From Siphonodentalium dalli (taxonomy: Eukaryota > Mollusca > Scaphopoda > Gadilida > Siphonodentaliidae): a stretch of 64,000 nucleotides of DNA. Positions 1-64,000 of this stretch are shown here, piece after piece. Every line of letters begins with the position of its first letter. The first letter of the stretch is position 1. The notes below the pieces were generated by a model. The model was given only the letters and a program-made list of their open reading frames with translations, did no database searches and was not told where the DNA came from. The stretch covers positions 134,791,990 to 134,855,989 of the forward strand of contig CP136067.1 in the NCBI GenBank assembly GCA_032622095.1. Direction: 5' to 3'. The position numbers and the translations under genes are program-made.

Positions 1-640
1 CACGGAGCAAATATATTCACATATATTAACTAAATCGCACATTAGGAGTGATATCAAAGAAAATTTGACAAATTTTAGTGATTTATCAATTTTGGCAACC
101 ATTTTGGACGCCATCTTGAATACAGATGCACTTTTTTGGTTGTAATTATATGGCAATCTATATGTTTAAACCTATTGCAAATGTTTGTCAACAAAATCAG
201 CTATTTTCTGGGTAACACTTGGCTTGAATTACAAAATCGATATTTGGTAAAATTTCATAGCATATATATGAATTCACATTTTGACGACATTTTGTAGGAA
301 TAAGACCCAAAATAAGACATATTGTCATGTGCAAATGGTTAGGTGTTCACGTGTATTTAAAATTAAGTTGCTATTAGCCACAGATTTCAAACAACCGTGA
401 ATGTTTTAAGAGAAATGTGTGAAAATTCATCATTTTCCCGAACTTCGGTCGCCATTTTGGCGGCCATCTTGGTTAAATGTGGTCAATTTTTCTGTCAAAG
501 TGAAGCCTGTTATCATAGTATCACAACAGTAGAGAAATATTATATTTCCTACCATAAATTCACTACTAGCTATTAATCAAACTAATTCAGTGCCTACTCT
601 GAAATGTTGGATGGCGGCCATCTTGATGACGTCATAAAAC
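1..640 (-). repeat. Left-edge copy of the ATGGCGGCC-motif repeat family
   Basis: Paired motifs of the type GCCATTTTGGNNGCCATCTTG occur near 100, 447 and 610, the first two about 345 bases apart. That is roughly two periods of the 172-bp unit seen at 57.4-58.4 kb, in inverse orientation. Between the motifs the sequence is AT-rich with no coding signal. I read it as a diverged fragment of the family that dominates 56.7-62.4 kb; the outer limit lies outside the window. Confidence 0.55.
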
Positions 641-830
641 ACCAAGTCGCGACCCCCAGGTGTCTAACATTTGTTTTCTGGTGCCTCAGATATCAAGCAA
701 CATCATGAGCATAGTGGCTATATTTCTTCACAAAATGCACACGGGAGCCAAAAAAATGGACATAAGAGCCTCTACTAATAAGCATTAAAAGATTGTCTTT
801 ATTTTTTTAAAATGCATTTAAAGAGTTTAA

Positions 831-1177
831 ATGGGTACTGTACACTAAATCCGACCATTTATGTGACCATCTCTTTTTATACTCAACAGAATATATGCAA
901 TAAATTAATGAATTTGAGCCATGAATTAGTGCAAAATACATGTGTGTGCTCTATGAACGACGCAAACAAGATGGTTGTTATAATGAAAATGAAAAAATGG
1001 CTGGAGTAATAAATTCATATTCATTATAATTGCCATATGGTTTGTATCGTTCATAGATCACACGAGTATATTTTTGCAATAATTCATGGCTCAAATTCAT
1101 ACATTTGTTGCATATATTCTGTTGAGTATAAAAGGAGATGGTCCCATAAATGGCCGGATTTAGTGTGCAGTACCCCT
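831..1177. mobile_element. Palindromic MITE with TTAA target duplication
   Basis: Bases 831-925 and 1083-1177 are inverted copies (about 95 bp, near 88 percent identical by eye) around a 157-bp centre. The ends read ATGGGTACTG and, reverse-complemented, AGGGGTACTG. They are flanked by TTAA at 827-830 and 1178-1181, the target duplication typical of piggyBac-group elements. There is no transposase inside, so it is a non-autonomous foldback element. Superfamily is inferred from the TTAA only. Confidence 0.65.
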
Positions 1178-1709
1178 TTAAATAGAACCATTATACATGT
1201 ATAAATGGGTGCCCCAAATCCTGATACTCCACTGACATCATGTCTCCTATGTATCACACGGAGAAACAAACCAACCTTATCCGCTATCATTGAGGGGCTG
1301 ACGTGCTATGGGGTATTATATACTATACATAAGATTTCCACGGGATAGACAAGATGGTACGCGCGATGGAATAATGTACTGTATAAATATTAATTTATAT
1401 TTATTGTGTACATACCCATGTATATGTTCTGTTTGCATGCTGCGTGCATTATTGTCTGCACATTTTTTTTTTGCAATAAATGATTGATTGAGCATGAACA
1501 ATTTGAATCTCGGTAAACATGCTATTCTATACCACGGGGACTATTTTCTCACCTCCAACCCACCGACTTCATCTTGGAACAACAAGGTCAATGTGAGATA
1601 GTCCGAGTGTTCACTGCACCGATCGGCTGTTTCAACGGGGCCTGTTTAATGAATAAGAATGTACATTTATCAATATACGTGGTATATACAATATTTAAAG
1701 AATGTAGGA
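1178..1709. other. Stretch without recognised features
   Basis: AT-rich sequence. I see no convincing exon, RNA gene or repeat here. Confidence 0.5.
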
Positions 1710-2095
1710 TAAGCAAAACACCCAAGAACGTGGAGATTTATTTGGGAGAGTGATTCGAGATGTTACACTGTAAAACGAAAGCTTGAAGCAAAACACTCAA
1801 CAACGTGGATATTTATTTGGAAGAGTGGTTCGCGACGTTTCACTGTAAAACGAAAGCTTGAAGCAAAGCACTCAACAACGTGGAGATTTATTTGGGAGAG
1901 TGATTCGAGAAGTTCCACTGTAAAACGAAAGCTTGAAGCAAAACACTCAACAACGTGGAGATTTATTTGGGAGAGTGATTCGAGACGTTCTACTGTAAAA
2001 CGAAAGCTTGAAGCAAAACACTCAACAACGTGGAGATTTATTTGGGAGAGTGATTCGCGACGTTCCACTGTAAAACGTAAGCTTGATTGTCGAGG
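1710..2095. repeat. 75-bp tandem repeat, about five copies
   Basis: A unit starting GCTTGAAGCAAAACACTCAA recurs with a period of exactly 75 bases (for example 1781 and 1856), with only scattered substitutions. Because 75 is a multiple of three, one minus-strand frame stays open for 114 codons as a 25-residue repeat. That is a consequence of the period and not evidence of coding. Confidence 0.9.
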
Positions 2096-4339
2096 ATTAG
2101 CCAACATTCGCAGCAGAACACACCATGAATGCGCAACAAAATTGCTGCTTTTGTCAGTCGGTGACGGACAAGGCAGGTCTAACAGTCTCGATCCGAAACA
2201 CGGAAACAGGAAGTGACAAGAAAGCTGATTCTTCGTTTACTCGCTGACTAGGCTTCAAATTGTTACAATCGTGCCCTGATTTTTGGTAAAGCACACCAAT
2301 CCCAAGCCTGGCGAAGGAATAGTTAAGTGATTACCCCATTGTTAGGCACACGCAACTCATAACAGACAAATAGCATAGTTTCGGACATATCTATTCACAT
2401 TCAACGGCGATACATTCATGTTAATTACGTTGTTGGGCGTGGCTAACCGGCTATTGTGTCCAATCGCGGCCAGCGCAAGGATTGTGCGTCGTGGTCAAAA
2501 TACGCTCAAAGGCACATTTCCAGTTGATTGTATTATGTGGGATCAATTGTGCTCAAAGTCGGTCAAAGCACGCGAATAGTTCTGTACCAGAATAAATCTC
2601 GTCTTCGACTCGATTGATTCTGGTAAAGAACAATTCTTGTGCTCTAACCCTTACTTTGCGAAGATATCGCGTGTGTTCAGTCGCTACACAGTTGGTAGAT
2701 ACATACACTACCCGGAGTTATCAAGCTGTGGCAAAAAATATTTTTGTTATGTTATTCATACTTTTACGCATGTTTTGTTCAAGAAGGGCTATGTTTCAGT
2801 TTGGCATATTACCCGAGTCGATCAGTTGATTTTATAAAGAGGCTACTGCCCACATAAATAAGTAGTATTATGAGTGCCCACCCACCACCCCATCCCGCAA
2901 CCCATAGTATCTTAAGCGCCACAGGCGCCCGTATAGAGGCTACTGCCCACATAAATAAGTAGTATTATGAGTCTTCGACTCGATTGATTCTGGTAAAGAA
3001 CAATTCTTGTGTTCTAACCCTAATTACTTATAAGCTAAATATCAGCTTGTTGACATTACAATAGTATGGGCTCTCATTGGTCGAGCTAGGTGTTACCAGA
3101 AATGGGAATTTCCATAATTAATATAGCCTATAGTTATTCTAATTTCATGATTCGGTTGTTGCGGCTGTGAATATAAGGTGCATTTTCCTCATGCTACCAA
3201 AACTTAGTGGCACAGGGTGTTTAATGTTGCACCAGCGCAGCCCCCATCATGAAAGTGATAAGAGCCCATAATACAATGCATCACCGCGACACACGTCACA
3301 CACCGTGTATTTTCTTATTGTGTTCACGTTCTCGTTAAACTAGTTTTATTATTTGAATTCTATTCAATATACATGTATATGGACGACAGAAAGACGACAC
3401 AACTGGCCATGTCACTCTTGTACACTCTAGATTATATATATCACGAACCTTCTATATATTCAACGGAAATCGCATCGCCATTATAAAATGTTACATATCC
3501 ACTTCATGTTGCACATTTTATAATTGCCAGTTCTGCTCTCGTACGTGATAGGAAGGATAACTCTAGACTTTTCTAATAAGGGTTTATTGCACCAAGGTGC
3601 TTTCTAATCTCGTCCAACATTGACATTAATACCATAGCAACCACTTAACAATTGGATGACGTGGTGGCAGTGGTGGGATTATTGTCGATTTTGGACTTGA
3701 CTGGTCAACAAATGAACTTCTCTGATATCTTCCCAGCAGCACACTGTATTGGGCTACATAATCACAATCCAAGTGCTCAATCAAAAGCTCCGCAATTTTA
3801 CACCCACTTCAGTCACACCTGAACATGATCACATACAGAACAGAACTTTGTCATCAGTGCCTTGAATATGTCTACAATTTCCGTAACTTGTCAATTTAGT
3901 GGTGATTAACAGTTTGAACAAGTCAATGTCACAAAGAGGGTACATACTAAACTACTATAACTATAAGCGAATATATATACGATATGCACTAATCGAACTA
4001 CACCGGGAAACAGCATGGACGTGGTTAATAAACACATTAAAAGAGTTAACTTAGTACATCTTGAGGCTAATAACAATAATCACATTCTATTGGATAATAT
4101 GTTTCCCGCCCATGTACTCTTTTATGCCGGGTAGCACATGGTACGCTCTTTCTCTCTACATATTCTCCATTGTGGGTGGGGCGATGACCACCTTGCAATT
4201 TCTAACTTCACACCCTTGAATCATACCAAACTCACATGTTCGCGAATTTCCATTGCCCCCCCCCCCCCCTTTGTGTTGGAATTTCCAACTGGCACCTTAA
4301 ACTTTCCAACTGTTGGAATTTCCCACCTGACACCGGGTG
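2096..4339. other. Gene-poor stretch with two short direct repeat pairs
   Basis: No gene is recognisable. Two blocks are duplicated: one of about 40 bp near 2601-2640 and 2968-3010 (contains GGTAAAGAACAATTCTTGTG), and one of about 36 bp at 2840-2876 and 2935-2971 (contains GGCTACTGCCCACATAAATA). This looks like one local duplication with a diverged middle. C-tracts sit at 4258-4269 and 4340-4354. The second is the left edge of the large duplication. Confidence 0.5.
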
Positions 4340-4630
4340 ACCCCCCCCCCCCCCTAAAGGTTGGACAACTTACAACTGATGGCCAGCAGTAGAAATATAT
4401 GCTGATGTTGATCTAAAAAGAACATTTCCCCGAGTAATATTAATTACTCTTCAGGTCAGTTCAGGTCAAAAACCAATGACCCCAATCGATATTCAAGTCA
4501 TTTGTTATGTATACTACGCTCTTTATGTATGTTTTATTGAATGTTATATACCGCTGTGGCATCTGCATTGTATACTGAAATGTGTTACAAAGGCTAAAGC
4601 GACATACCCATCTATATCTATATTTGCGAA

Positions 4631-4665
<35 letters not shown>
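4631..4665 (+). repeat. CTGT microsatellite near the Helitron 5' end
   Basis: About eight uninterrupted CTGT units, 20 bases inside the TC end of the Helitron-like element. Position and motif match the tetranucleotide run described for pearl/HINE-type elements. Confidence 0.95.
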
Positions 4666-4809
4666 GTTCTATAGAAATTCGCAGGGGACCACCTAGATGA
4701 CAAAAAAGGGGTCTAATAGGGGTAACTTTTTACGAGAAAGATAATGGCGAGGGTTAGAATTTTATAAAGTGACGCCGTTGTTGTCAGGGGCAGAAAAGGG
4801 GGAGGGGCA

Positions 4810-6510
4810 GAACACAAATTGTCGCCGATTCCCACCAAACTTATAGATAATCATTCCCATAATATGAGGAATCTAATGGTGTGGTTTAAATATGTCAAAA
4901 GTCGCACCGTTCGCGCCAGGGATGCCCGGAAGGGGAGAGGGGCACCAAAATTGATCAAAATAATTTTAGCGACGAAATCCACCAAATTTATGCACATTCT
5001 TCTGAGATCTTCTCCATGATACAAGGAATCTTATTGCGTGATTTAAAGACGCCAAATTGGTGTCGTTGGGATTACAGATTTTGGGGGCGGTAGGTGGGTA
5101 CTAAAGCTGATAAGAATTGGTTTAGTCGCCGATTGCCACGAAACTTATACAAATTCATCCCATGATATGAGGTGTCTAATGGCATGGCTTAAAGCTGTCA
5201 AACGTGGCGTCATTCGAGTCAGGGGCGCCCTGAAACGGAGAGGGGCACCAAAATTGATACACATTATCTTTAGCGCCAATTGCCACCAAATTGATACACA
5301 TTCTTACCCATGATATGAGGTATATAATCGCGTGACGTCATATTGGTGCTGCTTTGGTGAGAGATGTGGTGGGATGGGGTGATCACTAAATTTGATAAAA
5401 AATTGTTTAGTCGCTTATTAGCACCAAACAAACAAATAATAATATCCATGATATAAAGAGTCCAACCAAATTAAACTTATAAAAAATATGTTTAGTGCCA
5501 ATTACCATCAAACTCATACACGTTCTTCTCAAATGATACAATGAATCAAATATTTGCGAATATCTAGCTTTCTGTGTTCTATATATAACTTTAAGGGTAC
5601 AATCGAGATGGCACCAAGGCGGTCTGACAGGGGTAACGTTTTACGAGTAAGATAATGGTCAGGGTTAAACTTTTCTAAAGTTACGTTGTTGATACGAGGG
5701 ATATAAACGTGTGATTTAGTGCCACCGCACACGCGTAGCCAAATCGTAGCAATCAAGCACTGTTTGATTTTACCAGGAAAATCGTGGCGTGACTTTGGCA
5801 ACGCGCGCGATCGTAGCTGTCACATGACCACTGTCGCACTGGTCATGTTGTAAATACCACGAAAATCGTAGCTGCAAAGATCGCAGCACCGTAGCGTCTG
5901 CGGGCAAGCTACGATTTCTCCACCTACGATTTTCCCCACTTACGATTTTAATCGTAGCGTCTGCGGTGGCACTTAAGACGTGAAATTGGTGCCGTTTGTG
6001 TGAGAGATGCATGGGGGGGGGTAATAAATATGATAAGAATTTGTTTAGTTGCCGAATACCACCAAACTTATATATAATCATCTACATTATATATAGCACG
6101 CATGAGTCTAATATACCTGGTTTATATATTATAAAAGTGGCGCGTTTCAAGTCATGCATGAGGGGAGTTGCACCAAAGTCGATACAAATATATTAATAGC
6201 ACTGATTCCACCAAATTCATGCACGTTCGTATCTAATGATATGATTAATTAAATCACATTTGGGGCCGTTTGGGTATTGGATGGGGAGAGGAGATTCACT
6301 AGCATATATAAGAGTGTTCAATTCGCCGATATCCAACAAAGTTATATATAGTCATCTCCCAGGCCATCTCCATGTCGTTATGAGGAGTGGTTGGCATTCC
6401 AATTTCACAATCTCGACAAAATTTGGTGACCGAATTAAGTCACTTGAACAATTATATCTTTTCAACTGTCATATTTATATGGGGATGGAAATCAGGGCAT
6501 TCCTATAATA
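4810..6510 (+). repeat. Diverged tandem array of about 147-bp units
   Basis: Units open with variants of TTTAGTCGCCGATTGCCACC followed by AAACTTATACACATTCT, CATGATATGAGG and a GGGGCACCAAAATTGAT-like tail. Starts are near 4817, 4968, 5121, 5267, 5406, 5489 (truncated), 6045, 6195 and 6320. Spacing is 140-153 bases where the units are complete. The 5719-5972 MITE interrupts the array. The units form the core of the Helitron-like element. Confidence 0.75.
5719..5972. mobile_element. 254-bp MITE with TTA target duplication, nested in the Helitron
   Basis: The ends GTGCCACCGCA and TGCGGTGGCAC are exact inverted repeats extending imperfectly to about 24 bp. TTA flanks both sides (5716-5718, 5973-5975). 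The interior contains repeated AATCGTAGC words. The 3-bp TTA duplication would fit a PIF/Harbinger-type MITE, which is an inference. It is absent from copy B together with the Helitron. Confidence 0.75.
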
Positions 6511-7195
6511 ATCTAGCAGATACAAAGAAGAAAGCATTAAAAGTATAGTTATATCAATCTATTTATGAGCTACATATATTCATTCAAACTGAGGGACCTT
6601 GAATCGTCAGAGGATAGCATATTAGAATTGACAAGAGCTATGGAAATGTAGTGCAGGCCTGTTCAAAAATAGTGGTCACAGTGTGCAGTCAAATATGGTT
6701 ACTTCTGAGATAAAGGAAAACGCAGTCCGTAGCACATGACTTTTCAGGATCCTCTGACAAGGGTATATCTGCCCGATACAGAGGATTTCTTTCATATAAA
6801 CAATTCAAAATATTGCTGTGTCGGACACATGTAGCTGCTAAATACATGCTTACCATCATTTCTTTTAAACTGAAAATGATTAGCCAGTATATATATAGCA
6901 CCAGAACAGAGGAGCACCTGGACATATCTTTAAGACATCTGTATCTTCATGAAGATGTGATAAATTGGATTGATTGATTGATTGATACATCTCTATGTAA
7001 AACGTAATTGTCGTCTTTTATTGTTTCGAACTAATGTGTTTATGATGTTCATGTTTCATGCTATAACGTCTGAAGTATACGCAGTTGTAAATAAATAAAT
7101 ACTTCTTTATTGTGGGAGGGAATAAACGCGATAAACAAAATTATAATTGCTCCGATCTGACAAGGTGAGCCCTACTTATATTCCAAGTGTAATAA

Positions 7196-7237
7196 TCATG
7201 TAATCATGTAATCATGTAATCATGTAATCATGTTTTG
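7196..7237 (+). repeat. AATCATGT microsatellite
   Basis: About five head-to-tail copies of AATCATGT near the 3' end of the Helitron-like element. A shorter GATT run lies at 6967-6986. Confidence 0.9.
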
Positions 7238-7582
7238 TGATGCCATTTTGATATACAATTTATGAGAATACGTGTACTACTTTGAGAGAAAGAGTATTCT
7301 CTATTCCCACTATATATCCACAGAGGGTTTCACATCACTTTAACCTGTGCAACGCCGGGTAACCCTGCTAGTACATCAATAAAACACACTCAAATTATAT
7401 TCATTTCTTATATTTATATAGCTTCTTATTAATTTTTGTATAAAATAAACTCAACTTATTTTGTTTTCCTAAATCTGGCTGCAGTTTGGATAGTATACCA
7501 TGCATTATACCATGATATTTAGCTCAATATTCTACGTGTGATTTATCGATTGATTAGTCTATGGCCGCTCACTTAAAACACA

Positions 7583-7992
7583 CACTCTAAATCGCGTTGA
7601 ATTTTACCCAACACAATGGTGCATATAGCACGTTGGGTAAATTTTGCCCAATGTTGGGCAATGTTTAGTCAACGCAGGGTAACAATTTACCCAATATTAA
7701 TTTACGGGTACAAAAAAATCGCCCAACGCAAACGGGAAATTACTATTTGTTACCCTACGTTGAGTAAAAACATTGCCCAATATTGTGTAAAATTACAAAA
7801 CGTTCGCGTGGTGCTATACGCACCATTGTGTTGGGTAAAATTTACCCAACGTTCGCGTGGTGCTATATGCACCATTGTGTTGGGTAACATTTACCCAACG
7901 TTCGCGTGGTCCTATATGTACCATTGTGTTGGGTAAAATTTACCCAACGTTCGAGTGGGTTGAGAAAATGTTATCCAATGAGATTTAGAGTG
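7583..7992. mobile_element. MITE with internal 49-bp repeats (copy A)
   Basis: The ends CACTCTAAATC and GATTTAGAGTG are perfect 11-bp inverted repeats flanked by CA on both sides. The interior is full of the small palindrome GGGTAAAATTTACCC, and at 7801-7950 a 49-bp unit starting CGTTCGCGTGGTGC is repeated three times. There is no transposase. A 106-codon open frame at 7616 is produced by the repeats and is not a gene. The same element is at 24239-24648. Confidence 0.7.
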
Positions 7993-8826
7993 CATGCCCA
8001 GTTATTATACTTACCGCTTTTAGTCATATGTAAACAATTTGTGAAGCCGGCTATGTTATATGGTGTATTGTAGTTAGTATGACACAAACGGGCTACGTAA
8101 ATATACATAGATTCGTGTAAAGACCTATATACTCACCACCGATATCGTTGCCGTCAATCTTGGGGTACCAGTGTGTCCGTATGGCTAGCCCACATTGCTC
8201 ATGTGAAGGTGTCCCTAATGCTTTGTGGTAATTGCGCATCATGTTGCGATCCTTCAACGAGAGAACAAAGTAAGGTTGTGTCACACCATATCAGGGATAA
8301 ACCTGAAACAACTAGGTATTGTAGCAATACGATATTTATATTTCATGATCAGATTAATCTGTTTTATCAATGATAATGTAATGAAAGTACATGTAGCTGA
8401 TATAGCAATATATTAATCAACCTAAAGTCTAATCAAGTGAAAACCAGCTAGAAAGTGTGTCACAACAATAGGATTACGAGAAACCATTGGTGCGGTTGAG
8501 AGGTTCAATAAAAACTTAATTCGGATAACACTAAACGGATATCCGGTTATCTACGTGCATATGTGTGTCATCGGCACGCTTCAGTCTGTGTAGAAGATGA
8601 TATCATCACTTTGATTAACTTTCAGGTTACAACGCCTTTAGTGGCTGATGAGGCCGACCAGGGAAAGACAATTCCTTTTTTGTCTTTAGAGCCCATGTGA
8701 AAAGTTGGGATGTCTCTCGTTTGTTTCTCTTGTATGTGGTATGAGAAAGGAACTTATTCTCGGCTAAGTAAAATCCTATCTGCACAGATGCTCTCCAGAC
8801 TGACATTTGAACTATGCTCCAAATTA

Positions 8827-9018
8827 CAGTAATGCCCTAGTTAATCGACTTCTTAACCACAGCAGAATTATGGGTAACTTTTCAGGATTTAGTCGGGTTG
8901 GAAAGCTCTCGGCGGGTGCTTTCCGATGAATGGCAACAAGCCATATTTCCGACTAAATCCCGAAAAGTTACCCATAATTCTGCTGTGGTTAAGAAGTCGA
9001 TTAATTAGGGCATTACTG
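8827..9018. mobile_element. Tc1/mariner-type foldback MITE (copy A, shortened)
   Basis: Flanked by TA at 8825-8826 and 9019-9020. The inverted ends CAGTAATGCCCTA extend for about 75 bp. Compared with copy B, about 20 bp of the left stem (ATATGGCTTGTTGCCATTCG region) are deleted, so only copy B keeps the symmetric hairpin. The TA duplication and CAGT start suggest the Tc1/mariner group. Confidence 0.75.
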
Positions 9019-9139
9019 TAGATAAGCTCACATCTGTCATCTTCATGTCACGTTTGATGGTGTCCTTGGAACGAGGACATGTACGATCTCGTTGTCCAGT
9101 ACCTGACCCAAGTTTGTCATTCGGGATATATAGCCTTGG

Positions 9140-10145
9140 GAATTCGACCATCGTCCATCTTGTACACATGTCCTGGCCATCTGAGTTGGAGTTGGATAGA
9201 TTAGTCCATCGTCCATGTTATATATAAGCTCTAGCCATATGATTCGGCGTTTGGTGGATGCGACCATCGTCCATGTTGTATACATGTCCTGGCCAACTGA
9301 GTCGGAGTTGGATAGATTAGTCCGTCGTCCATGTTGTATATAAGCCCTAGCCATATGATTCGGCGTTTGGTGGATGCGACCATCGTCCGTGTTGTATACA
9401 TGCACGCCGTTGGATAGATTTGACAATCGTCCATGCTGTACACATGTCCTGGCCACCTGAGTCGGCGTTGGATGGGTTCGACCATTGTCCTTGTTGTACA
9501 CACGCCCTAGCCATCTGAGTCAGCGTTGGATATATTCGACCATTGTCCTTGTTGTACACACGCCCTAGCCATCTGAGTCAGCGTTGGATATATTCGACCA
9601 TTGTCGTTGTTGTACACACGCCCTAGCCATCTGAGTCAGCGTTGGATAGATTGACCATTGTTCGTGTTGTAAACACGCCCTAGCCATCTGAGTCGGCGTT
9701 GGATATATTTGACTATCGTCCATGTTGTACACATGTCCTGGCCATATGCGTCGGCGTTGGATGGATTCGACCATCATCTATGTTGTATACACGCCCAAGC
9801 CATCTGAGTCAGCGTTGGATAGATTCGACCATTGTCCGTGTTGTACACACGCCCTAGCCACCTGAGTCAGCGTTGGATAAATTCGACCATTGTCCGTGTT
9901 GTACACACGCCCTAGTCATCTGAGTCGGCGTTGGATAGATTCGACCATCGTTCATTCTATACACATGCCCTAGTCATCTGAGTCGACGTTGGATGGAATC
10001 GACCATCGTCCATGTTGTACACACGCCCTGGCCAGCTGAGTCGGCGTTGGATAGATTCGACCATCGTTCATTCTGTACACATGCCCTAGCCATCTGAGTC
10101 GGCGTTGGATATATTTGTCATCGTCCATGTTGGCGTTGGATGTGT
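9140..10145. repeat. 58-bp minisatellite, copy A (about 17 units)
   Basis: The unit reads roughly GACCATCGTCCATGTTGTAC, then ACACGCCCTAGCCATCTGAG, then TCGGCGTTGGATAGATTC (58 bases). Units are diverged and some are shortened. The open frames over it on the minus strand change frame every unit and cannot be a gene. Confidence 0.92.
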
Positions 10146-12163
10146 ATGCAGAACAAGCTACATGTCGGTGCCTGCTTGTTGCAGCACCTCGGTGTTGGAA
10201 TTTTGTCCTGCCATTTTATTCCTAGCGCATGTCAGTATACGAGTATGATTAAACAGTCACCAATAGCGTACACCATATGCATTGCGTACTGTCGCCTGTT
10301 TGCGTTTGCGGGGAGGCTTCGCAAGAAGTTTCACTTCTAATCACACGTATCAATAGAGTCCATGGCCACCGTGATCTGCGAGGGTCTCGTTTCTCTTCCA
10401 GCTGATGGGTTTCCACAGTCACAAATGTGAGTTTAAGCATACATGTACACGAGATTAGTGGTTTCCCAGAAAGATTCAAGAATCAATTGAATCTTTCGAA
10501 CACCATTAACACATATTAACACAATACATGTGTCTCATGGTTTTTCATCAGAGTTGTGTTCAGCTATATTGATCCATACAAGCGTTAAAAACAGTAAGAT
10601 TACCGATGTTATTACCCCCAAACAACAAAATACACAAACAGGAGAAGCATCTGGTGTTACTCATATTTTATTTGAACGTGTTTTAATAACTAGATTTCAA
10701 TAACATTTATTACATGATCTTACCATTATTCCATTCAATAAACCATTCTATAAATTGTGATGTGCAACGATCGTTGCATAACAGGAAATAGTGCCAAGTT
10801 TACCAAAATGAATGTATTATTGTTCCGCAAACGTGACCTTTGTCTTCCGGTTTGTCGTCTGTTTACGCTATGTCTCAAAATAATATGGGTCCAATAATCT
10901 TCCAACAAACTCTGATGAATGAAGAGTTTGAAAAGTTATTAAATTTTCATTAAATTTACGCCATTACATACGTTCAAGAGTCTTTATTTATCTGGGACTA
11001 TTTCTTTACGCGGACAGACAACGCAAAGTTACGTGAAACGTCACCTCACGCTTCATAGAAGCCAGAAAATTCGTCCAGTAAATTAGGTCTGGACCTCGTC
11101 ACATATTGCAGCTGAAAAATGCATTGTTCTGAAAATAATAATGGTACACAATCCGATTCGATGGTGCCCATATCATCAGATTCCAACAACTTCAACATTT
11201 CATGAAATTCCGCTTCAGCTATCAAAAATCTATTAATTGCCAAAACAAAACAATAATGCTAACCACTGTGAACTATAGTTTAAAATTGCCCAAAAAGTGT
11301 TATATAGATCAACATTTTGTTCAACGCAATTTGGTATCGAGAGTATGTCGGTCGACGGTCGTCGTAAATTTTCCAGGCCGCCAAATATTCGAGGTGTTGA
11401 AAATAACAGAATTAATAACTCGAAATATGATCACTCTGGGCTTTGATGGGTGGGTTCCTCGATTCAAATCTAATGTGTTTTACCCCCCGAAACGAAGAAA
11501 TAGTAACAAAGGGATAAATCGGATTATGCATATTTAACATATTTCTTGTCTCAGTTCGTGGGAAGTAGTTCGCAATTACATAATATCTTGTTGACTGATT
11601 TCTGGCACACAATTGTTTTATACACCCGAAGCAGGAAAACAGTTCCAGGAAGAGATATAACACCATTAACCCATTCTTTACTGAAAACTCATTGGTGAGT
11701 AGTCGTCCTAGAAAATGTTCATATAATAAGTTCAACAAACAGCCATATTTGCTGAATGTATTACCTGAACATTTCCCTCCAACAACTTGGACTCCTTCTG
11801 CACTTTTATTATCTGTCGTCTGCTTATTTTCCCTGAACATTCATTCATATTAGATGAACAATATACCATTCCAATGTATACTGTTGTAATTGAGTGGGTT
11901 AATCCATTTAGTGTAGAAAGGGTGAACGTAACTATATACAAGAGGATAATTATACGTAACTAAAATCTTACCTCTGGACAAAAATTTAATGAGATCATAT
12001 CAAAGACACGGTACGCTAGTTTGGTCGCTTCCTTGTTGAATTCTCTGAAAGTTTCCTCGAATTTCTCAGCTTCGTGTGGCCAAGTCTGCAAAAAGTAATT
12101 TAAAATACGTTTTCAGTCCAGCTGTCCTAAATCCTGATCAAAATCAAATGGTAAAGATACAAG
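10146..12163. other. Duplicated non-coding stretch, copy A (counterpart 30890-32912)
   Basis: No gene recognised. About 11400-11520 (and 32150-32270) resembles, in diverged form, the right half of the TTAA-flanked foldback element of 47321-47723: both contain a CTTTGATGGGTGGNTTCCTC block followed by a TTTTACCCC block. This suggests an old half-element. The 111- and 142-codon open frames here overlap each other on opposite strands and resemble nothing I know. Confidence 0.5.
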
Positions 12164-12242
12164 AGCGTAGAGTCGTCACATCATTTTAGTTAGTAATCTT
12201 TTTAAACAGATTACTAACTAAAATGATGTGGCGCTCTACGCT
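12164..12242 (+). other. Perfect-stem hairpin, 79 nt (copy A)
   Basis: Left arm AGCGTAGAG...TAGTAATCT (12164-12199) pairs with 12208-12242 around an 8-nt loop TTTTAAAC. There is one bulged base and one mismatch in about 35 pairs. Size and loop resemble a miRNA precursor, or a minimal foldback element. No expression evidence is available. Confidence 0.5.
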
Positions 12243-12730
12243 TCCGTACAAATACCCATGCAAGTGTCGTTTAATATTGAGAGAAATTATGTGTAATGTG
12301 AATATAACTGCAACCTCTATAAGGACAGCAAAACAATAACAAGTTTTCAACGTTGGAAAAATAAATATTATCGATATAGCATATGATGAATCCCTACTCT
12401 ACTAGAAAGCTCCAAAACAGAGTTCAGTCCCCTCGCTACGCTATGTCTGAGCTCTGCCGGCGTGTTTATTTTCTTTATTAAATCTAACATTTTTTTGTTG
12501 AAGTGTTTTGTCAGTTACAATTCATTCTGGCTTGATCTAGACAATTTTCAAATGAATATAGACAGTTCAGTTTCTCAGAATAATGCAGAATGAACTGTAA
12601 CCTACAATCTTCTCAAATAAATAAATGAGTGATTTCTTCACATTAAGTGCAGGTGCTGACAGCGGTAAGTCATGCGTAACAGGGGACTGAACTGTGCATG
12701 GAGCTTGCTCTACTGGCTACAGGGTGTAGC

Positions 12731-14590
12731 CTGAGCCGTAATTTCGCTAAAATCCGGATTGAGAATCCAAAGCCGATTACGGGGGGCGGAGCTAATTTCG
12801 GATTCTAGGTCAGATTTTGAAATCCACGTGGTCTCCGAAACTCTCTCCCAGCGTCAAACATGGCTCATGTATTTGACACAAATATCATTTGTATCTTATA
12901 TTTATAAAGTGCATGTTTGTTGTGAAAGTCATGATTTTCTTCTATGTGTATATACACGGCACATAATTTGCTGCCAATCCGACTTAATCGCATCTTTTTT
13001 TTCAAGTTAAAGTGTGTTTATTGATGATGGCAAGCATATCTAAACATGACAGCTCTAGGCCTCCTGAATCAAATTCCGAAGATGTAGTGAAGAACACACG
13101 AAACTTGTCAGTTGAACAGGGACGTGACGACAGGGGTTGATTGGGTGTCTCGACCCCCACCCCGAACTTTGGTACAATTTGCTAAGCTGTGCAGTCATTC
13201 ATACGTGAGGAAAATCAGGATTATTTTGACTAACTGTTTCAAATAATGATACGTACTAACCAACATATGCAACAAACAAACCCGATTTTAAATAAATACA
13301 TATACAAACTTATGACTAACTCGGGAGAGGGGGTGTCCAGTGATCTGTATATATGTTCAACTTGTTTTGGTAGTCATGTTGCTTTAAATTGCCATTACTA
13401 ATTATTTATTTTTTCAGTGTAATAACATATGGGAGAGGGGGTACCCTTAAGTGAGTCAGTACTTGTCCCACAATTCCTTTGTATGTATAAACAAATGTAT
13501 GTGTTATATATCATGTGTTATCTAAATTTGACATATATATTTGAAATAAATATATCTAAACTAAACTTTGGTACATTCCAGCAGTCGGAAATTTCATGCA
13601 TGACACAACATTAGTTGGACATTAATTTGACACCATATATAGGTTGGCATTGTTCTCATTGTTTTATTTTTTTCAACCAGTAAAAGTTGGTAATTTTCCA
13701 ATCTTAGTGTTTGTCAGATTGGATATTTCCATGGGGAGCAAATTGAATTCTGCGAACCTGTGAGATTGATGTTTGGCTCAATGGGGGGGGGGGGGGGTGT
13801 GCAGTTGGCCGGAAATTTGAGGAAACTTCTAGCCACGTCCCTAGAACATGTGTCTGTTGTCTATACAGAGACTATTGTGCAAAACGACTGCATTTAACGA
13901 AACAAAACATGTTAAACATGAAATTGCTATAACTTTAAGACTAGATGATAGTACATACGTGTATCTGATAATTCATCGATACCATATAATCCTACTATTT
14001 CTTGAATAAGAAGAAACATTATAATAACACAGCGCAGAAGACATATCCACGAATTCCGTCAATGGTGACGTATCCGCCGAATTCGAAATCGACATGCGTT
14101 CGGGCGGTATTTTAAGGATGGAATTATGAAATGGACATATGAAAGTGACAATCAACAATGATTTGCAATTTCTTCGCCATCAACCGAAGTGCTCCCCCAG
14201 CGTTACTATCAATGGCGTTATTATTTGGCTAATTTCAGTAATATTCTCCCAGTTTACATTCAATAAAACAAATTTGTCTCCGCATTTAAAATTCTTTGAT
14301 ATAGATCGTTTATATTCTGCAATAATTTGTACACAAGAGACGGATTCTTATGTTTTATTGTGTTTTTAAACTCTGAGGTGGCGAAATCTCGGTTTGTTTA
14401 CATTACGAACATTTGAGTCCGTAATCGGAATCCGAATCCCAATCGGATTACCACCAAATTAGGATTACGGTCTGTTCGTTTACTGATTCTGCAAATTTGT
14501 GGTCTGTTCTTTTGCCGAACCAAGTCGTACGGGGACCAATCTGTAATCTGGATCCAGAATCTGAAACGGATTTTAGCGAAATAACGCATC
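12731..14590. mobile_element. About 1.86-kb non-autonomous TIR element, copy A only
   Basis: Copy B runs directly from GGGGCGTAGCC to AGAGGAGACA (33465-33487), while copy A has 1.86 kb between the same flanks. The inserted block starts near CGTAATTTCGCTAAAATCCG (12737) and ends with its near-exact reverse complement at 14586 (19 of 20). Subterminal repeats rich in GGATTCC/GATTACGG lie at 12757-12810 and 14410-14560. No transposase or clean target duplication is visible. It includes a G-tract at 13783-13797. Exact limits are uncertain by a few bases. Confidence 0.75.
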
Positions 14591-15287
14591 AGAGGAGACA
14601 TTCGTGGCATGATACATCCTCTCCAATGAGAATTGCGTGAGTCTTTCAACCGAAATCATGTCCATGTAGTTGTGAACGTTGATCATTATACAACCATGTG
14701 CATACCTGTATTTACTATACAAACTATTGGCTGATAAATTACTACACCAGAACTCACGACTAAATTTTCCATCTGAAATCCCCAAATGTTGTGGAGACAT
14801 TATATATTTTAACTGCTGGCAATTTTTGTCCAGACTATAGCTGAATCTATAGATATAGATTGAATAGGTGCACGCAATTGTATTGATACGTGATTGATAT
14901 ATAGCTATTTTAATAACAAGACAGAGTTATCTGGGGCTCCCGGTGGCTCAGTATGTAAGGATAGGTTTGCATAGCGCATAAGGCTAACATAAGCCGTAGG
15001 GCGATGGCGAAACTGGTTTTACATGCAATCCCAATAAGCAAGAGTGTCGCCCCTAACCCCCAGAATCACGAATACCAGATAAAATGGAGGGCTGAATCCT
15101 GCGTACCAGATAAGATACAATACAATGCAAGTGATAGATATTCCACACAAATATGATCATTTTCACACATTTGCTGATGTAATGGTCAAACTTTCAACAT
15201 AATAAGATGTACGATACTGAATTACATCAAACTATGCCTTTTGGCTAAGAAACAATCAAATGTTGAATACATGGTGCTATAAAAGCT

Positions 15288-17655
15288 GAGCCCTGAATAC
15301 CGGTTAAAATGGACATATGAATCCTGAATACCGGTTAAAATGGGCATATGAATCCTGAATACCGGTTAAAATGGGCATATGAATCCTACGTACCATTTAT
15401 ACAAAAGAGGGTTAGGAATCCTGAATACCGGTTAAAATGGGCATATGAATCCTACGTACCATTTATACAAAAGAGGGGTAGGAATCCTGAAAACCGGTTA
15501 AAATGGGCATATGAATCCTACGTACCATTTATACAAAAGAGGGGTAGGAATCCTGAATACCGGTTAAAATGGGTATATGAATCCTACGTACCATTTATAC
15601 AAAAGAGGGGTAGGAATCCTGAATACCGGTTAAAATGGGCATATGAATCCTACGTACCATTTATACAAAAGAGGGATAGGAATCCTGAATACCGGTTAAA
15701 ATGGGTATATGAATCCTGAATACCGGTTAAAATGGACATATGAATCCTACGTACCATTTATACAAAAGAGGGGCAGGAATCCTGAATACCGGTTAAAATG
15801 GGCATATGAATCCTACGTACCATTTATACAAAAGAGGGTTAGGAATCCTGAATACCGGTTAAAATGGGCATATGAATCCTACGTACCATTTTTACAAAAG
15901 AGGGGTAGGAATCCTGAATACCGGTTAAAATGGGCATATGAATCCTACGTACCATTTTTACAAAAGAGGGGTAGGAATCCTGAATACCGGTTAAAATGGG
16001 CATATGAATCCTACGTACCATTTATACAAAAGAGGGGTAGGAATCCTGAATACCGGTTAAAATGGGCATATGAATCCTACGTACCATTTATACAAAAGAG
16101 GGGTAGGAATCCTGAATACCGGTTAAAATGGGCATATGAATCCTACGTACCATTTATACAAAAGAGGGGTAGGAATCCTGAATACCGGTTAAAATGGGTA
16201 TATGAATCCTGAATACCGGTTAAAATGGACATATGAATCCTACGTACCATTTATACAAAAGAGGGGTAGGAATCCTGAATACCGGCTAAAATGGACATAT
16301 GAATCCTACGTACCATTTTTACAAAAGAGGGGTAGGAATCCTGAATACCGGTTAAAATGGACATATGAATCCTACGTACCATTTATACAAAAGAGGGGTA
16401 GGAATCCTGAATACCGGCTAAAATGGACATATGAATCCTACGTACCATTTTTACAAAAGAGGGGTAGGAATCCTGAATACCGGTTAAAATGGGCATATGA
16501 ATCGTACGTACCATTTATACAAAAGAGGGGTAGGAATCCTGAATACCGGTTAAAATGGGCATATGAATCCTGAATACCGGTTAAAATGGGCATATGAATC
16601 CTACGTACCATTTATACAAAAGAGGGGTAGGAATCCTGAATACCGGTTAAAATGGGTATATGAATCCTACGTACCATTTATACAAAAGAGTGGTAGGAAT
16701 CCTGAATACCGTTTAAAATGGGCATATGAAGCCTGAATACCGGTTAAAATGGGCATATGAATCCTGATTACCGGTTAAAATGGACATATGAATCCTACGT
16801 ACCGTTTATACAAATGAGGGGCAGGAATCCTGAATACCGGTTAAAATGGACATATGAATCCTATGTACCATTTATACAAAAGAGGGGTAGGAATCCTGAA
16901 TACCGATTAAAATGGACATATGAATCCTACGTACCATTTATACAAAAGAGGGGTAGGAATCCTGAATAACGGTTAAAATGGACATATGAATCGTACGTAC
17001 CATTTATACAAAAGAGGGGTAGGAATCCTGAATACCGGTTAAAATGGGCATATGAATCCTGAATACCGGTTAAAATGGGTATATGAATCCTGAATACCGG
17101 TTAAAATGGGCATATGAATCCTGAATACCGGTTAAAATGGGCATATGAATCCTGAATACCGGTTAAAATGGGTATATGAATCCTGAATACCGGTTAAAAT
17201 GGGCATATGAATCCTGAATACCGGTTAAAATGGGCATAATTATGAATCGTACGTACCATTTATACAAAAGAGGGGTAGGAATACTGAATACCGGTTAAAA
17301 TGGGCATACGAATCCTACGTACCATTTATACAAAAGAGGGGTAGGAATCCTGAATACCAGTTAAAATGGGCATATGAATCCTACGTACCATTTATACAAA
17401 AGAGGGTTAGGAATCCTGAATACCGGTTAAAATGGGCATATGAATCCTACGTACCATTATACAAAAGAGGGGTAGAAATCCTGAATACCGGTTAAAATGG
17501 GCATATGAATCCGAGGGGTAGGAATCCTGAATACCGGTTAAAATGGCACATGAATCCCGAGTACCATTTATACAAAAGTGGGGTAGGAATCCTGAATACC
17601 GATTAAAATGAGCATACATGTATATATGAATCCCGAGAATCAGTTAACAGAGGGA
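15288..17655 (+). repeat. 66/31-bp satellite array, copy A (about 2.4 kb)
   Basis: The 66-bp unit is a 31-bp module (GAATACCGGTTAAAATGGGC plus ATATGAATCCT) followed by a 35-bp module (ACGTACCATTTATACAAAAG plus AGGGGTAGGAATCCT). Stretches of pure 31-bp units occur, for example 17025-17230. Units are highly homogeneous, with variants such as TACCGGCTA. The 66-bp form is open as a 22-residue repeat, but every 31-bp unit shifts the frame. The array ends in degenerate units carrying GAATCCCGAG and GAATCCTGCGTACC. Confidence 0.95.
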
Positions 17656-18327
17656 TGTGAATCCTGCGTACCGCCTTGAAGTGACCTGAATCCCGCGTAC
17701 CAAAAGAGGGGGGTGATACCATCATAAGCGCGGAATTTATAATCAAATCACATGGAAGTTAACCTGGTCCGTGTGGCTGGACAAGTGTGTCAGTTATATT
17801 ACGGGGGCCAGTGTATTCCACGTGAAGTTGCTTGATTTGCAAGTGACAGTAACCATCTCCCCTAATACAATAACCATGCATGGACGTGGCTAGAGGGTTC
17901 TCGTTGGGGGGGTCGGTCCACATGGAAATTTCGAACTGCAACCACCATGAGCCAGCCCAAACTACCAGATTCACACGATATGCACCCCTTTGATCGGAAC
18001 TTTACAACTGGCACTATCTTTCATAATGTTAGAAATTTTAAACATGACCCCACCCCCCCCCCCCCCATAAGGTTGGAATATATAAGTTCGAGGCCATTTC
18101 AGACCAAACCTTTGATCAAAAGTAGAAAAATTCGCTACTTCATGTTGATCTGAAAACAACAAATTCACCACTAATTACTGTTTGGAAAATCAGACAATGA
18201 GAATAGGCTCAACATATATGTGGTGTAAAATTGCAGTCATGGAGATAATAATCGACGCCGTGATAAATTATGCATGGAAGAGCTGATAAAATGACGATAT
18301 ACAACAATAAACCAATCATACAGTACC
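17656..18327. other. Satellite-flanking unique stretch, copy A (counterpart 44591-45249)
   Basis: No gene recognised. It contains a C-tract (18049-18066, shorter in copy B) next to a TAAGGTTGGAATAT block that resembles the sequence at 4355-4375 after the C-tract that marks the duplication edge. Confidence 0.45.
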
Positions 18328-19170
18328 AGTCAGAAGAAGTGGTATCATAGTATTGAGGCGCGTCTTTATTGCGATATTGAGCGCGCTTAATTTCGAAAAA
18401 GCGCGATTATATATTACATTTACAACTATAATTATATACAAATCTAAACATTGTCTCTATTTAAAGGTACGGTTGGCCTTGACGGTGGGTATCCTGTGAA
18501 AACATTTCCACCCGTCAATAACCGCCACAAACAGAAAGAACATCAAAATGTAGACAGACTTTGTCCGTATATAAATAAGAAATATCGCATAAGCATTATG
18601 TTATTCTCATAACCATTGTTATGTAAAGAAAAGCATAAAAAGTTACTTTTCTGGTGTTTGTTTATATTATGATGGTAAACATAAAGAGCGTTCTTTGTTG
18701 GTGAATTCCTGATATGGAACTAATAAAGAGTGTTTATGCCATTTGTGTGTGATTAGCCAGTAGCATTGTGCTGTCCTCTGTAACCCAATCAGGCTCTTGC
18801 TTAGGTAAAATATAGTAGGTATTTATGATAACATGCTGTTTACGCGATGGTCATGGTATATATGAGCGAAACTGTATGCGTTTTAATGTTTTTCTCTTTA
18901 CGGTGTTTGGAGCAAATATGAATATTTTCGACAATTAAGGCCTCGTGTGCCTTTAAGCAATAAATAATTTATAAAAGAAGCAATAATTTTCTTTAAATGT
19001 CACAATTTTGAGCGCGCGATATCGCAATATTGAGCGCGAAATATTGTGATATTAAGCGCAAAATATTGCAATAATATCGTAAGCGGCGCGCTTATAAGAG
19101 TTTCCACTTGCAATATTATTGCGATATTGAGCGCGAAAATAGCGCCCTTAATATACCATTTCTTTTGACT
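18328..19170. mobile_element. GCGC-rich foldback element (copy A)
   Basis: Ends AGTCAGAAGAAGTGGTAT and, reverse-complemented, AGTCAAAAGAAATGGTAT. Both are followed by a TATTRAGG block and clusters of TATTGAGCGCG / GCGCGATATCGC words at each end. The AT-rich middle has no open frame of note. No clear target duplication was seen. Probably a MITE; class undetermined. Confidence 0.55.
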
Positions 19171-20379
19171 AGCCATATAATATTGAGTTTCTGTTGTACT
19201 TTTTGAATAATTATAAATGTGTAGCTATTCAAGGGTGATATATGAAGTCAGTTATGAGTATATCAACCCTAATATTATACATGACTATCGCTCATAACAA
19301 CTAGTAAGTTGGACGACTGATTGCATAACATATATGATTGTGTCATGCACATTTGTTTTATATAAACACAAAAGTATATCATTTTATGTTAGTGTTATCA
19401 AAATTAAATATGTTTCTTAAAAAAAATTGGCCCTCAATAAGTTGGAATATATTCTGACCTAAGTTTTGTATATTAAATGTACATTGATACTTTGCAAAAC
19501 TGTGTAGATTCTTGTTTTCATGTGTATATCGTAAATAAAATTATAATGTCCTATAGCTATGATCCCAGTTCAACAAGACGTTGTTCGTAAAATTAATGCA
19601 TCCTTATTTTGTTCAAAATTTGTCATTCAAGTAGGCTATATGACCAACCGAACGGTTCAAGGTCATCGCGTTACATGTAACACTGTCAAGAGCATATTGG
19701 CTGGACCGCTTGACTATATATGTATAGGACTCAATATGCTAACTTACATAATCTTTACCAAAATTGATAGAGAACGCCTCTTTCTCATCCCCGGTGGATT
19801 TATCCGGATTTAGCCTGGAAACAAAGAATATTAGACGGGGAACATTATATTATAGTGAGAACAGCTTTTGTCGATTACCCTATATCTGAACCACGCCTTC
19901 GACGCACACCATTGGGGTTTAAATCCGGCTGTGTATATTCTATATGTCGTCGGGACTTGGATTATTAGCACCACGAGGACTATTCCGAGTAACTGGTACA
20001 GGAGCATGTATCTACATGTATAAATTGATTTTCTCACGCAATGAAACAATATATATTATCACGTCATTCGAAAGCATAGCATACCTCCTTCATGAATATA
20101 TTGCAACATTTAAACACTACTTTGACAATTAAGCGTACAACTGACAAGGAACGTCGAGTGGTGAATCGGCATTAAGCACTCCGAATAATGTTACATATTA
20201 TTCGAAGAAAGTCGCCAATTATATATATATATAACTTAATTTTCAAAAGAAGTGTCAAATGTTGCAATATTCAAGAGACATGCTATGCGTTCGAATGATG
20301 TATAACATGTATTGTTTCGTTTCGTAAAACGCGAGAAAATTGAGTTTATATCTCTATTTCTGTTCATGTTACTCTTAAA
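19171..20379. other. Duplicated non-coding stretch, copy A (counterpart 46099-47320)
   Basis: AT-rich; no gene or RNA recognised. The open frames of 60-84 codons here are broken or altered by substitutions and indels in the other copy. Confidence 0.5.
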
Positions 20380-20706
20380 GGTACTCGATCCGATCAGACC
20401 CTCATAAATTACTATTTCTTTGGCTTCGGTGGTAAAAAATATTTGATTCGAGTCGAGGAACCTACCCATCAACGCTCAGAGTGATCAGATATCAATTTTT
20501 GAAGTTTTGTTACATCTATTGTTTGTGGCCCAGAAACACGCCATCAAAAGGAAGGTCTCGGTCAAAATTGCGTTATTATTACCACTTGATTTTAAAATTA
20601 TCCATCTTCGTCCGTTTGAATAAGTGTTTCTGTGGCAATTATTAGTACACATCTCGAGAAATAACAAACTTCTAAAATCAATATCTGATCACTCTGAGCT
20701 TTGATG
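20380..20706. mobile_element. TTAA-flanked foldback element (copy A, right end deleted)
   Basis: Left arm and centre match 47321-47640. Homology then jumps from CTTTGATGGGT to AGTAAATCCC, so about 125 bp including the right inverted repeat and TTAA are missing. The rest of the element is intact. Confidence 0.65.
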
Positions 20707-21382
20707 GGTAGTAAATCCCTTTATATCGCTCATTGCATTCCTATAGTATGCAACCTTATAGAGCATCATAGGTGCTCCTATGATGATCTCATGACATTTT
20801 CTAAAAGAATTACATACTTATCTAGAATCGCACTGAGTGAATTGTATCACGGCGCTCCTCCTGTACATACAAAGACTTAGTGTCAACCAATCAGCAGTCT
20901 CGTTTTCGGTGCCATTTATTCCATGAGAACGTTGTTTGAAATGTATGTGCATGTAAGAAGAATTGATTTCATTAACATATTTTATTTCTACAACAGAATA
21001 CAAAGACTTGGAGATTGGATGACATATCATAGTTACACATTAAGCTAAAAAGGCCATATAATGTGTTCGAGTGTATATTCGATGATGTACATGCGTTGCA
21101 GCTGAATATTTTCGATAAAGTCACATAAACACTCACTGTTCTCGTCCCATATGGTCGTAACCGTGGAAACCGTCATGTGGTCGTTTGTACTTCATTTTCG
21201 TCTCCGTATTGAGGCAGAAGAACTGTTTTGAAACATCGAATGCGTCATCAATCTATATTAGAAACAGACAAGCTAGTAATAACCCTATATACTATACGTA
21301 AATAGTGTGCGACAAACAAAACACTCAATCCCGGGTGACCCCACCGTGGAACACCAGAATTCACGGTGAATGTTTCCGCGGC
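20707..21382. other. Duplicated non-coding stretch left of the hAT element, copy A (counterpart 47780-48458)
   Basis: No gene recognised. A small perfect hairpin, CATCATAGG-TGCT-CCTATGATG, lies at about 20764-20785. Confidence 0.45.
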
Positions 21383-21390
21383 GTTCGATC

Positions 21391-23757
21391 CAGGGGTGGC
21401 ACCAGAAAATACCCGACAGGGGAGCTGTGCTCCCCGACAGGGGGGCTACACAAATTACACCATATTGCCTGTTGGTATGTGAAATGAGCGACATATTGTG
21501 TGTGGCGAACCAATGAACAAAACCATATTGAAGTAATTATAGTCTCTTAGCTGGAGCTTGGAGAATTATAATAGATCTGCAGTTGCTTATGGTTGATGAA
21601 CATTATCACATATGTAAATAATAACACATATATTATGGTGGTGTCAATTAAACTTGAATTAAGGCTTCGCCACACTAATATTTGACCTGAGACAAGTCAG
21701 TGCTATGATAATTAAATTTCTTTTAAATTATTGCCAATATTGGCACATGTGATACATCAAACTGGCCGTATATCTACATGTTTGCATTAGCTTATATATA
21801 ACAGTGATATTTTAGCTTAATGTATTGTTGCGAGGAACTGCATGTATTTGACATATTGGTTAGTGTTAAGTGATCCTATTTTAAATATAAAAAACATGTC
21901 TTACTGATGGGCCATCATGTCACGATGACACTCATATCCACCCCAGTAGGCCTATTGTGCATGTATTGTGATAATGGTGTCAAAGTCGGGGAAATTCATG
22001 CAATGATATAAGGTCGTGGGCCATGCACTCATGTGTTAAACGCATGCTTTACATGCATATACAGTTAATTGGGTAAATGAAAATGTGCTTACCTGAAGTT
22101 AGCTCCTATATGTGCACACGAAGTTTGAACAAAACACGGTTAATCCATAATAAGAAACACACACACAATGAAATTCTGTACACTTTTGTCAATTTGTCTC
22201 TATATACATATGACATCTGAAGTTTGTTCACAAGTTCACAATCTATATATACATGTATCATTTAACAAATGACACAATGGTGGTTAGTTCCACGGTAGTA
22301 ACAGAAGTTATATCGAAATTCTGCACTTTGGGAATTTCGCCTTAAACATATTAATAACGACATCCAAGTCAATCCTGCTGCCACGTTCTCGGTGGATTCC
22401 TAACATCATCACACTGTCCAAACGCTGATCCTTCATCACAGATCGGAGATCATTTTTTATCAGTCGCATTGAACTAAAGTTTCTTTCACACTCTGCTGTG
22501 GACACAGGCAATATACATGCAATCGTAGCAATGCGTTCTAGCTCGAAAAATGCTTCTCTTGATTTTACCAAATAAGATCTTAATTGGAGCAGGCTGGTCG
22601 GTTGTTGTTCTTTTGGTTTTCTTTGAATCGTGCGCTTCAATGTAGCTATTTCACATGTGAGTGCATCTGTGTCTGAGTCAAACAATTTAGCAAACTCCAC
22701 AAGCAATGCTGTATCCAGGTAAACTTGAGAACTAGGACATAAAGCTGTTATTCCTTTCATCATTGAAATATTGTTATTGTCAAATCTTTTTTCCAGTTCG
22801 GCGTTAACCCTGTCTATAATTTGATACACATCTTGTACATATGCATCAAACCCAACTTCGGTTCGCTTTCCGATAGTGCTCTCCACGACAAAGTCTCGAA
22901 GACCCAATGGTGGTGTTACCTTTCTAGTAGGGCGGGCATTCTCAGGTAAATTTAATTTGGTGGAGACCGCTTCTGCTGCATTCCAAAATTCTTGACATGT
23001 GTCTCTTGTGCGACAGTCGTTAACTTCACTTTTCAAAGTGGCAATTAATTCGACAGCATTAGTTAGGTCGTTGGTAGCTTTCTGTAACATATCAGATGCA
23101 AATTTAGCTTTCTTTAGAATGTGTTTGATTACAGCTAGGTATCGAACAAAGCGGCGGTCTATCTGGAGCATGAATCCAGTGGCTTCGGTTATCCGTTCTG
23201 GTTTGTCGTCGTTATCTATGACATCCTGCAGCACTTCATACACGATGTCCAAATGTTTCCAAATGACATTAAACTGTTTGGCCTGACATGACCATCGGGT
23301 GTCGGACACCTTCCCAACTTCAACTTTCTTCCTTTTATGCAGTTCTAATTTGTTGACCCATCTCACATGAACAGTGCTGCTGCTTATAAATGAATGAAGC
23401 TCCTTGAAGAGCGATATCATGTCGGCTACGCATTTTACATCAGTGACAACATCAACTATCACCAGATTCAGTATGTGGCAAAAGCAGTGAACATAGTACG
23501 CCATTTTGGATCCAGTTTTCTCTGGATTTATTTTATTAACTCCGTTCAAATGCCCGGAAACAACTGCTGCTCCATCGTAACCCTGTCCAACACAATAAGT
23601 GGTCATGTTGGCATCGACTCTCTGTAGCCTTCGAATGATTGTTTCAGAAAGTCCATCAGCATCTAAAGAGTCTGCTTCAGCCACGCCAATAAACTCCTCG
23701 TGAATTGCATTCTCAAAACAGTAACGCACTGCCACAACAACCTGCTCCTTGTGGCCT
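21391..23757 (-). mobile_element. hAT transposon, 5' part removed by the duplication breakpoint
   Basis: The 3' end carries the inverted-repeat sequence CAGGGGTGGCACCAG at 21391, next to GTTCGATC (21383-21390), the same as in the complete element at 48467-52722. Homology stops at 23757, where the copy A/copy B junction cuts the transposase gene. The element is therefore a 2.4-kb 3' remnant without its other terminus and cannot be mobile on its own. Confidence 0.85.
22308..23757 (-). pseudogene. hAT transposase (ZMYM1/DUF4371-like), C-terminal part only
   Basis: An open frame of 475 codons from 23735 (it stays open to the breakpoint at 23757) covers the C-terminal half of the transposase family annotated as zinc finger MYM-type protein 1-like or DUF4371/hAT dimerisation proteins. 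Visible are GQGYDGAAVVSG with the second catalytic Asp (about residue 55), the CFCHILNLVIVD block, and near the end the hAT dimerisation segment with STAECERNFSSMRLIKNDLRS. The zinc fingers and first catalytic Asp are missing because of the duplication junction. The C-terminus ends naturally at 22308. Unlike copy B this part has no frameshift, so it records the original reading frame. Confidence 0.85.
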
Positions 23758-24238
23758 GTACCCCCCCCTAAAGGTTGGACAACTTACAACTGATGGCATG
23801 CAGCAGTAGAAATATATGCTGATGTTGATATAAAAAGAACATTTCCCCGAGTAATATTAATTACTCTTCAGGTCAGTTCAGGTCAAAAACCAATGATCCC
23901 AATCGATATTCAAGTCATTGTTTATGTATAATACGCTATTTATGTATGTTTTATTGAATGTTATATACCGCTGTGGCATCTGCATTGTATACTGAAATGT
24001 GTTCCAAAGGCTAAAGCGACATACCCATACATCAATAAAACACACTCAAATTATATTCATTTCTTATATTTATATAGCTTCTTATTAATTTTTGTATAAA
24101 ATAAACTCAACTTATTTTGTTTTCCTAAATCTGGCTGCAGTTTGGATAGTATACCATGCATTATACCATGTAATTTAGCTCAATATTCTACGTGTGATTT
24201 ATCGATTGATTAGTCTATGGCCGCTCACTTAAAACACA

Positions 24239-24648
24239 CACTCTAAATCGCGTTGAATTTTACCCAACACAATGGTGCATATAGCACGTTGGGTAAATTT
24301 TGCCCAATGTTGGGCAATGTTTAGTCAACGCAGGGTAACAATTTACCCAATATTAATTTACGGGTACAAAAAAATCGCCCAACGCAAACGGGAAATTACT
24401 ATTTGTTACCCTACGTTGAGTAAAAACATTGCCCAATATTGTGTAAAATTACAAAACGTTCGCGTGGTGCTATACGCACCATTGTGTTGGGTAAAATTTA
24501 CCCAACGTTAGCGTGGTGCTATATGCACCATTGTGTTGGGTAACATTTACCCAACGTTCGTGTGGTGCTATATGTACCATTGTGTTGGGTAAAATTTACC
24601 CAACGTTCGAGTGGGTTGAGAAAATGTTGTCCAATGAGATTTAGAGTG
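24239..24648. mobile_element. MITE with internal 49-bp repeats (copy B)
   Basis: Counterpart of 7583-7992 with the same 11-bp inverted ends and three 49-bp subunits, differing by a few substitutions. It was therefore present before the large duplication. Confidence 0.7.
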
Positions 24649-25826
24649 CATGCCCAGTTATTATACTTACCGCTTTTAGTCATATGTAAACAATGCGTGA
24701 AGCCGGCTATGTTATATGGTGTATTGTAGTTAGTATGACACAAACGGGCTATGTAAATATACATAGATACGTGTAAAGACCTATATACTCACCACCGATA
24801 TCGTTGCCGTCAATCTTGGGGTACCAGTGTGTCCGTATGGCTAGCCCACATTGCTCATGTGAAGATGTCCCTAATGCTTTGTGGTAATTGCGCATCATGT
24901 TGCGATCCTTCAACGAGAGAACAAAGTAAGGTTGTGTCACACCATATCATGGATAAACCTGAAACAACTAGGTATTGTAGCAATACGATATTTATATTTC
25001 ATGATCAGATTAATCTGTTTTATCAATGATAATGTAATGAAAGTACATGTAGCTGATATAGCAATATGTTAATCAACCTAAAGTCTAATCAAGTGAAAAC
25101 CAGCTAGAAAGTGTGTCACAACAATAGGATTACGAGAAACCATTGGTGCGGTTGAGAGGTTCAATAAAAACTTAATTCGGATAACACTAAACGGATATCC
25201 GGTTATCTACGTGCATATGTGTGTCATCGGCACGCTTCAGTCTGTGTAGAAGATGATATCATCACTTTGATAGGATAGGATAGGATATTTTATTTAAATA
25301 TACACATATTATTGCATAATACATTTGACAAATATTATGTTGTATATTCGAGGGGTGGCATAGTCAGGCTAGACTGTCTTACTGCCACCCCCTTAAAAAT
25401 GAAAAGATGTTATGATAGGCGGTCATGATTTCTTGTACAATGCACGGCTATATAATTATGTATCACAAAATGGTTGTATTATATACATGGAGGGTATACG
25501 TCTAGATAAATTGTTTATTGGTTACTCGATGGTTTGTCTCTTTCTTGTCAGTGGGTTGTTCCTTGAAAGTCGAGTAGGAATGTACTGAGTGAGGTTGAGG
25601 ATTGCGGTATAGGGGAAGTCACTTATTGAGGAGCTACTACACAGTCGGGACATCTTTGATTGTTGCATTTAATTGTTGCAGCATATTTTTTAATGCAATC
25701 GGCATGTAAACGTCGTTTAGATGTGTGTCTGGATTGGTATGATGTAAATTCGTTATCTAAGTTGTTCCATATGGTTGGAAAGGAATGAAATGGTAGTTGT
25801 TGGGACCAAGATGTTCTTGGTTTTTT

Positions 25827-28760
25827 TTAAAATAGTGGGTGCTTTTGTCGGGTGGCTGGTCCTGTTTTCCGTTTGGAAAATATGTCGGTAAATGATTCTA
25901 TTAAACGCATATGATACCAATCATGCATGAAAACAGCCGCTTGTACTTTGTGGATGTCGTAGATTTTGAGTATATTTTCTTTTTTAAAGAGAGGTTCTGT
26001 GTGGCTTCTATATTTCTTATTACATATAACTCGTATTGCGCGTTTTTGAAGCATGAAAATTTTTTGGACCGCAGGGACGTGTCCCCATATTTGAACAGCG
26101 TAGACTAAATGGCTTTGTATTAGAGCATAATATAATGTTTTAAGTGCGCTACCAGGAAAGAAGTGTTTAACTTTATTGATGTGGTATATGGCATTCACCA
26201 TTTTTGAACAAACAGAGGACACGTGTTTTTTGAAAGTCAGGTTTTCATCTATATGGATTCCTAGGAATTTTGTGGAGGATTCGTGCTCAAGATTTCCTAT
26301 CTTGTTTAGTTCCGTATTATTTAAGTAAACCTTTATAAAGTTCCATTTGTCATCATTGTTCTCTGGGTGTATCAGCATATAGTTGCTTTTTTTAGTATTG
26401 ATCACTAACTTATTGCTACAGCACCAAGCAAATATGTTGCGTAACTCATTATTCACATAACTTTCTACAAGGATGCCATTTTTTCCACCAGTTACTAGAG
26501 TCGTATCGTCCGCGTATGATAAGATATCCATTGTTGTCGAATTTGACATATCGTTAACGTAAATTAAGAAAATTATCGGTCCCAGAATTGATCCCTGGGG
26601 CACTCCACACGTCACTTCCGTCAATTTAGATTTGATACCATTGAGTTCAACATATTGCCTTCTATTTTTCAGGTAGCTCTGAAACCATGAGTATGCTGTG
26701 CCTCGTATACCATAGTGATCTAGTTTATGAAGTAAAATATCGTGATTTATCGTGTCAAATGCTTTTGAGAGGTCGAGAAATAGAGCTAAAGTGGAATCTC
26801 TTGTCATTTTGTCATTATTTGAGACAACTTGATCGAGGAGGTGTAATACAGGATGGAAGGTTGAATGATTAGGGCGGAAGCCGTATTGGTGTTTATAAAG
26901 TATGTTTTGTTCATTTAAGAAGTCTAGTAATCGTTTATGCATTATTTTTTCGAGAAGTTTAGAGATAGCTGGAAGAATGCTGATAGGTCTGTAGTTGGAA
27001 ATTTCATGAGTGGTATTATTTTTTGGGATCGGAACTACTTTAGAAATTTTCATTTTGTCAGGGACTATTCCATGCTCTAAGGACAAGTTAAAAATATGCA
27101 ATAATGCTGGGGCTATTTCCTCAATTGTTTCCTTGATAAGTTTAGTTGATATACCATTGAAATCCCTTGATACTTTCCCTGTCATAGAGAAACGTGTGAG
27201 GATGATTTCCTGCATAGAGGTCGGAATTATTTTGAAATTGATGTCGTCTGGTCTGCGGTTATGGAGAAAATCTGTAAAATGAGAGTCATTTTCATGTTCA
27301 TTGAGTTGGCTAGTTTCCCGCCCAATTTTTGAGAAAAAGTCATTGAACTTTTCCGATATGAGTTTGGAATTTTCAAGTTCTATTCCGTTTTCGGTAAATG
27401 TCTTGGGGTTATTATTTGTGTTTCCATTCATCTTCAATGCACCCTTAAGTATTTCCCATGTTTTCTTTAAGTTATTTTTATTTACTTCTAGAATATTTGT
27501 ATAGTATATATTTTTACTCTTTCTGATTAGTTTATTATATAAGGTACGATAACTCAAATATTTATTTACGTTCGTTTCCGTGGGTTTATTTAATTTGCGT
27601 AGATATAGCTGGTTCTTAACAATACTTGACTTAATCAATCCGGATGTCATCCAAGGATTGCGTTTTATGAATTTTTTGGGTATATGTCGGCTTTTGATAG
27701 GGAAAGCTAGTTCATATGCATTCATATAGATATCTAAGAAGATTTCATATGCTTGGTCGACACTTCTACAAGATGTGACGGAGTCAAAGGTACACGATTT
27801 TAAAAGATTTTTGAATATAATTATGTTATCAGGACTAAAACTTCTTTGATTAGTGGTTGCTTCGTTATTATTGGTGCTGTTTTGTCTCTTTTGGTTAGAT
27901 TCTGAATAAAATATGCCGAAGTGATCGGAAACATCGCATGTGATTATGCCAGATTTACAGTCGCCTTGTAGGTTATTGGTATATATATTATCGATGAGAG
28001 TTGCTGAATGATCAGTCATTCGGGTAGGTTTAGTAATCCTTGGCACGAATCCTCTTGTGAAAATGTTATTTATGAAATCATTCGTTTTTGTATGCGAGTT
28101 GAAATTGAGTAGGTCAATATTAAAGTCTCCTGATATATATGATTTGTGGTTACAAATTTTTTCTAAAATATCGTCGAATTTTTTCAAAAATTGATCAATG
28201 TTGGCCTTTGGTGCGGTATTTGGTCTGTAAACGCAGCCGATTATCCGAGAGTCATTTTTTCCTGGGTTAATTTCCACGAATATTGTTTCTATTACGTGTG
28301 GAATAAATTCACTAAGGTCGGGTCGATTTTTATAGTCAATGGAATCTTTTATGTAAAGGCATACACCACCTCTGCCATCATCGTCGTCAGCTCTGCACTT
28401 GAATTCCATAGGGTGATATCCCGGTATCTGAAAGTGCGATGCTTGTCTTATTTTAAATGTTTCAGTTAAAGCAATAACGTCGAATGAATTATTATTCGAC
28501 TTTAAATCGCATAGGAGATTACACAAAGAATCGAAATTTGCATTGATGCTTCGACAGTTGAGGCTGAATATTGAAAATTTTGTTTTTTTATTTGATTGAT
28601 CTATAGTGTCTGATGGTGAGATGTATCCACATTCATTGCAGGTATTAATAGCAGAATTTAAATTATCGTCATTTTCCTGTTCCGCTTCGTTCCATTTCAT
28701 TGTAAAGTTATATTCATCAGAATCCCGAACCTCACTCAAATTTACGTTAGGTGTAGCCAT
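25827..28760 (-). CDS. LINE ORF: AP endonuclease plus reverse transcriptase
   Basis: An intact 977-residue polyprotein. An N-terminal CNECG motif (41-45) is followed by an apurinic-like endonuclease: SLNCRSIN (66-73), LTETF (98-102), SGDFN (210-214), SDH (278-280). The reverse transcriptase has NYRPISIL (589-596), YGFRPNHST (626-634), LDLSKAFD (662-669), GVPQGS (719-724) and the catalytic YADD (749-752). There is no RNase H domain. It nicks target DNA and copies its own RNA by target-primed reverse transcription. Domain order and absence of RNase H place it in the jockey/CR1/L2 group; the exact clade needs a tree. The absence of stops and its presence in only one copy mean recent activity. 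It starts at ATG 28760. Confidence 0.95.
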   Translation of the reverse strand: MATPNVNLSEVRDSDEYNFTMKWNEAEQENDDNLNSAINTCNECGYISPSDTIDQSNKKTKFSIFSLNCRSINANFDSLCNLLCDLKSNNNSFDVIALTETFKIRQASHFQIPGYHPMEFKCRADDDDGRGGVCLYIKDSIDYKNRPDLSEFIPHVIETIFVEINPGKNDSRIIGCVYRPNTAPKANIDQFLKKFDDILEKICNHKSYISGDFNIDLLNFNSHTKTNDFINNIFTRGFVPRITKPTRMTDHSATLIDNIYTNNLQGDCKSGIITCDVSDHFGIFYSESNQKRQNSTNNNEATTNQRSFSPDNIIIFKNLLKSCTFDSVTSCRSVDQAYEIFLDIYMNAYELAFPIKSRHIPKKFIKRNPWMTSGLIKSSIVKNQLYLRKLNKPTETNVNKYLSYRTLYNKLIRKSKNIYYTNILEVNKNNLKKTWEILKGALKMNGNTNNNPKTFTENGIELENSKLISEKFNDFFSKIGRETSQLNEHENDSHFTDFLHNRRPDDINFKIIPTSMQEIILTRFSMTGKVSRDFNGISTKLIKETIEEIAPALLHIFNLSLEHGIVPDKMKISKVVPIPKNNTTHEISNYRPISILPAISKLLEKIMHKRLLDFLNEQNILYKHQYGFRPNHSTFHPVLHLLDQVVSNNDKMTRDSTLALFLDLSKAFDTINHDILLHKLDHYGIRGTAYSWFQSYLKNRRQYVELNGIKSKLTEVTCGVPQGSILGPIIFLIYVNDMSNSTTMDILSYADDTTLVTGGKNGILVESYVNNELRNIFAWCCSNKLVINTKKSNYMLIHPENNDDKWNFIKVYLNNTELNKIGNLEHESSTKFLGIHIDENLTFKKHVSSVCSKMVNAIYHINKVKHFFPGSALKTLYYALIQSHLVYAVQIWGHVPAVQKIFMLQKRAIRVICNKKYRSHTEPLFKKENILKIYDIHKVQAAVFMHDWYHMRLIESFTDIFSKRKTGPATRQKHPLF

Positions 28761-29331
28761 GAGTTCCTATCATGGAATGAATGAAATGTATGCCCTCCGC
28801 TTCAGAATGAATTAAAGATGTAAGCATGAATATGTATAGTCCGTGCATTGTTACTAGAGCTAACCGTAATATGAAATACATATTATTTTAATAATGTTTT
28901 GTATTCGGCGGGTATGTGTTTCTGGTAAGTCCTCGAATGCGTGTCAATCGACGGTCAATGAACATTTCAAATTCCGCTTGTTATTTTCTCATGAAAGTAT
29001 TGCCAAAAATCGCATATCTGTGATTTGACGTGTAGGCTATCTAATTGACCCACAACGAGGACTTACGTCATAGTTGAAATAGATAACTCCATAATATATA
29101 TGTAGGTATATAGACCTATGTGGCTAAATGTATGAGTGTATGCCAATAGTATGTTGAAAATACATGAACAAGAACCTATAATTAATAAAACTTTGAAGAT
29201 TCAAAAATGATTGCATATACGTGTATAAATGGTACACCGACTTCTGGTTGTATTTGACAAAGTATAATTTGTTTTTAAAAGAAATCTACTGGACACAAAG
29301 TCCCAAACACAAGGCCTCATCGAGCCTACAA

Positions 29332-29371
29332 ATCGGTATCCCTATAAAGAAGGCTTTATATGGATACCGAT
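29332..29371 (-). other. 18-bp stem hairpin in the LINE 5' leader
   Basis: ATCGGTATCCCTATAAAG pairs with CTTTATATGGATACCGAT with one mismatch, around an AAGG loop. It lies 25 bases from the 5' end of the inserted LINE, where a structured leader could protect or mark the RNA 5' end. Its role is unknown. Confidence 0.5.
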
Positions 29372-29607
29372 CTATAATCCCGACAAAACCCTACCCTAAC
29401 TTTCAGGTTACAACGCCTTTAGTGGCTGATGAGGCCGACCAGGGAAAGACAATTCCTTTTTTGTCTTTAGAGCACATGTGAAAAGTTGGGATGTCTCTCG
29501 TTTGTTTCTCTTGTATGTGGTATGAGAAAGGAACTTATTCTCGGCTAAGTAAAATCCTATCTGCACAGATGCTCTCCAGACTGACATTTGAACTATGCCC
29601 CAAATTA

Positions 29608-29820
29608 CAGTAATGCCCTAGTTAATCGACTTCTTAACCACAGCAGAATTATGGGTAACTTTTCAGGATTTAGTCGGAAATATGGCTTGTTGCCATTCGT
29701 TGGAAAGCTCTCGGCGGGTGCTTTCCGATGAATGGCAACAAGCCATATTTCCGACTAAATCCCGAAAAGTTACCCATAATTCTGCTGTGGTTAAGAAGTC
29801 GATTAATTAGGGCATTACTG
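29608..29820. mobile_element. Tc1/mariner-type foldback MITE (copy B, full)
   Basis: This 213-bp element is flanked by TA. Left and right halves are nearly perfect reverse complements of about 100 bp, separated by a short loop around TCTCGGCGGG. The transcript would fold into one long hairpin. It is the intact version of 8827-9018. Confidence 0.8.
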
Positions 29821-29942
29821 TAGATAAGCTCACATCTGTCATCTTCATGTCACGTTTGATGGTGTCCTTGGAACGAGGACATGTACGATCTCGTTGTCCA
29901 GTACCTGACCCAAGTTTGTCATTCGGGATATATAGCCTTGGG

Positions 29943-30889
29943 GATTCGACCATCGTCCATCTTGTACACATGTCCTGGCCATCTGAGTCGGAGTTGGATA
30001 GATTAGTCCATCGTCCATGTTATATATAAGCTCTAGCCATATGATTCGGCGTTTGGTGGATGCGACCATCGTCCATGTTGTATACATGTCCTGGCCAACT
30101 GAGTCGGAGTTGGATAGATTAGTCCGTCGTCCATGTTGTATATAAGCCCTAGCCATATGATTCGGCGTTTGGTGGATGCGACCATCGTCCGTGTTGTATA
30201 CATGCACGCCGTTGGATAGATTTGACAATCATCCATGCTGTACACATGTCCTGGCCACCTGAGTCGGCGTTGGATGGGTTCGACCATTGTCCTTGTTGTA
30301 CACACGCCCTAGCCATCTGAGTCAGCGTTGGATATATTCGACCATTGTCGTTGTTGTACACACCCACTAGCCATCTGAGTCAGCGTTGGATAGATTGACC
30401 ATTGTTCGTGTTGTAAACACGACCTAGCCATCTGAGTCGGCGTTGGATATATTTTACTATCGTCCATGTTGTACACATGTCCTGGCCATATGCGTCGGCG
30501 TTGGATGGATTCGACCATCATCTATGTTGTATACACGCCCAAGCCATCTGAGTGAGCGTTGGATAGATTCGACCATTGTCCGTGTTGTACACACGCCCTA
30601 GCCACCTGAGTCAGCGTTGGATAAATTCGACCATTGTCCGTGTTGTACACACGACCTAGTCATCTGAGTCGGCGTTGGATAGATTCGACCATCGTTCATT
30701 CTATACACATGCCCTAGTCATCTGAGTCGACGTTGGATGGAATCGACCATCGTCCATGTTGTACACACGCCCTGGCCAGCTGAGTCGGCGTTGGATAGAT
30801 TCGACCATCGTTCATTCTGTACACATGTCCTAGCCATCTGAGTCGGCGTTAGATATATTTGTCATCGTCCATGTTGGCGTTGGATGTGT
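29943..30889. repeat. 58-bp minisatellite, copy B (about 16 units)
   Basis: Same array as at 9140-10145 and in the same unit order, but about one unit shorter (the loss is near 30340). Copy-number change after the duplication is therefore small here, unlike the 66/31-bp satellite. Confidence 0.92.
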
Positions 30890-32912
30890 ATGCAGAACAA
30901 GCTACGTGTCGGTGCCTGCTTGTTGCAGCACCTCGGTGTTGGAATTTTGTCCTGCCATTTTATTCCTAGCGCATGTCAGTATACGAGTATGATTAAACAG
31001 TCACCAATAGCGTACACCATATGCATTGCGTACTGTCGCCTGTTTCCGTTTGCGGGGAGGCTTCGCAAGAGGTTTCACTTCTAATCACACGTATCAATAG
31101 AGTCCATGGCCACCGTGATCTGCGAGGGTCTCGTTTCTCTTCCAGCTGATGGGTTTCCACAGTCACAAATGTGAGTTTAAGCATACATGTACACGAGATT
31201 AGTGGTTTCCCAGAAAGATTCAAGAATCAATTGAATCTTTCGAACACCATTAACACATATTAACACAAAGTGATACATGTGTCTCATGGTTTTTCATCAG
31301 AGTTGTGTTCAGCTATATTGATCCATACAAGCGTTCAAAACAGTAAGATTACCGATGTTATTACCCCCAAACAACAAAATACACAAACAGGAGAAGCATC
31401 TGGTGTTACTCATATTTTATTTGAACGTGTTTTAATAACTAGATTTCAATAACATTTATTACATGATCTTACCATTATTCCATTCAATAAACCATTCTAT
31501 AAATTGTGATGTGCAACGATCGTTGCATAACAGGAAATAGTGCCAAGTTTACCAAAATGAATGTATTATTGTTCCGCAAACGTGACCTTTGTCTTCCGGT
31601 TTGTCGTCTGTTTATGCTATGTCTCAAAATAATATGGGTCCAATAATCTTCCAACAAACTCTGATGAATGAAGAGTTTGAAAAGTTATTAAATTTTCATT
31701 AAATTTACGCCATTACATACGTTCAAGAGTCTTTATTTATCTGGGACTATTTCTTTACGCGGACAGACAACGCAAAGTTACGTGAAACGTCACCTCACCC
31801 TTCATAGAAGCCAGAAAACTCGTCCAGTAAATTAGGTCTGGACCTCGTCACATATTGCAGCTGAAAAATGCATTGTTCTGAAAATATTAATGGTACACAA
31901 TCCGATTCGATGGTGCCCATATCATCAGATTCCAACAACTTCAACATTTCATGAAATTCCGCTTCAGCTATCAAAAATCTATTAATTGCCAAAACAAAAC
32001 AATAATGCTAACCACTGTGAACTATAGTATAAAATTGCCCAAAAAGTGTTATATAGATCAACATTTTGTTCAACGCAATTTGGTATCGAGAGTATGTCGG
32101 TCGACGGTCGTCGTAATTTTTCCAGGCCGCCAAATATTCGAGGTGGTGAAAATAACAGAATTAATAACTCGAAATATGATAACTCTGGGCTTTGATGGGT
32201 GGGTTCCTCGACTCAAATATAATGTGTTTTACCCCCCGAAACGAAGAAATAGTAACAAAGGGATAAATCGGATTATGCATATTTAACATATTTCTTGTCT
32301 CAGTTCGTGGGAAGTAGTTCGCAATTACATAATATCTTGTTGACTGATTTCTGGCACACAATTGTTTTATACACCCGAAGCAGCAAAACAGTTCCAGGAA
32401 GAGATATAACACCATTAACCCCTTCTTTACTGAAAACTCATTGGTGAGTAGTCGTCCTAGAAAATGTTCATATAATAAGTTCAACAAACAGCCATATTTG
32501 CTGAACGTATTACCTGAACATTTCCCTCCAACAACTTGGACTCCTTCTGCACTTTTAATATCTGTCGTCTGCTTATTTTTCCTGAAAATTCATTCATATT
32601 AGATGAGCAATATACCATTCAAATGTAGGCGTTTGTAACTGGGTGGGAGAATCCATTTAATATAGAAAGGGTGAACGTAACTATATACAAGATAATAATT
32701 ATACGTAACTAAAATCTCACCTCTGGACAAAAATTTAATGAGATCATATCAAAGACACGGTACGCTAGTTTGGTCGCTTCCTTGTTGAATTCTCTGAAAG
32801 TCTCCTCGAATTTCTCAGCTTCGTGCGGCCAAGTCTGCGAAAAGTTTAAAATAATACGTTTTCAGTCCAGCTGTCCTAAATCCTGATCAAAATCAAATGG
32901 TAAAGATACAAG

Positions 32913-32991
32913 AGCGTAGAGTCGTCACATCATTTTAGTTAGTAATCTTTTTAAACAGATTACTAACTAAAATGATGTGGCGCTCTACGCT
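32913..32991 (+). other. Perfect-stem hairpin, 79 nt (copy B)
   Basis: Identical hairpin to 12164-12242, including bulge and loop, while flanking sequence shows several differences between the copies. Confidence 0.5.
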
Positions 32992-33580
32992 TCCGTACAA
33001 ATACCCATGCAAGTGTCGTTTAATATTGAGAGAAATTATGTGTAATGTGAATATAAAAGCAACCTATATAAGGGCAATAAAACAATAACAAGTTTTCAAC
33101 GTTGGAACAATAAATATTACACCCCTCTCGATATATGATGAATCCCTACTCTACTAGAAAGCTCCAAAACAGTCCCCTCGCTACGCTATGTCTGAGCTCT
33201 GCCGGCGTGTTTACTTTCTTTATTAAATCTAACATTTTTTTGTTGAAGTGTTTTGTCAGTTACAATTCATTCTGGCTTGATCTAGACAATTTTCAAATGA
33301 ATATAGACAGTTCAGTTTCTCAGAATAATGCAGAATGAACTGTAACCTACAATCTTCTCAAATAAATAAATGAGTGATTTCTTCACATTAAGTGCAGGTG
33401 CTGACAGCGGTAAGTCATGCGTAACAGGGGACTGAACTGTGCATGGAGCTTGCTCTTTTGGCTACGGGGCGTAGCCAGAGGAGACATTCGTGGCATGATA
33501 CATCCTCTCCAATGAGAATTGCGTGAGTCTTTCAACCGAAATCATGTCCATGTAGTTGTGAACGTTGATCATTATACAAC

Positions 33581-33853
33581 AGTAGTATTGTCTACCCTTT
33601 CGGGTAGATGGTTTGATCATGATTTGCTCCCCTCCTGTTCCTGTGCCATCAGGGGATTATAGGTCACGCCGCGTGGGTGTATATATCGGTGAAGGTTATC
33701 GCCATAATAATCGTGGCGGGTACCACTAGGTCAAGGACGAACAAAATATTTCCGCAACAAGTGAGCGACGGTTATCACGAGAATAACGCGTGATCGGGGG
33801 ACCAGTACGTGTAGGTTATATATATCTATTCGGCCAAGGTTATCACCATAATA
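33581..33853 (+). repeat. Left terminal inverted repeat of the Polinton-like element
   Basis: 273 bases, matching the reverse complement of 38010-38282 with about two or three substitutions. The first 28 bases include a small self-complementary stretch (GTCTACCCTTTCGGGTAGA) that can fold into a terminal hairpin. It carries three copies of the GGTTATCNC motif. Confidence 0.95.
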
Positions 33854-34080
33854 CGTCTAGGTCCCGGGCAAACAAATCGGCGAAGGTTATCACGAGAATA
33901 GCGCGTGATCACGGGTGTATATATCTAGGTCACGGGTAAACGATATATTCCGTAACAAATCGGCGAAGGTTATCACGACATTAGCGCGTGAACGGGGGGC
34001 GTATGCGTCTAAGTTATAGGCAAACAACAATTTTCGCAACAACTCGGTCAAGGTTATCACGAGAATAACGCGTGATCGAC
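33690..34080 (+). promoter_or_regulatory. Iterated GGTTATCACGAGAATAACGCGTGATC motif
   Basis: Copies start near 33694, 33770, 33838, 33885, 33969 and 34052, with irregular 47-84-base spacing, partly inside the TIR and partly in the leader of the first gene. The full form contains the inverted pair ATCACG/CGTGAT. Such clustered palindromic repeats next to the terminus could bind a replication or transcription protein of the element. This is inferred from layout only. Confidence 0.55.
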
Positions 34081-34159
34081 AAACAGCACTTCAGTTACAA
34101 CAACTCGGTTAATGAGATAAGCACGCCGCAACAAGGTCACACACTACAGTAACACGTCT

Positions 34160-34167
34160 TATATAAA
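34160..34167 (+). promoter_or_regulatory. TATA box before the first Polinton-like gene
   Basis: TATATAAA, 88 bases before the ATG at 34256, directly after the iterated repeats. A transcript from here could also carry the kinase gene, whose start follows the first ORF by only 18 bases. Confidence 0.5.
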
Positions 34168-34255
34168 TCCCCCCCAGCATCAAAAGTAGTACAGCTAACA
34201 ACGTATTATCATAGCGGCTATCATCACAAAGGGGAAGATATTATATAGAAGATAA

Positions 34256-34660
34256 ATGAAAGCCGTTCGAGTAACCGAATTATTAGCCGATATCGCTGAT
34301 AAAAAGATCCCTATGCTATATATTGGTACTATAAAAGGAAAATATAACGCGGTTATATTACGAGCATATATAATAGATCAAAGAATAAAGAATAATACCA
34401 AGAAAGCAAAGGCCAACACTCTATATCGACCGGCTATTCTGCGTCAAAAAAGAAAAACCGCGGTATCAACCCAGCAATATAGCGTACTATCAAAAGTATC
34501 AAGGAGGCGCAAACAAATTATTCAACCCAGAACAGACATATATCCGGAAAAAGAACCTATAATGGATAATATAGCATCACCGGAGGACCAACCAGATCTA
34601 TACTGGGACGTTATACCGGATATAGATACAAAATTACCTTTTACCGAAATTTTTATATGA
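34256..34660 (+). CDS. Basic protein of unknown function (Polinton-like element)
   Basis: 134 residues starting at the first ATG after the TATA box. The N-terminal third (MKAVRVTELLADI) is mixed helical. The middle (about 45-92) is strongly basic with clusters KNNTKKAK, RQKRK and SRRRK, and the C-terminal 40 residues are acidic. No known domain is recognised. A basic core with an acidic tail would fit a DNA-binding protein, which is only a guess. It is followed after 18 bases by the kinase gene in the same orientation, and the pair may share a transcript. Codons continue uninterrupted, so the gene is probably intact. Confidence 0.7.
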   Translation: MKAVRVTELLADIADKKIPMLYIGTIKGKYNAVILRAYIIDQRIKNNTKKAKANTLYRPAILRQKRKTAVSTQQYSVLSKVSRRRKQIIQPRTDIYPEKEPIMDNIASPEDQPDLYWDVIPDIDTKLPFTEIFI

Positions 34661-34678
34661 TTCTAGGAGGGAAACAAA

Positions 34679-35341
34679 ATGGAAGGAAGTAAATACACAG
34701 TGTGCGTAGAAGGCAATATAGGGGCGGGAAAAACGACTTTCCTTAGTTATTTTCAAGAGGATCCGCGAGTGAGTATAAACGCGGAACCTGTTGAACGATG
34801 GAGGAATATAGGAGGCGTCAACGCTTTGGAATTAATGTATACGAACGCAAAAAGGTGGGCAATGACGTTTCAATCCTACGTTCAATTGACGTCTACCGAA
34901 CGCCACAAACAAGAAACTACCGAGCCGATAAAAATTATGGAAAGGTCACTATACAGCGGACATTATATATTTACAGAAAATATGTTTCGAAGCGGCAACC
35001 TGACCGAAATAGAATATAATATTTTGACGGAATGGTTCGTGTCCCTTTTGGAAAACTCGTATATAAAAGCCGACCTTATTATATATTTACGAACAAAACC
35101 GCAAGTTGTCGCTGACAGGATTAAAACACGAGCCAGAAAGGAGGAAGAGACGATAAATTTGGAATATATTCAATCGCTTCACCAATTGCACGAGGAATGG
35201 CTTATAAAACAAACAAAGTTTTTAGTACCGGCTCCCGTTATCATACTCGATGGTAACGTAAATGCGGCAGAGATGAAAAATATTATCCGACGTAATATAG
35301 ACAGAATTTTATGCGGGTATTCCGAAACCTCGCAAAAATAA
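34679..35341 (+). CDS. Deoxynucleoside kinase (dNK/TK2-dCK family)
   Basis: 220 residues, about the length of a complete viral-type enzyme. The P-loop is GNIGAGKT (12-19). EPVERW (36-41) supplies the catalytic Glu and the substrate-site Trp region, FQSYVQL (64-70) the base-binding Gln, and ERSLYS (88-93) the conserved ERS motif. The LID RIKTRARKEEE (147-157) precedes the LEYI..LH..HEEWL helix. The family transfers phosphate from ATP to deoxynucleosides, so it would raise dNTP supply for element replication. All key residues are present, so it is probably active. The start is the ATG after GGAGGGAAACAAA. Origin from an animal host dNK or another DNA virus is undecided. Confidence 0.93.
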   Translation: MEGSKYTVCVEGNIGAGKTTFLSYFQEDPRVSINAEPVERWRNIGGVNALELMYTNAKRWAMTFQSYVQLTSTERHKQETTEPIKIMERSLYSGHYIFTENMFRSGNLTEIEYNILTEWFVSLLENSYIKADLIIYLRTKPQVVADRIKTRARKEEETINLEYIQSLHQLHEEWLIKQTKFLVPAPVIILDGNVNAAEMKNIIRRNIDRILCGYSETSQK

Positions 35342-35399
35342 ATACTTATAAGAAAATGCGAGGGCAGTACACCCGTCAGTTCCCTAATCACTTCGTGCC

Positions 35400-35660
35400 A
35401 TGGATGACGTTGACACCATAGAGAGAGCGACGTCCAACAGGTCGACTAAATGGGATTGGATGGGTAGAGAAATTTCTCGAGCGCAAATTGTATATTTCTG
35501 CCAGGTAACCGTTATTATGATAGTGATCGTCGTAAGCTTGGTAAATCTAAGTGCAGGAATAAATCAGACGGCGTTCTGGACGAGATTAGTAAGCGGATGC
35601 CTGGGTTATATGCTACCGGCCCCGTCTATACAACGCACCGTCGACGTACAACCTAATTAG
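35400..35660 (+). CDS. Small membrane protein (Polinton-like element)
   Basis: 86 residues: a polar N-terminus with WDWMGREISRAQ (18-29), a strong transmembrane helix at about 30-51 (VYFCQVTVIMIVIVVSLVNL), a short loop and a second hydrophobic stretch ending CLGYMLPAP (67-75). The pattern REI..., one long helix, SLVNLS, then LGYxLP resembles small uncharacterised proteins I associate with Polinton-like elements of invertebrates. That is from memory and not verified. There are 58 bases between the kinase stop and this ATG. Role unknown; virion or host-membrane protein are both possible. Confidence 0.7.
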   Translation: MDDVDTIERATSNRSTKWDWMGREISRAQIVYFCQVTVIMIVIVVSLVNLSAGINQTAFWTRLVSGCLGYMLPAPSIQRTVDVQPN

Positions 35661-35745
35661 GAAGTTCTATATATAACATACCCGCTATAACGCTGAGCGG
35701 GAGGTAATCTGGATAAAAACCGGTTCGAGCCAGTTCAGCTACCGG

Positions 35746-35753
35746 TATATAAA
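35746..35753 (+). promoter_or_regulatory. TATA box before the PC4-like gene
   Basis: TATATAAA, 46 bases before the ATG at 35799, in the 138-base gap after the membrane-protein gene. It suggests a separate transcript for the PC4-like protein. Confidence 0.5.
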
Positions 35754-35798
35754 GGAAGAACGTTTAGTATATTCTGTTATTTTATCCAGGGAACAAAA

Positions 35799-36554
35799 AT
35801 GTTTTACCTCGGTAGAGATATTTACGCAGACGTGTCGTCCTACGAGGGTATAGTGAATGTACATCTAAGGAAATATTATTCGCAAGATGGAACACTTAAA
35901 CCTTCTAAAACCGGGATCAGTCTGCATATCGGAGAATACGAAATTCTTAAAGCGAACTTAGCCGTTATTGAATACGAAATTCACAGTCGTATTCAAGGAA
36001 TAGACGGGACGGAAACGGATATGATTTATTTAGGAAGGGACAGATATATCAACGTTTGTATTTACGCGGGATGTACCCTAATACATATCCGCAAGTTTTA
36101 TCGAAACGACGGAAATCTCAACCCGTCATCGTACGGAATCACTCTCAAAACTAAAGAATTGGACGAATTGAAGAAGAATATGCAGAATATAGATCAAAGT
36201 ATAAAGGAACAGGAAGAGCTATTAACACCCGTTCCGGCCACACACTGTGACGATCTACGTGGAATGTTAATTACCATTTACGCCGAACTGGTTCGAAAGC
36301 AATTACGCGTTGAAGTGGAAAAAACTTGTTACGGCTGTATAAATAACAGACCCAGCCAAAACGATCACGACGTGTGTTTACAGCCGAACCAAATGTGGCC
36401 GGAGTTATTCGCTATCGCTTTCAATAGAACCGATGAAAGCGAGTTATTTCGTGTGTTTAAAGACGAAGCCAAAAACATTGAAAGGACGGTGACGTACGAA
36501 CAATTTCAAAATATCGTTATCACCGATTCTGATATTCGAAAAGAAGTACTCTGA
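35799..36554 (+). CDS. Protein with two PC4-like domains and a Cys/His cluster
   Basis: 251 residues. Residues 3-60 and 76-133 are copies of one module (YLGRDIYADV...HLRKYYSQDG; YLGRDRYINV...HIRKFYRNDG), each continuing with a PS..GI.L segment and a helix. This matches the C-terminal ssDNA-binding domain of transcription coactivator PC4/p15 (basic strand, KPGxxGIxL turn, helix). The C-terminal part has CYGC...H..C (C177, C180, H190, C193) with RPSQNDH, possibly a zinc site. PC4 domains act as dimers, so a tandem pair could form an intramolecular dimer. Role: ssDNA binding in replication or transcription of the element. The ATG follows CCAGGGAACAAAA. Confidence 0.8.
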   Translation: MFYLGRDIYADVSSYEGIVNVHLRKYYSQDGTLKPSKTGISLHIGEYEILKANLAVIEYEIHSRIQGIDGTETDMIYLGRDRYINVCIYAGCTLIHIRKFYRNDGNLNPSSYGITLKTKELDELKKNMQNIDQSIKEQEELLTPVPATHCDDLRGMLITIYAELVRKQLRVEVEKTCYGCINNRPSQNDHDVCLQPNQMWPELFAIAFNRTDESELFRVFKDEAKNIERTVTYEQFQNIVITDSDIRKEVL

Positions 36555-37957
36555 TGTTTATGAACACGTATCCCGAACACTGAACTAGGGGCTATCGGAT
36601 ATGTACAACAAAAAAAAAACAAACAAAAAAACAGAATATGCATATGCTCGCCGATAGCGTCGAAGGGAATATCGGTGTTGCAGAAAATCGGGGACATTTC
36701 AGCGAAATATTCGCGAGGATCATCGTTCTTTCCGAACAGCGCGAAGTTCGCTTCGTTTTCACGCGCGGCACGAAAGGCCAATTGCCTGGCGATTCCGGGT
36801 ACTGATATAGCGGTTTTGAAGACGTCGATATTTTGATCGAAATAAAAAGTTTGCAAACGTTCGACCGCAGTCACGAAGGGTTTGACGTCTCTGTTGTTGT
36901 ACCATACCAGAAAGTCTTTAAAGGTCGACATGCCTTCAGTTTCCCACACGAGCTGACAGTAAGCGTAGTCGGCTTCGCTGATATTTGATTTTGACATCGA
37001 GTTGTAGAAGGCTTCGTGAGGCGGTAGTCGCTTCGCATTCAACTTGTCGATATCGTCAAAAAAGTCGTAGGGAAAGAAGCCTTTCGTTTCTTTGACGTCG
37101 TACGCCTTGAGGAATTTCACGTAAGACGAACCCGGCGACAGGTAATAAGATATATCGAGGAATTTGAGTCGCTTAGAAGCTATACACATGTACGAGTTGT
37201 TCTTCTTGACCACGAAAACTCGCTCCTCATCGTGTAAGTTCAAATATCTGGCTAGGCAAATCTTAATCAAATTCAAGTCATAGTTTGATGAGTTAAATCC
37301 CAAGACGGGGACTTGAGACATATATTGAGAGAATTTGCCGAGTAAACTACTTAAGGTTGTGTGCTTCTTCCTCTTCTTCTTACCGCCGTCTTCGTCATCA
37401 TCATCATCCTCATCATCATCATCATTATCATCATCATCATCATCATCATCATTCTCAGCCTTCATTTTCTCGTTAATTTCTTGCACCACCCAACCCCATT
37501 TATCCTCCGCCAACTCAGAGACGGTCGCGTATATCTCGTACATAGAAGCCACCATACATTCCACAAGAGTATTAGTGTCGGGTTCCACTATACAGAAAGG
37601 TTCGGTATGTCCTTCGATATTACTGCAGATAGATACGCTTACGGGTACGTGTTTCTGAATCCATTCCAGATTCTGACCGGGCTTGTCATTGTCCACCTTT
37701 TGAAGCAGCGACTCGTAATCGAAACAAATAAACCACGGATATATTCGCTCGTTCTTCGGTACGTGTATGCCTTGTTGTTCCAACTGGACGAAGATGCTTT
37801 CGAAATCCTTGTAAAAACCACCGGGATATACGAACTCCGTCTGGTTGACGCAAATTACTTGGTGTCGTCGTAAGTCACGAGCTTTCGGAAAGTGGCGATC
37901 GCAGTTCACGCATTGGTACTTGCTCGCATATTGAGGGAAATTCTTTATATACATCAT
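36506..37957 (-). pseudogene. Protein-primed family B DNA polymerase, exonuclease half only
   Basis: 483 codons from ATG 37957. An N-terminal finger (C16, C19, H32, C36) and YPGGFY (44-49) precede the 3'-5' exonuclease: Exo I FDYE (79-82) and Exo II FNSSNYD (221-227). They are followed by the KGFFPYDFF, LPP..AFY and NNRDVKPF landmarks (293-361) and SVPGIA (385-390). This order is typical of Polinton-type pPolB. Homology ends about residue 436; the last 47 codons are unrelated, and polymerase motifs A, B and C are absent. An Asp-rich run (168-190) from a GAT-type triplet repeat splits Exo I and II. Exonuclease activity might persist, but polymerisation cannot. Its 3' end overlaps the PC4-like gene by 49 bases. 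Confidence 0.88.
36585..36660. other. Probable internal deletion junction of the Polinton-like element
   Basis: Polymerase homology breaks off here next to an A-rich tract (36609-36631), and GGCTATCGG and CCGATAGC lie inverted on either side. Everything between the polymerase palm and the other genes of a full element is missing. The point fits an end-joining scar. It also lies between convergent 3' ends, so it may serve both as transcript end region. Confidence 0.45.
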
Positions 37958-38009
37958 GTGATTTTCGTGAATATTGACGTATAGGGTTATACGCGCGTCG
38001 TTTATGCGC

Positions 38010-38282
38010 TATTATGGTGATAACCTTGGCCGAATAGATATATATAACCTACACGTACTGGTCCCCCGACCACGCGTTATTCTCGTAATAACCGTCGCTC
38101 ACTTGTTGCGGAAATATTTTGTTCGTCCTTGACCTAGTGGTACCCGCCACGATTATTATGGCGATAACCTTCACCGATATATACACCCACGCGGCGTGAC
38201 CTATAATCCCCTGATGGCACAGGAACAGGAGGGGAGCAAATCATGATCAAACCATCTACCCGAAAGGGTAGACAATACTACT
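38010..38282 (-). repeat. Right terminal inverted repeat of the Polinton-like element
   Basis: Reverse complement of 33581-33853. Homology stops sharply at TATTATGG (38010). High identity between the two TIRs implies a young insertion or a recent replication event. Confidence 0.95.
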
Positions 38283-38879
38283 TACAACCATGTGCATACC
38301 AGTCTTTACTATACAAACTATTGGCTGATAAATTACTACACCAGAACTCACGACTAAATTTCCCATCTGAAATCCCCAAATGTTGTGGAGACATTATATA
38401 TTTTAACTGCTGGCAATTTTTGTCCAGACTATAGCTGAATCTATAGATATAGATTGAATAGGTGCACGCAATTGTACTGATACGTGATTGATATATAGCT
38501 ATTTTAATAACAAGACAGAGTTATCTGGGGCTCCTGGTGGCTCAGCATGTAAGGATAGGTTTGCATAGCGCATAAGGCTAACATAAGCCGTAGGGCGATG
38601 GCGAAACTGGTTTTACATGCAATCCCAATAAGCGAGAGTGTCGCCCCTAACCCCCAGAATCACGAATACCAGATAAAATGGAGGGCTGAATCCTGCGTAC
38701 CAGATAAGATACAATACAATGCAAGTGATAGATATTCCACACAAATATGATCATTTTCACACATTTGCTGATGTAATGGTCAAACTTTCAACTTAATAAG
38801 AGGTACGATACTGAATTACATCAAACTATGCCTTTTGGCTAAGAAACAATCAAATGTTGAATACATGGTGCTATAAAAG

Positions 38880-41800
38880 CTGAGTCCTGAATACCGGTTA
38901 AAATGGACATATGAATCCTGAATACCGGTTAAAATGGGCATATGAATCCTGAATACCGGTTAAAATGGGCATATGAATCCTACGTACCATTTATACAAGA
39001 GGGTTAGGAATCCTGTATACCGGTTAAAATGGGCATATGAATCCTACGTACCATTTATACAAAAGAGGGATATAGGAATCCTGAATACCGGTTAAAATGG
39101 GCATATGAATCCTACGTACCATTTATACAAAAGAGGGGTAGGAATCCTGAATACCGGTTAAAATGGGTATATGAATCCTACGTACCATTTATACAAAAGA
39201 GGGGTAGGAATCCTGAATACCGGTTAAAATGGGCATATGAATCCTACGTACCATTTATACATAAGAGGGGTAGGAATCCTGAATACCGGTTAAAATGGGT
39301 ATATGAATCCTGAATACCGGTTAAAATGGACATATGAATCCTACGTACCATTTATACAAAAGAGGGGTAGGAATCCTGAATACCGGTTAAAATGGGCATA
39401 TGAATCCTGAATACCGGTTAAAATGGACATATATGAATCCTACGTACCATTTATACAAAAGAGGGTTAGGAATCCTGAATAGCGGTTAAAATGGGCATAT
39501 GAATCCTACGTACCATTTATACAAAAGAGGGGTAGGAATCCTGAATAGCGGTTAAAATGGGCATATGAATCCTACGTACCATTTATACAAAAGAGGGGTA
39601 GGAATCCTGAATACCGGTTAAAATGGGTATATGAATCCTACGTACCATTTATACAAAAGAGGGGTAGGAATCCTGAATACCGGTTAAAATGGGCACATGA
39701 ATCCTGAATACCGGTTAAAATGGGCATATGAATCCTACGTACCATTTATACAAAAGAGGGGTAGGAATCCTGAATAGCGGTTAAAATGGGCATATGAATC
39801 CTACGTACCATTTATACAAAAGAGGGGTAGGAATCCTGAATACCGGTTAAAATGGGTATATGAATCCTACGTACCATTTATACAAAAGAGGGGTAGGAAT
39901 CCTGAATACCGGTTAAAATGGGCATATGAATCCTGAATACCGGTTAAAATGGGCATATGAATCCTACGTACCATTTATACAAAAGAGGGGTAGGAATCCT
40001 GAATACCGGTTAAAATGGGCATATGAATCCTACGTACCATTTATACAAAAGAGGGGTATGAATCCTGAAAACCGGTTAAAATGTGCATATGAATCCTACG
40101 TACCAATTATACAAAAGAGGGGTAGGAATCCTGAATACCGGTTAAAATGGGTATATGATTCCTACGTACCATTTATATAAAAGAGGGGTAGGAATCCTGA
40201 ATACCGGTTAAAATGGGCATATGAATCCTACGTACCATTTATACAAAAGAGGGATAGGAATCGTGAATACCGGTTAAAATGGGCATATGAATCCTACGTA
40301 CCATTTATACAAAAGAGGGGTAGGAATCCTGAATACCGGTTAAAATGGGAATATGAATCCTGAGTACCGGTTAAAATGGACATATGAATCCTACGTACCA
40401 TATATACAAAAGAGGGGTAGGAATCCTGAATACCGGTTAAAATGGGCATATGAATCCTGAATACCTGTTAAAATGGACATATGAATCCTACGTACCATTT
40501 ATACAAAAGAGGGGTAGGAATCCTGAATACCGGTTAAAATGGGCATATGAATCCTACGTACCATTTATACAAAAGAGGGGTGGGAATCCTGAATACCGGT
40601 TAAAATGGGCATATGAATCCTACGTACCATTTATACAAAAGAGGGGTAGAAATCCTGAAAACCGGTTAAAATGGGCATATGAATCCTACGTACCATTTAT
40701 ACAAAAGAGGGGTAGGAATCCTGAATACCGGTTAAAATGTGTATATGAATCCTACGTACCATTTATACAAAAGAGGGTTAGGAATCCTGAATACCGGTTA
40801 AAATGGGCATATGAATCCTACGTACCATTTATACAAAAGAGGGGTAGGAATCCTGAATACCGGTTAAAATGGGTATATGAATCCTGAATACCGGTTAAAA
40901 TGGACATATGAATCGTACGTACCATTTATACAAAAGAGGGGTAGGAATCCTGAATACCGGTTAAAATGGGCATATGAATCCTACGTACCATTTATACAAA
41001 AGAGGGGTAGGAATCCTGAATACCGGTTAAAATGGGTATATGAATCCTACGTATCATTTATACAAAAGAGGGGTAGGAATCCTGAATACCGGTTAAAATG
41101 GGCATATGAATCCTACGTACTATTTATACAAAAGAGGGGTAGGAATCCTGAATACCGGTTAAAATGGGCATATGAATCCTACGTACCATTTATACAAAAG
41201 AGGGGTAGGAATCCTGAATACCGGTTAAAATGGGCATATGAATCCTGAATACCGGTTAAAATGGACATATGAATCCTACGTACCATTTATACAAAAGAGG
41301 GGTAGGAATCCTGAATACCGGTTAAAATGGGTATATGAATCCTGAATACCGGTTAAAATGGACATATGAATCCTACGTACCATTTATACAAAAGAGGGGT
41401 AGGAATCCTGAATACCGGTTAAAATGGGCATATGAATCCTGAATTCCGGTTAAAATGGACATATGAATCCTACGTACCATTTATACAAAAGAGGGGTAGG
41501 AATTCTGAATACCGGTTAAAATGGGCATATGAATCCTGAATACCGGTAAAAATGGACATATGAATCCTGATTACCGGTTAAAATGGACATATGAATCCTA
41601 CGTACCGTTTATACAAAAGAGGGGCAGGAATCCTGAATACCGGTTAAAATGGACATATGAATCCTATGTACCATTTATACAAAAGAGGGGTAGGAATCCT
41701 GAATAACGGTTAAAATGGACATATGAATCGTACGTACCATTTATACAAAAGAGGGGTAGGAATCCAGAATACCGGTTAAAATGGACATATGAATCGTACG

Positions 41801-44590
41801 TACCATTTATACAAAAGAGGGGTAGGAATCCTGAATACCGGTTAAAATGGGCATATGAATCCTGAATACCGGTTAAAATGGGTATATGAATCCTGAATAC
41901 CGGTTAAAATGGGCATATGAATCCTGAATACCGGTTAAAATGGGCATATGAATCCTGAATACCGGTTAAAATGGGCATATGAATCCTGAATACCGGTTAA
42001 AATGGGCATATGAATCCTGAATACCGGTTAAAATGGGCATATGAATCCTGAATACCGGTTAAAATGGGTATATGAATCCTGAATACCGGTTAAAATGGGT
42101 ATATGAATCCTGAATACCGGTTAAAATGGTCATATGAATCCTGAATACCGTATAAAATGGGCATAATTATGAATCGTACGTACCATTTATACAAAAGAGG
42201 GGTAGGAATCCTGAATACCGGTTAAAATGGGCATATGAATCCTACGTACCATTATACAAAAGAGGGGTAGGAATCCAGAATACCGGTTAAAATGGACATA
42301 TGAATCCTACGTACCATTTATACAAAAGAGGGGTAGGAATCCTGTATACCGGTTAAAATGGCACAAGAATCCCGAGTACCATTTATACAAAAGAGGGTTA
42401 GGAATCCTGAATACCGGTTAAAATGGGCATATGAATCCTACGTACCATTTATACAAAAGAGGGTTAGGAATCCAGAATACCGGTTAAAATGGGCATATGA
42501 ATCCTACGTACCATTTATACAAAAGAGGGGTAGGAATCCTGTATACCGGTTAAAATGGCACAAGAATCCCGAGTACCATTTATACAAAAGAGGGTTAGGA
42601 ATCCTGAATACCGGTTAAAATGGACATATGAATCCTACGTACCATTTATACAAAAGAGGGTTAGGAATCCAGAATACCGGTTAAAATGGGCATATGAATC
42701 CTACGTACCATTTATACAAAAGAGGGGTAGGAATCCTGTATACCGGTTAAAATGGCACAAGAATCCCGAGTACCATTTATACAAAAGAGGGTTAGGAATC
42801 CTGAATACCGGTTAAAATGGGCATATGAATCCTACGTACCATTTATACAAAAGAGGGGAATGAATCCTGCATACTGGTTAAAATGGGCATATGAATCCTA
42901 CGTACTATTTATACAAAAGAGGGGTAGGAATCCTGAATACCGGTTAAAATGGCACAAGAATCCCGAGTACCATTTATACAAAAGAGGGTTAGGAATCCTG
43001 AATACCGGTTAAAATGGGCATATGAATCCTACGTACCATTTATACAAAAGAGGGGAATGAATCCTGCATACTGGTTAAAATGGGCATATGAATCCTACGT
43101 ACTATTTATACAAAAGAGGGGTAGGAATCCTGAATACCGGTTAAAATGGGTATATGAATCCTACGTACCATTTATACAAAAGAGGGGTGGAATCCTGAAT
43201 ACCGGTTAAAATGGGCATATGAATCCTACGTACCATTTATACAAAAGAGGGGTAGGAATCCTGAATACCGGTTAAAATGGGTATATGAATCCTGAGTACC
43301 GGTTAAAATGGACATATGAATCCTACGTACAATTTATACAAAAGTGGGGTAGGAATCCTGAATACCGGTTAAAGTGGGCATATGAATCCTGAATACCGGT
43401 TAAAATGGACATATGAATCCTACGTACCATTTATACAACAGAGGGGTAGGAATCCTGAATACCGGTTAAAATGGGCATATGAATCCTACGTACCATTTAT
43501 ACAAAAGAGGGGTAGGAATCCTGAATACCGGTTAAAATGGGCATATGAATCCTGAATACCGGTTAAAATGGACATATGAATCCTACGTACCATTTGTACA
43601 AAAGAGGGGTAGGAATCCTGAATACCGGTTAAAATGGGTAGATGAATCCTACGTACCATTTATACAAAAGAGGGGTAGGAATCCTGAATACCGGTTAAAA
43701 TGGGCATATGAATCCTGAATACCGGTTAAAATGGGCATATGAATCCTGATTACCGGTTAAAATGGACATATGAATCCTACGTACCGTTTATACAAAAGAG
43801 GGCAGGAATCCTGAATACCGGTTAAAATGGACATATGAATCCTATGTACCATTTATACAAAAGAGGGGTAGGAATCCTGAATACCGGTTAAAATGGGCAT
43901 ATGAATCCTACGTACCATTTATACAAAAGAGGGGTAGGAATCCTGAATACCGGTTAAAATGGGCATATGAATCCTGAATACCGGTTAAAATGGGTATATG
44001 AATCCTGAATACCGGTTAAAATGGGCATATGAATCCTGAATACCGGTTAAAATGGGCATATGAATCCTGAATACCGGTTAAAATGGGTATATGAATCCTG
44101 AATACCGGTTAAAATGGGCATATGAATCCCGAATACCGGTTAAAATGGACATAATTATGAATCGTACTTACCATTTATACAAAAGAGGGGTAGGAATACT
44201 GAATACCGGTTAAAATGGGCATACGAATCCTACGTACCATTTATACAAAAGAGGGGTAGGAATCCTGAATACCAGTTAAAATGGGCATATGAATCCTACG
44301 TACCATTTATACAAAAGAGGGTTAGGAATCCTGAATACCGGTTAAAATGGGCATATGAATCCTACGTACCATTATACAAAAGAGGGGTAGGAATCCTGAA
44401 TACCGGTTAAAATGGGCATATGAATCCTACGTACCATTTATACAAAAGAGGGGTAGGAATCCTGAATACCGGTTAGAATGGCACACGAATCCCTTGTACC
44501 ATTTATACAAAAGTGGGGTAGGAATCCTGAATACCGATTAAAATGAGCATACATGTATATATGAATCCCGAGAATCAGTTAACAGAGGGA
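38880..44590 (+). repeat. 66/31-bp satellite array, copy B (about 5.7 kb)
   Basis: Same unit, start and end flanks as 15288-17655, but more than twice as long. It contains a run of nine or more consecutive 31-bp modules near 41840-42160 and a 197-bp higher-order repeat at 42355-42951. The length difference against copy A arose after the duplication, or reflects different haplotypes. Confidence 0.95.
42355..42951 (+). repeat. 197-bp higher-order repeat within the satellite
   Basis: The marker ATGGCACAAGAATCCCGAG recurs at 42358, 42555, 42752 and 42949, exactly 197 bases apart. Each period is three variant 66-bp units less one base, in the order GAATCCCGAG, GAATCCAGAATACC, GAATCCTGTATACC for the first two. 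This shows recent amplification of a triplet of units. Confidence 0.9.
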
Positions 44591-45249
44591 TGTGAATCCT
44601 GCGTACCGCCTTGAAGTGACCTGAATCCCGCGTACCAAAAGAGGGGGGTGATACCATCATAAGCGCGGAATTTATAATCAAATCACATGGAAGTTAACCT
44701 GGTCCGTGTGGCTGGACAAGTGTATCAGTTATATTACGGGAGCCAGTGTATTCCACGTGAAGTGGCTTGATTTGCAAGTGACAGTAACCATCTCCCCTAA
44801 TACAATAACCATGCATGGACGTGGCTATAGGGTTCTCTTGGGGGGGGTCGGTCCACATAGAAATTTCGAACTGCAACCACCATGAGCCAGCCCAAACTAC
44901 CAGATTCACATGATATGCACCTCTTTGATCGGAACTTTACAACTGACACTATCTTTCATAATGTTAGAAATTTTAAACATGACCCCCCCCCCCTAAGGTT
45001 GGAATATCTAAGTTCGAGGCCATTTCAGACCAAACCTTTGATCAAAAGTCGAAAAATTCGCTACTTCATGTTGATCTGAAAACAACAAATTCACCACTAA
45101 TTACTGTTTGGAAAATCAGACAATGAGAATAGGCTCAACCTATATGTGGTGTAAAATTGCAGTCATGGAGATAATAATCGACGCCGTGATAAATTATGGA
45201 ATAGCTGATAAAATGACGATATACAACAATAAACCAATCATACAGTACC

Positions 45250-46098
45250 AGTCAGAAGAAGTGGTATCATAGTATTGAGGCGCGTCTTTATTGCGATATT
45301 GAGCGCGCTTAATTTCGAAAAAGCGCGATTATATATTACATTTACAACTATAATTATATACAAATCTAAACATTGTCTCTATTTAAAGGTACGGTTGGCC
45401 TTGACGGTGGGTATCCTGTGAAAATAGTTCCACCCGTCAAAAACCGCCACAAACAGAAAGAACATCAAAATGTAGACAGACTTTGTCCGTATATTAATAA
45501 GAAATATCGCATAAGCAGTATGTTATTCTCATATGTTTAACCATTGTTATGTAAAGAAAAGCATAAAAAGTTACTTTTCTGGTGTTAGTTTATATTATGA
45601 TGGTAAACATAAAGAGCGTTCTTTGTTGGTGAATTCCTGATATGGAACTAATAAAGAGCGTTTATGCCATTTGTGTGTGATTAGCCAGTAGCATTGTGCT
45701 GTCCTCTGTAACCCAATCAGGCTCTTGCTTAGGTAAAATATAGTAGGTATTTATGATAACATGCTGTTTACGCGATGGTCATGGTATATATGAGCGAAAC
45801 TGTATGCGTTTTAATGTTTTACTCTTTACGGTGTTTGGAGCAAATATGAATATTTTCGACAATTAAGGCCTCACGTGCCTTTAAGCAATAAATAATTTAT
45901 AAAAGAAGCAATAATTTTCTTTAAATGTCACAATTTTGAGCGCGCGATATCGCAATATTGAGCGCGAAATATTGTGATATTAAGCGCAAAATATTGCAAT
46001 AAAATCGTAAGCGGCGCGCTTATAAGAGTTTCCACTTGCAATATTATTGCGATATTGAGCGCGAAAATAGCGCCCTTAATATACCATTTCTTTTGACT
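45250..46098. mobile_element. GCGC-rich foldback element (copy B)
   Basis: Counterpart of 18328-19170 with the same ends and GCGC clusters and a few small indels. Confidence 0.55.
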
Positions 46099-47320
46099 AG
46101 CCATATAATATTGAGTTTCTGTTGTTCTTTTTGAACAATTATAAATGTGTAGCTATTCAAGGGTGATATATGAAGTCAGTTATGAGTATATCAACCCTAA
46201 TATTATACATGACTATCGCTCATAACAACTAGTAAGTTGGACGACTGATTGCATTCATATATGATTGTGTCATGCACATTTGTTTTATATAAACACAAAA
46301 GTATATCATTTTATGTTAGTGTTATCAAAATTAAATATGTTTCTTAAAAAAAATTGGCCCTCAATAAGTTGGAATATATTCTGACCTAAGTTTTGTATAT
46401 TAAATGTACATTGATACTTTGCAAAACTGTGTAAATTCTTGTTTTCATGTGTATATCGTAAATAAAATTATAATGTCCAATAGCTATGATCCCAGTTCAA
46501 CAAGACGTTGTTCGTAAAAGTAATGGATTCTTATTTTGTTCAAAATTTGTCATTCACGTAGGCTATATGACCAACCGAACGGTTCAAGGTCATCGCGTTA
46601 CATGTAACACTGTCAAGAGCATATGTATGTATTGGCTGGACCGCTTGACTATATATGTATAGGACTCAATATGCTAACTTACATAATCTTTACCAAAATT
46701 GATAGAGAACGCCTCTTTCTCATCCCCGGTGGATTTATCCGGATTTAGCCTGGAAACAAAGAATATTAGACGGGGAACATTATATTATAGTGAGAACAGC
46801 TTTTGTCGATTACCCTATATACGAACGACGCATTCGACGCACACCGTTGAGGTTCAAATTCGGCTGTGTATATTCTATATGTCGTCGGGAATTGGATTAT
46901 TAGCACCACGATGACTATTCCGAGTAACTGGTACAGGAGCAGGTATCTACATGTATAAATTGATTTTCTCACGTTTTACGCAATGAAACAATACATATTA
47001 TCACGTCATTCGAAAGCATAGCATACCTCCTTCATGATTATATTGCAACATTTAAACACTACTTTGACAATCAAGCGTACAACTGACAAGGAACGTCGAG
47101 TGGTGAATCGGCTTTAAGCACTCCGAAGAATGTTACATATTATTCGAAGAAAGTCGCCAATTATATATATATATAACTTAATTTTCAAAAGAAGTGTCAA
47201 ATGTTGCAATATTCAAGATACATGCTATGCGTTCGAATGATGTATAACATGTATTGTTTCGTTTCGTAAAACGCGAGAAAATTGAGTTTATATCTCTATT
47301 CCTGTTCATGTTACTCTTAA

Positions 47321-47723
47321 AGGTACTCAATCCGATCAGACCCTCATAAATTACTATTTCTTTGGCTTCGGTGGTAAAAAATATTTGATTCGAGTCAAGG
47401 AACGCTCAGAGTGATCAGATATCAATTTTTGAAGTTTTGTTATTTCTATTGTTTGTGGCCCAGAAACACGCCGTCAAAATGATGTCTCGGTCAAAATTGC
47501 GTTATTATTACCACTTGATTTTAGAGTTATCCATCTTCGTCCGTTTGAATAAGTGTTTCTGTGGCAATTATTAGTACACATCTCGAGAAATAACAAACTT
47601 CTATAATCAATATTTGATCACGCTGAGCTTTGATGGGTGGATTCCTCGACTCGAATCAAATATTTTTTACCCCTGAAGCCAAAGAGATAGTAATTTAAGA
47701 GTGCTTAATCGGATCGAGTACCT
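47321..47723. mobile_element. TTAA-flanked foldback element (copy B, complete)
   Basis: Starts AGGTACTCAATCCGAT after TTAA (47317-47320) and ends ATCGGATCGAGTACCT before TTAA (47724-47727). The arms of about 110 bp include inverted TTTGGCTTCGG and TTGATTCGAGTC blocks, and the centre holds an ATCAGATAT/ATATTTGAT inversion. The TTAA duplication suggests piggyBac-type mobilisation. Copy A lost the right end. Confidence 0.7.
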
Positions 47724-48466
47724 TTAATAGTCACTTGTTACTCGGAAACTGTTTCCCTTCCTGGTTCCATCCTGTTACTCGAAATAGTAAATCCCTTTAT
47801 ATCGCTCATTGCATTCCTATAGTATGCAACCTTATAGAGCATCATAGGTGCTCCTATGATGATCTCATGACATTTTCTAAAAGAATTACATACTTATCTA
47901 GAATCGCACTGAGTGAATTGTATCACGGCGCTCCTCTTGTAAATACAAAGACTTAGTGTCAACCAATCAGCAGTCTCGTTTTCGGTGCCATTTATTCCAT
48001 GTGAACGTTGTTTGAAATGTATGTGCATGTAAGAAGAATTGATTTCATTAACATATTTTATTTCTACAACAGAATACAAAGTCTTGGAGATTGGATGACA
48101 TATCATAGTTACACATTAAGCTAAAAAGGCCATATAATTTGTTCGAGTGTATATTCGATGATGTACATGCGTTGCATCTGAATATTTTCGATAAAGTCAC
48201 ATAAACACTCACTGTTCTCGTCCCATGTGGTCGTAACCGTGGAAACCGTCATGTGGTCGTTTGTACTTCATTTTCGTCTCCGTATTGAGGCAGAAGAACT
48301 GTTTTGAAACATCGAATGCGTCATCAATCTATATTAGAAACAGACAAGCTAGTAATAACCCTATATACTATACGTAAATAGTGTGCGACAAACAAAACAC
48401 TCAATCCCGGGTGACCCCACCATGGAACACCAGAATTCACGGTGAAGGTTTCCGCGGCGTTCGATC

Positions 48467-51400
48467 CAGGGGTGGCACCAGAAAATCCCCGACAGGGGGG
48501 CTACACAAATTACACCATATTGCCTGTTGGTATGTGAAATGAGCGACATATTGTGTGTGGCGAACCAATGAACAAAACCATATTGAAGTAATTATAGTCT
48601 CTTAGCTGGAGCTTGGAGAATTCTAATAGATCTACAGTTGCTTATAATTGATGAACATTATCACATATGTAAATAATAACACATATATTATGGTGGTGTC
48701 AATTAAACTTGAATTAAGGCTTCGCCACACTAATATTTGACCTGAGACAAGTCAGTGATAAGATAATTAAATTTCTTTTAAATTATTGCCAATATTGGCA
48801 CATGTGATACATCAAACTGGCCGTATATCTACATGTTTGCATTAGCTTATATATAACAGTGATATTTTAGCTTAATATATTGTTGCGAGGAACTGCATGT
48901 ATTTGACATATTGGTTAGTGTTAAGTGATCCTATTTTAAATATAAAAAAACATGTCTTACTGATGGGCTATCATGTCACGATGACACTCATATCCACCCC
49001 AGTAGGCCTATTGTGCATGTATTGTGATAATGGTGTCAAAGTCGGGGAAATTCATGCAATGATCTAAGGTCGTGGGCCATGCACTCATGTGTTAAACGCA
49101 TGCTTTACATGCATATACAGTTAATTGGGTAAATGAAAATGTGCTTACCTGAAGTTAGCTCCTATATGTGCACACGAAGTTTGAACAAAACACGGTTAAT
49201 CCATAATAAGAAACACACACACAATGAAATTCTGTACACTTTTGTCAATTTGTCTCTATATACATATGACATCTGAAGTTTGTTCACAAGTTCACAATCT
49301 ATATATACATGTATCATTTAACAAATGACACAATGGTGGTTAGTTCCACGGTAGTAACAGAAGTTATATCGAAATTCTGCACTTTGGAAATTTCGCCTTA
49401 AACATATTAATAACGACATCCAAGTCAATCCTGCTGCCACGTTCTCGGTGGATTCCTAACATCATCACACTGTCCAAACGCTGATCCTTCATCACAGATC
49501 GGAGATCATTTTTTTATCAGTCGCATTGAACTAAAGTTTCTTTCACACTCTGCTGTGTACATGCAATCGTAGCAATGCGTTCTAGCTCGAAAAATGCTTC
49601 TCTTGATTTTACCAAATAAGATCTTAATTGGAGCAGGCTGGTCGGTTGTTGTTGTTCTTTTGGTTTTCTTTGAATCGTGCGCTTCAATGTAGCTATTTCA
49701 CATGTGAGTGCATCTGTGTCTGAGTCAAACAATTTAGCAAACTCCACAAGCAATGCTGTATCCAGGTAAACTTGAGAACTAGGACATAAAGCTGTTATTC
49801 CTTTCATCATTGAAATATTGTTATTGTCAAATCTTTTGTCCAGTTCGGCGTTAACCCTGTCTATAATTTGATACACATCTTGTACATATGCATCAAACCC
49901 AACTTCGGTTCGCTTTCCGATAGTGCTCTCCACGAAAAAGTCTCGAAGACCCAATGGTGGTGTTACCTTTCTAGTAGGGCGGGCATTCTCAGGTAAATTT
50001 AATTTGGTGGAGACCGCTTCTGCTGCATTCCAAAATTCTTGACATGTGTCTCTTGTGCGACAGTCGTTAACTTCACTTATCAAAGTGGCAATTAATTCGA
50101 CAGCATTAGTTAGGTCGTTGGTAGCTTTCTGTAACATATCAGATGCAAATTTAGCTTTCTTTAGAATGTGTTTGATTACAGCTAGGTATCGAACAAAGCG
50201 GCGGTCTATCTGGAGCATGAATCCAGTGGCTTCGGTTATCCGTTCTGGTTTGTCGTCGTTATCTATGACATCCTGCAGCACTTCATACACGATGTCCAAA
50301 TGTTTCCAAATGACATTAAACTGTTTGGCCGGACATGACCATCGGGTGTCGGACACCTTCCCAACTTCAACTTTCTTCCTTTTATGCAGTTCTAATTTGT
50401 TGACCCATCTCACATGAACAGTGCTGCTGCTCATAAATGAATGAAGCTCCTTGAAGAGCGATATCATGTCGGCTACGCATTTTACATCAGTGACAACATC
50501 AACTATCACCAGATTCAGTCTGTGGCAAAAGCAGTGAACATAGTACGCCATTTTGGATCCAGTTTTCTCTGGAATTTTTTTATTAACTCCGTTCAAATGC
50601 ACGGAAACAACTGTTGCTCCATCGTAACCCTGTCCAACACAATTGGTCATGTTGGCATCGACTCTCTGTAGCCTTCGAATGATTGTTTCAGAAAGTCCAT
50701 CAGCATCTAAAGAGTCTGCTTCAGCCACGCCAATAAACTCCTCGTGAATTGCATTCTCAAAACAGTAACGCACTGCCACAACAACCTGCTCCTTGTGGCC
50801 TGTATCTTTAGACTCATCGGCAAGGATGGTGAAGTATTTAGCTTCACGAAGTTCATTCTTCACCTGATCCAAAACGAGATCACTCATAATAATTAGCAGA
50901 GCATCCTGTACGGCATGGTGTGTGTACTTGGCATTTCGTGGTCCGGAACGAATTTTTTCAGCAATTATTGGATCGCTTCTTGCCACTAATGACAGAATGG
51001 CCAGAAAGTTACCACACGACGGTCCATAGTCAAGTGTTTCAACATCGGTTCCCTTATTGCGAAAAGACCTGCCAGTTTCACGTTGTGCAATCTTTCTCTG
51101 AGCTGTTAGCAGCAATATGTCAGATATTATACGCATGTAGTGTCTGTTATCTTCAACAAGCTTTGTGTGTGCAACGTCCTGAAGTTCCAATACGGACTGA
51201 AATGCTCCGGACTTAACATCGACGTAGTGGGAATTGGCATCAACACATTCTGCGTGATTGAAACTTGTTTGATGCTGCAACAGTTTGTTATTTTTTTTCG
51301 CACCATAGCATTTTTTCCAATGAGATAATCCATGACCAACGAATGTCGATTCCACTCGGTCTATGGAAAAATGCCTGCAATGGAAACAATAGATGGAATC

Positions 51401-52722
51401 TTCTTTTTGAGAATACTCTATCCAGGGATATCTCTCATATAAAGCCGGATCGAACGCCCTGTACTGTTTACCACTCAAATGTGATGGAAACTTTATATTA
51501 TGTGGTTGGTGTGGAATGTCATCTTTGGATGTCGAAATATCGTTAGGTCCGGGTATTTTCGTTTGTGGTTGCGAGTCTGTCGTATCAGAAACTTGGTCTA
51601 ACCCAGATGGGTCGATTTCTTCCTCGTCCTCTTTTTCGTCACCAGATTCGTCTTCGTGTTCACTTTCAGTCACTTGACTAATGTCTTCGTGGTTGTCATC
51701 TTCTGTGTTTTCTTGTCCTTTAATCGCTGTACGTTGATTTGTTTCAATGCACTCCTGAACTCCTAATACAGCATTATCATGTGTCTCTATATCATCGATT
51801 CTGCGCTTTTTTGATGAATGTGCAGCTGGTTTTGAAAAAAATACATCCATCTTTGGTTGTTGTCCGTCATTTTCATCCATAAGAAGGGCTGTTGGTGCTA
51901 TGCGACCAGAATCGTGTAGATCTTTGTGTTTTGATTTGGTGTGTCGCGTAACATAGTCATTTTGGAAAATGTCGTTACATATAGTGCACCTCACATTGAA
52001 TCGCACAGCCTTTGCCATTTTATACAGTAGAAATAGAAATGAACTGAACGTCCCATGTATACCGGTATTAGTAAATACAAAATTAATGCCTTGCTTCTTA
52101 TATATTTGAATGTAACACATGACACATGATGGTTCCGGGGCCGGGCCAAAATGCGAGGGAGTCGTCATAAAGTTTAGCAATACATCAGTCATAATTAGCA
52201 GATGAGATAACTCGAAGATTAAAACCCATGAATTGTTGTGAAAATTCCTATATTCTAGGGAGGCCACTTGTCTTATGTGTCAGTTCTAATTTATAATTTC
52301 ATTAGTTGCAAGTGCCAGCATGGTGTTTCACTGTCGGGGATATAGCTAACATGTGGTTATATAGACCAATGTGGCCATTGTGACGAATGCCAGAGTAACT
52401 AGCAATGATAAAACTCACATGTTTGAATAGATTTTCATTACCACTAAAAGGCTGATGGTGTAACAATACAGGGGAATACCCCCGGATTTAATGGGAACAT
52501 GTGCCATGAATATTTTGTGTGGGATATATTCCGCTGTATGTTCTCTTTCTGACACTTTCCCACACTGACAGTCTGTACATGATTACTTCATCTTATACAC
52601 ACAACCGACCTACATATAGAAAATCCCCGACAAGTCCTCCCCGACGAGGGGGCTAGAGCTCCCCGACAAGGGGGCTATAGCCCACCCCCCCCCCCGTGCC
52701 CCACCCACTGGCGCCACCCCTG
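48467..52722 (-). mobile_element. hAT transposon, both ends and target duplication present
   Basis: A 4256-bp element. The left end CAGGGGTGGCACCAG (48467) and right end CTGGCGCCACCCCTG (to 52722) are 15-bp inverted repeats with one difference. The 8-bp target duplication GTTCGATC lies at 48459-48466 and 52723-52730, as expected for hAT. The single gene is on the minus strand. Its right subterminal region has repeated CCCCGACNAGGGGGCTA blocks and C-tracts (52625-52695), and one such block also lies at the left end. It predates the large duplication, since copy A shares its left end and left target site. Confidence 0.93.
49517..52018 (-). pseudogene. hAT transposase (ZMYM1/DUF4371-like), frameshifted near the C-terminus
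   Basis: The likely start is the ATG at 52018 (MAKAVRFNVRC), although the frame is open upstream to 52267. This gives 833 residues. Order of domains: an N-terminal C2H2 finger (C11, C14, H26, H31), a long acidic low-complexity linker, a TTF-type zinc finger region (RYPWIEYSQKEDSIYCFHC), the DUF4371 catalytic part with FTILADESKD and GQGYDGATVVS, and the insertion domain. A 13-bp deletion near 49555 relative to copy A removes the frame just before the hAT dimerisation segment and leads to a stop at 49517. A further 1-bp insertion in a T-run follows at 49508-49514. The residual dimerisation sequence remains at 49366-49510. Function (cut-and-paste transposition) is probably lost. Confidence 0.88.
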
Positions 52723-52730
52723 GTTCGATC

Positions 52731-53329
52731 CACGGTGAATTTGCGTTGAACGGATTAATATGAATCGAGATAAATCATGGCGACTGACCAGGGCTCACAA
52801 AGAATCACCGCAAAATACCGACAACTCTCCGGAACTTAGAATAGTTCACGAAATTTCGATTCATTTTATAACAATACTAGCTGGAACAGGCTACCAACAA
52901 GAGTCTTTATTCAACGTCGGATGGGTCTGCGGCCCCTTTGTCCGTTAATTTAAGGGCCTGTGGCCAGACAGTTCCTACTCTTATATATTGATAAGTACAA
53001 GCGCAATAAGAATATTCCCTATTGCCCTTAAGCGCAATAAGGAATATCGTATTGCACTTAAGCGCAATAAGGAATATCTTATTGCGGTATCTCTAATTGC
53101 GCTTAAGCGCTATTATCTATTAAATGTCAATTTGACTTCCCATAAAATAGGCCCATTATAAGCGTACTTGGTTTTTTGTTATTTATTTAATAAAAATTGT
53201 TTAAACCAAACTTCTTTTTTTTTAAATAACGGCGCGTTATAATCTTCACCAGGGTACCCCCAGTCACCACACCAAGTCGCTTTAAATCGGACCAACAGTC
53301 TGGGATAAAAATTCGGACAGACAGACAGA

Positions 53330-53365
<36 letters not shown>

Positions 53366-55115
53366 TTAACTAAATATTGACAATTGTCATATCTTGACTT
53401 GTTTAAACTTTTAATGGCCACGAAAATGAAAAATTGTGGAAACAGTTACTGTAGACCTATGCAATACATGTATACATACGTTTCGTGGTAATTACCGTGA
53501 TCCATGGAGTGTCGCGGTGATTCTGGGTCGTATGTAGTGACGTTGGATAAAACTGCCACCATGTTAATTACAACATATAGCGCTAGCTAATTTAATATTT
53601 TCTGCGTTATATCTAGCCGAAAATCATTGTCTAAACGCCTTGAAAGAGTAGCAAAACTGGAAGGGGATAACCATTGCATGACTGGATCTTCCTATAATTT
53701 TGCGAAACCCCTGTACCAATGCACAAATCAAACATTACTTATGAAGAATGTTAAGTCCAAATTGAAGTCCGTATTTCGAATACGGAGTGTGGTCGCGTCA
53801 CTGTGCATGGTTTTGCTCCACCAATGTCATATTCATGGTCACGTTCTTGCCACGGGAAACTTGTAGCAAAAACATATTGAAATATATACCTCATATACAT
53901 ACCACAGGGGGGGGGGCACTAATTCGGTACGAATAGCGCCGAACGCCGTCAACGTTGATTTTCTGATTCACTGCACCGATTTTGGTTGGATAAACGGTAT
54001 TGTCGCGTATATTGCTACTTCCAAAAGTTATATAAACCCTCCTTACCATGCAAAGTGCTGTAGAATGCCGATATAAACCTGTTTTATACGTTCAAGTGTT
54101 AGAAATCTTTCTAATCTGAGCACAAACATGTGACGGTTCACCATTAATCGTGGCAACATAATCTTTCTGATTGGTCGATATTCACGTGGCTTTGTTTACG
54201 AAAAGACAGTCCGAAAAAAAATATTGTGTATATCGACCAATGTGAAAGAGTCACATTTGCTAATACCGTGTGCGTAACGTAACTATCACAAGTATAACGT
54301 ACTCTTAATTATCGCCAATATCATGCTTAAGACATTTTAAACATATCATTTTCGGCTTGTTTTATATTATTTTTATGAAAAGGAATAACAAATGGCGTAA
54401 TAAATATATATAACGACAAATAGAATCAAATTGGTCATTTTCTTGGTACAGGCAAGGTACGAAAATTGGTGAAATCTGAGTACGAACGTCGGAGTGTTCC
54501 AATATCGTATTGCGATAATCACCAACCGTAGAGTGCATGTTACTGCTGCGATTTGAAGCAATTTTCTCACTTCAAAGTATACAAAAGTTGTTTTTAGACC
54601 TTCCACTGCATTTGACAGTGTAAGGAGGTTTTTATTCACTTTTGAAAGAAGAAAAACAAGCGACAATGCCGTTTACGCGGCCATAATCGGTTCGGTGAGT
54701 CAGAAATGCAACGAATTTCGGGAATTGGAAACCGAACATTGTCTAGCCTTGTCTTATATATTATATATTATGTAAATACTGTTTTCTACAAAGTGCCTGT
54801 GGTTCGTGCGTGTTCGGCCCATATTGTGAAGGTTTTTGAGAACATTTTTCAAACGAATGTGATGTACGCCGTGTAGTTTTTTTGTGGCGTGTGTATACAT
54901 CTTACTGCGTTATACTCAATCTTTATGACTGGAAAAATTCACTCTTCTAACGAAACTCTCATTCGTGTGTTTATAAGCAAATACCGAGATTCCACACGCG
55001 GCAAGGCTCTTGTGGAAATCGGTATTTAAATCTCGTATTCAGTCAAAATCCGTCGGTATCCTGTATGTATTGTTTTTGTGACTGAGAAAATATGTAGCAA
55101 GTCGAGTGAACTTAC
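52731..55115. other. Stretch right of the hAT element, mostly unannotated
   Basis: It contains four diverged copies of CTTAAGCGCAATAAGGAATA between 52990 and 53115, an ACAG run followed by a TA dinucleotide run at 53317-53361, and otherwise AT-rich sequence. It should hold the intron following the dioxygenase exon (minus strand), but I could not recognise a second exon. A 97-codon hydrophobic open frame at 54373-54666 (minus) has no recognisable family. Confidence 0.5.
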
Positions 55116-55271
55116 CAGTGGTTGCTTGATACCATGGTTCTTGATATAACAAAATCCTGTTGTTGTTAAAGCATTGAAAATATCAGAAGCAAGGGGCTTC
55201 AGTAGTTCGCTCGATACGTCATCAGATTGATTCACGCTAAAACTGGAGAAATCAACCAGTGGAATGGACAT
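55116..55271 (-). CDS. First coding exon of a 2-oxoglutarate/Fe(II) dioxygenase-like gene
   Basis: 52 complete codons from ATG 55271 to a consensus donor (CACTG followed by GTAAGT at 55115). The peptide begins MSIPLVDFSSFS and has the pattern of the N-terminal domain of isopenicillin N synthase-like dioxygenases: IPLVDFS, then LASDIFNALTTTGFCYIKNHGI, then QPL. The intron is phase 0. The catalytic HxD...H jelly-roll would be in later exons at lower coordinates. I did not find them before the hAT element, so they may be beyond a long intron, or this is an exon orphaned by the repeats. It is the only clear host-gene piece in the window. Confidence 0.75.
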
Positions 55272-56131
55272 GATTTGCAAGCTTCAAGAAGTCAGAACTA
55301 GAGGATTATCGAAATGAGATCCTGAGCACATGCATATACGAAAAGCAAACAGATAGTAAAATCGTGCATGTATGATACAAGCATCAATAGCACAGACTTT
55401 ATCTCAATATCACATGAAATCCGGTCGTTAATGTTGAGGTAAAAATTACACCAACGTCTTCGTCGCTTGCATGCATAAATATAAACACTATTTAATTCTG
55501 CTGAACAATATATTTGAATAGGTTGCGCACTGCCCAATGATATGGTTAATATCTCATGGTGTATTGTTGAAATGTGCAGCAACATGCGACAAGAACACTG
55601 TGAATTTCATGGCTCTAATTGTGTAATTTGTTCGCGGAATGCATGCGTAACGAGAGCACTGAGACACAAATATGCGTTGTGTCTCTATATTTCACCGTAC
55701 CTGTATACAACAAATAACGTACCGTAGCCCAGTGACTCAGTTGATATGGTGCATGTCACGTGATCCACGCAAACTTATTCGTGTACATTGACATGTTTGT
55801 CAGTTACTTATCGGGTTTGGTGGTTTCTACGTGCATTGTGGTGATTTATTGGTTAGATCAACCTTTACGCTACACAGCCTCCAGTATTGACAAGCCCATT
55901 AAGGGTACGTTCATACACTGGCAGGTTAGCACGGCATTTTTTGAAGGTATTTTCTACCAGAAATCCCTATGGTGCAAGAATATGAACGGCAACATGCATA
56001 TACCATGCATATACCATACATATTAACCAATGATAGCGACATGTGAGGTAATATTTCGGCAGTCACACACGTAACGGTGATACTAACACATTGCCTTATA
56101 TAACTGTATGACTGATTATTGCGATGTTATT
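55272..56131. other. Upstream region of the dioxygenase exon
   Basis: Presumed promoter side of the minus-strand gene. On the plus strand a 77-codon frame from ATG 55793 begins with a hydrophobic signal-anchor-like stretch (MFVSYLSGLVVSTCIVVIYW) and has a donor-like GGTACGT about 120 bases downstream. It could be a divergent first exon, but nothing else supports it. Confidence 0.3.
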
Positions 56132-56312
56132 GCAGGATATTTACAGGCACCGCTACTATTGGAACTACATAGTTTTCACTTCGCATGTAGTTAGCTGTGG
56201 TACAGATGCAAGTGCAGGATATTTACAGACACATTTCGATAGCATCGCTACTACTGGAACTATACAGTTTTCACTTCGCATGTAGTTAGTTGTGCACATG
56301 GTACAGATGCAT
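56132..56312. repeat. Tandem duplication of about 80-97 bp
   Basis: CAGGATATTTACAG ... CACTTCGCATGTAGTTAG occurs twice in a row (from 56132 and from 56214). The second copy is longer by two short insertions (ACACATTTCGATAG and CACATG). Confidence 0.8.
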
Positions 56313-56579
56313 GTTATAAGCATTTTTGCATTAGGTTTCTGACCCATTGTAGCTTTCTTTTCAGAAATACGTGCAAAATAATGCCTGTCAAATTATCGAG
56401 TGTTTGTACGTACCCTAACACATATGTCGTTATGTGCTTAATACATGCAACCCGTCCTAGAATACGTGAATTAAAAAAAAAAGACTTTAAAGGTTTATTC
56501 AGGCACATACATGGCTTGTTTGTCGTCGTGTGTGATTATACTTCCATTTTATAGTTCCGGATTCATTGTTGAGGGGAAC

Positions 56580-57087
56580 GTCATGTGGCGTGAACGTAGT
56601 CAGGGATCTAATAAGGGTACCCTTGCACCCCCTGGGACTTAACTTCACCCCACTCATTTTGTTCCTTATTGTGTCCTTCAACTTTTAAGCAATGTTAACA
56701 AGAAACAAAAGTGGCTGTGTAGACTCCAGACAAGATGGCGGCCATCATGGCCGCCGTTTTTCAGACTAGGCCCTAAGTCAGTTTGATGCAAATTATAGCG
56801 GGAAACTCTTATAAAATGTATACAAATGTATATATTTTCGTGAAGCTAAGACATAATGACACTTTTATAGGGCAAAATTGAAACTTAGAAATTAGACATT
56901 ATTTTGTATTTTTTATATTAATTTAGCATTGAAGCAATGATATATGTAATTATTTGGGTCCGATCCCTCAAAATTTCGATTTTACAGAATGCGGTATAAC
57001 ATTTCACAAAAAATCACAATTGGGATTCTAGTCATATTACAACATGAAATTAGCAGAATTGTGTAATGTAAATGAGGCATATTAGTC
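56580..57087. repeat. Diverged outer copy of the arm end
   Basis: 56590-56760 (CTTAACTTCACCCCACT, AGTGGC, GACTCCAGACAAGATGGCG) is a diverged direct repeat of 57130-57260. The rest of the interval is AT-rich with no gene. A C-tract of about 21 bases follows at 57114-57134. Confidence 0.65.
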
Positions 57088-60000
57088 CAGGAGATATTGG
57101 TCGACCTCTTCAACCCCCCCCCCCCCCCCCCCCCAGTACTTAACTTCACCCCACTAATTTTCTTCCTTAAGGTCTCTTCTAATTTTTTTCACTTGTTAAC
57201 AAGAAAAAAAAGTGGCCGCAGAGACTCCAGACAAGATGGCGTCCATCATGGCGGCCATTTTTTTTAAATGCACCAGGTCTCTTTGATCGCCATTATAGTA
57301 AAGATGATAGCACATGCGGTCTTGTTTTCCGCTCGATTCGTTATGCTAATATACAACCCTTACAAATTAGCCAAAACTCCGACCCCAGAATCCAATATGG
57401 CGGCCAAGATGGCCGCCGAAATGTGAAAATATGCTATTTTTCTGACATGTTACCACCTTTCGTTTGTCTCTGTGGGAAAATGTTAGAATTTTTGCGTCAT
57501 GTTATACATTTATCATATAGAGAAGTCATTGGCGAATACATGGGGACCATAATATGCATTCATTGCGGGATATTTTTGTCCGATATCACGTTTTCCCAAA
57601 TGCCGGTATCATAGGTCAAAGCCGAATCTCCGTTAATAACGCGATGTTATGTTTCGAATCAATGAATGTTATTGCTATTATAACAACACCCATGCATATA
57701 TATTTGCAGGAGATACTCGAGCTAGGATTCCTCTTATACCTGAGTTGAGGAATATTTACCCAAATCCAAGATGGCGGCCAAAATGGCCACCAGAAATAAA
57801 AAATCGCCGAAAATCGCTGATTTTAACATCAGTGAGCATTATTGTCATGACAACTCCACACCTGCTTACTATTGTAAGTTGGGAACACTTAGGCGAAGAA
57901 CTTTCCTTGTACCATATCCAAATAAAAGTCCCCCAAATCCAAAATGGCGCCCACAATGGCGGACAGATTTTGAAAAATCACCGAAATTCCCTCATATTCA
58001 CATCATTGGGCATTATTGTCGAGACAACTCCATCCATGCGTACAGTTGAGTTGGAAATACTGAGGTGAAGTAATTACCTTACATCTCATGCAAGAAATGG
58101 TTTTCCAAATCGAAGATGGCGGCCAAAATGGCGACCGAAATTTGAAAATAAGTCTACATTACTTTACTTTCTTAGGATGGGCGTTATTGTTTCGCGATTT
58201 CTACCCACCATTACATGTTGATATGTATGAATTATTCATTAGGGTTTGGCAAGTGATACTCACAGTCAATATGGCGGCCAACTGGCGGGCAGAAATTGAA
58301 AATAAGCCGATATTATCACATACTAATTTCAACTTTTTGTCATAATATTGATTTGTATGAACGAAACGGTACATAATATAAGCCATATATTAGTTCCAAT
58401 GTAAGTCGTAGCCTTTTGGAAGGATGAAAACCCACAATCGCAATGTGGCATTTCAAAATCCATTCTCCACTAAGGGCTCATACTGGCCGTAACCGTATAT
58501 AGGTGCGCCGAATAGTCATATTATGACTTCCAAGAATCAAAACAACAGTACCTGAGCTTATTCTGAATTGCCACATTCAGCATTATCTAGACTCGTTTCC
58601 GTCTCTTCGTCAGATTAATCTATCTCACTCACAACAACAGTTCAGTACTCTTCTTTGTAGGAGTGTGCCACTAATCGGAATGTTTCAAACAATACATATG
58701 CCGGTGTCCAGCTCACGTGTTGGTTTCGAAAGCTTGGAATTCTTAGCGAGCTTCATTCGTGGTATAGCTTATGGTATAATTCAGATGCTACATATGGGGT
58801 ATATGCGTCATCTTGTGCGATACACTATACAGGTATTCGGTGACCTAATGGGGCTAACAACGTGTACAGCTGGTGATCTTCCAAAAGAGCCACTTCTCAA
58901 TATATGGTTCATCAATTCACATACTCATCTAATGCACTGACGTACCCGGACAACTTCTGTATATGGCTTCGAATGTTGAAAGCCCGATATTTGACGGATG
59001 CATTTCTGCTAAGGCGTAGAAGACCATAATGCATAATATATCCAAACTCCTTGAACATGATCATAAGAACAAGCTTGTTGGCGTCCAGCAATCGTCTCAC
59101 CGAACAGATCCAAGCAGATGATAACAATACACACGGTGCTAGTTTGTGGGTATGTGTCATGATAGTGGAAATGAAATTGGACCATGACTGCACCGCCCCT
59201 TAAGTTATATATATATACAGCTATATGATCATAAAGGTCGCGTTCCCCAACGGCCACAGCCATTGCCATCGAGACTGTAAATTGTTCTTTAAATACATAG
59301 TGAAATAAATGCACCACAGTTCCTGACATTTTCTTGAATAATACCGCCCACATACTGACACTAACCCCGAGAGCGGATAACAAAACACGCATACATTCAT
59401 GCTATAAAGACATTATCCTTTAGTCCATCCGACTGTTTTGAGGGAGGCTAGCATATTATTATCCAGACAAAGGTGTACGTAGTTGAATCAGAAAGGCTTC
59501 GAAACGGATGTGGAAATACAATCTTACCACACCAAATAAAACCGACACGCACGACATTCGATATCTTAAACATGCACCAGGTGTAGGGGTGGTGTATACA
59601 GTGGCCCATTTCATTCCCACTATCATGGCGCATGTCCACAAACTAGCACCGCGAGCATTGTTCTTCTCTGCTGGGAGATATTCGACGAGACAACTGCGGG
59701 GCGTCACACAGTTTGCTTCGGATAATGGTCAAGAAGTGTGGGTAGTCTGTACACTCGGGTCTTCTCCTTACCAGATAGACATCTGTCCAAGGGAATGAGA
59801 CAGCTAGCAACCTTCGAAACACTGTCGAAGTTGTCCACATATGCCAATGCGTTCGCTGAGTTTGTGAGTTGACGAACCATCTATTGAGAAGTGACTAGCT
59901 AACTGGTTCGCCAGGTGTACATGTCGTTATCCCATGGGGTATGAGACACATACATAGAGATGACCTTCTGTAAGCTAGACACCGGAAAATGAATTGTTTG

Positions 60001-61607
60001 AAACGTTAAGATTAGAGGGACCCTACTCCCAGGAAGTGGTGAATACTTTGTCGGTGTGCGCGACCTAGATTTTTCAGACAAAGAAATGGAAGCTGGTCCA
60101 GATAATTATGGACGTGACGTGGCATATCAGAATCTGTTATCATGTAATTGTTCTGATATAACTATTCGGCGCACCTACGCTTACGGCCATTATCGGCGCT
60201 AAGTAGAGACTGGATTTCGAAATGCCACATTGCGATATTAATTGTGGTGTTTCATATTTCCAGAAGGATACGAGCTATGTTATGCGTTTTTATACCTTTA
60301 AGTTAAATAGTAGATGGTTTATGTACAGTTTCGTACATACATACCGATATTATGACAAAAAGTTGAAATTAATATGTGAAAATATCGATTTCTTTTCAAT
60401 TTCTAGCCGCCAATTTAGCAGCGATATTGGCTGTGAGTATCAATTGCCAAACCCTAATGAATACTTCATGTCACTATTCCATATCAACATGTAATGGTGG
60501 ATAGAAATCGCGAAACAATAACGCCCATCGTAAGAAAGTAAAGTAATGTAGACTTGTTTTCAAATTTCGGTCGCCATTTTGGCCACCATCTTCGATTTGG
60601 AAAACAATTTCTTGCATGAGATGTAATGTAATTACTTCACCTCAGTATTTCCAACTCAATTGTAAGCATGGGTGGATTTGTCTCGACAATAATGCCCAAT
60701 GATGTGAATATGAGGGAATTTCGGTGATTTTTCAAAATCTGTCCGCCATTGTGGGCGCCATTTTGGATTTGGGGGACTTTTATTTGGATATGGTACAAGG
60801 AAAGTTCTTCGCCTAAGTGTTCCCAACTTACAATAGTAAGCAGGTGTGGAGTTGTCATGACAGTAATGCTCACTGGTGTTAAAATCAGCGATTTTCGGCG
60901 ATTTTTTATTTCTGGTGGCCATTTTGGCCGCCATCTTGGATTTGGGTAAATATTCCTCAACTCAGGTATAAGAGGAATCCTAGCTCGAGTATCTCCTGCA
61001 AATATATATGCATGGGTGTTGTTATAATAGCAATAACATTCATTGATTCGAAACATAACATCGCGTTATTAACGGAGATTCGGCTTTGGCCTATGATACC
61101 GTCATTTGGGAAAACGTGATATCGGACAAAAATATCCCGCAATGAATGCATATTATGGTCCCCATATGTTCGCCAATGACTCCTCTATATGACAAATGTA
61201 TAACATGACGCACATATTCTAACATTTTCCCACAGAGACAAACGAAAGGTGGTAACATGTCAGAAAAATAGCATATTTTCACATTTCGGCGGCCATCTTG
61301 GCCGCCATATTGGATTCTGGTGTCGGATTTTTGGCTAATTTGTAAGGATTATATATTAGCATAACGAATCGAGCGGAAAACAAGACCGCATGTGCTATCA
61401 TCTTTACTATAATGGCGATCAAAGAGACCTGGTGCATTTAAAAAAAATGGCCGCCATGATGGACGCCATCTTGTCTGGAGTCTCTGCGGCCACTTTTTTT
61501 TCTTGTTAACAAGTGAAAAAAATTAGAAGAGACCTTAAGGAAGAAAATTAGTGGGGTGAAGTTAAGTCCTGGGGGGGGTGCAGAGGTCGACCAATATCTC
61601 CTGGACT
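57088..61607. repeat. 4.5-kb imperfect palindrome (two inverted arms of about 2.2 kb)
   Basis: 57088 onward (GTCCAGGAGATATTGGTCGA) is the reverse complement of the sequence ending at 61607. The outer kilobase of each arm (57130-58140 and 60560-61590) is almost identical. From about 58380 inward the arms are clearly diverged but still alignable (for example CTAGTTTGTGG at 59139 and CCACAAACTAG at 59636), to a centre near 59350-59390. The 139-codon open frames at 57649 and at 61056 (minus) are simply the same sequence in the two arms. No transposase or clear target duplication is visible. Confidence 0.85.
57390..58400 (+). repeat. About 172-bp tandem units with ATGGCGGCC-type heads (left arm)
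   Basis: Unit heads CAAATCCAAGATGGCGGCCA, CAAATCCAAAATGGCGCCCA, CAAATCGAAGATGGCGGCCA and TCAATATGGCGGCCAACTGG begin near 57762, 57935, 58107 and 58268, 160-173 bases apart. Each head is followed by AAAAATCGCCGAAA-like and GGGCATTATTGTC-like blocks. Further heads at 57396, 57233 and 56733 fall near multiples of the same spacing. Mirror-image units occupy 60420-61470. Confidence 0.75.
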
Positions 61608-62400
61608 ATATCATTACCTATGAATATTCCAACTCATTGGAACCAAAATCGTTGCTGTGGCTCAAAATGGCTGCCAAGATGGCCGCCAAAATATGGAAAA
61701 TGGTAGATATTGCCCAAGTGTATCCTGCAATCGCTTACAAGTTGTGGTTGATGTATACAATTGGCTACTCTGCCTTCGTTTCATTGAATACTAACATGTA
61801 TGATGCGCCATGGTTAATTGTTACTATTGTCACCACTGACATCATCAGAAATATTGGATTTTCTCACAAACTTGACAAAAATATCGGCAAAAATCACTTT
61901 TCAGAATTCGACCATTTTTTTTTAATTTAAATGTAACTATCTTTGGTATGAAAGGTGTTTTTGATCTATCTTAAATGTCTCACACTACGGTGTATGTAGA
62001 CCAAATTGCTGAAGATGGCTTCCAAAATGGTAACCAAATTTGGTAAAAAGTTCATTTTTTACATAGATCCCGAATATTGTTCTCTGCGTTATCCGAAAAG
62101 GTAGCAAATTGTTACTCACTTGGCTATTATAAGTGTATGTTAATTAATTGACAACTACATGTTATATTCTGGTTGTCCCATCTCCATATGGAGTATGACA
62201 AATTCATTTTAAAGTTGCAGTTTGGAATTTTGCCGAGAACCTCTTTTGTGATTCTGGCCATATTATTGAAAGGAAATGGCCAGAACTTTGAGACGAACTG
62301 AGATAAACCATAATATATGGCTATTCTGGCCCACTAAAAATTGATCAACTGGATACAGTGTGGATGCCAAGATGGCAGCCAGTGAGTTACTGTATGATCA
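61608..62400 (+). repeat. Further diverged ATGGCNGCC-type units
   Basis: Motif pairs near 61668 (ATGGCTGCCAAGATGGCCGC), 62015 (GATGGCTTCCAAAATGG) and 62370 (AAGATGGCAGCCAG) are about 350 bases apart, twice the unit length. No gene seen. Confidence 0.6.
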
Positions 62401-63570
62401 TAGGTGATGTGCATGTATACAGGGAGTTATTGTATGGTTATGGATGATGTGAATATGTATACAAGGAGTGACTATAAGGTTATGAGTGGGGTGTCCATGG
62501 TGATATGTATATGTATACAAGGAGTGGCTGTATGGTCATGTGTGATGCGAATCGGTATACATGGAGTGAATGTACGGTGTATGGTTGTGTGTACCCAGTA
62601 CCAGTGTACCCGATGTGGCTGTATGGGCATTGGTGTGGTGTATGGATACGACGAGATTAACTACATGGTCATCTGTGTGTTGATTATGTATATATGGAGT
62701 GACTGTAAGGTCGTGGTGGGATTACAGGTGTACCTTGCGTGGCTGTATTGTGATATGTGGGTGTATATGTATAAATGTGCTGTCTGTTTGATCATGGATG
62801 GAGTGTGTGGATAAATAGGGAGTGATTTTCTGGTTATGGGTAATGTGTATAGGTGTATATGGAATGACTGTACGGTCATGATTGAAGTGTATATGCATAC
62901 TTGGAGTAAGCTGGATGGTCATTGGCGAGCGTGTGGGTATATAGGGAGTGTCTTTTTGGTAATGGTTGGGATGTATATTTATATATGTCGAGGATGTATT
63001 ATCATTGGTGGGTGCATAGGTAGTAGCTGTATGATCATGGATGAGTATACGTAAGTTGCTGAATTGTCATGTGGGAGGTGTACATGCACGTATGGCAGGT
63101 ATTAATGGTCGTGCCTACGGGTATTGGTATATCTGGAAGGGCTGAATGGCCATTGGTGAGATGTATATGTATACCTGGAATGAATCGATGGTCATGGGTG
63201 GGTTGTATATATATATATATCGAGTGGTTATATGACTATGGGTGTGGAGAATAGGTATACAGGTAGTGACTGTATGGTTAATGGTGAGGTAAATAGGCAT
63301 ACAAGGAGTGACTGCATGATCCTGAATGTGGTGAATATGTATACAGGGAATGACTATATGGCCACGCGTCAGGTGTGGGAGTATACCTGGTGTTCCTGCA
63401 TGGTGACTCGTGGCTGTACTGTCATTTGTGGTGTGTACGGGTATATCTATGGCTGTATGGTCATGGGTCAGATGTACGTGTATAAATTTGGTGACTATAT
63501 TGTCATTTGTGTGGTGTTTATGTACATATGGAGTGACTGTAAGGTAATGGGTGTGTTGTACATGTGAAAC
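62400..63570 (+). repeat. About 42-bp minisatellite, forward orientation
   Basis: Diverged units around GTATACAAGGAGTGACTGTA followed by TGGTCATGGGTG and a GTG-rich spacer. GTATAC starts at 62415, 62457, 62513 and 62555. Open frames of 60-136 codons over this array come from the repeat. Confidence 0.8.
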
Positions 63571-63684
63571 CTTCTGTGTCTATCGCTTTCCACAATAACT
63601 CAAGGATATGTTAATCAGATATGTTGACCATCCAACAGAGAGGTAATGTCATAGAGTTCTCCATCTTGATGGTGTTTATGTACA

Positions 63685-64000
63685 ATTGATGAAAACGATA
63701 GTCACCGATTACCACACAGTCACTCCATATATACATAAACACAACACAAATGACAATATTGTCACCCACTGTATACACGTACACATGACCCATGACCATA
63801 CAGTCATACTTGGTTATACCCGTACATACCACAACACATATGACCATACAGCCATGAGTCAGTCACAATGCAGGCACACCGGGTACACTCCTACATGACC
63901 CATAACCATATAGTCACTCCCTTATACATATTCACCACATTCATGATCATAAGTCAATTCTTGTATACCCATTTACCTCACCATTGGCCATACGGTTACC
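63685..64000 (-). repeat. About 42-bp minisatellite, inverted orientation
   Basis: The same unit appears as its reverse complement (CACAGTCACTCCATATATAC, CATGACCATACAGTCAT) to the window edge. The switch of strand lies between 63570 and 63685, in a short unrelated spacer. Confidence 0.8.

What the first reader, a model, noticed from the sequence alone, without database searches (positions are those of the whole stretch)
33581..38282. A complete-looking 4.7-kb 'mini-Polinton' with exact ends and an empty site 19 kb away
The sequence shows 273-bp TIRs starting AG, a 6-bp TSD (TACAAC) and the unoccupied target at 14689-14694. Known Polintons are 15-20 kb; here only five ORFs remain and no integrase, capsid, ATPase or protease is seen. 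The near-identical TIRs suggest recent movement, so it may be a non-autonomous lineage mobilised by a full-length relative, analogous to a satellite of a virus-like transposon.
Basis: partly seen in the sequence, partly recalled or inferred. Interest (0 to 1): 0.88.

Follow-up and report, generated by a model that had tools for sequence, protein, structure and literature searches.

The report
Stripped-down, defective Polinton copy
A 4.7-kb insertion is a one-off, gutted copy of a 16-kb virus-like transposon (Polinton) found in the same genome, where many other shortened copies turn out to be mirror-image palindromes resembling the defective genomes of viruses.

Summary
In detail: 273-bp terminal inverted repeats (TIRs, 2 mismatches), AGTAGT/ACTACT ends, TACAAC target-site duplication (TSD), and an empty site in duplicated flanks. 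Four ORFs are intact (134 aa, deoxynucleoside kinase, 86 aa, double PC4); the fifth is a polymerase remnant.

The element is a ~16-kb Polinton of the same genome minus three internal blocks (about 6.6, 0.76, 4.1 kb). Each junction was found only in this copy (40 places scored each): a private deletion, not an amplified 4.7-kb lineage.

The family matters more. Of 40 elements with both ends recognised, 36 have perfect 6-bp TSDs and 22 appear palindromic, inverted matches lying 1 kb or more from both ends.

Most likely mechanism (inferred): faulty replication of linear Polinton DNA made deletion and snap-back genomes, like defective viral genomes, inserted by integrase supplied in trans. My searches of an open-licence library found no report of this for Polintons.

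The parts
33575..33580 (.). left target-site duplication TACAAC
33581..33853 (+). left TIR, starts AGTAGT
   Evidence: 273 nt, 99% complementary to 38010-38282
33871..34078 (+). subterminal repeats (GGTTATCACGAGAATA-type units)
   Evidence: families D3, D4
34256..34660 (+). intact ORF of 134 aa (g1), no Pfam match; also at the left end of a full-length copy
34679..35341 (+). intact deoxynucleoside kinase, 220 aa
   Evidence: PF01712 E 7e-54
35400..35660 (+). intact ORF of 86 aa, membrane-like by sight, no Pfam match
35799..36554 (+). intact ORF of 251 aa with two PC4 domains
   Evidence: PF02229 E 1.4e-22, 2 stretches
36633..36638 (.). junction 1: left block (to 36619 by the reference copy, to 36632 by copy C1:161611258) meets a polymerase remnant; about 6.6 kb missing (ATPase, integrase, capsid-like and protease-like ORFs, C-terminal part of the polymerase)
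36639..36721 (-). 83-bp polymerase remnant
   Evidence: 100% to L020 6448-6366
36722..37988 (-). polymerase N-terminal remnant (weak C2H2 match E 0.0027, below cut-off; acidic stretch); junction 2 at 36721/36722 (762 bp missing)
37988..37990 (.). junction 3: polymerase remnant meets the right end; about 4.1 kb missing
38010..38282 (-). right TIR, ends ACTACT
38283..38288 (.). right target-site duplication TACAAC
14590..15814 (+). paralogous empty site, single TACAAC at 14689-14694

Best explanation
The 4.7-kb element is a defective copy of a 16-kb Polinton that still exists in full-length form in the same genome. SHOWN: it corresponds to positions 1-3065, about 9647-9729, 10492-11743 and about 15857-16149 of the full-length copy C2:9270987-9287135, so three internal blocks are missing and both ends are intact; it sits at a site with a 6-bp duplication that is empty in a paralogous copy; its junctions were found nowhere else. 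SHOWN for the family: shortened copies are deletion derivatives or inverted-arm palindromes, most with perfect TSDs, and a palindromic lineage is inserted at many sites. INFERRED: the shortened genomes arose while linear Polinton DNA was being copied from its ends (polymerase jumps give deletions; copying back on the displaced or own strand gives palindromes), as in defective genomes of linear viruses, and integrase from full-length relatives inserted them because only the ends are needed. For the 4.7-kb copy itself, deletion before integration is likelier than three later deletions, but is not proved.
For: Block map against the two separate pieces of a full-length copy and junction alignments. 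Private junctions: the own copy alone spans the join among 40 scored places in each. TSDs: 36 of 40 pairs perfect (21 of 23, 15 of 17). 22 of 40 pairs palindromic: 14 by direct arm comparison, 6 by 150-bp samples at 1 kb, 2 by symmetric inverted core hits; in the sample test 7 of 7 non-palindromic controls were negative and 2 of 2 palindromic controls positive. Copy-back geometry, e.g. C7_12517851 = 16149->11000 | 12405->16149 and C4_258044278 = 16149->8145 | 8331->16149. No TIR in the centre of C4_258044278, so it is not two elements back to back. Arms (windows of up to 1.5 kb) more alike to each other than to the best other held element in 14 of 16 palindromes, 1 tie, 1 opposite. Of 100 listed ends 80 pair within 26 kb, so shortening often spares both ends.
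Against: Internal deletion after insertion would also leave TIRs and TSD, and no sibling with the same junctions shows that the 4.7-kb form ever moved. No helper dependence, free linear DNA or particle was observed, and no full-length copy with a closely matching TIR was seen (at most 93% in those scored). The polymerase matches a DNA polymerase profile only weakly (PHROG 1907 E 1.7e-6; no Pfam polymerase match), and protein priming is known for Polintons in the literature, not tested here. One of the 22 palindromes (C7_175722155) has inverted flanks, the mark of an assembly fold-back or a larger duplication. C7_192572174's left arm is closer to another element (99.25%) than to its own right arm (98.4%), and in three more the margin is under 0.5%. 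The pairing method sees only elements with both ends recognisable. Of the 18 pairs called non-palindromic, 7 were judged without comparing arms and 2 only at 1 kb.
Confidence: 0.66

Rival explanations
1. A full-length Polinton inserted at TACAAC and then lost three internal stretches by ordinary chromosomal deletion; no short molecule ever existed.
For: Junctions are private and nearly blunt; chromosomal deletions leave TIR and TSD untouched.
Against: Three deletions in a young copy (2 mismatches in 273 bp between TIRs; intact ORFs) that all spare both ends; many other shortened copies also keep both ends; the palindromic lineage shows that rearranged forms do integrate.
Confidence: 0.28
2. 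A non-autonomous 4.7-kb lineage amplified by a full-length Polinton.
For: Ends, TSD and intact left gene block might suffice for movement in trans; a palindromic lineage with the same ends did spread to many sites.
Against: No other copy spans any of the three junctions among 40 scored places each; a sibling would be expected to score highest.
Confidence: 0.04
3. The palindromes (not the 4.7-kb copy) are assembly fold-backs or products of conversion between the two TIRs after insertion.
For: C7_175722155 has inverted flanks. Strand invasion from one TIR could duplicate one end in place.
Against: In 36 of 40 pairs the flanks carry a direct 6-bp TSD, whereas a fold-back would mirror them. The same palindromic core sits at several sites with different TSDs, so the palindromic form itself moved.
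Confidence: 0.1

Closest known systems
Polinton/Maverick (self-synthesising, virus-like DNA transposon)
   Same: 6-bp TSD; (AGT)2//(ACT)2 ends and TIRs of hundreds of bp, as reported for vertebrate Mavericks (PMC8097293, passages seen); full-length relatives carry an rve+chromo integrase and, weakly supported, an A32-like ATPase
   Different: This copy is 4.7 kb, lacks the integrase, ATPase, capsid-like and protease-like ORFs and has only polymerase scraps; relatives have inverted arms of up to 6.7 kb unbroken (7.6 kb with one interruption) against 46-1,447 bp TIRs in intact vertebrate Mavericks (PMC8097293)
Defective viral genomes of linear DNA viruses, deletion and snap-back types (adenovirus; recalled, no paper read)
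   Same: Internal deletions or inverted duplication of one end; both termini kept; full-length relatives in the same genome
   Different: Seen here as germline insertions with TSDs; dependence and interference untested
Non-autonomous DNA transposons (MITE-like, long-TIR or foldback elements; recalled)
   Same: Shared ends with an autonomous relative, internal loss
   Different: The 4.7-kb form was found once; the relatives that spread are palindromes, 12 of 15 of them 12-14 kb, not short uniform elements

Membership tests
Polinton/Maverick, autonomous | 6-bp TSD and AGT-type ends with TIRs | tested here: met
   end motif from PMC8097293
Polinton/Maverick, autonomous | retroviral-type integrase with chromodomain | tested here: not met
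   absent from this element; present in full-length relative L037 (rve 8e-10, Chromo 7.3e-8)
[quoted passage not shown]
   only two remnants here; in the full-length copy L038 the gene is in two frames with a weak DNA polymerase match, PHROG 1907 E 1.7e-6; priming mode not tested
Polinton/Maverick, autonomous | capsid proteins, ATPase, protease | tested here: not met
   their stretches are missing from the element; in relatives the ATPase is weakly supported (Pox_A32 5.6e-4, below cut-off; PHROG ATPase 0.0018), and MCP, minor capsid and protease are named by recalled resemblance and gene order only (no significant Pfam match)
Amplifying non-autonomous lineage (4.7-kb type) | several copies with the same junctions and different TSDs | tested here: not met
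   own copy only, of 40 scored each
Amplifying non-autonomous lineage (palindromic type) | several copies with shared structure and different TSDs | tested here: met
   core itself in 10 palindromic pairs of the 40 (8, 2); 5 more match lineage members in 150-bp samples; perfect TSD in 14 of these 15, 13 different
Defective (deletion or snap-back) genome | derived from a full-length genome, both termini kept | tested here: met
Defective (deletion or snap-back) genome | replicated and inserted with helper proteins, interferes with helper | not testable with these tools
   needs expression or free-DNA data

The most novel reading that the evidence does not exclude
Polintons in this eukaryotic genome produce defective genomes of the two classical viral kinds, deletion and copy-back palindrome, and one palindromic type has become a satellite lineage that outnumbers the full-length elements (15 against 7 of the 40 pairs examined) by using their ends and machinery; the genome is thus a fossil record of extrachromosomal, end-initiated Polinton replication.
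Probability: 0.5. Interest if true: 0.82.

Novelty: new variant of a known kind. Interest (0 to 1): 0.6.

Why it matters
Whether Polintons replicate as free, virus-like linear genomes is an open question; a 2021 study of vertebrate Mavericks says that their particles had not been observed (PMC8097293, abstract in a search listing). Copy-back palindromes inserted with clean target-site duplications are what end-initiated replication of a linear genome would leave behind, and they can be counted and dated in genome assemblies. A palindromic satellite lineage would show that Polintons, like viruses, carry parasites made from their own replication errors. The 4.7-kb element is one instance of the simpler, deletion kind.

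Tried and rejected
Rejected: (1) chance TACAAC 'empty site': the flanks match over 105 bp and 1.1 kb. (2) A copy-back of its own left end as the source of the right end of the 4.7-kb element: the 20 bp at 37990-38009 are not next to its left TIR but stand next to the TIR in other copies, at right ends and also at some left ends; a plain deletion suffices, copy-back from another molecule is not excluded. (3) Two back-to-back Polintons as the source of the C4_258044278 palindrome: no TIR at its centre. (4) A related virus in IMG/VR by the capsid-like ORF: 2 pattern matches, none confirmed.

Led nowhere: the capsid-like ORF gave nothing in Pfam or convincing in PHROGs; the 313-, 145- and 121-aa ORFs of the palindromic lineage gave nothing convincing in Pfam or against the 11 Polinton proteins (best: 121-aa ORF with PC4, E 0.43); the two polymerase frames of L038 gave no polymerase in the PDB (best for the 909-aa frame a Vsr endonuclease, E 0.009). 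The interior of C8_17191949 could not be read. The host was not identified. Seven pairs called non-palindromic were judged only from one-sided gene and polymerase hits in capped lists. In the arm test I used 16 of the 17 palindromes; C2_62752091, with interrupted arms, was left out, as was the palindrome C8_23972115 (L013, L014), which is not among the 40 pairs.

Papers: listings only; passages of PMC8097293 and PMC6431247. 'Polinton' with 'palindrom' gave 44 papers, 20 listed, none by title on this subject; 'Polinton' with 'defective interfering' gave 1, with one occurrence of each; six phrases for non-autonomous Polintons or Mavericks gave 0; inverted-repeat terms gave 16, 15 listed. Adenovirus defective genomes are recalled.
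Full report
OBSERVATION. The element runs from 33581 to 38282 (4,702 bp). Its 273-bp TIRs differ at 2 positions, it is flanked by TACAAC on both sides, and the window carries a duplication of the flanks without the insert: the last 105 bp of the left flank equal 14590-14694, and the right flank resumes at 14689 at 98.2-98.3% over 1.1 kb. The insertion is therefore, by inference, younger than that duplication.

CONTENT. Four ORFs are open throughout: 134 aa (no Pfam match), deoxynucleoside kinase (PF01712, 7e-54), 86 aa (no match) and a 251-aa protein with two PC4 domains (PF02229, 1.4e-22). The minus-strand ORF 36506-37957 is a remnant of the polymerase gene of full-length relatives. Against full-length copies the intact ORFs differ at few sites (against L037: dNK 7 in synonymous and 4 in non-synonymous codons, PC4 4 and 4, g1 2 and 7), too few to test selection.

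GENOME CONTEXT. The window lies in a 2.23-Gb, 9-contig genome whose species is not told. The TIR has many relatives (63 matches from 40 scored of 417 candidates); the closest are in shortened copies (98-99%), while the TIRs of the large non-palindromic copies scored there are 90-91% like it, 93% in one (C4:211714346). The terminal 28-mer has 106 sites at <=2 mismatches, 0 for the reversed control. Of the 100 listed, 80 form 40 plus/minus pairs under 26 kb, spanning 4.6 to 20.6 kb. Seven are full-length by size (15.6-16.1 kb) and by gene and polymerase hits or block map. The full-length copy C2:9270987-9287135 carries, from the left: g1, dNK, PC4, ATPase, integrase with chromodomain, a 107-aa ORF, capsid-like ORFs, and on the other strand the polymerase in two frames; a protease-like ORF was seen in C3:291706983-291721959, in the stretch where I cut the first copy. 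Names of capsid and protease ORFs are recalled resemblance. The polymerase has a weak PHROG DNA polymerase match (1.7e-6) and an endonuclease stretch (PHROG 13076, 5.3e-7; Vsr in the PDB, E 0.009).

ANATOMY. Against that copy the 4.7-kb element consists of positions 1-3065, about 9647-9729, 10492-11743 and about 15857-16149. Lost are ATPase, integrase, capsid-like and protease-like ORFs, the polymerase parts with the endonuclease stretch and the PHROG-matching region, and most of the right end. The joins are blunt or nearly so, apart from a few bases at junction 1 that neither side explains. Queries across each join find the whole join only in this copy, of 40 scored places each. It is a private deletion derivative.

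PALINDROMES. I compared the two ends of 23 of the 40 pairs directly, plus three further elements. Fourteen of those 23 have inverted arms of about 1.6 kb or more (95-100% identical; C2_62752091 with interruptions). The longest unbroken arms are 6.7 kb (C2_82578537); C4_258044278 reaches 7.6 kb with one interruption. Nine of the 23 do not, among them C7_64617413, with no inverted repeat of 120 bp or more. Of 8 further pairs tested with 150-bp samples at 1 kb from each end, 6 match and 2 do not (C8_17191949, C8_119700695); 7 of 7 non-palindromic controls fail and 2 of 2 palindromic controls pass. Two more (C6_98224247, C7_175722155) carry inverted core hits at equal distances from their ends. 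Seven were called non-palindromic from one-sided gene and polymerase hits without comparing arms. Total 22 of 40. TSDs are perfect in 21 of 23 and 15 of 17, 36 of 40; two of these (C3_268912574, C3_270082738) share TSD and flanks and are taken as one event duplicated. The exceptions are C3_291706983 (in a simple repeat), C3_12973795 and C8_17191949 (one base each), and C7_175722155, whose flanks are inverted copies of each other.

TYPES. Deletion type: this element, C8_108382563 (1-7279 | 14967-16149), C1_105198214 (331-2303 | 11854-16149, its first 113 bp unmatched). Copy-back type made of this Polinton: C7_12517851, C7_192572174, C1_25661230, C3_196333395, C6_131391695, C4_258044278, C1_95875406, and with short arms C3_268912574/C3_270082738; C4_43287006 has right-end sequence in both samples (89%). 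Several need more than one switch. Lineage type: 15 palindromic pairs of the 40. Eight share a core seen directly, two by core hits, and five match lineage members in their 150-bp samples. None of the 11 Polinton protein queries matches the core; matches in this group were to g1 and dNK in the arms of C8_29479583 and to g1 in those of C1_130559184. One non-palindromic pair, C7_64617413, also holds the core. In the genome the core has 1,035 first-look candidates, of which 40 were scored, all at 97% or more; 26 of these 40 places form 13 inverted pairs about 5 kb apart. I did not see the ends of most of these, so how many use these TIRs is open. Two small palindromes (C3_12973795, C6_192195265) belong to a more distant subfamily, the latter with an ATPase-like ORF.

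MECHANISM. In 14 of 16 palindromes the two arms resemble each other more than any other held element, with 1 tie and 1 reversal (only held elements and windows of up to 1.5 kb compared). This fits arms copied from one template. With direct TSDs, assembly fold-back cannot explain most cases. The lineage type shows that palindromic molecules integrate as such. The simplest account is faulty copying of linear DNA from its ends before integration, with integrase supplied in trans. Established knowledge: Polintons encode a protein-primed polymerase and a retroviral-like integrase (PMC6431247, passages). Everything about replication here is inference from end products.

COMPARISON. Intact vertebrate Mavericks have TIRs of 46-1,447 bp, mean 402, sizes 12.7-24.6 kb and 6-bp TSDs, with (AGT)2//(ACT)2 among the end motifs (PMC8097293, passages). 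The 4.7-kb copy keeps the ends and fails every coding criterion tested, so it is a defective derivative of a Polinton, not an autonomous one. It resembles deletion-type defective viral genomes; whether it ever replicated as such is not shown. In the held open-licence library I found no account of palindromic or defective-interfering-like Polintons (listings only); subscription papers are not covered.

Noticed in passing
C8:17191949-17206671 (L053, L054, L069, L070): 14.7-kb element, not palindromic at 1 kb: one end resembles the palindromic lineage (90-92%), the other has a broken dNK-like stretch; possible parent of that lineage.
   Followed up: partly
C7:175722155-175734789 (L079, L080): Palindromic element whose flanks are inverted copies of each other: assembly fold-back or a larger inverted duplication.
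   Followed up: no
C6:192195265-192201162 (L031): 5.9-kb palindrome with a zinc-finger/ATPase-like ORF (Adeno_IVa2 6.9e-5, Pox_A32 1.7e-4) in the arms, open in one arm and broken in the other; another Polinton-like subfamily.
   Followed up: partly
L026 975-1913 (minus) and other members of the palindromic lineage: 313-aa ORF with repeated DLEAWG-like segments, no convincing family match; a weak trace (58% over 31 aa, E 7.8e-4) lies in the end region of L017.
   Followed up: partly
C3:268912574-268918718 and C3:270082738-270088772: Two 6-kb defective copies 1.2 Mb apart with the same TSD and near-identical 30-bp flanks: probably a duplication of the host segment, not two insertions.
   Followed up: partly
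window 7372-50804: Duplicated blocks (for example 9199-12735 with 29943-33480, 14689-15814 with 38283-39408, 20709-23760 with 47785-50804) around large arrays repeating at about 66 bp (spacing of matches).
   Followed up: partly
window 25827-28766 (minus): 979-aa open frame that looks like a non-LTR retrotransposon endonuclease/reverse transcriptase (by sight, untested).
   Followed up: no
window 22308-23783 and 49517-52279 (minus): Two related long ORFs resembling hAT-like transposase-derived proteins (by sight, untested), near the duplicated blocks.
   Followed up: no
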